The translations under genes were made by a program, and so were the position numbers. The notes under the pieces were generated by a model. The model ran no database searches, had not been told where the DNA came from, and saw nothing but the letters and a program-made list of their open reading frames with translations. From the NCBI RefSeq assembly GCF_903642205.1, contig NZ_CAHJWH010000008.1:1-43097 (forward strand): a stretch of DNA of 43,097 bases. The letters are read 5' to 3'. The first letter of the stretch is position 1, and every line of letters begins with the position of its first letter. The DNA is from Caulobacter sp. S45 (GTDB taxonomy: Bacteria > Pseudomonadota > Alphaproteobacteria > Caulobacterales > Caulobacteraceae). Shown piece after piece: positions 1-43,097 of this stretch.

Positions 1-224
1 TCCTCGTTCACCACCTTGAATCAACCCGAGCCGACCCCCGCAAGCCCTCTCGAGTCACGCCCTCGGAGAACCGGTATCAGTGGGCTTTTGAGTCAGGTTC
101 TAACGCGATCTCATCACGACCAGCTAAATTGCCGCTCTGACAAGCGCCCATGCATGGGCGATCCGTCTGGCAAAGGTTGACCGCCAAATCATCTTAACCG
201 GGTGCTCAGGTCTCCTTCAGCCGT

Positions 225-310
225 GTAGCGAGATGTATGGCCAATTTCCACCCTCGCTACCGTTCAGAAGGTCAGCTCTGCGGCAGGATACCTCAGCCGC
301 AGCGAACGGT
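225..310. repeat. Cluster of nested inverted repeats
   Basis: Three perfect inverted repeats are packed here: GTAGCGAG (225-232) with CTCGCTAC (253-260), ACCGTTC (259-265) with GAACGGT (304-310), and CTGCGGC (278-284) with GCCGCAG (296-302), the last nested inside the second. They lie 70 to 160 bases downstream of the stop of the minus-strand TIR-like gene, so they could be a terminator region, a structured RNA or a recombination site. Nothing else was recognised in positions 1-381, and no convincing gene is visible there. Confidence 0.45.
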
Positions 311-381
311 GAGTTTCCGGCCGAAGATCAGCGCGGAAGAACGACCCATGTCGGACATCCGTGCCTACCCCTTCGCGGCTT

Positions 382-999
382 TCAGACTGCCAGTGCTCCC
401 AGCCAATCTCGCATCGCCACAATCAGCTCTCTGACGGGCTGCTTCTCGATTTCGGCGGGCGACCAGCGAGCTGCCGTCAGGCGTAGAAAGTTCGCCGCGT
501 TGAAATCAGTAAATCTAGCCCAGATCAGAGATGGAGGAATTACATCACCGGTCATGAACTGGGCAAGCCAGTTTCTTACCAGAACGGGAACTTGAGATGG
601 ATCATTATTGTGAGGCTCAACATCACTTGCGTTTAGGTCAGACAGCGCCTTCTTCAACTCGTGGGCGTCGTCCTCAAGAATCAAAATGCGCTTAGCATCC
701 CAAGGTGGCCCCTTGTACATTCGACAAGCATAATCAATCCCCAACTCGAATGGCATGTTGAGGCGATAGTATTCGCCGACTGATGTGGCTTGCAGCCTCG
801 AAAGGTCGTGGATTCCGAATCGACTTTCTTCAATAAGCTCTACGATTTTTTCGATCCGCACTTCCGCGCCATCAGCGCGTTCTGACGCAATCCTCGGCTC
901 GTAGCCAAGCGCTAGAATAGAGAACAGAAGTGGACGCATCATATCAAGGTAGCCCGGATCGAATGGGCAATTTATGAATACGTTGCGCTCGAAGGCCAA
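382..999 (-). CDS. TIR-like (predicted nucleotide-binding) protein
   Basis: A 205-residue protein with the conserved opening NVFINCPFD (6-14), a GYEPRIASE segment (32-40), an EESRFGIHDLSR segment (58-68) and NMPFELG (81-87). I recognise this as the widespread hypothetical family often found next to a DUF2188 protein; the strand/helix order resembles a TIR or flavodoxin-like fold. Glu85 of MPFELG sits where TIR NADases carry their catalytic Glu, but that is inference. The start is TTG at 999, three bases after the stop of the upstream DUF2188 gene, so the two are probably translated together. No transmembrane segment is visible. An immune or effector role is plausible but unproven. Confidence 0.72.
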   Translation of the reverse strand: MAFERNVFINCPFDPGYLDMMRPLLFSILALGYEPRIASERADGAEVRIEKIVELIEESRFGIHDLSRLQATSVGEYYRLNMPFELGIDYACRMYKGPPWDAKRILILEDDAHELKKALSDLNASDVEPHNNDPSQVPVLVRNWLAQFMTGDVIPPSLIWARFTDFNAANFLRLTAARWSPAEIEKQPVRELIVAMRDWLGALAV

Positions 1000-1002
1000 G
1001 GC

Positions 1003-1209
1003 CTACTTGTTGTACGTCTTATGGGATTGGATCATCCCATTAGCACCATGAACGAAAATATCGGCCCGATCTTTCTGCGCATGATCTTTGCCGTACTTTT
1101 CAGCCTCCATCTTTGTCTCAAACGTCTTAGACGCGCGCGCCGCACCTTGCTTGCGCACACTCCAGCCGCCCGAAGTGCTGGGCACGACATGTCGTGTGTT
1201 CTTTGCCAC
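1003..1209 (-). CDS. DUF2188 domain protein
   Basis: A 68-residue protein that begins at GTG 1209 with GGAGG four bases upstream. The sequence VAKNTRHVVP, GGWSVRKQGA, KTFETKMEA and IFVHGANGMIQSHKTY fits the small DUF2188 family over its whole length. A longer reading frame upstream has no family match, which supports the GTG start. It is the first gene of a tight two-gene unit with the TIR-like protein. DUF2188 proteins have no established biochemical function; a partner or regulator of the adjacent TIR-like protein is inference from the arrangement. Confidence 0.78.
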   Translation of the reverse strand: MAKNTRHVVPSTSGGWSVRKQGAARASKTFETKMEAEKYGKDHAQKDRADIFVHGANGMIQSHKTYNK

Positions 1210-1513
1210 CGGGCCTCCACGCAGTACGCGCGATCCCACAAATCCGCCAGCGCTCGAAGGACAATGTGCGTCGAGCGAAGCCCTCCTGCAAGCCGGGTTC
1301 ACTTGCGTTCCAGGAAAAACTTACAGGGTGCATCCTGCCCTCACAACCACCTTTGCCGCTTGGACAAACCCCAGCCCTTGTAAGGTGGCTCAGGCCACCG
1401 GCCGAGACCCACCCTTCGCCCGCATTCGGAGCGTCCGCTCCTAGGGCGAAAAGGCTGGGCGGGAGGTGCCGAAGGGTGAGTTTCTGGAGCCGCGCTCATA
1501 CGTGCTCGCGACC
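1210..1513. other. Gene-free stretch with a degenerate extragenic repeat copy
   Basis: No reading frame here looks like a protein. Positions 1393-1448 hold GGCCACCGGCCGAG followed by CCCGCATTCGGAGCGTCCGCT. A diverged copy of the same block lies at 2339-2405. The GCGTCCGCT(T/C)C-type core resembles short extragenic repeats common in alphaproteobacteria. Confidence 0.4.
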
Positions 1514-1674
1514 GAGGCCGTGTAAAAACGCGTTGGTGGACGTCGTAGGGCGCGGGTTTAAGGATCAGATCTCGCCTTCCATGCGCGACAGGCTTGATTT
1601 CGGTGTTTTCAGCGCAACCAGGACTTTCATCCGAGACGCCCCAAAAGGCCCATTCGGAGTTTTTACACAGCCTG
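1514..1674. mobile_element. MITE-like element or relic insertion sequence with terminal inverted repeats
   Basis: AGGCCGTGTAAAAAC (1515-1529) and GTTTTTACACAGCCT (1659-1673) form an inverted repeat with one mismatch; the inner 10 bases are perfect. The roughly 160-base interior encodes no protein. The ends resemble those of full insertion sequences, so this is either a non-autonomous miniature element or an internal-deletion derivative. I could not see a clear target duplication next to either end. Confidence 0.5.
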
Positions 1675-1717
1675 GACCCGTTGCGGACCCTCGGGCTCCG
1701 CCGTAGCTTCCTCTATC

Positions 1718-1984
1718 ATGTCGGCCGAACCGCTACCTCGCATCTTCTTCGACACGAACGAGGGCTCCCACGATGGGGGTTACTGGCTGATCCTGGACCG
1801 TTCCCGGGCGGATTTGAGGGCGCTAGGCCCCGCGCTCCGAGACGGGCAGGAGGTCCTTATTTGGATGCCAGATGAACTCGAAATGTTGGCGAAGCTGCGC
1901 TTCGAGAACGTCGATGACCCTTGGGGGCCTCGCTGGGTGGCCGACCCGATACCTGGCACGATGACATACCTGGATCGGGCTTAA
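1718..1984 (+). CDS. Hypothetical protein, small, soluble
   Basis: An 88-residue protein starting at ATG 1718. It has a protein-like composition with the segments RIFFDTNEGSHDGGYWL, GQEVLIWMPDELEM and DPWGPRWVADP. No signal peptide, membrane helix or known motif was recognised. The stop lies six bases before a second ATG, so it is probably translated together with the next gene. It looks like a conserved hypothetical protein, but I cannot assign a family. Confidence 0.55.
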   Translation: MSAEPLPRIFFDTNEGSHDGGYWLILDRSRADLRALGPALRDGQEVLIWMPDELEMLAKLRFENVDDPWGPRWVADPIPGTMTYLDRA

Positions 1985-1989
1985 TCATC

Positions 1990-2286
1990 ATGCCGGAGGA
2001 AGTAGAAGGGTGGGTAGAGCCAGACACTATTCTGGTTGCGCTCGTTCACTTTCGTTCGTCATCCCAGAGCGCGATCAAAGGTCCGCTTCGAACAGTCATG
2101 AGGTGTCCCTGCTTCCCCGATGACCAACCTGGGACCGGAGGCTTCTCGGCTGTGTTCGGCTTTGAAGGAGATGTTTGGCCTGGAGAACAAGCTAAAGAGA
2201 TTTTGCAGTTCCTGAGTCGGAACGCGGTAGAAACACTCAGTCGTTCAGATGACTTCTACCTGGGAAAGCGTGGATACGTCGGGTGA
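1990..2286 (+). CDS. Hypothetical protein, coupled to the preceding gene
   Basis: A 98-residue frame from ATG 1990, five bases after the preceding stop. The composition is protein-like (VEPDTILVALVHFRSS, then GFEGDVWPGEQAKEILQFL). Third-position GC is lower than in the core genes of this window, fitting acquired DNA. No family was recognised. An in-frame start at 1921 would overlap the preceding gene and gives an unlikely N-terminus, so 1990 is preferred. No strong ribosome-binding site is visible, which fits translational coupling. Confidence 0.45.
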   Translation: MPEEVEGWVEPDTILVALVHFRSSSQSAIKGPLRTVMRCPCFPDDQPGTGGFSAVFGFEGDVWPGEQAKEILQFLSRNAVETLSRSDDFYLGKRGYVG

Positions 2287-2338
2287 GCTCGTATCCTACG
2301 TGACGAGCCCGTCCTCCGCCTGCGTAAGGGATGGGCTC

Positions 2339-2500
2339 GGCCACCGGCCTGAGGCTAAAGGTTTACCTTTAACCCGCATCGAGGGCGTCCGCTTCCGGGC
2401 TGCGACGCTGGTGTCAGAAGGAACGACGATTTGCTGGAGCAAGCCACGCCTGCGCTTTCGACCCGCTGCGGAAGTTCGGGAGGTCCGCTTTTGGGCTGCA
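2339..2500. repeat. Diverged extragenic repeat copies
   Basis: GGCCACCGGCCTGAG (2339-2353) followed by CCCGCATCGAGGGCGTCCGCT is a diverged copy of the block at 1393-1448. A further GTCCGCTTTTGGGCTG unit lies at 2483-2498. The two main copies flank the small gene pair 1718-2286 in the same orientation. No gene is visible between 2287 and the insertion sequence at 2535. Confidence 0.4.
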
Positions 2501-2603
2501 GACGGGCGCACCCGTTTCCATGTCCCCCGCCTAGGTCCTGTTGACATAGTGGATTCCAGCGGGGCTCGAACTCTGATTCAAGGCTTCCTTTTGGAGGCTG
2601 GCC

Positions 2604-3035
2604 TTGGCGCGGGGCGATCTGACGGAGCGGGAGTGGGCGATCATCGGGGCGCTGCTGCCGCCTGAACGTGGGCGCAAAGCGCGGCCGGCGCACGACAACC
2701 GCTTGTTCCTGAACGGGATGCTGTACGTGTTGCGGGTCGGCTGCCCCTGGCGCGACATGCACGAGCGTTACGGCAAGTGGAACTCGGTCTATGTGCGGTT
2801 CCGGCGCTGGGCGCAGCAGGGCGTCTGGGACGCGGTGCTGGAGACGCTGGTCGAGCTTGGGCTCACCGACGACTGGAAGCACATGATCGACAGCACCACC
2901 ATCCGCGGCCACAGTCAGGCCGCCGGCGCTAAAGGGGGACCTGCAAGGAAGGCTTTGGTCGAAGCCGCGGCGGCTTTACGAGCAAGATCCACGCCCGTGC
3001 AGACGGTCAGGGCCGCCCTCTTGGCTTCGTCCTGA
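2604..3035 (+). CDS. IS5-family transposase, frame A (N-terminal part)
   Basis: Starts at TTG 2604 with GGAGG at 2593-2597. The DUF4096-like opening ARGDLTEREWAIIGALLPP leads to the first DDE aspartate in MIDSTTIRGHSQAAGAKGG. After the AAAGGGGG run the zero frame continues with low-complexity Ala/Arg sequence to a stop at 3035, so the useful part of frame A ends near 2938. The rest of the enzyme is read after a -1 slip. Frame A alone may be a short regulatory product. Confidence 0.9.
   Translation: MARGDLTEREWAIIGALLPPERGRKARPAHDNRLFLNGMLYVLRVGCPWRDMHERYGKWNSVYVRFRRWAQQGVWDAVLETLVELGLTDDWKHMIDSTTIRGHSQAAGAKGGPARKALVEAAAALRARSTPVQTVRAALLASS
2931..2938 (+). promoter_or_regulatory. -1 ribosomal frameshift site (AAAGGGGG)
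   Basis: The zero-frame codons are GCT AAA GGG GGA. The -1 frame opens immediately after a TAA at 2930-2932 and gives the expected continuation GTCKEGFGRSRGGFTSKIHA. The fused product reads AKGG-TCKEGF, as in full-length IS427-type transposases. Slippage on the A3G5 run is inferred from this continuity. Confidence 0.82.
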
Positions 3036-3385
3036 CGGGCGGCGAGGTCTCCGACCATAAGGCCGTGGGTGAACTCTTCGCGCTCGCGGTCAAGAAGCCG
3101 AGGATGATGATGGCCGACAAAGGTTATGATGGCGACAACGTCCGGATCGCCCTGCTTATGAAGGGCGTGCTTCCTGTTATTCCGCCAAAGAGCAACCGTA
3201 GAGAGCAGATCGCCTGCGACTTCCACGCCTACAAAGACCGCAACCGCATCGAGCGCATGTTCAACCGCCTGAAGCAGGCGCGTCGCATCGCCACCCGCTA
3301 CGACAAGACCGCCATATCCTTCCTCGGCTTCCTCAACATCGCTGGCTCACGCCTGTGGCTGAAGCACTATGTCAGCAGGACCTAG
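2933..3385 (+). CDS. IS5-family transposase, frame B (catalytic C-terminal part)
   Basis: This -1 frame carries the second DDE aspartate (MMADKGYDGD) and the final Glu block (RNRIERMFNRLKQARRIA), so together with frame A the catalytic triad is complete. It has no good start of its own and is expected as the second half of a frameshift fusion. The stop TAG occupies 3383-3385 and lies within the CTAG target duplication, outside the inverted repeat: the element has no stop of its own and takes one from the target. Confidence 0.88.
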   Translation, partial: RGTCKEGFGRSRGGFTSKIHARADGQGRPLGFVLTGGEVSDHKAVGELFALAVKKPRMMMADKGYDGDNVRIALLMKGVLPVIPPKSNRREQIACDFHAYKDRNRIERMFNRLKQARRIATRYDKTAISFLGFLNIAGSRLWLKHYVSRT

Positions 3386-3794
3386 CTCAGAGTCTCGCGC
3401 GCCTGGGAGATCTCTCCGTCGTTTCGGGCCTGTTGCTGCCCGCCCGTTCCCTTCCACCCGAGTGCTTTCCTGCGGTTCCGCTCGGCCTGTCCGTCCGGCC
3501 TGTAGGGTGATGTAGTTGGCCAGGAGCGGAAAGGCTGTCGGCACTCACACTCGGTCAGCGCCACTTGCCGCTCCCGCCTCCCGCCGGTCCCTAATCGGTT
3601 TGCTTGACGCGCTGGATCGTAGGCAATCGGTCCTCCTGCAGGGGCTACGCCTACCGACGACCGTCGCAGCCCCTCCGCTCTCCAAATGAAAATTTTTCCG
3701 ACGCGCTTGCCGCATTGGCAGAGGCTGGGCCACAGTGGTGTCGGACTGACAAGGGAACGCCTTCGATCATGCTTCTGACGCGCCGACGGCCTCT
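3386..3794. other. Gene-free stretch
   Basis: A gap of about 400 bases between the insertion sequence and the PspA/YbjQ cassette. Short frames on both strands have skewed Arg/Pro composition and no recognisable domain. The promoter of the downstream four-gene unit should lie in its right half, but no convincing consensus could be picked out. Confidence 0.4.
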
Positions 3795-4178
3795 ATGAGC
3801 GTTGAGCTTGATCCCTTCGACCTGGACGCCGCAGGGGTCCGCCGGGCTCTAAATGACTTTCGGGCCTTTATGGAGGCGCTGGCGGCGCGGTTGCAAGGCG
3901 CCCTGCCTGACCGGGTGACTGTAGAACGGCGGCGCGATGGCCTGCTCTCTCGCACCAGCCACGTGCACGAGATCGCGCTCAGAAGCGACGGGGCCGAGTA
4001 CCGGCTGCGCTTCGACAAGGGGACGCTCACGGCGACAAAGGCCAAGGCAGTGCGCGGCGTGACGATCAGCACCAGCGAGGAGCCCGTGCCGCAGTGGCTG
4101 GGCGAGGTGCGCGCGGAAGTGGCCGCCCTGGCCGGGACCATGGGCTCGGCCAGCGACGTGCTGCACGACTTCCTGTGA
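3795..4178 (+). CDS. Hypothetical protein, first gene of the PspA/YbjQ cassette
   Basis: A 127-residue acidic, soluble protein starting at ATG 3795. An N-terminal helical part (about 10-45) is followed by a beta-rich middle (HVHEIALRSDGAEYRLRFDKG, about 56-76) and a helical tail ending ASDVLHDFL. No signal peptide or membrane helix. It precedes the YbjQ-like gene by 11 bases, with GAGGA overlapping its stop region serving as the next ribosome-binding site. Family unknown to me; the tight spacing says it belongs to the same unit and may be a cytoplasmic partner of the YbjQ-like or PspA-like proteins. Confidence 0.75.
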   Translation: MSVELDPFDLDAAGVRRALNDFRAFMEALAARLQGALPDRVTVERRRDGLLSRTSHVHEIALRSDGAEYRLRFDKGTLTATKAKAVRGVTISTSEEPVPQWLGEVRAEVAALAGTMGSASDVLHDFL

Positions 4179-4189
4179 GGACCCGTTAG

Positions 4190-5098
4190 ATGCCGACGAC
4201 GCTGCAGGGACCGAGCGGGGGCCCGTTGCCGACCGAAGCTCAAGCGGCTGCACGGGGAGCGGCTTGGGAGAGCGCGCTGGCGGGTGGCCAACTGCCAGAG
4301 TTCGTGGTGGAGCGGCTGCAGGCCGCGGCCCAGGGCCGTCTGCCCTGGCTGTCGACCATGACGCCGGCGGAGCTTCGTCTGGCGCGCAGTCACGGGATCA
4401 AGCCGATTGCAACCGTGAGCGGCACCTGCTGGTACCAGTACGGACGCAGCTGGACGGAGGGCCACGCGGCGGGGTGGCGCGCCGCGCTGCAGCGCCTGCG
4501 CGCCGAGGCCATCGTCTGCGGCGCCAACGCTGTAGTCGACGTGAAGATGAGGACCGTCCACACCGACCTGGGCGCCAGCATGGACTACACCCTGCTTGGT
4601 ACCGCGGTGCGCATGGAGGGGCTGCCCGCAAGCCCCGATCCCGTGGTCGCCACCGTCCCGGCGCTGGAGTTCGTGCGCCTGCTCGAGATGGGGATTGTGC
4701 CTGTCGGTATCGCTGTGGGCGCACGTTACCAGTGGCTGACGGGCTATCTGGGTTACAATGACTTAAGCACTCGACCCCTCCCAACGCTTGGGGAATTCTG
4801 GGAGTCAGTCCGCCGACACGCGCACGCCGAACTGCGTGCGGACGCGGCTAGGCAGGGGACTGGCGTACTTGCGCACACCCAATTCAGCCAACTTCTTCGA
4901 CAGGAAGTGGACAAACAACCGCCCAATTATCTTGGCCGTCATATCGTCATCGGCACGGTAGTGGAGACCCGCCGGGGCGACGGTGTACCCCACCATCTTC
5001 AGACCGTGGTGGACATGCGCGACGACGTCTCCCCGCTTCTGAACAAGGCTCGCGGTCCCGCCGCCAACAACCTGCACGACAAAGAGGGAGGCATCTGA
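4190..5098 (+). CDS. YbjQ-like (heavy-metal-binding-domain family) protein 1
   Basis: A 302-residue protein with two diverged YbjQ/DUF74-type modules. The first (about 66-144) shows GIKPIATVSGTCWYQYGRSW, then ANAVVDVKM and LGTAVRM. The second (about 155-290) shows EMGIVPVGIAVGARYQW and ends HIVIGTVVETRR...VVDMRDD. The N-terminal 60 residues are a helical leader. There is no signal peptide, so it is probably cytoplasmic or membrane-associated. The stop overlaps the next gene's start (TGATG at 5096-5100), showing translational coupling. YbjQ proteins form pentameric beta-rich assemblies; the metal-binding label is historical and unproven. Confidence 0.82.
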   Translation: MPTTLQGPSGGPLPTEAQAAARGAAWESALAGGQLPEFVVERLQAAAQGRLPWLSTMTPAELRLARSHGIKPIATVSGTCWYQYGRSWTEGHAAGWRAALQRLRAEAIVCGANAVVDVKMRTVHTDLGASMDYTLLGTAVRMEGLPASPDPVVATVPALEFVRLLEMGIVPVGIAVGARYQWLTGYLGYNDLSTRPLPTLGEFWESVRRHAHAELRADAARQGTGVLAHTQFSQLLRQEVDKQPPNYLGRHIVIGTVVETRRGDGVPHHLQTVVDMRDDVSPLLNKARGPAANNLHDKEGGI

Positions 5099-5922
5099 TG
5101 GCCGACACCCAAGACCCCATCCCCCAGCACGCCCTTGAGCGGATGAAGGGCCTGCGCAGCCAAAACAACCGCGGCGGCGTCTTCACCTCCGACTTCTCGG
5201 TCAACGAGTTCCTGCTGGTGCGGAAGGCGGGCTTCGAGCCGGTTGGCCTATGCGTGGGCTCCTGCATCTACCACGTAGGCGTCCAGTACGGCGGTTGGTC
5301 CAAGAACCAGGAAATGACCGTGCTCTCCCAGGCCATGTACCAGGCCCGCGAGCACGCCATGACCCGCATGCGCGAGGAGGCCCGCGACATGGGGGCTGAC
5401 GGCGTAGTGGGCGTGCGGTTAGAAGTGAAGCGGCTGGAGTGGGACCAGAACATCCTGGAGTTCGTGGCCATCGGCACCGGCGTGGTCCACGCCGCCGGTC
5501 ATACCGCCTTCAAGGGGCCAGGCGGAGCGCCCTTCACCTCCGACCTGTCGGGCCAGGACTTCTGGACCCTGCTGCACGCAGGCTACCGCCCGCTGGAAAT
5601 GGTGATGGGCTCTTGCGTCTATCACGTGGCGCACCGAGGCCTGTTCAAGACCATGGGCTCGGTCGGCCAGAACGTGGAGCTGACCAACTACTCTCAGGCG
5701 CTCTACGACGCGCGCGAGATCGCCATGGAGCGCATGCAACACGAGGCGATCCGGGTGCAGGCTGAAGGCGTGGTCGGCATGGACCTGCACGAGGGCAGCC
5801 ACAACTGGCAGCCGCACGTGATCGAGTTCTTCGCCGTCGGCACGGCGGTGACCCCCATCGCCGCCGAGCTCGCCGCTTCCACCATCCCCGACCCGCAGCT
5901 GGTGCTGTCGGTGAACAGCTGA
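5098..5922 (+). CDS. YbjQ-like protein 2, tandem domains
   Basis: A 274-residue protein made of two clear YbjQ-type repeats. Repeat one (about 28-133) contains DFSVNEFLLVRKAGFEPVG, GSCIYHVG and LEFVAIGTGV. Repeat two (about 145-255) contains DLSGQDFWTLLHAGYRPLE, GSCVYHVA and IEFFAVGTAV. Each carries a long helix of the QA(M/L)Y.AREHAM type between its strands. The conserved Cys and His of GSC(I/V)YHV are present in both. It overlaps the preceding gene by one base and lies 13 bases before the PspA-like gene. The internal duplication suggests a ring or platform that stacks with its paralogue; that is inference. Confidence 0.86.
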   Translation: MADTQDPIPQHALERMKGLRSQNNRGGVFTSDFSVNEFLLVRKAGFEPVGLCVGSCIYHVGVQYGGWSKNQEMTVLSQAMYQAREHAMTRMREEARDMGADGVVGVRLEVKRLEWDQNILEFVAIGTGVVHAAGHTAFKGPGGAPFTSDLSGQDFWTLLHAGYRPLEMVMGSCVYHVAHRGLFKTMGSVGQNVELTNYSQALYDAREIAMERMQHEAIRVQAEGVVGMDLHEGSHNWQPHVIEFFAVGTAVTPIAAELAASTIPDPQLVLSVNS

Positions 5923-5935
5923 GCGGAGCAGACCC

Positions 5936-6688
5936 ATGAGCATCCTCGGCCGCGTCGCCGACCTCTTCCAGTCCAAGACCAACCGTCTGTTGGACGCCAT
6001 CGAGGACCCCAACGAGGCGCTCGACCTCTCCTACGAGAAGATGCTGACAGGCCTTCAGGAGACCCGGCGTCACCTGGCCGACGTGGTGGCCCAGCAGAAG
6101 TCGCTGGAGCGCCAGATCACCACCCAGGACAAGGAGCTGGACGGCTGCGAGGCCGACGCCCGGCTGGCGGTGCAGGCCAACCGCGACGATCTCGCCCGGG
6201 CCGCGCTCGTGCACCGCCAGCGGGTGCTGGACACCCGCGCGACCCTGCAGGAGGCGCTCGACGCCATCCGGCCGCAGGTGGACAAGCTGGCCGGCTACCA
6301 GGGCCAGCTGGAGGACCGCATCGAGCGCTTCCGCACCCAGAAGGACACCATGAAGGCGAGCTACGCCGCAGCCCAGGCCCAGGTGAAGGTCACCCAGAGC
6401 CTGACCGGCGTTGGCGGCCGCATGGAGAACGTCGGCCGCACCCTGGAGCGGGCTGAGGGCAAGATGCTGGGGGCCCGCGACAAGGCCGACGCGCTCGGCT
6501 CCATGCTGGAGCAGGGCCTGATCAACGACCCACTCGATAAGCGCTCGAGCACCGACAAGGAGCTGGCGCACCTGCGCGACACCCACGCGGTAGACGACCA
6601 GCTCGTTCTGCTTAAAGCGCAAATGGGCGTCCCCGCTCTTAACGCGCCCTCAACCGCCGCCCTACCGCCAACGGATCCACCGGCTTAG
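5936..6688 (+). CDS. pspA: PspA/IM30 (ESCRT-III-like) family protein
   Basis: A 250-residue coiled-coil protein starting MSILGRVADLFQSKTNRLLD, the amphipathic N-terminus typical of PspA/Vipp1. The family's early segment EDPNEALDLSYEKML is followed by almost uninterrupted helix to about 225 and a Pro-rich tail. PspA-type proteins coat and remodel the inner membrane under envelope stress. No pspF, pspB or pspC is nearby; the partners here are two YbjQ-like proteins and an unknown 127-residue protein in the same operon. The symbol marks the family rather than orthology to enterobacterial pspA. Confidence 0.88.
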   Translation: MSILGRVADLFQSKTNRLLDAIEDPNEALDLSYEKMLTGLQETRRHLADVVAQQKSLERQITTQDKELDGCEADARLAVQANRDDLARAALVHRQRVLDTRATLQEALDAIRPQVDKLAGYQGQLEDRIERFRTQKDTMKASYAAAQAQVKVTQSLTGVGGRMENVGRTLERAEGKMLGARDKADALGSMLEQGLINDPLDKRSSTDKELAHLRDTHAVDDQLVLLKAQMGVPALNAPSTAALPPTDPPA

Positions 6689-6881
6689 TCAGCGGGTTCT
6701 CCTCGCCTGTGTCGGACGGCGAAAACGGGATGGCTCGCTGAAAATCGAGCATGCGCTCATCCGCGATTCGCGCCCAGAACGGACCTTCACCTTCCTCCAG
6801 AAACAGGACTCTCACCTGGGCATCTGGGAAGCAGCCGTAGGCCCTGCAGAGTCGCATCTTGGGGGTGAAGCGGACATACAT
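6639..6881 (-). CDS. Possible small hypothetical protein
   Basis: An 80-residue frame starting at ATG 6881 and overlapping the 3' end of the PspA-like gene by about 50 bases on the opposite strand. It has a balanced composition (PDAQVRVLFLEEGEGPFWAR then LDFQRAIPFSPSD) unlike the shadow frames nearby. No motif was recognised and no strong ribosome-binding site is visible. It could be a small accessory gene or chance; expression data would decide. Confidence 0.35.
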   Translation of the reverse strand: MYVRFTPKMRLCRAYGCFPDAQVRVLFLEEGEGPFWARIADERMLDFQRAIPFSPSDTGEENPLTKPVDPLAVGRRLRAR

Positions 6882-7142
6882 TTAGGATCAGGGCCTCCCG
6901 GCGCGACGGTCCGACTCCTGATCTCCGGCACCTGCTGGGCGCCAGCCCGACATCAGCCCAGACCGGCCCTGATCAGATCGACGCCACCCGTCACCGACCC
7001 TAATGCCAAGTCGGGGTGACGTGACCCCGCCAGGGCCTCAGAATCGTTCGCAGCGTCCGCCGACTCCACCTCCGGTGTGCATGGACGTTCAGACCTGGAC
7101 ACGACCGCGGCCGCGGCTTACGGGGCTGCGCCCATCTCTAGG

Positions 7143-8525
7143 TCATGGCAGCAGGGCACCCCCAATGGCTTCCCCGACCGCGACCGCGATCCCCGCGTCC
7201 CTAGCGACGCGCTCGGGACGTCCCTGGGCGCGGCGCTGCGCGTCCGCGATGCGGGCGGCGGGAGTGCGCCCATCCACGGGCGTCAGGCGCCACCGGCGCC
7301 CATAGCCCCGGATGACGTCAAGGTCGCCGGACTTGAGGATACCATTATGGCCCGCGGGAGAAGTGATGAAGCGCTGCCAACCGACGCAGTCGTTGGCCGG
7401 TTGGTAGTTGAGCAGTCCCTTGTCAACGGACATGCTGTCGATGAGCGACCGCATGTAGCGGATCTGGCCTGTCTCTTCATCGCCATCATGATGGACGAAC
7501 GCCATGAGGCTCAGTTTGTCCAGGATGTCGGCGATGTTAGGACACTCCACCTTGGGCCGGCAGTCCACATAGGGCGCCTTGGCCGACATGACGCGGTAGA
7601 GGGTGCGGACGTAGTCGAGGTAGGGCCCCGTGCGCTCGCTGATGAGGTCCGGATCATGGCCCCCGAAGAGGTGGCCATAGCCGTTGCCGTACATGACCGC
7701 GCCGTTGCAGTGCGCCCAGGCGTCTCCGAGCGCGTGCAGGCTGATGCCGAACTCCAGCGGGTCGCCGGCGGCCATGGCGAAGCCGATCCTACGCCGGCGC
7801 TCCTGCGCGACGGGCGCGCCGGTAAGGCAGTGCAGCCCTTCGACGACATCCCGGCACACCTCGTAATCCTGGGGCCGCACGCCGGTGTCGGCCTTGGTGG
7901 TCAGGAACGCGCCGGCGGCGACCGCTGGAACGTCCTTGCCGATCAGGGTCTCAGAGATCGCCGCCTGGGTGATGGCGTCCAGCTCGCTGACTAGGTCGGG
8001 CACTTGGCTGAGGAAGGCCATGCGCTGGGCGTAGTACTCGGGCGCTCCCCACACCAGGGCGGTGAGGTAGGTCGTGTAGTAGTGGCCGGCCCGGCTCCAG
8101 TGCAGGCACCCGGGTGCGGCAGCCAATTGGACCTGGGGCCGCCCACCCGGCGCCAGCAGCTCAGCCGCGACGTCGTCCGCTTCCCGCTCCAGGAGCGCGA
8201 CGGCGACGGGGCGGCCCAGCGTGGCGAACTGCCCGATGTGGGCCGCCTCGTGCGCGAGGATGCGCAGGCCGAGCCCATCCGCATCCCAGAAATCGTTCGC
8301 CGACACGGGCGGGCGGAGGTGGACGACGCCGGGCTCGCTCCAGCCCGCCGCGACCGCGCCAGGTGGGTGCAGGTGCAGCCGCGCAGCGTCCCAGGGCAGG
8401 CCGAGCCGCTCTAAGAAGCTCCCGAGCAGGGCGGCGATCTCCTTAGAAGTCACCGAGTCGGAGCCAGCGCCAGGGTGGGCTGTACTGCTCATCGCGCCGT
8501 GCAGCGAGCCCGCCGGTCGACCCAT
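7143..8525 (-). CDS. DUF4157-like putative zinc-site protein
   Basis: A 460-residue protein from ATG 8525, chosen because GGGAGGGCGTGAGG precedes it; an upstream in-frame start at 8606 is possible. Residues 90-98 read ILAHEAAHIGQ, the HExxH-type zinc motif of the DUF4157 domain, and a conserved downstream Glu lies in LEREADDVAAELL. The C-terminal half holds LHALGDAWAHC and AFVHHDGDE, resembling His-rich putative hydrolase folds of the DUF6765 kind. DUF4157 proteins often occur with contractile injection systems or polymorphic toxins, but no such genes are seen here. No signal peptide. Function unknown; peptidase activity is inferred only from the motif. Confidence 0.68.
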   Translation of the reverse strand: MGRPAGSLHGAMSSTAHPGAGSDSVTSKEIAALLGSFLERLGLPWDAARLHLHPPGAVAAGWSEPGVVHLRPPVSANDFWDADGLGLRILAHEAAHIGQFATLGRPVAVALLEREADDVAAELLAPGGRPQVQLAAAPGCLHWSRAGHYYTTYLTALVWGAPEYYAQRMAFLSQVPDLVSELDAITQAAISETLIGKDVPAVAAGAFLTTKADTGVRPQDYEVCRDVVEGLHCLTGAPVAQERRRRIGFAMAAGDPLEFGISLHALGDAWAHCNGAVMYGNGYGHLFGGHDPDLISERTGPYLDYVRTLYRVMSAKAPYVDCRPKVECPNIADILDKLSLMAFVHHDGDEETGQIRYMRSLIDSMSVDKGLLNYQPANDCVGWQRFITSPAGHNGILKSGDLDVIRGYGRRWRLTPVDGRTPAARIADAQRRAQGRPERVARDAGIAVAVGEAIGGALLP

Positions 8526-8730
8526 CCTCACGCCCTCCCTGGCGAGCTGAAGGATGATAGCTGCTCGACGTCCCAGCGTCGACTCGCCGGAACGGCTGGG
8601 GAGCATGTAAGAACTGCGGGCGCCTCACCTTCGCGGGCAAGCGGCGGGTGTTCACCTGAGCACGCCGGAACCGGGCTTACAGCCTGCTGTTCAGGGGCGG
8701 AGGTCTGGTGTGCGCACCTGGACGGTGTCG

Positions 8731-8963
8731 TCACAGGCCCGCTCGCGCCCAGAAGGCGTGCTTGGACCGGTGGCGGCGCTCCAGGTCGGCGGCGTACGCC
8801 TCGTGGTCCGGGTGGTCCTGCCAGTCCGTCACGGCGGCCGCTAGCGAAGCGGAGTCGCGTAGGTGGCGCGCGGCGTGCCGCAGCGGACCGATCGGACGTG
8901 GTCGAGCGAAGCGCGCCCGAAGCCGCCAAGAGACTTCTGCCGGAAAGACGACATGGCAGTAAG
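8731..8963 (-). pseudogene. Remnant of a DUF6880-like gene (C-terminal end only)
   Basis: Between an upstream TGA (8964-8966) and a TGA at 8731-8733 one minus frame reads LRHAARHLRDSASLAAAV, TDWQDHPDHEAY and AADLERRHRSKHAFWARAGL. This has the composition and closing pattern (H..Y...L...H.RK..FW) of the end of DUF6880-type proteins. No start codon with a ribosome-binding site and no N-terminal part exist, so this is a 5'-truncated relic. The family assignment is from memory of the motif and is tentative; the coding character itself is clear. Confidence 0.5.
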
Positions 8964-9115
8964 GTCATGCACGAACTGGAAACTGACACGCGACGTGGCT
9001 TGCAGCGCGGTCAACTACTAATGTCCTGAGGCAGGAGATCGGACGCATTGCTGTTGAACAGTTGATTGGACGGAGCGAAAGGGAAAATATTCGGTTGACG
9101 TACCGCACACCAGAT

Positions 9116-9358
9116 ATGGTAGGTCCGCATGGTGACAGGCCAGCGACGGGCGGTGCGTCTGAGGGCGCGCCGTCTTCGGTCGTGGTTACGCCGGAGATGG
9201 TCGCTGCGGGCATAGCGGCGTGGGGCTTGAATGATAAGTACGATCCTGATGAGATGGTCATGGAAATATTTGTCGCTATGATTTTGGCTTCTCCCCCTGT
9301 GAGAGGTGGTTCAAGCGATTATGAAACTCTGAACAGTGCGCCATTGCTGTCAGTTTAA
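9116..9358 (+). CDS. Small hypothetical protein, possible cargo gene
   Basis: An 80-residue frame from ATG 9116, just inside the left end of the IS1595-type element. The middle part VVVTPEMVAAGIAAWGLNDK followed by DEMVMEIFVAMI resembles a short helical motif seen in small alphaproteobacterial proteins (TPEM..AG...., then an acidic stretch and IF.AM). The last 80 bases overlap the opposite-strand MltR-like gene, so the end may be fortuitous. An in-frame TTG at 9062 lies outside the element and is not preferred. Confidence 0.4.
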   Translation: MVGPHGDRPATGGASEGAPSSVVVTPEMVAAGIAAWGLNDKYDPDEMVMEIFVAMILASPPVRGGSSDYETLNSAPLLSV

Positions 9359-9824
9359 AGCGTCCTTTTTCATCCACCCCGTAGGGAGGATCGGCCTTTA
9401 TCCTGATAATTCCTTCAGGTCCGACTAGGGGAATTCCTTTGTCTATAAAGTTGTTTGCATAGCGCATCTTATTACAAAAGTCAGATATAGGCTCATCGGA
9501 AAAGCTGTTGATGTGAATGTTATGAGCGAACCTGTTTCTTACGCGCGCAATGAGGATCAAATCGGCGTGTGAATCGGCGTCCACCACCCCTATCGCTTTG
9601 GACAGGTCTATCTTAACTCCGAACTCAGATAATCTGCCGTCCGAACCGAAAAGCTTGTTACTTAGCTTGGGGGTAAGCCCCGGAAGGTGAGTTTGGATAA
9701 CCTTTCCCCGATAGTCGTCAAGATATGCGGCGGTCACTATTACTCAAACTCTGTCGCTCTCGCCTTCATTAAAAAATGACTTGCCAAGGACTTGAAAATC
9801 GTTCGGATCAAAATTAACCGGCAT
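9276..9824 (-). pseudogene. MltR-like gene interrupted by a single in-frame TGA
   Basis: One continuous frame from ATG 9824 to TAG 9276 would give 182 residues, but codon 27 is TGA (9744-9746). Before it stands MPVNFDPNDFQVLGKSFF and ESDRV. After it the same frame continues VIVTAAYLDDYRGKV, then SEFGVKIDLSKAIGVV and IARVRNRFAHN, the motifs of the MltR (mannitol-operon repressor-like) family. Re-initiation at GTG 9737 would give a 153-residue protein lacking the first helix. GC is clearly lower than in the core genes. Possible explanations are a recent nonsense mutation, re-initiation, or a sequencing error. It lies between the ends of the IS1595-type element as cargo. Confidence 0.7.
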
Positions 9825-10068
9825 AGGTGATCGCCTTGTTAGAAGTGACCAGCCCGGAAGTCGAAGAAACTTCCGACCAGCGACGCGACGCCATGCTACT
9901 TAAGGCGCTACGCACCCCGCCTGAACGCCGCCCCAAGCGAGAGAGACAGCCTCGGGAGGGCGAGTCAAACCAGGGTGACAAGACCGCCGTTTGAGGGCAG
10001 GTTGAGACTGTCTCCGGGACTGTGACAGGAACCGGGGGCCGCATTACGCGCCCACAGGGTCCCCGCAT

Positions 10069-10689
10069 GTGTCGGGCGGCCCACGGAATACAACACCCCT
10101 CGTAAGCGCTCGGCTGATCACTGGGCATGGGAAATACGTGGGCGCGTATCCCTGTGTGCGCGTGTCACCCGCCTGGCTCCCGCCGGGCTACGCAGGGGCG
10201 TGGACATTGCAGCAGAGCGTTCAGACGCTGTTGGCGCGAGAGGGCGTCGCTAATGAGGCGTGCCGTGGAGGATCCGGCGACAATCCAGCTACACAAGTCG
10301 CGTGCGGAAAGCGGGATCGCCTAGACACAAAACTCCAGGCTAGGGGCTGGTGCTATGGCGAGAACGCGACATCCGGAGCAGACTCGGTATGGGCTCCCTG
10401 TGGCCATCCTGCTCAAATAACAAGCCAAACCGCTCAGGAGCCCGCGAATACCACAGCCGAGCCAATCAACCATACAGCCATTGGAGCGGGCGTTGGCATC
10501 GGCATTGCAATCGTACTGATGTATTTCGTTCCCACTATAGTTGCGTTCAGGAGGAAAGACCGTCAGCGGACGGCGATCTTTATCCTGAACCTATTTCTTG
10601 GGTGGACGCTAATCGGGTGGGTTGGCGCGTTGGTTTGGGCCTATATCAGGTCTTCCGCAGCGCCCTTATCTTCCGCACCTTCTGCTTAA
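10069..10689 (+). CDS. Superinfection-immunity-like membrane protein
   Basis: The C-terminal part has two predicted membrane helices: AIGAGVGIGIAIVLMYFVPT, then after FRRKDRQRT the second, IFILNLFLGWTLIGWVGALV. The block FVPTIVAFRRKDRQ...NLFLGWTLIGWVGAL matches the superinfection-immunity family (T4 Imm-like), whose members can block phage DNA entry at the membrane. The N-terminal half has a paired-Cys segment (NEACRGGSGDN...ACGKRDRLDTKL...GWCYGE) of lysozyme-inhibitor-like style. The start is uncertain: GTG 10069 or a later GTG near 10138. The stop shares the TTAA at 10686-10689 with the convergent transposase stop. It is cargo of the IS1595-type element. Confidence 0.68.
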   Translation: MSGGPRNTTPLVSARLITGHGKYVGAYPCVRVSPAWLPPGYAGAWTLQQSVQTLLAREGVANEACRGGSGDNPATQVACGKRDRLDTKLQARGWCYGENATSGADSVWAPCGHPAQITSQTAQEPANTTAEPINHTAIGAGVGIGIAIVLMYFVPTIVAFRRKDRQRTAIFILNLFLGWTLIGWVGALVWAYIRSSAAPLSSAPSA

Positions 10690-11636
10690 GCGTGCGCGGC
10701 TCCCTCAGGCTGTCGATAGGTAAGCCGCCTGCCCTTCGCACCGGCTAGCAGCGGCTCGGCGCGCTCCACATCGGCCAGCTTGCGGGTGCTCCAGCGGAAG
10801 TCGAACTCCACCAGATAGCGGTGCAGGTGCGCCTCGCTGATTGAATGGAAGGAGCCGTACACGCCGCGCTTCAAGATGGCGAAGTAGCTTTCTGCCGAGT
10901 TGGAATGGATGAAGCCATCGCCCCGGACGTACTCGCCCTTAGCGTGATCTGTGCTGCCGTGGCCCGCGTACTCGCCGCCGACGCCGAGATAAACAGTCGC
11001 GCCGTCCGTCATGAGGTGCGATTTACGGCTGGCGTTCGTCACCAGAACGTCGCGCACCGTTTTGGCGGTCACGTTGGCGACGTGGAAGGAGCGAGCCTCC
11101 CCGTCGCGGTCCACCAGCACCATGACGGGTTGCTTGGCATCGGCAGACAGATAGCGAGGCAGGCGCTTGTTGGAGTGCTTGTTCTTTTCTTTGCCGCCCA
11201 CGTAGGTCTCATCGGCTTCCACGGCCTTGCCCTCGCCGCCCATCGGGCCGCGCTCGCCCTTGGGGCACTCGCGCAGGCGATGGAACAAGAACCAGGCCGT
11301 CTCATAGTTCGTGCCCAGCATCCTTTGCAGTTGAAGGGCGCTCATCCCCTTTTTGCTGGCCGACATGAAGTGAGCCGCCAGAACCCACTTGTGCAGGGGC
11401 AGGTGCGAACGCTCCATAACCGTTCCAACGGTCACACTGAACGGCTTGCGGCAGTTCTTGCACTTGTAGACGCCGGGGCGGGTGCTCGCGCCTTGCAGCT
11501 TCGTGATCCGGTCGCCCATGACGCCACAGCGCGGGCACACCGCGCCTTGCGGCCACAGGAGTGCTTCGAGGTGCGCACGGGCGGCGGCGTCATCGTGGTA
11601 GATCGGATCGGCGAGGTTGGTTTTGCGAGCGGTCAT
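10686..11636 (-). CDS. IS1595-family transposase (ISXO2-like)
   Basis: A 316-residue protein. The N-terminal zinc-ribbon has CPRCG (about 34-38) and CKNCRKPFSVTVGTVMERS. The catalytic ISXO2-like domain holds VEADETYVGGKEKNK, a second Asp in LMTDGATVYLG, and HSNSAESYFAILKRGVYGSF with the final acidic residue. It is full-length for the family. The start ATG 11636 lies 43 bases inside the right terminal repeat. It appears intact, so the element may still be mobile and may act on related non-autonomous copies. Confidence 0.93.
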   Translation of the reverse strand: MTARKTNLADPIYHDDAAARAHLEALLWPQGAVCPRCGVMGDRITKLQGASTRPGVYKCKNCRKPFSVTVGTVMERSHLPLHKWVLAAHFMSASKKGMSALQLQRMLGTNYETAWFLFHRLRECPKGERGPMGGEGKAVEADETYVGGKEKNKHSNKRLPRYLSADAKQPVMVLVDRDGEARSFHVANVTAKTVRDVLVTNASRKSHLMTDGATVYLGVGGEYAGHGSTDHAKGEYVRGDGFIHSNSAESYFAILKRGVYGSFHSISEAHLHRYLVEFDFRWSTRKLADVERAEPLLAGAKGRRLTYRQPEGAAHA

Positions 11637-11700
11637 CGGATCGGCCTTTCAGTAAGGCCAATCTATATGCGGTAGCGTGGTACGTCAACCGGATAGTTCC

Positions 11701-11919
11701 CCCGATCAGTATCGGCGCGACGAACCCGAACTGCTTGATCGAACTTTTCAGCAAGTCGATCTGGCGCGGCGGATGCTTGCGCGCGTTGGCCGGGTTGGCG
11801 ATCAGCGCAGCCACCGGCCGCATGCGGATATGCAGGTCCGGCTGGTGGGTCTGGATGTTTCGCTTCGTCATCTGGCTGCTGCCGTCGAGGAACAGCCGGA
11901 GTGTCGCGCGCTTCGCCAA
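11701..11919 (-). pseudogene. ParB-like nuclease-domain gene, truncated by the IS1595-type element
   Basis: The frame reads MTKRNIQTHQPDLHIRMRPV, then NPANARKHPPRQIDLLKSSI and QFGFVAPILI, the start of a ParB N-terminal domain as found in phage-type ParB/DNA-methylase proteins. After PILIG the frame enters the terminal repeat of the element and continues as non-homologous sequence to about 11590. The expected next motif (AGHGR) is missing. Translation may start at TTG 11919 or ATG 11871. It follows the preceding minus-strand gene by eight bases, so it was the second gene of an operon. Confidence 0.75.
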
Positions 11920-11927
11920 GTCGCGGT

Positions 11928-12563
11928 TTAGGGACTTTGTACCTGACTGCCGGGGGCGAGCTTCGCCTTGACCGACCGAGCCTCTTTCAGCTCCTGAAGA
12001 TAGGTGCAGATCAGCGTTTCATGTACGCCGGGCTCGATCGTCTGCATGACAGCGTAAACGAAGCGATCGCACGCCCAGTGTAGCCGCCCGTTGTAGTCAC
12101 CTCTGTCAGTCGGATTGTGGGTGAACGTCTTCTTGGTAACGCGCTCGTAGAGATCCACGAGCTGCTCCAAGGTCCGGCCGAGATTGCCATCCTTCAAACG
12201 ACCTCGCTTCGTGCTGAGCGAGGCGTCACAGGCGGCGGCGAGGAGCGACCAGTCTGCGTCGTCCACGTCGATGCCGGTGTAAGGCTCGATGCTGGAGCCG
12301 CTCGCGCGCAGCTGGCACATCAATCTGAGTCCCGGCCCACTGGCCAGCCCGGCAATTTCGCCTTGAAGGGCGACTAGGGCTTCTTTGAGATTCGCCATGG
12401 TGGGTGTGATCGCACGGGCATCAGTCGCAATCTCTCTAAGTTGTCTGTTGCCGGCCGCCGTTCCCAAGGCAAGCTTTTGCTGATCACGCCAAGTGAGATG
12501 ATCCTGGCATATTCCGATAAGATAGAACCTATAATCAGACGAGTTGAGAACCTGCTTCATCAC
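11928..12563 (-). CDS. Hypothetical protein upstream of the ParB-like gene
   Basis: A 211-residue soluble protein starting MMKQVLNSSDYRFYLIGICQ, with a helical middle and a C-terminal part containing NLGRTLEQLVDLYERVTKKT and RLHWACDRFVYAVMQTIEP. No known motif, signal peptide or membrane segment was found. It is probably co-transcribed with the truncated ParB-like gene eight bases downstream. The neighbourhood suggests a phage or integrative-element origin. Function unknown. Confidence 0.6.
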   Translation of the reverse strand: MMKQVLNSSDYRFYLIGICQDHLTWRDQQKLALGTAAGNRQLREIATDARAITPTMANLKEALVALQGEIAGLASGPGLRLMCQLRASGSSIEPYTGIDVDDADWSLLAAACDASLSTKRGRLKDGNLGRTLEQLVDLYERVTKKTFTHNPTDRGDYNGRLHWACDRFVYAVMQTIEPGVHETLICTYLQELKEARSVKAKLAPGSQVQSP

Positions 12564-12730
12564 CTTGGTTCAAAGTTTTGTGAACGGCTGTAGAACTTCC
12601 CACACATCTTCGGTGCGATGCTGGAGCATCGCCTGCTCACCACTCCCAGTGGCTTGGGACATCGCGCGACATGGGTCTTTCCGCTGCAGCGGGGGCCGAC
12701 AAACGCTGCGTCCGGAGCGTCTGTCTGGAG

Positions 12731-12919
12731 ATGACGATACCCGCCACGCCAAGGCAAGCTGCGCTGGACACCCTCCTCGAGCTTGTCACCTCGCGCCTGG
12801 AAGCTGCGCTGGATCTCACCGCCACGGCCGCCCGCGAAGAGGGCCTCGCCGAACTCGCCCGCCTCTGCGCCGACCTGCAGGTGCTTACTGCCGCGGCGAT
12901 CCTCGTGCGGGAGCGCTGA
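12731..12919 (+). CDS. Small helical protein of the DUF2924/recombinase module
   Basis: A 62-residue, Ala/Leu-rich, probably all-helical protein, MTIPATPRQAALDTLLELVT onwards, ending AAAILVRER. It lies two bases before the DUF2924 gene. Similar short frames precede DUF2924 genes in other alphaproteobacterial integrative modules, which supports its reality. The start could also be the in-frame ATG at 12671, but that N-terminus is Cys/Arg-rich and unlikely. Confidence 0.55.
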   Translation: MTIPATPRQAALDTLLELVTSRLEAALDLTATAAREEGLAELARLCADLQVLTAAAILVRER

Positions 12920-12921
12920 TC

Positions 12922-13344
12922 ATGGCCAATTCGCACCGCTCCCAATTGCATGATGAGCTGAACGCCCTCGTCGGGCTCGACCTGCGCGAACTTTGCCAGG
13001 TCTGGGCTGGGCGCTACGGGGCGCCTCCGCCGCTGCGCTCCCCGGGCTTCCTGCGCCACCTCCTCGCATGGCGCATCCAGTGCGAAGCCGAAGGCGGGCT
13101 CGACAAGCAGGTGCTGAAGGTGATGACCGCTTCTGCGGCGCCGAAGACGAAGGCGTCGGCAGTCCGAGAGGGCTCGCGGCTTACGCGTGAGTGGCAGGGC
13201 CGCGCCTATGAGGTGGAGGCCGTCGAAGGCGGCTTCCTGTGTGACGGCGCGAGCTACGCCAGCCTGTCCGAAGTCGCCCGGGCGATTACCGGCGTTCGCT
13301 GGAACGGCCCGCGGTTCTTCGGCCTGCGCGACGGAGCGAAGTGA
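12922..13344 (+). CDS. DUF2924 domain protein
   Basis: A 140-residue protein from ATG 12922. It carries the typical DUF2924 elements: an N-terminal helical part with LCQVWAGRYGAPPP and LRHLLAWRIQ, then LTREWQGRAYEVEAVEGGF, YASLSEVARAITGVRWNGPRFFGLR. The family is found immediately upstream of large serine recombinases in alphaproteobacterial genomic islands and is presumed to help recombination or DNA binding, without direct proof. It overlaps the downstream recombinase frame by four bases (GTGA). Confidence 0.88.
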   Translation: MANSHRSQLHDELNALVGLDLRELCQVWAGRYGAPPPLRSPGFLRHLLAWRIQCEAEGGLDKQVLKVMTASAAPKTKASAVREGSRLTREWQGRAYEVEAVEGGFLCDGASYASLSEVARAITGVRWNGPRFFGLRDGAK

Positions 13345-14642
13345 TGATGGCCGCCTCGATGGGCAGGCTGACGCTGAACGTGCTGCTCTCGTTCGCCCAG
13401 TTCGAGCGCGAGGTCACCGGCGAGCGCATCCGTGACAAGATCAAGGCGTCCAAGCAGAAGGGCATGTGGATGGGGGGCATCGCGCCGCTCGGCTACGATC
13501 CGCCCAGCGACAAGAGCCATCGCGCGCTTGTCGTCAACGAGGCGGAGGCCGAGCAGGTCCGATCGATCTTCCGCCGCTATCTCGAACTCAGGTCGGTGCA
13601 CATCCTGCGCGCCGAGCTTGCCGCCGCTGGTGTCCGCTCCAAGTCCTGGACCACCAGCAACGGCCGCTGCATGGGAGGGGCCTCCTTCAGCCGGAGCGCC
13701 CTGTTCCATCTGCTCAAGAACCGCGTCTACCTTGGCGTGGTCAAACATGGCGGTGAAGCCTACCCGGGCCTGCATGCCGCGATTGTGGACGCACAGCTCT
13801 TCGCCGCCGTTCAGGCAAGCCTGAAGGCCAAGGCGGGCGTGCGGAACGTCCGCAACACACATGCTCGCGAGAACGCGCCGCTGACCGGCCTCATCTTCGA
13901 CACCGCCGGGCGGCCTATGTCGCCGACGACCGCCTACGGCAAGGGGGGACGACGCTACCGCTACTACGTCACCAGTGACCTGCAGCAAGCCTCGGTCAGT
14001 CCGTCCATCTCGGCCATCCGCCGAGTACCCGCAACCACGATCGAAACGCTGGTGGCCCGCCGGCTGCGCGGGCTGTTGGCGGATGAGGGCCTTCAATGGG
14101 AGCAGCTCCGTCGCTGGCTCGCAAAGGTCGAGCTGAAGGCGGCGAGCATCCAGATCCTGGTTCACCATCCCGCCGACGACGCCGATCCTGTACCGCTCAT
14201 GCAAGGCCGGCTGCCTGCGGGCGACGCCCTCTCCCGCGAGGGCGATCTGCTGAGGCTCACCGTGAGCGTACGGCCGGTGTTCCGCGGTGGGCGCACCTGG
14301 CTGATCACCCCCGACGGCTCCGATGGCGTCCGTGCGGGCGCCGGCGACCCGGCGCTCGTCACCGCGCTCTGGCGCGCCCACCGTGAGCTCGCCGTCAGCA
14401 ACTGCGGGCCGCTCACTGCGGATGAAGACCTCGCCCAGGCGTCCAGCCCCGTCGACTCCTACCGCCGCAAGCTCGGCGCGCTCGCCTTTCTTGCCCCGGA
14501 CATTCAGCGGGCGCTCCTCGAAGGCCGCCAGCCTGCCGGCCTGACGCTGCAGGCCCTGCTCGACTGTGAGCTGCCGCTCTCCTGGGTGGAGCAGCGCGCC
14601 AGACTCGGCTTTCCGCCACAGGTCACGGTACTCGCCGCTTAG
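13341..14642 (+). pseudogene. Large serine recombinase lacking its catalytic domain
   Basis: A 433-residue frame that begins abruptly at MGRLTLNVLLSFAQFEREVT, the motif that ends the resolvase catalytic domain. The recombinase domain (KGMWMGGIAPLGYDPP...FRRYLELRSVHILRAEL), zinc-ribbon-like region (APLTGLIFDTAGRPM...RYRYYV) and C-terminal domain are intact. The roughly 100 N-terminal residues with the nucleophilic Ser and its Arg partners are absent: the DUF2924 gene runs directly into this point. It therefore cannot catalyse strand exchange by itself. Either an internal deletion destroyed the enzyme, or the remaining DNA-binding part persists as a regulator. Confidence 0.8.
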
Positions 14643-14677
14643 GCCGGCAGCGTCACGCCACGCGCGCGCAGAAAAAG

Positions 14678-14715
14678 TTGCCCCTGTTATTGCCCCTGTT
14701 ATCATGAATAACAGG
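14678..14715. repeat. Tandem 12-base repeat plus hairpin near the tRNA-Ser
   Basis: TTGCCCCTGTTA occurs twice in tandem (14678-14689 and 14690-14701). The second copy then forms a perfect 8-base hairpin, CCTGTTAT (14695-14702) with ATAACAGG (14708-14715), around a 5-base loop. It lies between the truncated recombinase and the 3' end of tRNA-Ser, a place where integrase arm sites or an att region would be expected. Confidence 0.5.
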
Positions 14716-14894
14716 CGCAAACCGGAGTCGGAAAGTCGGCCCCGGAGACAGGCGTCGAAACGGGCTCGCCAAGGCGACCTTTTTGGATCGAATTTCAGGG
14801 TTCAGAGCACCGCTTCGAATGCGGTCAACGGCTTACAGGCGCTCAGCAAGCGCGGCTAACGTAGGCCTCGGAGTAAGTTGGGGGCCTGACTAGT

Positions 14895-14984
14895 TGGCGG
14901 TGGGAGAGGGATTCGAACCCTCGATACGGTTTCCCGTATACACACTTTCCAGGCGTGCGCCTTCAACCACTCGGCCACCCCACC
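14895..14984 (-). tRNA. tRNA-Ser (anticodon GGA)
   Basis: A 90-base tRNA including an encoded CCA. The acceptor GGTGGGG (from 14984) pairs with TCCCACC before discriminator G and CCA (14895-14897). D-arm TGGCCGAGTGGTTGAAGGC, anticodon GGA (14948-14950) in CTGGAAA, a long class II variable arm (GTATACGGGAAACCGTATC) and GGTTCGAATCC T-arm are all present. The 3' end faces the accessory region on the left, making it a likely integration target. Confidence 0.97.
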
Positions 14985-15153
14985 ACAGGGTTGCGCCCTA
15001 GGCGCCGTCCGCGGCTTCAAGGACCGGGTGGGCGCGACATATACTGGCCTTCCGCCTCGCCGCAAGGCCCCGCGCTTCGGTGGCGGCGGGCTGCGCATTG
15101 GCCGGCCCGCACCTATCTTAGCCCCACCCCGTTCAAGCCCTGAGAGCCGCACC

Positions 15154-15807
<654 letters not shown>

Positions 15808-15905
15808 TCCAGCTTACCGCGGGAGCGGCTCGAGCCTAGGCTCTGGCGTCTTCCACCCGGCGTGGCCATTATGACCGCCGAGGTGGAGGATAGCGGAGCG
15901 TCAGC

Positions 15906-17183
15906 GTGCTTGAGGCCTATCTCCAGCGGGTGGTGGATGTCGGCGACCTGACGGTGGCCGTCGGCGCGGGGCGGCCGCGCACCTATGGCGACGGCTCGGG
16001 CCGGCCCATAGCCATCCGCATGAAGCCGGGCTCGGGCGTCAAGCTGGCCATGAACCCCGAGCTGAAGCTCGGCGAGTGCTTCATGGACGGCGAGCTGGTG
16101 TTCGAGCAGGGCGACATGTTCGACCTGCTGGAGCTGGTCGCCAACAATCCGCGCTTCTGGAAGAAGCCCCGCACCGCGGCGCTGCGCATGCGCGAGACGG
16201 CGCTGCGGCGGCTGCAGCAGATCAACGACCGTCGCGCCGCGCGGCGCAACGTGGCCCATCATTACGACCTGTCCCATGAGCTCTATGCCCGCTTCCTGGA
16301 TGCGGACATGCAGTATTCCTGCGCCTACTTCACCGCGCCCGGCGACACGCTGGAACAGGCCCAGGCGGCCAAGAAGGCCCACATCGCCGCCAAGCTGAAC
16401 CTGCCTCAGGGCGGTCGGCTGCTGGACATCGGCTGCGGCTGGGGCGGGCTCGGCCTGACGCTGGCTCACATGGCGCCCGAGCTGGAGGTGACCGGCGTCA
16501 CCCTCAGCCGCGAGCAGCATGCCGTAGCCGAGCGGAGGGCCCAGGCGCAGGGCGTGTCCGGGCGGGTGGACTTCCAGCTGCGCGACTATCGCGACGTGCG
16601 CGGGCCCTTCGACCGGATCGTCTCGGTCGGCATGTTCGAGCATGTCGGCCAGCCGCGTTTCCAGGAGTTCTTCGACACGTGCGGCCGGCTACTGGCCGAC
16701 GATGGGGTCATGCTTCTCCACGCCATCGGCCGGCATACGCCACCGGGCCGCACCCAGCCCTTCATCGCCAAATACATCTTCCCCGGCGGCTACATCCCCT
16801 CACTGTCGGAAGTGCTGCCGATGATTGAGGAGGCCGGGCTGTGGGTCACCGACCTGGAGGTCCTGCGGCTTCACTACGCCGAGACGCTGCGGGAATGGCG
16901 CCGCCGCTTCCAGGCGCAGCGGGCGGAGATCACAGCGCTCTACGACGAGCGCTTCTGCCGGATGTGGGAGTTCTACCTGATCTCCAGCGAGGCGGGGTTC
17001 CGCTGGTTCGGCATGATGAACTTCCAGATTCAGCTCGCCAAGCGCGTGGACGCCCTGCCGATTACCCGCGACTACATGTTCGCCGACGAGCAGAGGCTGG
17101 CCCAGGGCGGAACGACGGCGCCAACGAGGGGTGGGCGGCCGCAGGCTAGCATGCGCCTGCTCAGCCATGCAGCTTGGCGGTGA
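15906..17183 (+). CDS. cfa: Cyclopropane-fatty-acyl-phospholipid synthase family methyltransferase
   Basis: A 425-residue protein starting at GTG 15906. The N-terminal domain (1-110) is of CfaS type, with [19 protein letters not shown]. The SAM-binding Rossmann fold begins at [10 protein letters not shown] (172-181) and continues with VTLSREQ and [29 protein letters not shown] (115-132) is the family signature before the fold. It transfers a methylene group from SAM to unsaturated acyl chains of membrane phospholipids; the exact product may differ. Its 3' end overlaps the convergent wrbA by 23 bases. Confidence 0.93.
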
Positions 17184-17763
17184 CCTCGGCCACGTGGCGG
17201 CCCTGAAAGCGCGCGGCGCCGAGTTCGAGCTCGGTCGGGTAGCGGGAGCCGTCGCCGCCGGCGATGGTGGTGGCGCCGTACGGCGTGCCCCCCGCCACCT
17301 CGGCCACCTGGAGCAGCCCTTGGTAGCTGTAGGGCAGGCCCACGATCACCATGCCCAGGTGCATCATGTTGGTGATCAGGCTCATCAGCGTCGTTTCCTG
17401 GCCGCCGTGCTGGCTGGCTGTGGAGCCGAAGGCGGAACCCACCTTGCCGTTGAACGCGCCCTTGGCCCAGAGGCCACCGGTCTGGTCCAGGAAGTTGGCA
17501 AGCTGGGAGCTGATCCGGCCGTAGCGGGTGCCGCAGCCCATGACGATGGCGTCGTAGTCGGCCAGCTCGTCCACCTTTGCGAACGGCGCCGCCTGGTCGA
17601 GCTTGTAGTGAGAGGCGCGGGCCACGTCCTCGCTGACCAGCTCGGGCACGCGGCGGATGTCGACCTGTACGCCTGCGGCTTCGCGGGCGCCCGCGGCCAC
17701 CGCCTCGGCCAGGGTTTCGACGTGGCCGTAGGCGGAGTGGTACAGAACCAGTATCTTGGTCAT
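17161..17763 (-). CDS. wrbA: NAD(P)H:quinone oxidoreductase WrbA
   Basis: A 200-residue flavodoxin-fold protein starting [20 protein letters not shown], the FMN phosphate-binding loop. It also has [20 protein letters not shown] and [15 protein letters not shown], both WrbA signatures. It performs two-electron reduction of quinones with FMN and NAD(P)H as oxidative-stress protection in the cytoplasm. It is divergent from the DUF3253 gene across a 130-base gap. Confidence 0.97.
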
Positions 17764-17894
17764 CGGGAGGCTTTCGCTGTCAGACGCTGCAGGTATGCGC
17801 CGCTAATGGAACTTCATCTGTTACAGTTTGGCGGGTTCTGGCGCAAGCGCGTTGCGCGAGGGTCGACGCGCTTCATGGACCATCGGAACGCTGC

Positions 17895-18173
17895 GTGAGG
17901 TCTCCCGTCGAGATGGCGATCTTCGAGCTGCTGGCCAGCGGCGCGCCCGGGCGCAGCGTTGCGCCGGAAGCCGTCGCCCGGGCGGCGGCCGGCGAGGACT
18001 GGCGGCGGGCGCTGCCGCAGGTGCGGGCGGAGGCGGTGGGGCTGGCGCGGCAGGGCAGGCTGCTGATCCTCAGGCATGGCAAGCCGGTCGATCCCAACGG
18101 CTTCAAGGGCGTCTACCGGCTAAGGCTGCCGGATACGGACACGCAGGTGGCTCCGCCCCATGCTCAGGCCTGA
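17895..18173 (+). CDS. DUF3253 domain protein
   Basis: A 92-residue protein from GTG 17895 (or ATG 17913). It matches the short DUF3253 family, with a winged-helix-like pattern: EMAIFELLASGAPGRSVAPE, DWRRALPQVRAEAVGLARQG and LLILRHGKPVDPNGFKGVYRL. Function unknown; possibly DNA-binding. Its end overlaps the start of the next gene by 14 bases, so the two form an operon. Confidence 0.83.
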   Translation: MRSPVEMAIFELLASGAPGRSVAPEAVARAAAGEDWRRALPQVRAEAVGLARQGRLLILRHGKPVDPNGFKGVYRLRLPDTDTQVAPPHAQA

Positions 18174-19224
18174 GCCGCCGCGTTCGGATCGCCGGCGCGC
18201 GCTTCTGGGCTTGATCGGCGCCGGCGGCGTGGCGGCCTGCCAGCCGCGGGTGCAGGGTCCGGGCGTCCTGCCGGAGAGCTTCAGGGGCCCGCGGCTTGAG
18301 CTAGACAGCCTGGTGGCCAGCGACGGCGCCCGCCTGCCCATGACGGTCTGGGACGCCCGGGACGGCGGTGGGCGAGCGACGCCGCCCTGGGCGGTGATCG
18401 TCGGCCTTCACGGCATGAACGACTACTCAGCCGCCTTCGGCCTGGCCGGGCCGTACTGGGCGACCCAGGGCGTCACCACCTACGCCTACGACCAGCGGGG
18501 TTTCGGCCGTGCGGCGCACCGGGGCGTCTGGGGTGGCGAGGCCCTGATGGACGCCGACCTTCGCACCGCCGCGGCCCTGGTGCGCGCCCGCCATCCCGGC
18601 GCGATCGTGGCCGTGGTGGGCGAGAGCATGGGGGGCGCGGTGGGGATCAGCGCCTTCGCCTCCGACGCGCCGCCCGTCGCCGACAGGCTGGTGCTGGCCT
18701 CGCCCGCGGTCTGGGGCTGGCGCGAGCAGGGCCTGCCGAACAGCGCGGCGCTCTGGGTCTCGGCCCACGTGGCGCCCGGATCGCGGCTGACCGCGCCGAA
18801 CTGGCTGGCGCGGCGCATCCGGGCGTCGGACAACATCTCGGAGCTGCGGCGCATGGGATTGGACCGCAACATGATCTTCGCCACCCGCATCGACACCATC
18901 TACGGCCTGGTGGAGCTGATGCAGCACGCCCAGGACGAGGTGGGCGAGACGCACGTCCCCACCTTCTACCAGTATGGCGCCCACGACGACATCATCCCCA
19001 AGCACGCCGCCTTCCGCGCCGCCCGCCGTCTGAAGCCCGGCGACCGCAGCGCCTATTACGCCACGGGCTATCACCTGCTGCTGCGGGACCTGCATCGCCA
19101 GGTCGTGCTCGACGACGTGCTGGCCTTCGTGCGCGATCCCACTGGCCCGCTTCCCTCTGGCGCGCCGCCCATCCCGCGGCGCAAGACCCGTGATGCCCGT
19201 ATGTCCGCCCCGGTCAGCGGCTGA
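18160..19224 (+). CDS. Alpha/beta hydrolase lipoprotein (lysophospholipase-like)
   Basis: A 354-residue protein. The N-terminus has RRRALLGLIGAGGVAAC, an Arg-rich signal with a lipobox Cys at residue 27, so it is probably a membrane-anchored lipoprotein, perhaps Tat-exported. The hydrolase core shows LHGMNDYSAAF (oxyanion region), YDQRGFGRAAHRG and the nucleophile elbow GESMGG. The acid is in GAHDDIIPKHA and the terminal His in GYHLLLRDLH, so the triad is complete. The fold matches the monoacylglycerol lipase/lysophospholipase (Hydrolase_4) group. The substrate is unknown. Confidence 0.85.
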   Translation: MLRPEPPRSDRRRALLGLIGAGGVAACQPRVQGPGVLPESFRGPRLELDSLVASDGARLPMTVWDARDGGGRATPPWAVIVGLHGMNDYSAAFGLAGPYWATQGVTTYAYDQRGFGRAAHRGVWGGEALMDADLRTAAALVRARHPGAIVAVVGESMGGAVGISAFASDAPPVADRLVLASPAVWGWREQGLPNSAALWVSAHVAPGSRLTAPNWLARRIRASDNISELRRMGLDRNMIFATRIDTIYGLVELMQHAQDEVGETHVPTFYQYGAHDDIIPKHAAFRAARRLKPGDRSAYYATGYHLLLRDLHRQVVLDDVLAFVRDPTGPLPSGAPPIPRRKTRDARMSAPVSG

Positions 19225-19290
19225 GCTTGCGGCGGGGAGGCGTTGCGGCTACCCCGCGCGCCTTCCTCGCCAGGCCGGGCCGCTCCAGAC

Positions 19291-20352
19291 ATGACCTTGT
19301 TCGATTCTCCCGCGTTCGAGGGCCATGAGAGCGTTCAGGCCTTCCACGACGAAAAGACCGGCCTCAGGACCATTATCGCGGTGCATTCCACGGTCCGCGG
19401 CCCTGCGGCCGGCGGCTGCCGCATGTGGCCCTATCCGTCGTCCGAGGCGGCGCTGGAGGACGTGCTGCGGCTTTCAAGGGCCATGTCGTACAAGAACGCT
19501 ATGGCCGACCTGGAGCTCGGCGGCGGCAAGTCGGTGATCATCGGCGACAGCCGCACGGAGAAGTCGCCCGCCCTGTTCGAGGCCTTCGGGCGCGCGGTGG
19601 AGCAGGTCGGCGGCCGCTACTGGGCGGCGGAGGACGTCGGCACCTCGCCGGCGGACATGGTGCACGCACGCAAGGCCACGCGGTTCATAGCCGGGCTGGA
19701 CGGCCATCGCGCCGCCTCAGGTGATCCCAGCCCGGTGACCGCGGAAGGCGTTTTCCGCGGTCTCGTCCTGGCGGCGCGGCGCACGTTCGGCGGAGGGCTG
19801 GACGGGCTGACAGTGGCGATCCAGGGCGTCGGCCACGTCGGCGGCTTCCTGGCCGGGAAGCTGCATGCAGCCGGCGCAAAGCTTGTGATCAGCGACGTCA
19901 ACGCAGAGGCATCGAACGCTGTGGCGGCCGCCACCGGCGCCAAGGTGGTGGAGCCGGACGTCATCTTCGACGCCCCGGCCGAGGTGTTCGCGCCCTGCGC
20001 GCTCGGCGGGGCGATCACTCTGGCCACGCTGGAGCGCCTGAAGGTGAAGGTGGTGGCCGGGGGCGCCAACAACCAGATCGCCAGCCCCGAAGCCGGCAGG
20101 GTGCTGTTCGACAAGGGCCTGCTCTATGCCCCCGACTATGTCATCAACGGCGGAGGGATCACCAACGTCGCCTCCGAAATCCGCGCTCTTGACCGCAGTG
20201 AGGCCTTCGATCCAGCGTGGGTGGAGACCAAGCTCGCCCGGCTGATGCAGACACTGGACGAGGTGTTCGACCGCTCGATCGACGAGCGGCGTCCCACCCA
20301 CGTCGTGGCCGACGAAATGGCCCGCGCGCGGATCACGGCGGCGCGGGGCTGA
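19291..20352 (+). CDS. Glu/Leu/Phe/Val-family amino-acid dehydrogenase
   Basis: A 353-residue protein starting ATG 19291 (MTLFDSPAFEGHESVQ). GPAAGGCRMWPY and MSYKNAMADLELGGGKSVI carry the substrate-binding residues and catalytic Lys. IQGVGHVGGFLAGKL is the NAD-binding loop, and VVAGGANNQIA and YVINGGGITNVASEI are family motifs. Length and motifs fit leucine dehydrogenase-like enzymes that oxidatively deaminate branched or aromatic amino acids. The precise substrate cannot be read. A strong hairpin follows the stop. Confidence 0.92.
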   Translation: MTLFDSPAFEGHESVQAFHDEKTGLRTIIAVHSTVRGPAAGGCRMWPYPSSEAALEDVLRLSRAMSYKNAMADLELGGGKSVIIGDSRTEKSPALFEAFGRAVEQVGGRYWAAEDVGTSPADMVHARKATRFIAGLDGHRAASGDPSPVTAEGVFRGLVLAARRTFGGGLDGLTVAIQGVGHVGGFLAGKLHAAGAKLVISDVNAEASNAVAAATGAKVVEPDVIFDAPAEVFAPCALGGAITLATLERLKVKVVAGGANNQIASPEAGRVLFDKGLLYAPDYVINGGGITNVASEIRALDRSEAFDPAWVETKLARLMQTLDEVFDRSIDERRPTHVVADEMARARITAARG

Positions 20353-20360
20353 CATGCGAA

Positions 20361-20385
20361 CGCCCCCGGCATGACGCCGGGGGCG
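20361..20385. terminator. Bidirectional hairpin terminator
   Basis: CGCCCCCGGC and GCCGGGGGCG form a perfect 10-base stem around ATGAC. It lies between two convergent genes. No T tract follows, as is common in high-GC alphaproteobacteria. Confidence 0.75.
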
Positions 20386-20418
20386 AAGCTGGAACAGGCC
20401 CGAGGGGCCGGGCGGGCG

Positions 20419-21396
20419 TCAGTGCCGGGCGGGATCCTTGTCGGGGTCCGCCTTGTCGACCACGTCAGGGTGCCGATGGCCGGTTTCGCCCTCGGCGATC
20501 CGGGCGAGGGTGGGATTGGCTCCATGAGCCGAGCCCTGCTCGCCCGTGGATGCGCTGGCGCTCGCCTGGCCGTAGGCCGAGCGCTCCGACGGATTCACGA
20601 CTGTGGACGACGCCACCGAGCCGGCAGAAGGAGCGGACTGGGCCGAGGCGGGAACACCCGACTGTCCCCCGCGACCCGCGCGCCAGCCTTCGAACTCCTT
20701 GCTGAAGGCGGAGTGGCGTTCGTTGCGCCAGGAGCCATAGTCCTCGTCATAGCGGCGCGCCTGCTCGTCGCGCCAGCGGGCGTAGTCCCGGTCATGGGAC
20801 GAGAGCTGGGTGTCGCGCCAGTGATGATAGCTTGCGTGATGAGGGTCATGAGGCTGCTCGCCCGCGGCCTGGCGCCCTCGCCCCGGGCGGGAAGACGGCC
20901 CGTAGGCCGAGGCGTCGAACCCGGCGGGGTTGAAGCGCCCGCCGTCCTGGCCGTAGTCCAGCCCCTGGTTCAAGGGCGCGTAGCCGCCCTGGCCCCACTG
21001 GGAGTTCAGGTTGGGCTGGCCCCAGCCGCCGACATCGGCGCCTCCATAGCCACCTAGCCCGCTGTCCGAAGACCCGCTGGCCATCTGGCCATAGGCGGTG
21101 TCTCCACCCTCCTGGTAGCTGCGCTCGCCACCGTTCTGTCGACCCGGGCCGGCGCTGCGATCACGCGGGCGTTCGTCACGGGCCCGGCGCATGTCACGCT
21201 CTCCAGGGTCCTGAAGCTGGCCTTGATCAAAAGCCCGCGATTCGGACGGGCTTGGCTGCCCCCGGTAACGGCTGTCAAAAGGACCGCGGCTGGTCTGATC
21301 GCGCCAGTCGCGACCGCCGCGCCAGTCGCGTTCCGAGCCGAGGCTGCGTTCGCCCACACCGTCGCGGGTGTCGTTATCATGATGCCGATCAGCCAT
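20419..21396 (-). CDS. Disordered, Gly/Ser/Arg-rich stress-associated protein
   Basis: A 325-residue, highly charged, low-complexity protein. The start ATG 21396 has GAGGA eight bases upstream; ATG 21402 is the alternative. A central region (about 190-260) repeats a W-R-x-x-x pattern: YHHWRDTQLSSHDRDYARWR then YDEDYGSWRNERHSAFSKEF, a motif I recognise from stress-related hypothetical proteins of Caulobacterales and Sphingomonadales. The rest is Gly/Tyr/Gln-rich. An EcfG-type promoter lies upstream. It is probably a cytoplasmic general-stress protein of unknown action. Confidence 0.75.
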   Translation of the reverse strand: MADRHHDNDTRDGVGERSLGSERDWRGGRDWRDQTSRGPFDSRYRGQPSPSESRAFDQGQLQDPGERDMRRARDERPRDRSAGPGRQNGGERSYQEGGDTAYGQMASGSSDSGLGGYGGADVGGWGQPNLNSQWGQGGYAPLNQGLDYGQDGGRFNPAGFDASAYGPSSRPGRGRQAAGEQPHDPHHASYHHWRDTQLSSHDRDYARWRDEQARRYDEDYGSWRNERHSAFSKEFEGWRAGRGGQSGVPASAQSAPSAGSVASSTVVNPSERSAYGQASASASTGEQGSAHGANPTLARIAEGETGHRHPDVVDKADPDKDPARH

Positions 21397-21429
21397 TTTC
21401 ATTGTCCTCGATGGAGGTTGCCCGATTGA

Positions 21430-21455
21430 AACCGCGGCGGCCAAGCCACGGTTCC
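21430..21455 (-). promoter_or_regulatory. EcfG-type promoter for the disordered stress protein
   Basis: On the minus strand GGAAC (21455-21451), 17 bases, GGTT (21433-21430). This differs from the EcfG consensus GGAAC-N16/17-CGTT at one base. It lies about 35 bases upstream of the start at 21396. The plus strand reads TGAAACC...GGTT over the same bases, a weaker match pointing towards nepR. Confidence 0.65.
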
Positions 21456-21509
21456 CTCCGCTGAGGCGCCGGGGGCTTTACGGTCCCGGTCGAGGTTGCT
21501 AGGACCGGT

Positions 21510-21524
21510 GAGACAATTTGTCTC
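21510..21524. promoter_or_regulatory. Palindromic putative operator upstream of nepR
   Basis: GAGACAA-T-TTGTCTC is a perfect 7-base inverted repeat with a single centre base, ending 15 bases before the nepR start at 21539. Such symmetry fits a dimeric repressor site, but no regulator is known for it. Confidence 0.35.
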
Positions 21525-21538
21525 TGAGAGCACCGTAT

Positions 21539-21745
21539 ATGTGGATGCAGCCGCCTGCGGCTCAAATCCCCAAAGAGTCTTCGGCGTTCCTGGAACAGCC
21601 TCTGGGAGACCAGCTCAAGACCTACTTCGACAGCCTGACCTCAGGCCCCGTCCCTGACCGGCTGCTGCGACTGACCGAGGCCCTGGAAGCGGCGTTCGAA
21701 CGCGGAGACTTGCAGTGCGGCGGCCGGCCGGCCCCGCGCAAGTGA
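21539..21745 (+). CDS. nepR: NepR-like anti-sigma factor
   Basis: A 68-residue protein. The core QPLGDQLKTYFDSLTSGPVP followed by DRLLRLTEALEAAFE matches the NepR family, two helices joined by a linker that wrap EcfG-type sigma factors. In the family NepR sequesters EcfG until phosphorylated PhyR competes for it. Unusually it is convergent with ecfG (four bases between their stops) rather than upstream in one operon. ATG 21539 was taken as start; ATG 21545 is equally possible. Confidence 0.78.
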   Translation: MWMQPPAAQIPKESSAFLEQPLGDQLKTYFDSLTSGPVPDRLLRLTEALEAAFERGDLQCGGRPAPRK

Positions 21746-21749
21746 AGCC

Positions 21750-22373
21750 TCACTCCGGTTGGAGCGCCGCCCCGAGCATCTCGCCGGCGAAGGTATCCTC
21801 CGCAACTTCGGCGTCCATGATCCGCAACAGCCGGGCGCGCGCCCGGTTGACCCGGCTTTTGATGGTGCCCAGGGCGCAGCCGCAGATCTCGGCGGCCTCC
21901 TCGTAGGTCATGCCGGCAGCACCTACCAGGACAAGGGCTTCGCGATGCTCGTGAGGCAGCTGCTGGAGGGCGGCGCGAAGCGAGTGGACGGCGACGCTCC
22001 AATCCTGCGTGGGCGCTGCGCTGAGGGTGGCGGCATGCTTTCCATCCTCGTCGGCGACCTCGCGCCGGCGACGCACGACGGCGGTGTAGTAGGTGTTGCG
22101 AAGGATGGTGAAAAGCCAGGCTCGAAGGTTGGTGCCAGGCTCGAACCTGGCCCGGTGCGTCCAGGCCTTGATCAGGGTGTCCTGCACCAGATCATCGGCG
22201 TCGGCGCTGTTGTGGCTGAGCGACCAGGCGAAGGCGCGAAGCGCGGGGATCAGGGCGATGACGTCTTCGCGCCACCTGCTGTCGTCGTTGCGTCCCGCCT
22301 GTGGCGGCTCTGCATCGCGTCGCATATCAGACCGGGCGGGCTGAACGACGTTGCAGGCTTGGGGCTCCGCCAT
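21750..22373 (-). CDS. ecfG: EcfG-family (general stress) sigma factor
   Basis: A 207-residue ECF sigma factor from ATG 22373; GTG 22400 and ATG 22325 are alternative starts. Region 2 contains NSADADDLVQDTLIKAWTHR and NLRAWLFTILRNTYYT. Region 4 contains LPHEHREALVLVGAAGMTYE and EAAEICGCALGTIKSRVNRARARL. These sequences and the phyR/nepR neighbourhood identify the alphaproteobacterial EcfG (SigT) group. It directs transcription of general stress genes. A perfect GGAAC-N16-CGTT promoter immediately upstream suggests autoregulation. Confidence 0.93.
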   Translation of the reverse strand: MAEPQACNVVQPARSDMRRDAEPPQAGRNDDSRWREDVIALIPALRAFAWSLSHNSADADDLVQDTLIKAWTHRARFEPGTNLRAWLFTILRNTYYTAVVRRRREVADEDGKHAATLSAAPTQDWSVAVHSLRAALQQLPHEHREALVLVGAAGMTYEEAAEICGCALGTIKSRVNRARARLLRIMDAEVAEDTFAGEMLGAALQPE

Positions 22374-22417
22374 CCGAACTCGACCGACACGCACCCCCAC
22401 GATCGGGGCGCCGGGGA

Positions 22418-22442
22418 AACGTGCGCCCTATCTATCCGTTCC
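22418..22442 (-). promoter_or_regulatory. EcfG-type promoter of ecfG, overlapped by a divergent copy
   Basis: On the minus strand GGAAC (22442-22438), 16 bases, CGTT (22421-22418): a perfect EcfG consensus facing ecfG. On the plus strand the same DNA reads GGAAAC (22415-22420), 16 bases, CGTT (22437-22440), facing the egtB-like gene. Both directions can therefore be read by the same sigma factor. Confidence 0.8.
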
Positions 22443-22477
22443 GCTTCGGGGCGGGGGCTCCAAGGGCTTTTGCCACC

Positions 22478-23764
22478 ATGACTCCGTTCGATCTTGGGCC
22501 GTGTTCCAATGCTTCCGCCGAGACCCACCCGGACCCCGATCAGGTTCTGCTGAAGCGGTTCGAGCATGTGCGTGAGACGACCCGCCGACTGGCCCATCCA
22601 CTGACGGCGGAGGACATGCTGGCCCAGTCGATGCCCGACGCCAGTCCGGCCAAATGGCATCTGGCGCATACCAGCTGGTTCTTCGAGACCTTCCTCCTGC
22701 TCCCCAGGGGTTTCCCGCCCTTCGATCCTGCCTTCCAGTACCTGTTCAATTCCTACTACGAAGCGCTGGGTGAGCGTCAGCCGCGGGCCGCTCGCGGACT
22801 GATGACGCGGCCCTCCGCCCCAGAGGTGATGGACTATCGCCGCCATGTGGAAGCCGGGATGCGCAAGGTGCTGGCCGGCGCCACGGATGCCGAAACGGCG
22901 GCCCTTGTCACCCTAGGCCTCGCCCACGAGGAGCAGCACCAGGAACTGATGCTCACCGACATCCTCCACCTCTTCGCCCAGAACCGGCTGAAGCCGGCCT
23001 ATCTCACGCCGCCGACTGAACCGGGCGGCTTCGGACCGACGAGACCGTCGACCTTCACGGCCTTAGGGGGAGGGATCGTCCCGATCGGTTCCGACGGGCA
23101 TGGGTTCAGCTTCGACAACGAATTTCCGCGGCATGACGTGCTGCTCGGCCCTTACCGCCTGGCGGACCGCCTCGTCACCAATGAGGAGTGGTTGGCCTTC
23201 ATGGAGGACGGCGGCTATCGGCGCGCCGATCTCTGGCTATCCGACGGGTGGACCTGCCGGCAGGCTGAAGCGTGGGACGCGCCGCTCTACTGGGAAGGTC
23301 AGGGCGGCGATTGGGTGGCCTTCGGTCTTCATGGCCTCCAGCCTCTCGTGCTCGACGCCCCTGTCGTGCATGTGAGCTTCTACGAGGCTGACGCCTTCGC
23401 TCGTTGGGCTGGCGCCCGCCTTCCCCTTGAAGCCGAGTGGGAGCACGCTGCGCACGGGTCTAGCCAGCGCGGCGCCCTGTTGGACGAAGGTGACTTCACC
23501 CCTCGTCCTGCAGCATCCGCACCGCTGGCCCAGATGATCGGAGACGTCTGGGAATGGACCGCCAGCCCCTATGTGGGCTATCCCGGCTTTCGTCCCGCCA
23601 CGGGTGCGGTCGGCGAGTACAACGGCAAGTTCATGGTCAACCAGATGATCTTGCGGGGCGGCTCGTGCGTGACACCATCAGCCCACATCCGGTCCAGCTA
23701 CCGTAACTTCTTCCAGCCTCACCAGCGATGGCAGTTCAGCGGCCTGAGGCTGGCTCTCGACTGA
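22478..23764 (+). CDS. egtB: EgtB-like (DinB plus formylglycine-generating-enzyme fold) protein
   Basis: A 428-residue protein from ATG 22478. The N-terminal DinB-like half has WHLAHTSWFFETF (60-72) and the iron-binding HxxxHxE at 150-156 (HEEQHQE). The C-terminal FGE-sulfatase half has DNEFPRHDVLL, TNEEWLAFMEDGGY, DVWEWTASPY, LRGGSC and SYRNFFQPHQRWQFSGLRL. This layout is that of EgtB, the sulfoxide synthase of ergothioneine formation. EgtD, which supplies hercynine and is usually adjacent, is not in the window, so another non-haem iron sulfoxide synthase role is possible. The divergent EcfG-type promoter fits an antioxidant role. Confidence 0.86.
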   Translation: MTPFDLGPCSNASAETHPDPDQVLLKRFEHVRETTRRLAHPLTAEDMLAQSMPDASPAKWHLAHTSWFFETFLLLPRGFPPFDPAFQYLFNSYYEALGERQPRAARGLMTRPSAPEVMDYRRHVEAGMRKVLAGATDAETAALVTLGLAHEEQHQELMLTDILHLFAQNRLKPAYLTPPTEPGGFGPTRPSTFTALGGGIVPIGSDGHGFSFDNEFPRHDVLLGPYRLADRLVTNEEWLAFMEDGGYRRADLWLSDGWTCRQAEAWDAPLYWEGQGGDWVAFGLHGLQPLVLDAPVVHVSFYEADAFARWAGARLPLEAEWEHAAHGSSQRGALLDEGDFTPRPAASAPLAQMIGDVWEWTASPYVGYPGFRPATGAVGEYNGKFMVNQMILRGGSCVTPSAHIRSSYRNFFQPHQRWQFSGLRLALD

Positions 23765-23776
23765 GACACGAGAGCC
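23752..23776. terminator. Hairpin terminator
   Basis: GGCTCTCG (23752-23759) and CGAGAGCC (23769-23776) form a perfect 8-base stem around a 9-base loop that contains the egtB stop codon. It lies between convergent genes. Confidence 0.6.
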
Positions 23777-23800
23777 GCCTTGAGAATCTGCCGGCCCGGT

Positions 23801-24007
23801 TTAACTCGGGCGACGTCGAGCGCCCTGGGACGCTTCCCCGCCCTTGCGGCCTGCGGCGGCTGCAAGTTCCCGGTTCTGCGAAAAGCTGCGCTTTTCGTTG
23901 GGCACGCTCTCACCGCCTTTCCGGGCGATTTCACGCTGTTTGGTCTGATCCATTGAGGCGAAGCCCCGGCTAGACTTGCCTTGAACACTCTCGGATGGCT
24001 GGGACAT
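23801..24007 (-). CDS. KGG-motif stress-induced protein
   Basis: A 68-residue hydrophilic protein starting MSQPSESVQGKSSRGFASMD. It carries the repeated KGG stress motif: QREIARKGGESVP (twin-copy unit one) and RELAAAAGRKGGEASQ (unit two), as in con-10/YciG-like general stress proteins. GGAGAGA precedes the ATG. An EcfG-type promoter is just upstream. The molecular action of the family is unknown. Confidence 0.88.
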   Translation of the reverse strand: MSQPSESVQGKSSRGFASMDQTKQREIARKGGESVPNEKRSFSQNRELAAAAGRKGGEASQGARRRPS

Positions 24008-24044
24008 CTGTCTCTCCCGCTGTCGCGTGGTCGAACGTCCGGGT

Positions 24045-24070
24045 AACCTAAGGCGATGTGGCAGAGTTCC
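24045..24070 (-). promoter_or_regulatory. EcfG-type promoter for the KGG protein
   Basis: On the minus strand GGAAC (24070-24066), 17 bases, GGTT (24048-24045). The arrangement is identical in spacing and -10 form to the promoter at 21430-21455. It lies about 38 bases upstream of the start at 24007. Confidence 0.65.
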
Positions 24071-24095
24071 GCTGCGCCGTGGCTCGCCACCGAAC

Positions 24096-24224
24096 TCAAT
24101 CGTAGGGCCGGCCGTCATCGGGAGCGGGCGTGCCGATCGGCGCTTCATCCGGCGAGGCTGGAGGATCGATCTCGGGATAGGGCTGAGGCGTGGGCGTCGT
24201 TTCAGGCGGCGGAAGGTCGGACAC
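24096..24224 (-). CDS. Short Pro-rich protein
   Basis: A 42-residue protein from GTG 24224 (GAGGAG eight bases upstream): VSDLPPPETTPTPQPYPEID then PPASPDEAPIGTPAPDDG. Pro- and Asp-rich repeats of the P(E/D)IDPP type occur in small alphaproteobacterial proteins. ATG 24239 is an alternative start. An EcfG-like promoter sits about 28 bases upstream. Too short for a family assignment; a stress-induced small protein is plausible. Confidence 0.5.
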   Translation of the reverse strand: MSDLPPPETTPTPQPYPEIDPPASPDEAPIGTPAPDDGRPYD

Positions 24225-24251
24225 TTTCACTCTCCTCATCTGACCAATGGA

Positions 24252-24276
24252 AACGGGCAGGACCTGAACGGGTTCT
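24252..24276 (-). promoter_or_regulatory. EcfG-like promoter for the short Pro-rich gene
   Basis: On the minus strand AGAAC (24276-24272), 16 bases, CGTT (24255-24252). The -10 is perfect and the -35 differs at its first base. Confidence 0.5.
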
Positions 24277-24413
24277 CTGACGTTTTTGGAGTGAGTCTCC
24301 CAGACCGGCATGTAGTGAGACAAGTGATCCCTGCGACGCATTGCGCGGAGAGGTTAGGTCCGCAGGGTCATAGGCTGTTGGAGGCCGCCCCGCGCAGGCC
24401 CTCCGCCCGGACC

Positions 24414-24438
24414 GGAACCTTGGACTTTAGGCGTCGTT
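24414..24438 (+). promoter_or_regulatory. EcfG-type promoter of phyR
   Basis: GGAAC (24414-24418), 16 bases, CGTT (24435-24438): a perfect consensus match, giving a leader of about 58 bases before phyR. The minus strand of the same DNA reads GGAAC-N16-GGTT, so it could also fire towards the Pro-rich small gene. Confidence 0.8.
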
Positions 24439-24503
24439 CCAGCTCTGTCGGGACCCAAGGTGCGGACGAAGCGCGTCTGGCCGTCCTGGGCGAGGGAAGG
24501 TCC

Positions 24504-25286
24504 ATGTCCAGGCAGATCGGCCGGCACGCCCCTTATCTGAGGCGTTACGCCCGCGCCCTCACGGGATCGCAGGCCAAGGGCGACAGCTTGGTTCAAACGG
24601 CCATGGAGGGCCTGCTCTCCGGTGAGATCGTGCTTGAAGAGGCGCTCGCCGTGCGACCGGCTCTGTATGCCGCCTTGCACAATGCGTGGTCCCGGCGCTC
24701 GGATGGCCCTCGTCCTTCGAACGTGAACGGCGCCGACCTCCACCTGCAGGAGCTGAGCGATCAGGAGCGGGCGACCTTGCTGCTGACCACGATGGAGGGC
24801 TTCAGCGCGTCCGAGGCGGCGGAAGTCCTGCGCTGCGACCGCGGCCAAGTCGATGCGCTGCTACAGTCGGCGGAGACGGCGCTGCGCCACCAACTGGCGG
24901 CCCGCGTGCTGATCATCGAGGACGAACCGATCATCGCGCTCGACCTCACTCGTGTCGCACGCGAACTCGGCCACACGGTCGTAGGCGTGGCGGCCACGCG
25001 CACGGAAGCGGTGGCGCTGGCCCATGACGCGAGGCCTGGCCTGGTGCTCGCCGACGTGCGGCTCGCCGATGGCTCCAGCGGCATGGATGCGGCGGCTGAC
25101 ATCCTGCAGGACTTCGACCTGCCGGTGATCTTCATCACCGCTTTCCCGGAACACCTGCTCACGGGCGACCGTCCGGAGCCGGCCTTCCTCATCACCAAGC
25201 CGTTCCGGGAGGATACGGTGAAAGTGCTGATCGGGCAGGCCCTGTTCTTCCATGGCGCCGCACCGGTCGAAGCCGTCGCCAGCTAG
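24504..25286 (+). CDS. phyR: PhyR response regulator (sigma-like domain plus receiver)
   Basis: A 260-residue protein from ATG 24504 with GAGGGAAGG upstream. The N-terminal 1-130 is an ECF-sigma-like domain (APYLRRYARALTGSQAKGDS, then LSDQERATLLLTTMEGFSAS). The C-terminal receiver (133-250) has the acidic pair IIEDEP, phosphoacceptor Asp184 in LVLADVRLADG, Thr/Ala in VIFITAF and Lys in LITKPF. In the family phosphorylated PhyR binds NepR and frees EcfG. A HWE-type PhyK kinase is not in this window. The stop codon overlaps the next gene's promoter. Confidence 0.96.
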   Translation: MSRQIGRHAPYLRRYARALTGSQAKGDSLVQTAMEGLLSGEIVLEEALAVRPALYAALHNAWSRRSDGPRPSNVNGADLHLQELSDQERATLLLTTMEGFSASEAAEVLRCDRGQVDALLQSAETALRHQLAARVLIIEDEPIIALDLTRVARELGHTVVGVAATRTEAVALAHDARPGLVLADVRLADGSSGMDAAADILQDFDLPVIFITAFPEHLLTGDRPEPAFLITKPFREDTVKVLIGQALFFHGAAPVEAVAS

Positions 25287-25310
25287 GAACCGCCGGCGCG
25301 CGGGGGTGTT
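25286..25310 (+). promoter_or_regulatory. EcfG-type promoter for the YqjD/DUF883-like gene
   Basis: GGAAC (25286-25290), 16 bases, TGTT (25307-25310). The first G is the last base of the phyR stop codon. One mismatch from the EcfG consensus. Confidence 0.6.
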
Positions 25311-25339
25311 GAGAAGGTAGCGTAGCCGTGGAGCTTGGG

Positions 25340-25645
25340 ATGACCGACACAACCCTGAACGACAAGGCCGGTGCCGTAGCTGATCAGGCCGACAAGGATG
25401 TGAAGGACGCCGGCCGCAGCCTGGCCGACACGGCGGACCAGGTTAAGAAGACGGTCACAGAGAAGGCCGGAGTCGCCAAGGACTGGGCGGTGGATCGTTC
25501 CGGCGTGGCGCGTGACTGGGCGCTGGACCAGTCCGATGTGATCCGCGACACGGTCCAGACCAAGCCTTTCATTTCAGTAGGGATCTCCGCAGCCTCCGCT
25601 TTCGCCGCTGGCCTTGTCCTGGGTGTACTGCTCACCCGTCGCTGA
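25340..25645 (+). CDS. YqjD/DUF883-like inner-membrane stress protein
   Basis: A 101-residue protein from ATG 25340. A long amphipathic Ala/Lys/Asp-rich helix (1-75, with heptad-like VADQADKDVKDAGRSLADTA) precedes a single C-terminal membrane helix (VGISAASAFAAGLVLGVLL) and a final TRR. This matches the YqjD/ElaB (DUF883) plan, tail-anchored proteins induced by general stress. The gene follows phyR and has its own EcfG-type promoter. Confidence 0.78.
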   Translation: MTDTTLNDKAGAVADQADKDVKDAGRSLADTADQVKKTVTEKAGVAKDWAVDRSGVARDWALDQSDVIRDTVQTKPFISVGISAASAFAAGLVLGVLLTRR

Positions 25646-25661
25646 TCTCTGGACGGTGCGC

Positions 25662-26453
25662 CTATGGCGGCGGTACAGGCGGCTGCTCGGCCCGCCGTTT
25701 CGCGGCCTGCTTCTCACGCTTCAGGATTGCGGTCTGGAGCGGCGTCTTGGGCAAGGCGGCCTCGGTCAGGTATCCGGCTGATGTCTTGTCCAGGAGATCG
25801 AACCTGCGATCCGCCGCAGCGGCGAATTCGGCGCGGGTGATGCGGCCGTTGAACTCGGTATCCGCAGCCGCCACTGGTTCGGGCGCGTTGATCAGGGAAT
25901 AGACAGCCGCGCCCTGTACGCCGATGCCTCTCGCCGGGGCCGGAGCTCGGGCTTCGCCTCGCCGATGCGGACGAGAGTCGTCCGGCCTGTTGTCCGTATT
26001 CCGCGGGTCGCCGAAGGTGAGGCTCGGATCCATGCCCTCGTCGGCATGAAGGCTTTCGATCTTGGGGAGGATCTCCGGCGCGACCTCCTGTTCGTATCGG
26101 GCCAGTTCAGCGCCATCGATAATGCCGTCGTTGTTCATATCGAGCTTGCCGAAGAAGCCGAGGGCGTCGGCCCGGAACTCGTCGCGGGTGAGCCGGCCGT
26201 CATGATCGGCGTCAGCCCGTCTGAACCATGCCACGACCGGATAGGGCGCTTCCTGCGCGGCGCGGAACGGTTCTCCGGCGGGACTGATGAAGATGTTGGG
26301 GAGCCTGCGGGGCGCACCGCTCCCATGACCATCGCCCCGTTCGTCGCCGCTCAAGCCCGGCCCGCCCCCCGATGGAGCGCCTTCGTCGCTGGCGCAGGCG
26401 CAGAGCGTCGAACAGGCCAGGATGAGAACTGAGCGCTTTAGAAGGGCGAGCAT
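25662..26453 (-). CDS. EF-hand lipoprotein
   Basis: A 263-residue protein with an N-terminal signal and lipobox (LILACSTLCAC; Cys about 20). EF-hand calcium loops are visible at RADADHDGRLTRDEF and DMNNDGIIDGAEL, with degenerate later copies (DTEFNGRITRAEF, DKTSAGYLTEAAL). The linker is Pro/Arg-rich. It is likely a calcium-binding periplasmic or outer-membrane lipoprotein. It lies downstream of the two-component genes on the same strand, with a 66-base gap. Confidence 0.85.
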   Translation of the reverse strand: MLALLKRSVLILACSTLCACASDEGAPSGGGPGLSGDERGDGHGSGAPRRLPNIFISPAGEPFRAAQEAPYPVVAWFRRADADHDGRLTRDEFRADALGFFGKLDMNNDGIIDGAELARYEQEVAPEILPKIESLHADEGMDPSLTFGDPRNTDNRPDDSRPHRRGEARAPAPARGIGVQGAAVYSLINAPEPVAAADTEFNGRITRAEFAAAADRRFDLLDKTSAGYLTEAALPKTPLQTAILKREKQAAKRRAEQPPVPPP

Positions 26454-26518
26454 CAGCCGATCTAGGTGCGGCGAGGCCGCCGAGGCAAGCCTGACGGAAC
26501 GATCAGGCCTGGCACGGG

Positions 26519-27871
26519 TCAGAGGGGCAACCGGGCGCAGGCGCGCAAGCCGCCGCCGTTCCGGTTGACGAGTGCGGCCTCGCCTCCGTGGGCCCTGGCC
26601 ACTGAGCGGACCACCGCAAGACCTAGACCCGCACCACCGGTTTCGCGGGAGCGGGAGGGCTCGCCTCGATGGAACGGCTCGAACACCCGCTCACGGTCGG
26701 CCTCGGCGATCCCTGGACCGTCGTCATCCACCTCGATCACCGCCGCGCCGCCTTCGTGGTAGACGCGGGCTCGAGCGCACGAGCCGAATTTTACCGCATT
26801 GTCGAGCAGGTTGGCGACGAGCCGGCGCAAGGCCACCGGATCGCCATTGATCACGACGGGCGCCGGACTGTCGGCGCTGACATCCAGCCCTGTCTCCGCC
26901 ATCTCCACCGCGACGCTGTCCACCAGAGAGGAGAGTTCGAGGCGGGATCGTTCGCAGGGCTGGGTCGCGTCGCGCACGAAGGCGAGAGCCGACGATATCA
27001 TGGTGTCCATCTGGTCCACGTCAGCGATCATCTTCTCGCGAAGGCCCGGCGGCGCGCCTTCCACCCGGAAACGCAGGCGCGTCAGGGGCGTGCGGAGGTC
27101 ATGGGCCACCGCCCCCACCATGGCCGTCCGATCGTCGACGTAGCGACGCAGGCGCTCCTGCATGTCGTTGAAGGCATTGGCCGCCTGCTGCACCTCCGGC
27201 GGTCCCCGGAGGCGGAGAGGCGAAGCCCGGGGGTCCCGCCCGAGCCTTTCGGCCGCCGCCGCGAAACCTCCAATCGGCGCGGCGAGCCTGCGGGCGAACA
27301 GGTAGGCGATCGGCGCAAGCGCAGCCGCGCTGAGCACGAACCAGAGCAGGATGCGCCGCTGCCATGCGGTGGGGACGCGCTCGCGCGCCATGGCCACCAG
27401 CCAGTGACCGTCCGCCCGCTTAACGGCCACCTTGAACGGCGCCATCAACAGGTGCTCGTCTCGCGGGTGCAGGTGCGGACCCGGGCCACCCCGGGGCGGT
27501 CCCAGGCCGAAGGGCAGGGGTTCGCGCGAGACCACCACGTCCTGCGGGCCAAGGTTCATGCGCCGCTGGATGTCGGCCAGGGCGTCCAGCGCCTGATGGC
27601 CTACGAAGTAGGTCGGAGGAGGGTGGTCGACCACCTGAAGGGTTAGGGGCACACCCTCCGCCGAGAGCGTCGGATCGCCTTGCAGCGCCGACACGATGTC
27701 GCTGACCCGGAAGAGGATAGGCTGCGGCGGAGGCAGGCTGAAGATGATGGCCAGGTTCACGGCCTGAGCCGCCACCAGGCTGACCAGCACCAGTGTGAGC
27801 ACCTGGACGAACAGCGAGGGTCTAAACCCAGGCGACCTTGAACCGTCCGGGCGCGCGGCCGCGCCAGTCAC
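26519..27871 (-). CDS. Sensor histidine kinase (HisKA type)
   Basis: A 450-residue membrane kinase: TM1 about 19-45, a periplasmic sensor domain, TM2 about 173-193, a HAMP domain, then the H-box VGAVAHDLRTPLTRLRF with phospho-accepting His257. The N-box is NLLDNAVKFG, the G1 box DDGPGIAEADRERVFEPF and the G2 box GGAGLGLAVV. Its start overlaps the response regulator stop by four bases (ATGA). The ligand is unknown. It is unrelated in type to the HWE kinases of the general stress pathway. Confidence 0.94.
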   Translation of the reverse strand: MTGAAARPDGSRSPGFRPSLFVQVLTLVLVSLVAAQAVNLAIIFSLPPPQPILFRVSDIVSALQGDPTLSAEGVPLTLQVVDHPPPTYFVGHQALDALADIQRRMNLGPQDVVVSREPLPFGLGPPRGGPGPHLHPRDEHLLMAPFKVAVKRADGHWLVAMARERVPTAWQRRILLWFVLSAAALAPIAYLFARRLAAPIGGFAAAAERLGRDPRASPLRLRGPPEVQQAANAFNDMQERLRRYVDDRTAMVGAVAHDLRTPLTRLRFRVEGAPPGLREKMIADVDQMDTMISSALAFVRDATQPCERSRLELSSLVDSVAVEMAETGLDVSADSPAPVVINGDPVALRRLVANLLDNAVKFGSCARARVYHEGGAAVIEVDDDGPGIAEADRERVFEPFHRGEPSRSRETGGAGLGLAVVRSVARAHGGEAALVNRNGGGLRACARLPL

Positions 27872-28617
27872 CGCCGCGCGACCTTGGCCATGAACATGTA
27901 GCCCTCGTTGCGGATGGTGCGGATCAGCTCCGAGCCGCCGCCATCGTCCAGCTTGCGGCGCAACCGGCTGATCTGTACGTCGATCGCGCGATCGTACGCG
28001 TCGCTATCCGGGCCGCGGGCGAAGTCGAGCAGTTGGTCGCGGGTCAGCACCCGCTGGGGATGCTCCACGAAGGATCGAAGCAGGGAGAACTCGCCACCCG
28101 ATAGGTTGACGATCACGCCCTCAGGGGCGCGCAGCTCCCGCCGCACCATGTCCAGCCGCCAGCCGTTGAACTCGCAACGCGCGCCCATGTGGGCTGCGGG
28201 ATCCGGCCGCTCGCCGCGGCGGCGCAGCACGGCGCGCACCCGGGCCAGGAGCTCGCGCGGGTTGCAGGGCTTGGGCAGGTAGTCGTCGGCGCCGAGCTCC
28301 AGGCCGACAATCCGGTCGGTCTCCTCGCCCATGGCGCTCAACATGATCACCGCTGGGCCCTCTGCTGAGGACAGGCGACGACAGATGTGCAGGCCATCCT
28401 CGCCCGGAAGCATAACGTCGAGCACGACCAGGTCAGGCTGGCCGAGCGTCATCAGCCGGTTGAGCTCCGTGGCGTCGGCTGCGGTCTCCACCTCGAAGCC
28501 GTGACGACCCAGGAACTCGGCCACGACGTCGCGAATGCCGGGATCATCGTCCACCACGATGATGCGGCCGCAGGCCCCGGCGGCTTCCAGGTCGGTGTCA
28601 GACATGGCGAGGCTCAT
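27868..28617 (-). CDS. OmpR-family response regulator
   Basis: A 249-residue regulator from ATG 28617 (ATG 28605 is an alternative). The receiver has [12 protein letters not shown], phosphoacceptor Asp in [24 protein letters not shown] and Lys in [11 protein letters not shown]. The C-terminal winged helix has [31 protein letters not shown] and [14 protein letters not shown]. It partners the overlapping histidine kinase. Confidence 0.95.
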
Positions 28618-28692
28618 GATCTCAGCATGCCAGCGGAAGTAGGCGGCGCGATGTCCGCCTCGACACACGCGTCGAAGAGCGCAGGTCGTATC

Positions 28693-30360
28693 CTACTGGT
28701 TCAAGGTATCGCCATGCCCGGGCGCGATCGCCTCGTTCGGTCCTGGGCCGATGTCCAGCACGTCCAGCCCCTTCGCCAGGCGGGAGTTCCGGTAGCCATA
28801 GCCAGCATAGATCGCTGCGCCGACCAGGCAGTACCCGACGATGATCTCCAGCGGCAATGGCTCGCCGCTGAGCGCCTTCTGCACCATCGGCAGAAGGTTG
28901 AAGACGGCCAGCGCCAGGCAGAAGATGATTCCAAGCACTGCGGTCGCGATCCCTCCCGGCACCCGGAAGGGCCGGTGCATGTCCGGGTGGCGGCGGCGCA
29001 GGTAGATCACCGACAGGCAGACGATGGAGAAGGCCAGCGCGGTGCCCAGCGACACAAGGTCGCTCAGCACGTCGATGGGCAGGAAGGCCGATACCGCCGC
29101 GATGGAGCCGCCAAGCAGGAGGGTGCCGATCCAGGGCGTGCGGAACCTGGCGTGAACCACGGCGAACACGCGGGGCAGCAGGCCGTCCCGAGCCATGGTG
29201 TAGAAGATTCGCGTCTGGGCGTAGGTGAGCACCAGCATGACCGACGACAGGCCGGTGAACGCGCCCACCTTGATCGCCAGCGCCACCAGATTGAGCTGGC
29301 CTGCGGCGTTGCCGCCGAAGGGCACGATGGCCCAGGTGGGATTCATCCGGTCGATGGCCACAGCGATCGGCGCCGGATCGGCCAGCTGCTTGTAGGGAAC
29401 GACTCCAGTCATCACCGCCGCCACGGCCATGTAGATCAGGGTGCAGATGAACAGCGAGCCCAGGATGCCGATGGGCACGTCCCGGCTCGGGTTACGGGCC
29501 TCTGCAGCCGCCGTGGAGACCGCCTCAAAACCCACATAAGCGAAGAAGATGATCGCTCCTCCCCGCAGCACGCCGGACCAGCCGAAGTCGCCGAAGGCGC
29601 CGGTCGTGTTCTTGGGGAGGAAGGGATGCCAGTTGGCCGGGTTGATGTAGGAGACGCCGATCCCGATGAAGGCCAGAAGCACCACCACCTTTATGACCAC
29701 GATGACGTTGTTGACCTTGGCGGACTCGCTCACGCCCAGGACCAGCAGCCCGGTCACCGCAAGGATGCCGACGGTCGCCAGCAGGTTCAAGGTACCGGTC
29801 ATCTGGAAGCTGAGGTGGCCGAGCGCGTCCGGCAGGGCCTGGACCAGCGGCGTCGCGAAGGCCGGCGCCATGTGGCCGCCGACCAGGATGTTGGGGAAGT
29901 TGATGCCCAGATCATGCAGGAGCGAGATGGTGTTGCCCGACCAGCCGACGGCGACCACCGCGGCGGCGACCCCGTACTCGAGCACCAGCAGCCAGCCCAT
30001 CACCCAGGCGAACACCTCCCCAAGCGTCCCGTAGGCGTAGGTGTAAGCCGAGCCCGACACCGGCATCGCAGCCGACAGCTCCGCATAGCAGAGGCCGGCG
30101 AAGGCGCAGGCCGTGCCCGCCACTAGGAAGGACAGCAGGATGGCCGGCCCTGCATTGGCGGAGGCGACTTGACCGGTCAGCACGAAGATGCCGGCCCCGA
30201 TGATGCAGCCGACGCCCAGGCTCACCAAGTTGAAGGCTCCCAGGGTACGCTTCAGGCCGTGGTGTGCGGCCTCGGCCTGGATCTGAGCGATGGACTTCTT
30301 GAGGGTGAGCCGATTGGTGCGGCCCACGGTGATCGACGCCATCTGCCGCTTTGTCCCCAT
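28693..30360 (-). CDS. APC-superfamily amino-acid permease (CAT type)
   Basis: A 555-residue, 12-helix transporter. The N-terminal signature is LVSLGVGCIIGAGIFVLTGQ; GFEAVSTAAAEARNPSRDVP is the characteristic loop motif. Helices run throughout to VGYCLVGAAIYAGYGYR, followed by a short C-terminal tail. The length fits bacterial homologues of cationic amino-acid transporters. Substrate specificity cannot be read. ATG 30360 was used as start; ATG 30342 is an alternative. Confidence 0.92.
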   Translation of the reverse strand: MGTKRQMASITVGRTNRLTLKKSIAQIQAEAAHHGLKRTLGAFNLVSLGVGCIIGAGIFVLTGQVASANAGPAILLSFLVAGTACAFAGLCYAELSAAMPVSGSAYTYAYGTLGEVFAWVMGWLLVLEYGVAAAVVAVGWSGNTISLLHDLGINFPNILVGGHMAPAFATPLVQALPDALGHLSFQMTGTLNLLATVGILAVTGLLVLGVSESAKVNNVIVVIKVVVLLAFIGIGVSYINPANWHPFLPKNTTGAFGDFGWSGVLRGGAIIFFAYVGFEAVSTAAAEARNPSRDVPIGILGSLFICTLIYMAVAAVMTGVVPYKQLADPAPIAVAIDRMNPTWAIVPFGGNAAGQLNLVALAIKVGAFTGLSSVMLVLTYAQTRIFYTMARDGLLPRVFAVVHARFRTPWIGTLLLGGSIAAVSAFLPIDVLSDLVSLGTALAFSIVCLSVIYLRRRHPDMHRPFRVPGGIATAVLGIIFCLALAVFNLLPMVQKALSGEPLPLEIIVGYCLVGAAIYAGYGYRNSRLAKGLDVLDIGPGPNEAIAPGHGDTLNQ

Positions 30361-30466
30361 GTCGACGCCTTGGACTGCGTCGGCTTGGGTGAGACGTTAG
30401 AGAGGGTGCTTGCCAGGTGCAACGGGGCGCGGCGTTTGCGCCCCGGCCAGCTTGAGACCGCATGAC

Positions 30467-32926
30467 ATGCTGCCGATCCATCACATCCTGCCCAAGCTTC
30501 AGGTGATGCTTCAGGCGCGCAACGCCGCGGTGCTCGTCGCACCACCAGGCGCCGGCAAGACCACCGTGGTCCCGCTGGCGTTGTTGGAGGCTGCCTGGCG
30601 AGAAAACGGACGCATCCTGGTGCTGGAGCCCCGTCGTCTCGCCGCGCGCGCCGCGGCGGACCGCATGGCTGGGAGCTTGGCCGAGCCGGTGGGCCGCACG
30701 GTCGGCTACAGGGTGCGGCTGGACGCCAGGGTCTCGGCTCATACGCGCATCGAGGTGGTCACCGAAGGCGTGTTCACCCGCATGATCCTGGACGACCCAA
30801 GTCTCGAAGGCGTGGCTGCGGTCCTGTTCGACGAATTCCACGAGCGCAGCCTGGACGCGGACCTCGGGCTTGCGCTGGCCCGCGAGGCGCAGAGCCTGCT
30901 TCGTGAGAACCTGCGCCTCCTGGTGATGTCCGCAACGCTCGACGGGGCGCGGGTGTCGGCCCTGCTCGGCGATGCGCCGGTGGTGGAGAGCCTCGGCCGC
31001 GCCTTTCCGGTTGAGACCCGCTATCTGGGCCGTGATCCGGCCGCCCGTCTGGAGCCTCAGGTGGCGCGTGCGGTGCTCACCGCATTAGCCGAGGAGTCCG
31101 GCGGTGTTCTGGCCTTCCTCCCTGGAGCGGCGGAGATCCATCGGGTGGAGGCGACGCTGGCGGAACGGCTGGCGGGACGGGCCGACGTGCAGGTCCACCC
31201 GTTGTATGGCGCGCTCTCGCCCGAGGCTCAGGATCGCGCCATCGCGCCCGCTCCAGCAGGTATGCGCAAGGTGGTCCTGGCGACCTCCATTGCGGAGACC
31301 AGCCTGACGCTTGAGGGTGTGCGGGTGGTGGTGGACGGCGGCGTCTCGCGCGTGCCGCGCTTCGATCCGGCCAGCGGGCTGACCCGGCTGGCCACCGTGC
31401 GGGTGAGCCGCGCGAGCGCCGACCAGCGCCGCGGCCGCGCCGGCCGCACCCAGCCTGGGGTCTGCTACCGGCTCTGGGATGAGGCGGAGACCCGCGCCCT
31501 GACCGCCTTCGGGCGACCGGAAATCCTGGATAGCGACCTGTCGGGTTTCGCCCTGACACTGGCCCAGTGGGGCGCGAAGTCCACTACGGGATTGGCGCTG
31601 CTCGATCCGCCACCGCCGGCGGCTTTCTCCGAGGCGCGCCGCTTGCTGCAGGACCTCGGCGCCCTGGACGAGGCAGGCGAGCTGACTGGGCATGGACGCC
31701 GCCTGGCGGCGCTGCCCGCGCCGCCACGGCTAGCGCACCTGATGGTGCGCGGCGCGGAGTTGGGGACCGCCCGGCGGGCCGCCCACATAGCCATGCTCCT
31801 GACCGAACGGGGGCTCGGGGGCGAGTCGGTCGATCTCGACGAGCGGTTGGGGCACTTCGCCCTTGACGGCTCCGCACGCGCCCGCGAAGGCCGCGCCCTT
31901 GCGGAGCGGCAGGCGCGCCAGGCCTCGGCGGGGACCGCGGACGGGCGGGGCGGTCCCGTCAGCGACGGTGTCCTGCTGGCCTTGGCCTACCCAGAGCGGA
32001 TCGCAAAGGCGAGAGGCGCCGACGGCGTGTTCAACCTGACCACAGGCCGGGCGGTGCGCGTCGATCCCTCAGACGCCCTGGCGCGGGAGCCCTGGCTGGC
32101 GGTGGGTGAGCTCGGCGGGGGCGCCGCCAGCGACCGGGTGCGGCTCGCCGCGCGCATCGATCGGGCGGAGCTCGAGCAGGCGTTTGCCGAGAAGATCGTC
32201 GAGGAGACCCGCACCGAAGTCGATCCGGACGGCCGGGTCCGAGCGCGCCGCATGCGCCGTCTGGGGACACTGGTGCTCGACCAGCGCCGGCTCGACCAGC
32301 CGTCGCCGGATGTGCTGTGCGACGCCTTGGCCCAGCACCTGCGGTCGCAGGGACTTATGGCCCTGCCGCTCGGCGAAGACACCCAGCGCCTGCGAGACCG
32401 CATCGCCTTCCTGGCTAGGCTCGATCCTGAGGGCGGCTGGCCCGACCTTTCGGACGCCACCCTGCTGGCCACGGCGGAGGATTGGCTCGGCGAACAGCTC
32501 GGCAGGGTCAGCCGACTGGCCGATCTTGCGCCCGGCGATGTGCATCAGGCGATCATGGCGGGCGTCGACTACGCCCACCAGCGACGGTTGGACGTTGAGG
32601 CGCCGGTGCGGCTGACGCTTCCCACCGGCTCCAGCCCATCGATCGACTATGCGGCCGAAGGCGGCCCGCGGGTGGAGGCGCGGGTGCAGGAGCTGTTCGG
32701 CATGAAGGCGCACCCGACGGTGGCTCAAGGTCGCGTGTCCCTGACCCTGGCCCTGCTGTCGCCGGCGCGCCGCCCCGTGCAGGTCACTCGCGACCTCCCG
32801 GGGTTCTGGGCGGGATCTTGGAACGCTGTCCGATCCGAGATGAAGGGACGCTACCCCCGACACCCCTGGCCGGAAGACCCGTCAAATGCCGCTCCTACAA
32901 CTCGGGCGAAGCCGCGGGGGACGTGA
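30467..32926 (+). CDS. hrpB: ATP-dependent helicase HrpB
   Basis: An 819-residue DEAH-box helicase. Walker A APPGAGKTT (25-33), motif II as FDEFHERSLDADL, motif III as VMSATLDG, motif V/VI as TSIAETSLTLEGV and QRRGRAGRTQPG. The HA2/ratchet region and the C-terminal HrpB domain (VRLTLPTGSSPSIDYAAEGG, RVEARVQELFGMKAHP, LSPARRPVQVTRDLPGFW) are present. Length is normal for HrpB. RNA helicase activity is presumed. Confidence 0.96.
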   Translation: MLPIHHILPKLQVMLQARNAAVLVAPPGAGKTTVVPLALLEAAWRENGRILVLEPRRLAARAAADRMAGSLAEPVGRTVGYRVRLDARVSAHTRIEVVTEGVFTRMILDDPSLEGVAAVLFDEFHERSLDADLGLALAREAQSLLRENLRLLVMSATLDGARVSALLGDAPVVESLGRAFPVETRYLGRDPAARLEPQVARAVLTALAEESGGVLAFLPGAAEIHRVEATLAERLAGRADVQVHPLYGALSPEAQDRAIAPAPAGMRKVVLATSIAETSLTLEGVRVVVDGGVSRVPRFDPASGLTRLATVRVSRASADQRRGRAGRTQPGVCYRLWDEAETRALTAFGRPEILDSDLSGFALTLAQWGAKSTTGLALLDPPPPAAFSEARRLLQDLGALDEAGELTGHGRRLAALPAPPRLAHLMVRGAELGTARRAAHIAMLLTERGLGGESVDLDERLGHFALDGSARAREGRALAERQARQASAGTADGRGGPVSDGVLLALAYPERIAKARGADGVFNLTTGRAVRVDPSDALAREPWLAVGELGGGAASDRVRLAARIDRAELEQAFAEKIVEETRTEVDPDGRVRARRMRRLGTLVLDQRRLDQPSPDVLCDALAQHLRSQGLMALPLGEDTQRLRDRIAFLARLDPEGGWPDLSDATLLATAEDWLGEQLGRVSRLADLAPGDVHQAIMAGVDYAHQRRLDVEAPVRLTLPTGSSPSIDYAAEGGPRVEARVQELFGMKAHPTVAQGRVSLTLALLSPARRPVQVTRDLPGFWAGSWNAVRSEMKGRYPRHPWPEDPSNAAPTTRAKPRGT

Positions 32927-33074
32927 GCACGGATGGGACGCCTCCTCAGAGATACCCGCCGAAGGTTTTTCAGGATGACGGCGTGTAGGCTTGCACAACT
33001 CTGCATCATGTTGAGTAAGGCTTCGCTGAGAGCCGGTCTCGACACACGCAGGCAGGTCCGACCGCAGAGGTTCC

Positions 33075-33833
33075 ATGCGCATCGATCTCAGCTCCAAGAC
33101 CGTCCTGATCACCGGCGGTAGCCGCGGGATCGGAGCGGCGGCGGTGCGGGCGTTCGCTGCGTCCGGCGCGCGGGTGGCGGTGCACTGCGGGCGCAATCTG
33201 CACGTCGCCCAGGCGCTGGCGGCGGAGGTGGGCGGCGGTGCAGAGGCCTTCAAGGCCGAGCTCAGCGACCCGGAGGCCTGTACGCCGCTATGGGATGCGG
33301 TGGTGGCCCGGTTCGGTCGGGTCGACGTGCTGGTGAACAATGCCGGCGTCGCGATGGCTGCGCCGGTGGCAGGTGAAGAGGCGGCATGGCTAGACGCCTG
33401 GACACGCACTATGGCGGTGAACCTGACCGCGATGGGGCTGCTCTGCCGGGCGGCCATCGGCCACTTCCAGTCACAGGGAGGTGGCCGGATCATCAACATC
33501 AGCTCTCGGGCTGCCTTCCGGGGCGATACGCCGGACTACATGGCCTATGCCGCCTCCAAGGGTGGAGGGGTGGCGCTGACCCGCTCCATTGCGCGCGGGT
33601 TCGGCAAGCAGGGGATCGTGGCCTTCGACGTGGCGCCAGGCTTCACTCGGACCGAGATGGCCCAGGACTTCATCGACCAGTACGGGGAAGCCTACGCCTC
33701 CAGCGACATCGCCCTGTCGCGCCTGACTGAGCCGGGCGACATCGCGCCTATGCTGGTTTTCCTGGCCAGCGGCCTCGCCGATCATGCGACCGGGACGACG
33801 ATCGACATCAACGCCGGCTCCTACGTGCATTAA
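33075..33833 (+). CDS. SDR-family oxidoreductase
   Basis: A 252-residue short-chain dehydrogenase from ATG 33075. The cofactor loop is ITGGSRGIGAAAVRAFAASG, NNAG is at about 92-95, the catalytic Ser lies in IINISSRAAF, and the YxxxK in DYMAYAASKGG. A classic NAD(P)-dependent reductase; the substrate is unknown. A GC-rich hairpin follows. Confidence 0.93.
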   Translation: MRIDLSSKTVLITGGSRGIGAAAVRAFAASGARVAVHCGRNLHVAQALAAEVGGGAEAFKAELSDPEACTPLWDAVVARFGRVDVLVNNAGVAMAAPVAGEEAAWLDAWTRTMAVNLTAMGLLCRAAIGHFQSQGGGRIINISSRAAFRGDTPDYMAYAASKGGGVALTRSIARGFGKQGIVAFDVAPGFTRTEMAQDFIDQYGEAYASSDIALSRLTEPGDIAPMLVFLASGLADHATGTTIDINAGSYVH

Positions 33834-33834
33834 A

Positions 33835-33852
33835 GGCGGCCAGCCGGCCGCC
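33835..33852. terminator. Hairpin terminator
   Basis: GGCGGCC (33835-33841) and GGCCGCC (33846-33852) form a perfect 7-base stem with loop AGCC, directly after the SDR stop codon. Confidence 0.55.
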
Positions 33853-33940
33853 GGACATGCGCGCCTGGACGCGAGCTGCCAGAAGACGCCTATGCTCCAC
33901 AACCTGCGACAGGCTGGCCCGCCGCCAGCGGCCGTCGCTA

Positions 33941-34429
33941 TCAGATGATCGTGGCGTCCGCGTCCATGGCGCGGGTGTAGCGGCCATCGACGTAGACCAG
34001 GGGCTCGGCCAGCCCTTCCATGTACACTTCGACCACATCGCCGATGAAGATGCCATGAGTGCCATAGTCGACCTGCTTGACGTTGCGGCACACTATGCTT
34101 GCCTGCGCTGCGCCAAGTCGGGGGACGGCGAGGTCGGTCTCGGGCCAGTCGCCCGTCGCGAACCGCGCCTCGCCCTTCAGCCGGCCCGCGCAGATGGCCG
34201 CGATATCGCTTTGCGAATGATGCAGGATGTTGATTGCGAAGGGCGCTCCACCCGCAAGCGGAGCATAGAGGGAGGCGGTACGATTGACGCAGATGAGCAT
34301 GGAGGGCGGGTCGAAGCTCAGCTCGCTGACCGCCGTCGCCGCCATGGCGTATCGCCGGCCCTCGTAGCGGCTGGTGATCACCACCACAGCTTTCGCCAAG
34401 CGTCTCAAGGCCTGCTTCAGCGCATCCAT
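33941..34429 (-). CDS. Flavin reductase family protein
   Basis: A 162-residue flavin-reductase-like (FMN-binding split-barrel) protein. Characteristic parts are VVVITSRYEGRRYAMAATAV, LSFDPPSMLICVNRTASLY, FAINILHHSQSDIA and a late GTHGIFIGDVVEVYM. Such proteins supply reduced flavin to two-component monooxygenases; no partner is nearby. Confidence 0.92.
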   Translation of the reverse strand: MDALKQALRRLAKAVVVITSRYEGRRYAMAATAVSELSFDPPSMLICVNRTASLYAPLAGGAPFAINILHHSQSDIAAICAGRLKGEARFATGDWPETDLAVPRLGAAQASIVCRNVKQVDYGTHGIFIGDVVEVYMEGLAEPLVYVDGRYTRAMDADATII

Positions 34430-34527
34430 GCAGGCTCTCCCGGCAGCCTCGGCTGGCCCTTGGAGGTTCTAGCCTCCAGATCGCCGGACCACCACCAGGC
34501 ACACTGTACGCTTCTCCCACCGGGGTG

Positions 34528-34751
34528 GATCGCCACTTGGCCAGTCCAGCTGGTGACCGGACGCAACTGGCGCGGCTCGGCCTTCGCCAGCGCCAAGGGG
34601 CGTACCGACGTGCCGAAGATCGTGGACCGGTAGATGGACGGCAAGATCGTCATCAACCGCACGATCACCGTGTCCTCAGCCGGACGAGATCAACAAGGGT
34701 TTGGAATTGATACACGTGGGCGAGAGCATCCGCCACGTGGTGGTCTACTGA
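34528..34751 (+). pseudogene. Remnant of a class III alcohol dehydrogenase / glutathione-dependent formaldehyde dehydrogenase
   Basis: The frame reads VQLVTGRNWRGSAFASAKGR, TDVPKIVDR, then TAG (34631-34633) where the family has Tyr, then MDGKIVINRTITV. After a further frame change it continues DEINKGLELIHVGESIRHVV to TGA at 34749-34751. This is the last 70 or so residues of the frmA/adhC family. No N-terminal part precedes it. Two lesions and a missing front make it a clear relic, lying between the flavin reductase and trpC. Confidence 0.85.
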
Positions 34752-34758
34752 CCGCGGC

Positions 34759-35541
34759 TCAGCTGGCCATCAGCCTGCGTGTCGCCCTCGCCACGTCGGC
34801 CTGGCACATTAGGCTCTCGCCCACCAGCAGCGCGCGCGCACCGGCGACCTGAAGGCGGACGGCATCGGCGGACGTGGCGATCCCGCTCTCGGCCACCAGC
34901 AGCGCGGACGACGGTGCGAGAGGAGCCAGGCGTTCGAACACGGCCAGGTCTGTGACGAAGCTCCGCAGGTCGCGGTTGTTGACGCCGATCAGGTCGGAGC
35001 CGAGAGCGACCGCGCGCGCCAGCTCCGCCTCGTCATGCACCTCCACCAGGACGTCCAAGCCGAAATCCCGCGCTGCCAGCATCAGTCGGCTCGCCAAGCC
35101 GTCATCGACCATGGCGAGGATGACCAGGATGCAGTCCGCGCCCAGCGCCCGGGACTCGGCCACCTGCCAGGGATCGACCAGGAAGTCCTTGCGTAGCGCA
35201 GGCAGCCCTACCGCCTCACGCGCGGCAGCCAGATAGGCGTCCTCGCCCTGGAAGCTCGGCTGGTCGGTCAGCACCGACAGGCAGGTGGCGCCTCCCTCGG
35301 CATAGGCACTGGCCAGCGCCGACGGGTCGAAATCCGCCCGGATCAGGCCCTTAGAGGGGCTCGCCTTCTTGATCTCGGCAATCAGAGCCAGACCGTGCGT
35401 GATGGCGAGCGCCGCCCGAAATCCGCGGGCAGGGCGGGCCGCGACGGCCAGCCGCTCGATCTCTCCCTGAGGCGTGCGCACCTTCCGTTCAGCCACGTCC
35501 TGGTGCTTGTAGGCTGCGATGTGGGCCAGGATGTCGGTCAC
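34759..35541 (-). CDS. trpC: Indole-3-glycerol-phosphate synthase
   Basis: A 260-residue (beta/alpha)8 enzyme. Motifs: [57 protein letters not shown] and [10 protein letters not shown]. It closes the indole ring in tryptophan synthesis. The start overlaps the trpD stop by four bases (ATGA), so it is the third gene of trpGDC. Confidence 0.97.
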
Positions 35542-36566
35542 GCGAAGGTCTCGAGCGAATTCGTAATCGTCACGAGCCGCTCCAAGGCAATGCGGGCGCG
35601 CCCCTCGTCGATGGCCGAGGCGGCGCGGCGCAGGCCGGCCTCCAGCGTCTCCTCAACCTCGGCCACCAGGAAGGCGGCGGCGGCGTTAAGCAGGACGATG
35701 TCGCGATAGGGCCCCGGCGCGCCCTCCAACAGCGCCTGCAGCGCCCGCGCGTTGTCGTCCGGGTCACCGCCACGCAGGGCCTGGGGAGCGACCCGCGGCA
35801 GTCCCACTGCTTCCGGCGTGATGCGGAACAGGCGCACCGCCCCATCACGCCACTCCGCGATGTCCGTCGCGCCGGTGGTGGTCAGCTCGTCAAGGCCCGC
35901 ACCGTGCACCACCCAGGCCCGTTCGCTGCCCAGCGCTCCCAGCACCCGCGCCATCGGCTCTACCAGGCGCAGGTCGTAGACGCCAAGCACCTGGCGCTGC
36001 GCCCCGGCCGGGTTGGAAAGTGGACCGAGCAGGTTGAACACGGTTCGGAAGCCAAGTTCGGCGCGCACGGAAGTGACATTGCGCATGGCCCCATGATGGA
36101 CGGGGGCGAACAGGAAGCAGACACCGGCCTCTTCGAGCGCGCGCCGGGACTGGTCGGGCGTTGCGGCGAGATTGACGCCCATTGCGGCCAGCACGTCCGA
36201 GGAGCCGGAGCGCGAGGACATGGCGCGATTGCCGTGCTTGGCCACCTTCAGCCCGCCGCCGGCGGCCACGAGCGCGGCTGCGGTGGAGATGTTGAAGGTG
36301 TGCGCCCCGTCGCCTCCGGTGCCACAGGTGTCGATCACCTGGAAAGGGTGGTCCAGTAGGGTGGCTGACCGGCGCATGGCCCTGGCGCAGGCGGTGATCT
36401 CGCCGACCGTTTCGCCCCGCAGCCGCATGGCGGTCACCGCGGCTGCAACCTGGGCGGGACTGGCCTCGCCCTGCAGGCAGGCGGTGAAGAACTGCTCCGC
36501 GTCCGGCTCCGACAGGGTCGCCCCGTCGGCGAGCCGCGCGAGCAGCGGCTTGAACGCTATGCTCAC
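35538..36566 (-). CDS. trpD: Anthranilate phosphoribosyltransferase
   Basis: A 342-residue protein from GTG 36566 ([20 protein letters not shown]). The PRPP site [38 protein letters not shown] and the later [18 protein letters not shown] are family motifs. The start overlaps the trpG stop (GTGA). It catalyses the second step of tryptophan synthesis. Confidence 0.97.
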
Positions 36567-37159
36567 GCAACGTTCGCGATGCGGGACGGGCCGCCGGCCA
36601 TGGACAGGAAGTTGGCCAGCAAGCGGCGGCCGCCTTGGGTGGCGATGGATTCGGGGTGGAACTGCACGCCGTGGATTGGGCGTGAGGCGTGGGCCAGCCC
36701 CATGATCTCGCCGTCCTCGGTCCATGCAGTGATCCGCAACGCTGGCGGCAGGGTGTCCCGTCGAACCGCCAGGCTGTGATAGCGGGCGGCTATAAAGCCG
36801 TCCTCGGCGCCTTCAAACACGCCCTCCCCGGTGTGGTGGACGGGGCTAGTCTTGCCATGCATGAGGCTCCGGGCGCGCACGACCTCGCCTCCGAAGGCCT
36901 GCCCGATGGCCTGGTGGCCCAGGCAGACGCCGAGGATCGGCAGGTCTGCAGGCGCCGAGGCCAGCAGGGCCAGGCAAACGCCTGCTTCGCTGGGCGTGCA
37001 GGGGCCGGGCGAGAGCAGCACGCCGTCCGGCCGCAGCGCCAGTGCAGCTTCCGCGCTCAGCGCATCGTTGCGACGCACGAGGGTCTCGGCGCCCAGCTCC
37101 TCAAGGTAGTGGACGAGGTTGTAGGTGAAACTGTCATAGTTATCGATGACCAGGATCAT
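36563..37159 (-). CDS. trpG: Anthranilate synthase component II (glutamine amidotransferase)
   Basis: A 198-residue class I amidotransferase from ATG 37159. [19 protein letters not shown] opens the chain, the nucleophile Cys79 lies in [10 protein letters not shown], and His/Glu lie in [20 protein letters not shown] is also conserved. It supplies ammonia to TrpE, which is not in the window. It is the first gene of trpGDC. Confidence 0.96.
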
Positions 37160-37261
37160 TGGGACCGAGCGCGCTTGTCCCCCGTTCTTAGGCGTTCGTC
37201 GCCCAGGCTCCAAGCGGCTGCTCACCGGGCGTTAACGGCTTGGGGCGCCACTGCTGCAATC

Positions 37262-37468
37262 ATGCTGATGCTGAGAGCGAAGGCTGGCCCGTCCATCGAC
37301 GACGCCCGGTTGCACCTGCAGCCGCCAGGGCGGCGTGAGGCGGTCTTGCCGGCGTTAGGCGCCGCGGCGTTCGCGGCCGTCAGCGCCATGACGCTCGCTG
37401 GGGCCGTGATCCTGGGCCCACCCGGGGAAGCGCGAGCAACGCCGGTCGCGGTCCAGTCGCCATGGTGA
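37262..37468 (+). CDS. Small single-pass membrane protein
   Basis: A 68-residue protein from ATG 37262. After a basic N-terminal segment (PPGRREAVLP) there is one predicted membrane helix (ALGAAAFAAVSAMTLAGAVI) and a short tail. It is divergent from trpG across about 100 bases. Short proteins of this plan are common in Caulobacteraceae, but the family is not known to me. Confidence 0.45.
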   Translation: MLMLRAKAGPSIDDARLHLQPPGRREAVLPALGAAAFAAVSAMTLAGAVILGPPGEARATPVAVQSPW

Positions 37469-37496
37469 AAGCTAGAATAATGTAACCACCTGGAAA

Positions 37497-37525
37497 CCTT
37501 GATCGCGCTCCCGTACGCATCAAGG
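37497..37525. promoter_or_regulatory. Inverted repeat upstream of the asparagine synthetase gene
   Basis: CCTTGAT (37497-37503) and ATCAAGG (37519-37525) form a perfect 7-base inverted repeat with a 15-base spacer, 34 bases before the start codon at 37559. It could be an operator or a leader hairpin. Confidence 0.3.
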
Positions 37526-37558
37526 CGCAGCCCCGCTGCTCCCAGGAGTGTGCGCCGC

Positions 37559-39136
37559 ATGTGCGGAATCGCCGTCGCCGTCGGCATTGAGGACGCTGCA
37601 GACGTCGTCACATGCCTGATCGCCGGACTGGAACACCGGGGCGACGTCAGCGATCCTGTCGCTTCACCCGCAGCCCGTATCGCCATGGCCACACGTCGGC
37701 TCAGGGTCGTGGACGGGGTGCAAGGCGTGCAGCCGCAGCTCTCTTTCGACGACCGCATCGCAGTGGCCATGAACGGGGAGATTTACAACCACCGCCAACT
37801 GCGGCGTGAGCTTGAAGGGTTGGGCGCCCGCTTTACGACCGACAGCGATACGGAGGTGCTGGCGTGCGCGCTCAGCATCTGGGGCGGAAAGGCGCTGCGG
37901 CGCCTGAACGGCATGTTCGCCTTCGTGGCTGTAGACACCGCCTCCGGCGCCTTCATCGCGGCGCGCGATCCGCTGGGAGTCAAGCCGCTCTACGTGATCC
38001 AGCAGGGCGAAAGCTTCGTTTTCTGCTCGGAGATGACGCCGCTGCTCGACGTGGTCGAAACGGGCGAGGTGATGCTGCTGCCGCCGGGCTATGTGCTGTC
38101 AGGGAGCTACTGCTCGCCTTACAAGTCGGCGATCTCCGATCTCCAGCCCATGTCGCGGGCAGCTGATCCTCGGGCTCTAGACGCCATTCTGGCGGCGGCA
38201 GTTGCGCGGCGCATCCCTCCGGACCTGCCCTTCGCCTTGATGTTCAGCGGTGGAATAGACAGCACCCTGGTCGCCCACTACGTCCGGCGGGCCGGTTATG
38301 AGGTCCCTGGCTACTTCCTGGGTGATGAGAGCGCCCCGGACTTCCGCTTTGCGCAGGCGTATGCGGAGCTGACCGGGCTGGACCTGCGCCTTGTCTCCTT
38401 TGACGAACCGAGCAGGATAGACACCCAGATTGCCGACACCGTGCGCTTTTGCGAGAGCTTCGAGCCGGCGGTGGTGCGCGACAGTTACTGTACCGGGCTG
38501 CTCTCCCGTCAAGTCCATCATGACGGCTATCGAGTGGCTTTGTGCGGAGAGGGGGCTGACGAACTGTTCGCGGGCTACCGCCCGCTGGAACTCGGCTTCA
38601 TGGCGGGGGAGACCCACGGCGCGGCTTTGCGGGACCAGTGCCTTGGCGGCATGCACCGCGGCAACCTGCAGCGGCTGGACCGGGCGAGCATGCGTTGGGC
38701 GGTGGAGGCCCGCGAGCCGTTCCTCGACCCTAACGTGGTTAACCACGCGATGGCCCTCCAGGCGAGCGCCTTCGTCAGCTCCGAGGGCGTGGGCAAAGCG
38801 CCGTTGCGCGCACTGTTCGACTTCTATCCTGGCGAACTGCCCGCCTCGATCCGTGACCGCACCAAGCGGCCGATGAACGAGGGCACGGGGCTTGACGCCA
38901 GTCAGGCCGACTCGCCTTGGGCCAGGCGGGCCGACGCCGCGCTCAGCGATCGCGAGTTCGCCGAAGGGCGACGGCGGTTCGACGCCTTCGACCTGCGGTC
39001 GAAGGAGGAACTGCTCTACCTGCAGGTGCTGGCGGACCGGATCGATGTGGAGCGTGCGCCCCATCTGAAGTCACGGCTGAGGCTGGAAGCTGCAGACCTG
39101 CCGGGGATTGAGCAGCTCTCAGAGTACCGGATATAG
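37559..39136 (+). CDS. asnB: Asparagine synthetase (glutamine-hydrolysing)
   Basis: A 525-residue class II amidotransferase starting at ATG 37559, chosen because Cys2 (MCGIAVAVG) must be the N-terminal nucleophile. NGEIYNHRQLRREL and FAFVAVDTASGAFIAARDPL are glutaminase motifs. The ATP-pyrophosphatase loop is LMFSGGIDST, followed by CGEGADELFAGYR. AREPFLD is also conserved. It is shorter than E. coli AsnB, so a specialised homologue (sugar or peptide amidation) is an alternative. Confidence 0.88.
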   Translation: MCGIAVAVGIEDAADVVTCLIAGLEHRGDVSDPVASPAARIAMATRRLRVVDGVQGVQPQLSFDDRIAVAMNGEIYNHRQLRRELEGLGARFTTDSDTEVLACALSIWGGKALRRLNGMFAFVAVDTASGAFIAARDPLGVKPLYVIQQGESFVFCSEMTPLLDVVETGEVMLLPPGYVLSGSYCSPYKSAISDLQPMSRAADPRALDAILAAAVARRIPPDLPFALMFSGGIDSTLVAHYVRRAGYEVPGYFLGDESAPDFRFAQAYAELTGLDLRLVSFDEPSRIDTQIADTVRFCESFEPAVVRDSYCTGLLSRQVHHDGYRVALCGEGADELFAGYRPLELGFMAGETHGAALRDQCLGGMHRGNLQRLDRASMRWAVEAREPFLDPNVVNHAMALQASAFVSSEGVGKAPLRALFDFYPGELPASIRDRTKRPMNEGTGLDASQADSPWARRADAALSDREFAEGRRRFDAFDLRSKEELLYLQVLADRIDVERAPHLKSRLRLEAADLPGIEQLSEYRI

Positions 39137-39145
39137 CCCATCGCC

Positions 39146-40084
39146 TCAGAAGCTGAACGGCTCGACCTGCTGGCGTTCGCCACACATGAAGGCGTCGGCG
39201 ACGAGTTCCAGTGGGCGGAGGTCCGCATCGGAGGCCCCCTTCGCCAGAAGCTCGGCAAAGCGGGCGTAGAGATCAGGATATTCCCTCGACGGAGCGGTCT
39301 TCACCGTCTGACCATCGACCTCCAGCTTCGCGCCGCCTTCGGTCAGTAGCAGCGTCCTGCCTGAGCGGGTCTGGATCTCTATGTTCCAGGTCTGCGGCCC
39401 GGTCTGGCGCCAGTCGAAGATCGCGGTCAAGATGTCGCCCGGCGGTTCGGACCCGAAGCCAAGTTCGACCGCGATCGGGCTCTGTCGATTTGAAGGGATG
39501 CTGAGCTTGGCGGTCCGCACGAACACCTCGGCGGGCAGGATCGCCGTGACGATGGACAGGGCGTTGATTCCTGGGTCGAAGACTCCAAATCCGCCGGCGT
39601 CCCAGACCCACTCCTGTCCAGGATGCCACTTGCGGACATCCTCCTTCCAGGTCACCGAAAGAGTCGCAACCTGCTCGCCTTTCAGCCGGGCGGCCGCCTC
39701 GACCACAGCCGGGTTCGCCCGCGCGTGCCAGGCGCCGAACAGCGTCAGCCCATGGCTTTGCGCCAGGTTCACCAGGGCGCGAGCTTCACCCAGGGTGGCG
39801 GCGGGCGGCTTCTCCAGCAGCACGTGCTTGCCGGCGAGAAGGGCCCGGCGCGCAGCGTCAAAACGCTTCGCGGGAGCGCTGCAGATGGCGACGCACGCCA
39901 CCTCGGGCGCTTCGGCGTACATCTGCGCATCCTTGGAGAACACCTTTTCCACACCAGGGATGGTCTTGGCGTGACCACTGGTCACGGCCGCCAGCTCGAA
40001 GACGCCCGAACTCTGAATGGCGAGGAGGTGCTGGTCCTGCGCGATCTTGCCGTAGCCGATTATCGCCAGCTTGTATGGAGGCAT
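39146..40084 (-). CDS. Gfo/Idh/MocA oxidoreductase, aldose 1-dehydrogenase type
   Basis: A 312-residue protein. The Rossmann loop is LAIIGYGKIAQDQHL, the EKP motif lies in HVLLEKPPAATLGEA, and the second half has WHPGQEWVWDAGGFGVFDPG and INALSIVTAILP. This combination is typical of the L-arabinose/D-galactose 1-dehydrogenase subgroup that feeds non-phosphorylative sugar pathways. The other pathway enzymes are not seen here. Confidence 0.85.
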   Translation of the reverse strand: MPPYKLAIIGYGKIAQDQHLLAIQSSGVFELAAVTSGHAKTIPGVEKVFSKDAQMYAEAPEVACVAICSAPAKRFDAARRALLAGKHVLLEKPPAATLGEARALVNLAQSHGLTLFGAWHARANPAVVEAAARLKGEQVATLSVTWKEDVRKWHPGQEWVWDAGGFGVFDPGINALSIVTAILPAEVFVRTAKLSIPSNRQSPIAVELGFGSEPPGDILTAIFDWRQTGPQTWNIEIQTRSGRTLLLTEGGAKLEVDGQTVKTAPSREYPDLYARFAELLAKGASDADLRPLELVADAFMCGERQQVEPFSF

Positions 40085-40162
40085 AGGACGCTCACCGACG
40101 CTGGAAGAAAGCGCAGCCGTGCGGCCGCGGTTCCGCTCTAGGTCTCAGCTGGGGTCAGCCGA

Positions 40163-40678
40163 TCAGCAGCCGCTGTCGTCCCAGTGATAACGGGACTGGG
40201 CCGCATTCCAGACGTACCGGCCACAAGGCACGCCTCCTGAAGATGCGGCCATGGCCGGAGCCGCCGCCTGCGCCCCGGACTCCTGCGACCAGGCGTCTCC
40301 GCCATAAGCTGGCCCGGCGTCACCATCGTAGCCATCGCCATAGCCATAACCGCCGTACCCATAGTCCGCATAGCCGAAGCTCGACGGATAGTAGTAGTAC
40401 CACGGAGAGTAGAAGTCGTAGGCGTACAGCGAGGCCAAGCCGAACCCCAGGCCGAAGCCGTAGAACGGGAAGAAGCCCCTGTAGCCAAAGCCATAGCCGC
40501 CGCGGTAGAAGCCTCCGCGGTAGCCGTATCCTCCATGATAGCCGCCGTAGCCACCATGGAAGCCGCCTCCGTGGAAGCCTCCACCTCCGTGGAAGCCACC
40601 GCCGCGCTGGGCGGAAGCTGCTGCCGGGATGATCAACGTCAAGGCGCAAACTGACGCCGCCAAGGTTCTCAATCGCAT
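40163..40678 (-). CDS. Gly/Tyr-rich secreted protein
   Basis: A 171-residue protein with a signal peptide (MRLRTLAASVCALTLIIPAA then ASAQ). The mature part begins with GGGFHGGGGF repeats and passes through FYRGGYGFGYRGFFPFYGF to GYGGYGYGDGYDGDAG. A C-terminal Cys pair stands in VPCGRYVWN and DDSGC. It is probably a periplasmic or surface protein. Low-complexity composition prevents assignment. Confidence 0.75.
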   Translation of the reverse strand: MRLRTLAASVCALTLIIPAAASAQRGGGFHGGGGFHGGGFHGGYGGYHGGYGYRGGFYRGGYGFGYRGFFPFYGFGLGFGLASLYAYDFYSPWYYYYPSSFGYADYGYGGYGYGDGYDGDAGPAYGGDAWSQESGAQAAAPAMAASSGGVPCGRYVWNAAQSRYHWDDSGC

Positions 40679-40824
40679 GTCCAACTCCACTGGCGCCGGG
40701 CTGCGGGCGACGCCGGCCGACGCGATATCTTTAAGATAGGCAGCTCTTTCCTGAACCCAAGCTGAACTGTATGGCCTCCTTGCAGGCTTCGGCGCCGTGC
40801 TGAGCATCTTGCCGCGAGTGGCGT

Positions 40825-42735
40825 ATGAAGCGTATCCTCCTTACTCTAAGCGCTCTGGCGCCCCTCTCAGGCGCCGCCTGGGCCCAGGACATCCAGCCAC
40901 AGCCCAGCCCCATGCCTCCGTCGATCGAGGCGCCCCGGGACATGGCCTTTCCGGGCCAGATCACCCTGCAGGTGGACGCGAGCGACGTCACCCGCCGCAT
41001 CGATCAGGTGCGCGAGACGATCCCGGTGGCGGGGCCTGGTCCCATGGTCCTGCTGTATCCCAAGTGGCTGCCCGGCAACCACTCGCCGAGCGGTCCGCTG
41101 GACCAGCTCGCGGGCCTGGTGATCACCGCCAACGGCCAGCGCCTCGAGTGGACGCGCGATCCGGTGGACGTCTACGCCTTCCATGTGGACGTGCCGGCGG
41201 GAGCAACCAGCCTGGAGCTCCGCTATCAGTATCTCACGCCCACTGAGGACCGGGTGGGGCGGATCATGGCCACGCCCGAGATGCTGAACCTGGAATGGAA
41301 CACGGTCGCGCTCTATCCCGCCGGCTATTTTTCGCGGGACATCACCTACCGGCCGAGCGTCACCCTGCCGACAGGTTGGAAGTTCGCCTCGGCCCTGGAT
41401 GGAGCAAGCCGGGCCGGCGACACGGTCAGTTTCGCGCCCGTTTCCCTCAACACGCTGGTGGACTCTCCGCTGCTGGCGGGTCGCCACTTCAAGCAGGTGA
41501 CGATCAGCGACAGTCCCGTGCCCGTGCGTTTGGACATTGCCGCTGACAGTGAAGCCGACCTCGCCGCCAGCCCTGAGCAGATCGAGGCGCACCGCAGCCT
41601 GGTCCGCCAAGCCTATGCGCTGTACGGCTCCCACCACTACGACCACTACGACTTTCTGCTGTGGCTCAGCGACGAGATGGGCGGGGAGGGGCTGGAGCAT
41701 CACCGGTCCAGTGAGGACGGAACTGAGCCCGGCTACTTCACTGATTGGACCCACTCCGCCAGCGAGCGCGACCTGCTTGCGCACGAATTCACCCACTCCT
41801 GGAACGGCAAGTTCCGCCGCCCGGCGGATCTGTGGACTCCAAACTTCAACGTGCCCATGCGCGATTCCCTGCTCTGGGTCTATGAGGGCCAGACGCAATA
41901 CTGGGGGTATGTGCTGGCCGCTCGCGCGGGGCTGTGGACGCAGCAGGAGGCGCTGGACGCCATCGCCGCCACAGCCGCGGCCTACAACGAGCGCATCGGG
42001 CGGCAATGGCGCGCAGTGCAGGACACCACCAACGATCCCGTCATCTCCGAGCGCCGGCCGCTGTCCTGGCGCAGCTGGCAGCGGAGCGAAGACTACTACT
42101 CCGAAGGTCAGCTGATCTGGCTCGACGCCGACACCCTGATCCGCGAACGCACCGGCGGCCGCAAGTCCCTGGACGACTTCGCCCGTGGTTTCTTCGGGGT
42201 GCGCGACGGCAGCTACGTCACTGACACCTACAGCTTCGAGGACGTGGTGGCGGGGCTGAACGCAGTGACGCCCTATGACTGGGCCAGGTTCCTGCGCACC
42301 CGGCTGGACGGACACGGACCGGGCGCGCCGCTCGATGGGCTGGCGCGTGGTGGATATAAGCTCGTCTACACAGACACGCCGACAGGCTTCTTCAAGGACA
42401 ATGAGGCGCGCCGCAAGATCACGGACCTCAGCTACTCGCTGGGCGTGATCCTCAACAAAGACGGCAAGCTGACCGATGTGCACTGGGGCGGCCCGGCCTT
42501 CAACGCAGGGCTGATCAGCGGCGCCACGATCTTGGCCGTGAATGGACTATCCTACGACGGAGACAAACTGAAGGACGCGATCAAGGCCGGTGGCCAGCTG
42601 GAGCTCCTGGTGAAAATCGGGGACCACGTCCGCCCAGTCCAGGTCGCTTACACGGGGGGGCTGCGCTACCCGCACCTGGAGCGGATCGCGGGAACGCCTG
42701 CGCGACTCGACATGATCCTAGCCGCCAAGAAGTAG
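40825..42735 (+). CDS. M61 family metallopeptidase (glycyl aminopeptidase-like)
   Basis: A 636-residue exported protein with a signal peptide (MKRILLTLSALAPLSGAAWA). The N-terminal beta-rich domain is followed by the catalytic domain with GEGLEHHRSS and the zinc motif HEFTHSW (His320, Glu321, His324), then YEGQTQYWG with the downstream Glu ligand. A C-terminal PDZ-like domain covers about 530-610 (LGVILNKDGKLTDVHWGGPA, FNAGLISGATILAVNGLSYD). A periplasmic peptidase, likely releasing N-terminal Gly or Ala. Confidence 0.94.
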   Translation: MKRILLTLSALAPLSGAAWAQDIQPQPSPMPPSIEAPRDMAFPGQITLQVDASDVTRRIDQVRETIPVAGPGPMVLLYPKWLPGNHSPSGPLDQLAGLVITANGQRLEWTRDPVDVYAFHVDVPAGATSLELRYQYLTPTEDRVGRIMATPEMLNLEWNTVALYPAGYFSRDITYRPSVTLPTGWKFASALDGASRAGDTVSFAPVSLNTLVDSPLLAGRHFKQVTISDSPVPVRLDIAADSEADLAASPEQIEAHRSLVRQAYALYGSHHYDHYDFLLWLSDEMGGEGLEHHRSSEDGTEPGYFTDWTHSASERDLLAHEFTHSWNGKFRRPADLWTPNFNVPMRDSLLWVYEGQTQYWGYVLAARAGLWTQQEALDAIAATAAAYNERIGRQWRAVQDTTNDPVISERRPLSWRSWQRSEDYYSEGQLIWLDADTLIRERTGGRKSLDDFARGFFGVRDGSYVTDTYSFEDVVAGLNAVTPYDWARFLRTRLDGHGPGAPLDGLARGGYKLVYTDTPTGFFKDNEARRKITDLSYSLGVILNKDGKLTDVHWGGPAFNAGLISGATILAVNGLSYDGDKLKDAIKAGGQLELLVKIGDHVRPVQVAYTGGLRYPHLERIAGTPARLDMILAAKK

Positions 42736-42742
42736 GCAAGAA

Positions 42743-42774
42743 AGCGGCTCCGTCACTGCCGTGGCGGAGCCGCT
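42743..42774. terminator. Hairpin terminator after the M61 gene
   Basis: AGCGGCTCCG (42743-42752) and CGGAGCCGCT (42765-42774) form a perfect 10-base stem with a 12-base loop, seven bases after the stop codon. Confidence 0.78.
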
Positions 42775-42788
42775 CTAACTACGATGAA

Positions 42789-42808
42789 GAGGCCGCAAGA
42801 GCGGCCTC
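42789..42808. terminator. Hairpin terminator after the cold-shock gene
   Basis: GAGGCCGC (42789-42796) and GCGGCCTC (42801-42808) form a perfect 8-base stem with loop AAGA, six bases beyond the end of the minus-strand cold-shock gene. Confidence 0.75.
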
Positions 42809-42814
42809 GCCGGA

Positions 42815-43097
42815 TCAGCCAATGACTCGAAGGTTGCCGGCCGAAGTCTTGCCGGTGCGACGGTCCTGCTCCAGGTCGTAGGATACGGTCATCCCCTCAT
42901 CCAGGCTGTTCAGCCCGGCGCGCTCCACCGCCGAGACGTGCACGAAGATGTCTGGCCCACCCTCGTCGGGCAGGATGAAGCCGAAACCCTTGGTGGCGTT
43001 GAACCACTTCACCTTACCGCTGCCGGAGCCCATGACCTGACCTGCCCCGCGAGCTGCGCCGCCGCCAGCGCCGAAGCCGCCGCCGCGATCGCCGCCG
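42815..43097 (-). CDS. Cold-shock-domain protein, partial (5' end outside the window)
   Basis: The cold-shock domain is complete: [34 protein letters not shown] and [20 protein letters not shown], with RNP1 (KGFGFI) and RNP2 (DIFVHV). The frame stays open beyond ATG 43033 to the window edge with a Gly-rich extension ([20 protein letters not shown]). Caulobacterales cold-shock proteins often carry such Gly/Arg-rich N-termini, so the true start probably lies outside. Single-stranded nucleic acid binding is expected. Confidence 0.92.

Follow-up and report, generated by a model that had tools for sequence, protein, structure and literature searches.

The analysis of a 43,097-nucleotide stretch of DNA from Caulobacter sp. 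S45 (the window) demonstrated that the conserved core of its PspA-containing cassette is a pair of double-YbjQ proteins, Y1 and Y2, usually accompanied by a small protein, S, rather than the four-gene unit found here. The recurrence of this YbjQ-pair cassette, with PspA acquired in this proteobacterial branch, suggests an undescribed membrane-stress module. YbjQ proteins are widespread. The name was absent from the titles and abstracts of the literature retrieved for it and from the main text of two large surveys of PSP gene neighbourhoods, beyond which the cassette would add a set of partners. The cassette ties the orphan YbjQ fold to a bacterial membrane-remodelling family, PspA and TelA seem mutually replaceable in it, and the system is small enough to be amenable to direct tests.

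Conservation of the gene cluster

The four-gene, same-strand unit that had been predicted is real, and the ORF coordinates reproduced the gaps of 11, -1 and 13 bases between + strand ORFs of 127, 302, 274 and 250 amino acids (Table 1). Neither a sigma-70-like promoter nor a + strand terminator was found in positions 3386-7142, as chance predicts, and PspF, PspB and PspC were absent among the named neighbours of the cassette.

Table 1 Features of the cassette and its upstream surroundings (positions in the window)
Feature	Position	Strand	Basis or remark
IS4/5-type transposase pieces, upstream of cassette	2604..3385	+	Mobile surroundings, outside the unit
S	3795..4178	+	127 aa; no convincing match of the family in Pfam, NCBIfam, PADLOC or PHROGs
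Y1, double-YbjQ protein with a degenerate second module	4190..5098	+	Pfam YbjQ_1 4.7e-6; module profile comparison
Y1 module 1	4331..4627	+	Residues 48-146, limits hand-set; profile comparison
Y1 module 2	4628..4993	+	Residues 147-268, limits hand-set; missed by Pfam alone, profile comparison
Y2, double-YbjQ protein, strongly conserved	5098..5922	+	Pfam YbjQ_1 and homologue identities
Y2 module 1	5167..5505	+	Residues 24-136, limits hand-set; Pfam, profile comparison
Y2 module 2	5521..5871	+	Residues 142-258, limits hand-set; profile comparison
PspA/IM30-family protein	5936..6688	+	PspA_IM30 6.1e-28; sequence aligned with solved Vipp1/PspA chains, starting at residue 2

Of 130 confirmed relatives, the best 80 served as homologous loci, which biases the locus counts towards window-like sequences. 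Among these best 80 of 130, which cover five phyla as named in the records, Y1 and Y2 were clustered on the same strand at all 80 loci, S was present in the cluster at 52, and PspA at 10 in addition to the window; the gene order was reshuffled among lineages into eight patterns while the genes stayed together. Since homologues in other phyla keep the genes clustered, the clustering is far beyond chance. In the same set (best 80 of 130), S was missing at 28 loci, 22 of which belong to the 24 loci of Bacillota, and PspA was missing from the cluster at 70; thus, neither S nor PspA is indispensable. A search for a divergent S in 29 S-less loci (L003 included) gave a best E value of only 0.83. When S was used as the query in a reciprocal search, the Y pair adjoined eight of the ten new S genes. 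The anticipated conservation of the gene set therefore held for Y1 and Y2 and mostly for S, but the full set with PspA is rare and limited to one proteobacterial clade (best 80 of 130), and the unit is accordingly a YbjQ-pair cassette that gained PspA rather than a PspA system assisted by YbjQ proteins. Compared by cluster, no further neighbour present at five or more loci held one place across phyla.

The distribution of S is sporadic: counting the own or centre genome each time, S occurred in 2 of the 398 genomes from the window's phylum, in 9 of the 396 from the actinobacterial phylum (one match doubtful) and in 3 of the 291 from the cyanobacterial phylum. Together with an occurrence on 3 of 72,556 plasmid records and the island-like surroundings of the window locus, this would fit a role as a mobile defence module, anti-phage or otherwise. 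Such a role is very improbable, however, since PADLOC gave no matches for S, Y1 or Y2 and matched PspA only weakly, to long coiled-coil proteins, wide synteny was seen among Sulfobacillus-type loci, and viral contigs yielded no confirmed relatives. A phage origin was likewise rejected, as none of the 33 stretches in viral contigs that fit the pattern encoded a relative.

Proteins S, Y1 and Y2

The first protein, S, described as an unknown in the original prediction, had no convincing match in any of the four family collections (Table 1). Among 55 members of its family, the Pfam matches to DUF5073 (0.0022, 10 members), Cut8 (0.006, one member) and EAD2 (0.0081, three members) were judged to be due to chance, and the sequence search against solved structures gave nothing better than E 0.41. 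The structure model predicts with confidence a fold of one helix, five strands and one helix; Foldseek returned no matches to known folds at E <= 0.001, leaving weak Z scores alone, namely 5.7-5.8 to four frataxin-family entries (rmsd 3.1-4.6 over 79-90 residues) and a higher 6.7 to a CBF-beta chain. Profile comparison did not support S as a relative of PspAA (probability 0.6) or of the CesT/Tir-like YjfI/DUF2170 (hhalign probability 0.4, compared with a single YjfI sequence).

The claim that both YbjQ proteins carry duplicated modules was borne out, as profile-profile comparison interrelated all four modules. The E values were 6.7e-22 between the two modules of Y1, 1.2e-45 between those of Y2 and 4.1e-30 to 8.2e-42 for the cross pairs, with S as a negative control at a probability of 0.1-0.2. 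By YbjQ_1 (PF01906) alone, Y1 was matched in one stretch (27.6 bits against a cut-off of 23) and Y2 in two (7.6e-25, 87.9 bits, above the cut-off). The Y2 model has the YbjQ fold: Foldseek aligned it to 1y2i with E 8.4e-5, probability 1.00 and a TM score by target length of 0.59, and Z scores of 5.7-6.4 to 1y2i, 3qkb and 1vr4, weak if taken alone, agree. The cassette modules share both sequence family and fold with the YbjQ/DUF74/UPF0145 proteins (1y2i, 1vr4, 2gtc, 3qkb). The solved chains of the latter are short (about 90-133 residues) with one module, whereas Y1 and Y2 carry two modules each and occur as a pair in the unit. In a crude hydropathy scan, none of the four cassette proteins showed a clear transmembrane segment, the borderline case being a hydrophobic stretch of Y1 (1.63-1.66 around residues 152-176).

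Among the best 80 of 130 relatives, the window Y2 is 67-86% identical to proteobacterial homologues, except for L045 (59%), and 55-61% identical to those of other loci. The alignments of Y1 and Y2 exclude L003 and L017, and ORFs of >420 aa were trimmed in them to the last 330 residues. His59, Cys173, His176 and His240 were invariant in 42 aligned Y2 sequences, the last three lying in module 2. These residues raise the alternative that S-Y1-Y2 forms a complex for handling metals or metalloids, in which Y2 would bind a metal through them and TelA and PspA would be collateral partners coping with the envelope damage that results. The alternative would agree with the Pfam label of YbjQ ('putative heavy-metal-binding'), the annotation of TelA as toxic anion resistance, the acidophile names of many hosts, e.g. 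Sulfobacillus and Acidiphilium (names only), and an ORF downstream of the L073 cassette that by eye resembles a cation-diffusion transporter. We nevertheless consider it unlikely, since the label itself is tentative, the invariant residues may be structural, streptomycetes or cyanobacteria make up many of the hosts, and the absence, in the comparison by cluster, of a neighbour family with a constant place across phyla speaks against it.

PspA, TelA and PspAA in cassette genomes

The fourth gene encodes a PspA/IM30 protein, as had been proposed (PF04012, residues 2-229, 98.4 bits against a cut-off of 33.9), which falls below the classical PspA equivalog TIGR02977 (96.4 bits against 242.95) and is the single PspA-family gene of the window genome. 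Within the best 80 of 130 relatives, PspA is linked in two orders, S-Y1-Y2-PspA and Y2-PspA-S-Y1, both in one proteobacterial clade. Since the cassette PspAs form one clade in the PspA tree, in which long branches and uneven composition were flagged, the linkage may go back to a single event, the genes having been inherited or transferred together. In the Y2 tree (32 rows), one branch inside the PspA-linked clade has TelA instead and another has neither. TelA (PF05816) lies immediately upstream of S-Y1-Y2 in this L033 and L156 branch; it was not found in the window genome and occurred in only 3 of the 45 cassette genomes searched (of 46, G083 omitted), two being those of L033 and L156.

These observations bear on the possibility that S-Y1-Y2 forms a system of its own, of unknown role, next to which PspA came to lie a single time, by chance or merely for co-expression. 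The limitation of the linkage to one clade favours this reading, as do L021 and L024, the loci closest to the window Y2 among the best 80 of 130, whose clusters contain no PspA. On the other hand, the two gene orders, the presence of TelA in place of PspA in one branch, the finding of a PspA-family gene in all 55 cassette or S genomes examined, as compared with 84 of 150 genomes of the window's order (own included; lineages unmatched), and the enrichment of PspAA in S-bearing Actinomycetota argue against it, and we regard it as possible though not probable. A functional tie to PspA is supported by the two orders, the presence of TelA in place of PspA and the genome counts.

The PspA count included 44 hand-picked loci of the best 80 of 130 that were traced to genomes, all 44 of which were positive; this is not proof because cyanobacteria, for example, commonly carry Vipp1. 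From these traced genomes, 40 PspA loci were fetched, of which six yielded no match. Unlinked PspAs that belong to the cassette subfamily were found in the cassette genomes of Sulfobacillus, of Chloroflexi and of many Actinomycetota, and also in five of the six actinobacterial S and Y genomes found with S as query. The best PspAs of the actinobacterial cassette genomes of L117, L122, L123 and L132 did not match the profile of the cassette PspA, and those of cyanobacteria matched it weakly.

PspAA adjoins, overlaps or is fused to the subfamily PspA in 18 of 21 unlinked loci, and the PspA of the PspA-PspAA dyad, as given in PMC11237479, is of the same subfamily as the cassette PspA. The window cassette differs from the dyad, as a search of 15 proteobacterial cassette genomes (own included, G083 left out) found no PspAA (PF22743) and profile comparison lent no support to a relation between S and PspAA. 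L045 lies in G083, a genome that is labelled Proteobacteria, groups with the Chloroflexi locus L073 and has PspAA beside its PspA (L111). Among actinobacterial genomes, PspAA was present in 4 of 8 with S and in 39 of 387 others (Fisher p 0.006), where the Fisher tests involve only 6-8 positive genomes and ignore kinship; G786, whose match (E 2.7e-4) falls within a long frame, was regarded as spurious, yet was retained in one of the three tests.

Candidate role and related systems

We tentatively prefer, at somewhat less than an even chance, the reading that the cassette is a cytoplasmic, membrane-associated stress module in which a YbjQ scaffold and the adaptor S work with PspA- or TelA-type proteins, the association being observed and the mechanism conjectural. 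Y1 and Y2, two paired proteins with four modules, would form a mixed YbjQ-type ring or scaffold with S as a small adaptor subunit. The scaffold may position, cap or regulate a long helical membrane-acting protein, which would be PspA here and TelA in relatives, whereas Actinomycetota and Sulfobacillus would probably use a PspA whose gene lies elsewhere; the action on PspA would take place at the membrane under stress. The solved YbjQ entries 1y2i, 2gtc and 1vr4 have five chains apiece, which favours this reading; against it, two-module proteins could not fill a five-fold ring evenly. A bolder proposal, which we hold to be rather doubtful, is that S-Y1-Y2 constitutes an undescribed cytoplasmic machine in its own right, present in at least five phyla, whose mixed tandem-YbjQ ring, fitted with S as adaptor, would recruit PspA, an ESCRT-III relative, or TelA as interchangeable helical effectors to stressed membranes. 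If this were true, YbjQ proteins would gain a function, and PspA and TelA would be alternative clients of one scaffold.

The preferred stress module has a partial parallel in the CesT/Tir-PspA dyad of the yjfI-yjfJ type (E. coli yjfI/yjfJ) described in PMC11237479, in which a small protein of similar length to S (YjfI 133 aa, S 127 aa) lies beside a PspA homologue. The two differ in that no relation between S and YjfI was detectable and YbjQ proteins stand in place of the yjfK, yjfL, yjfM and yjfC partners given there. The periplasmic domain of RcsF (2y1b, 6t1w), an outer-membrane lipoprotein unlike Y2, bears a weak resemblance to Y2 module 2 (Z 5.3, under the trusted level; 81 residues, 3.9 A).

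Gene content and surroundings of the cassette

The four ORFs S, Y1, Y2 and PspA lie on the same strand with intergenic gaps of 11, -1 and 13 bases, bearing out the four-gene unit of the original prediction. Pfam missed the second half of Y1, which profile comparison identifies as a YbjQ module; the unit therefore contains four YbjQ modules, and the duplication predicted for both YbjQ-like proteins was confirmed. The neighbourhood resembles an acquired island: positions 1-14984 carry IS pieces, a recombinase and a tRNA-Ser gene, and GC is lower in places within the first 13 kb. The 205-aa protein and the DUF2188 protein may form a separate two-gene unit.

Cassette genes and neighbouring features in the window
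Feature	Position	Strand	Length	Remark
205-aa protein adjoining DUF2188 protein	382-1302	-	205 aa	no Pfam match for the 205-aa protein
IS4/5-type transposase pieces	directly upstream of cassette			
S	3795-4178	+	127 aa	Pfam: nothing convincing
Y1	4190-5098	+	302 aa	Pfam: one YbjQ_1 stretch
Y2	5098-5922	+	274 aa	Pfam: two YbjQ_1 stretches
PspA	5936-6688	+	250 aa	Pfam: PspA_IM30
487-aa protein	7143-8606	-	487 aa	weak DUF6765 match (1.5e-5, slightly under cut-off)
IS1595 transposase	10686-11636	-		
Serine recombinase	13341-14642			catalytic Resolvase domain matched incompletely, end portion only
tRNA-Ser(gga)	14895-14984	-		

The cassette copy is the only PspA-family gene of its own genome, all of whose Pfam YbjQ matches also fall within the cassette. 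On another contig of this genome (C67; L012:1501-1587), a 29-residue stretch is 66% identical to Y2 residues 164-192; S, Y1 and PspA were not found around it, and it is perhaps the remnant of a second cassette. Y2 matches occurred in 9 of 60 related genomes, and since the best had an E value of 4.7e-13, these relatives appear to lack the cassette. In the relative G015, one lone 395-aa protein matches the Y2 profile (2.3e-70; L003:1423-2610), with neither S nor PspA in the stretch around it.

Conservation of the YbjQ pair and S across phyla

A Y2 scan of contigs from one genome per species yielded 130 relatives, and the locus counts below refer to the best 80 of these 130. Going by their record titles, 29 were from Actinomycetota, 24 from Bacillota (largely Sulfobacillus-like), 14 from Proteobacteria, 12 from Cyanobacteria and 1 from Chloroflexi. 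The repeated conservation sought for the four genes held for Y1 and Y2, which shared strand and cluster in 80/80 loci with stop codons at most 2.1 kb apart (80/80), and for S in 52/80 (E 1.4e-23 to 2.1e-49 with a profile built by iteration), but PspA was present in 10/80 and the order was shuffled. The orders were Y2-Y1 (22 loci), S-Y1-Y2 (20), Y1-Y2-S (18), Y1-Y2 (6), Y2-PspA-S-Y1 (6), S-Y1-Y2-PspA (4), Y1-S-Y2 (2) and a divergent S plus Y1-Y2 (2); Y1-Y2-S was also found on two Streptomyces plasmids. Because the clustering persists despite reshuffling across phyla, it argues for a shared function of these genes rather than mere inherited order. The observation behind the original prediction was right. 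Its emphasis on a PspA cassette should move to a YbjQ-pair cassette with S, in which PspA or TelA is a lineage-specific partner.

Reciprocal searches with S matched 3/291 genomes of the cyanobacterial phylum and 9/396 of the phylum of the streptomycete genome (centre genome included in each), and 2/398 of the window genome's phylum (own genome included). After three centre or own genomes and one match judged spurious were set aside, ten new S genes remained, eight of which adjoin a Y pair. The other two (L157:2288-2680 and L158:7793-8179) had no YbjQ neighbours in the stretch examined, so S may have a second genomic context.

In two actinobacterial loci (L164 and L165), S, Y2 and Y1 are accompanied by a third gene of the double-YbjQ type. 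In a Chloroflexi MAG, a fusion of FHA and a PrsW-type protease lies directly upstream of Y1 (L073:5688-7229), and a possible cation-diffusion transporter, judged by eye, lies downstream of the cassette. Names of acidophiles are frequent among the hosts of the best 80 of 130 loci (Sulfobacillus, Acidiphilium, Actinospica acidithermotolerans).

PspA and TelA as partners

Among the best 80 of 130 loci, PspA within the cluster was confined to Proteobacteria (10/14 loci, plus the window). The cassette PspAs formed one clade (100/99) in a midpoint-rooted tree, for which the tool warned of long branches and uneven composition. The subfamily around this clade (98/98) also includes unlinked PspAs from Sulfobacillus, Solirubrobacterales, Streptomyces, other actinobacteria and Chloroflexi. 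These matched the cassette PspA profile at E 3.2e-53 to 7.3e-64, against 1.5e-7 to 2.5e-29 for the other PspAs of Proteobacteria and Cyanobacteria; 6/40 PspA loci examined gave no match. PspAA was adjacent to, fused to or overlapping the unlinked subfamily PspA in 18/21 loci (PF22743 verified its identity in the two loci scanned), and was found in 0/15 proteobacterial cassette genomes searched. The nominally proteobacterial L045 genome, outside this search, has PspAA beside an unlinked PspA (L111); its Y2 groups with Chloroflexi. Since the cassette PspA falls in the PspAA-type subfamily and PspAA is absent from the genomes searched, the proteobacterial cassette acquired this PspA without PspAA.

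Except for that of L045, the proteobacterial Y2 proteins grouped in a single 15-row clade (100/100; midpoint-rooted tree), within which L033 (Burkholderia sp.) and L156 (from the window's class) paired (98/95). In both, TelA immediately precedes S (L033:5806-7431 and L156:4627-6174; TelA and S overlap by 4 bases in L156), and the cluster contains no PspA. The closest relatives of the window Y2 among the best 80 of 130, L021 and L024, have neither PspA nor TelA in the cluster; their genomes and that of L033 carry PspA elsewhere. TelA was found in 3/45 cassette genomes searched, two being those of L033 and L156. The PspA label required three changes on the Y2 tree, two forced by well-supported branches, and the simplest reading is that PspA was gained once, then replaced by TelA in one branch and lost in another.

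A PspA-family gene was present in 44/44 chosen cassette genomes, in the own genome and in 10/10 genomes found with S, compared with 84/150 genomes of the window's order (own included) and 9/14 named control genomes, neither matched by lineage. A better controlled comparison is that of PspAA in 395 actinobacterial genomes (centre genome set aside), 4/8 with S vs 39/387 without (Fisher p = 0.006, or 0.003 without the doubtful S match and 0.019 counting only S with Y neighbours, all uncorrected for kinship). Against a tie to PspA, however, the cassette profile does not recognise the best PspA in any of four actinobacterial cassette genomes (L117, L122, L123, L132) and matches the cyanobacterial ones weakly, and the cassette subfamily is missing from 1/6 actinobacterial S+Y genomes found with S.

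Protein models and a proposed mechanism

The AlphaFold2 model of S (52 sequences; mean pLDDT 91.1, pTM 0.78) predicts a long helix, five strands and a long helix. No solved structure matched it at E <= 0.001; a second structural comparison listed CBF-beta (Z 6.7 over 80 residues at 2.6 A) and four entries of the frataxin family (Z 5.7-5.8), resemblances of the model too weak for a claim of kinship. S was also considered as a relative of PspAA or of YjfI, an E. coli dyad protein; no profile relation to either was detectable.

The Y2 model (mean pLDDT 83.4, pTM 0.81) has its helix-strand pattern twice, and Foldseek retrieved the YbjQ structures 1y2i (E 8.4e-5) and 1vr4 (E 2.5e-4). A second comparison gave 4qvr (Z 6.7, 154 residues, across both modules), 1vr4, 1y2i, 3qkb and, more weakly, RcsF, all with Z < 8. 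Conservation of Y2 is remarkably high, with a mean column identity of 66% and 71 invariant positions in 42 sequences, including His59, Cys173, His176 and His240. The customary hydropathy threshold for transmembrane segments is 1.6. A crude hydropathy scan revealed no obvious transmembrane segment; a stretch in the second module of Y1, starting at residue 152, is borderline (1.63-1.66), and the Y2 maximum (1.56) coincides with a predicted strand.

TelA is a helical protein. Since PspA and TelA seem to be interchangeable and both are long helical proteins, their slot suggests an effector controlled by a YbjQ scaffold. Y1 and Y2 probably form a single assembly, because they were never found apart in the best 80 of 130 loci, and this is likely a ring, because YbjQ structure entries contain five chains; two-module subunits cannot evenly fill a five-fold ring. 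By its size and predicted fold, S could serve as an adaptor, and the target would be the stressed inner membrane. We infer this function for the cassette as a testable one. PspA proteins form membrane-remodelling assemblies (PMC12358876). The main text of the PSP surveys PMC11237479 and PMC9239133 contains no occurrence of YbjQ, that of PMC11237479 none of TelA, and the YbjQ name is absent from the titles and abstracts of matching papers; the cassette is undescribed in the literature searched, which mostly did not cover subscription papers. YbjQ does occur together with PspA in one paper of that literature, a proteomics study (PMC6414554).
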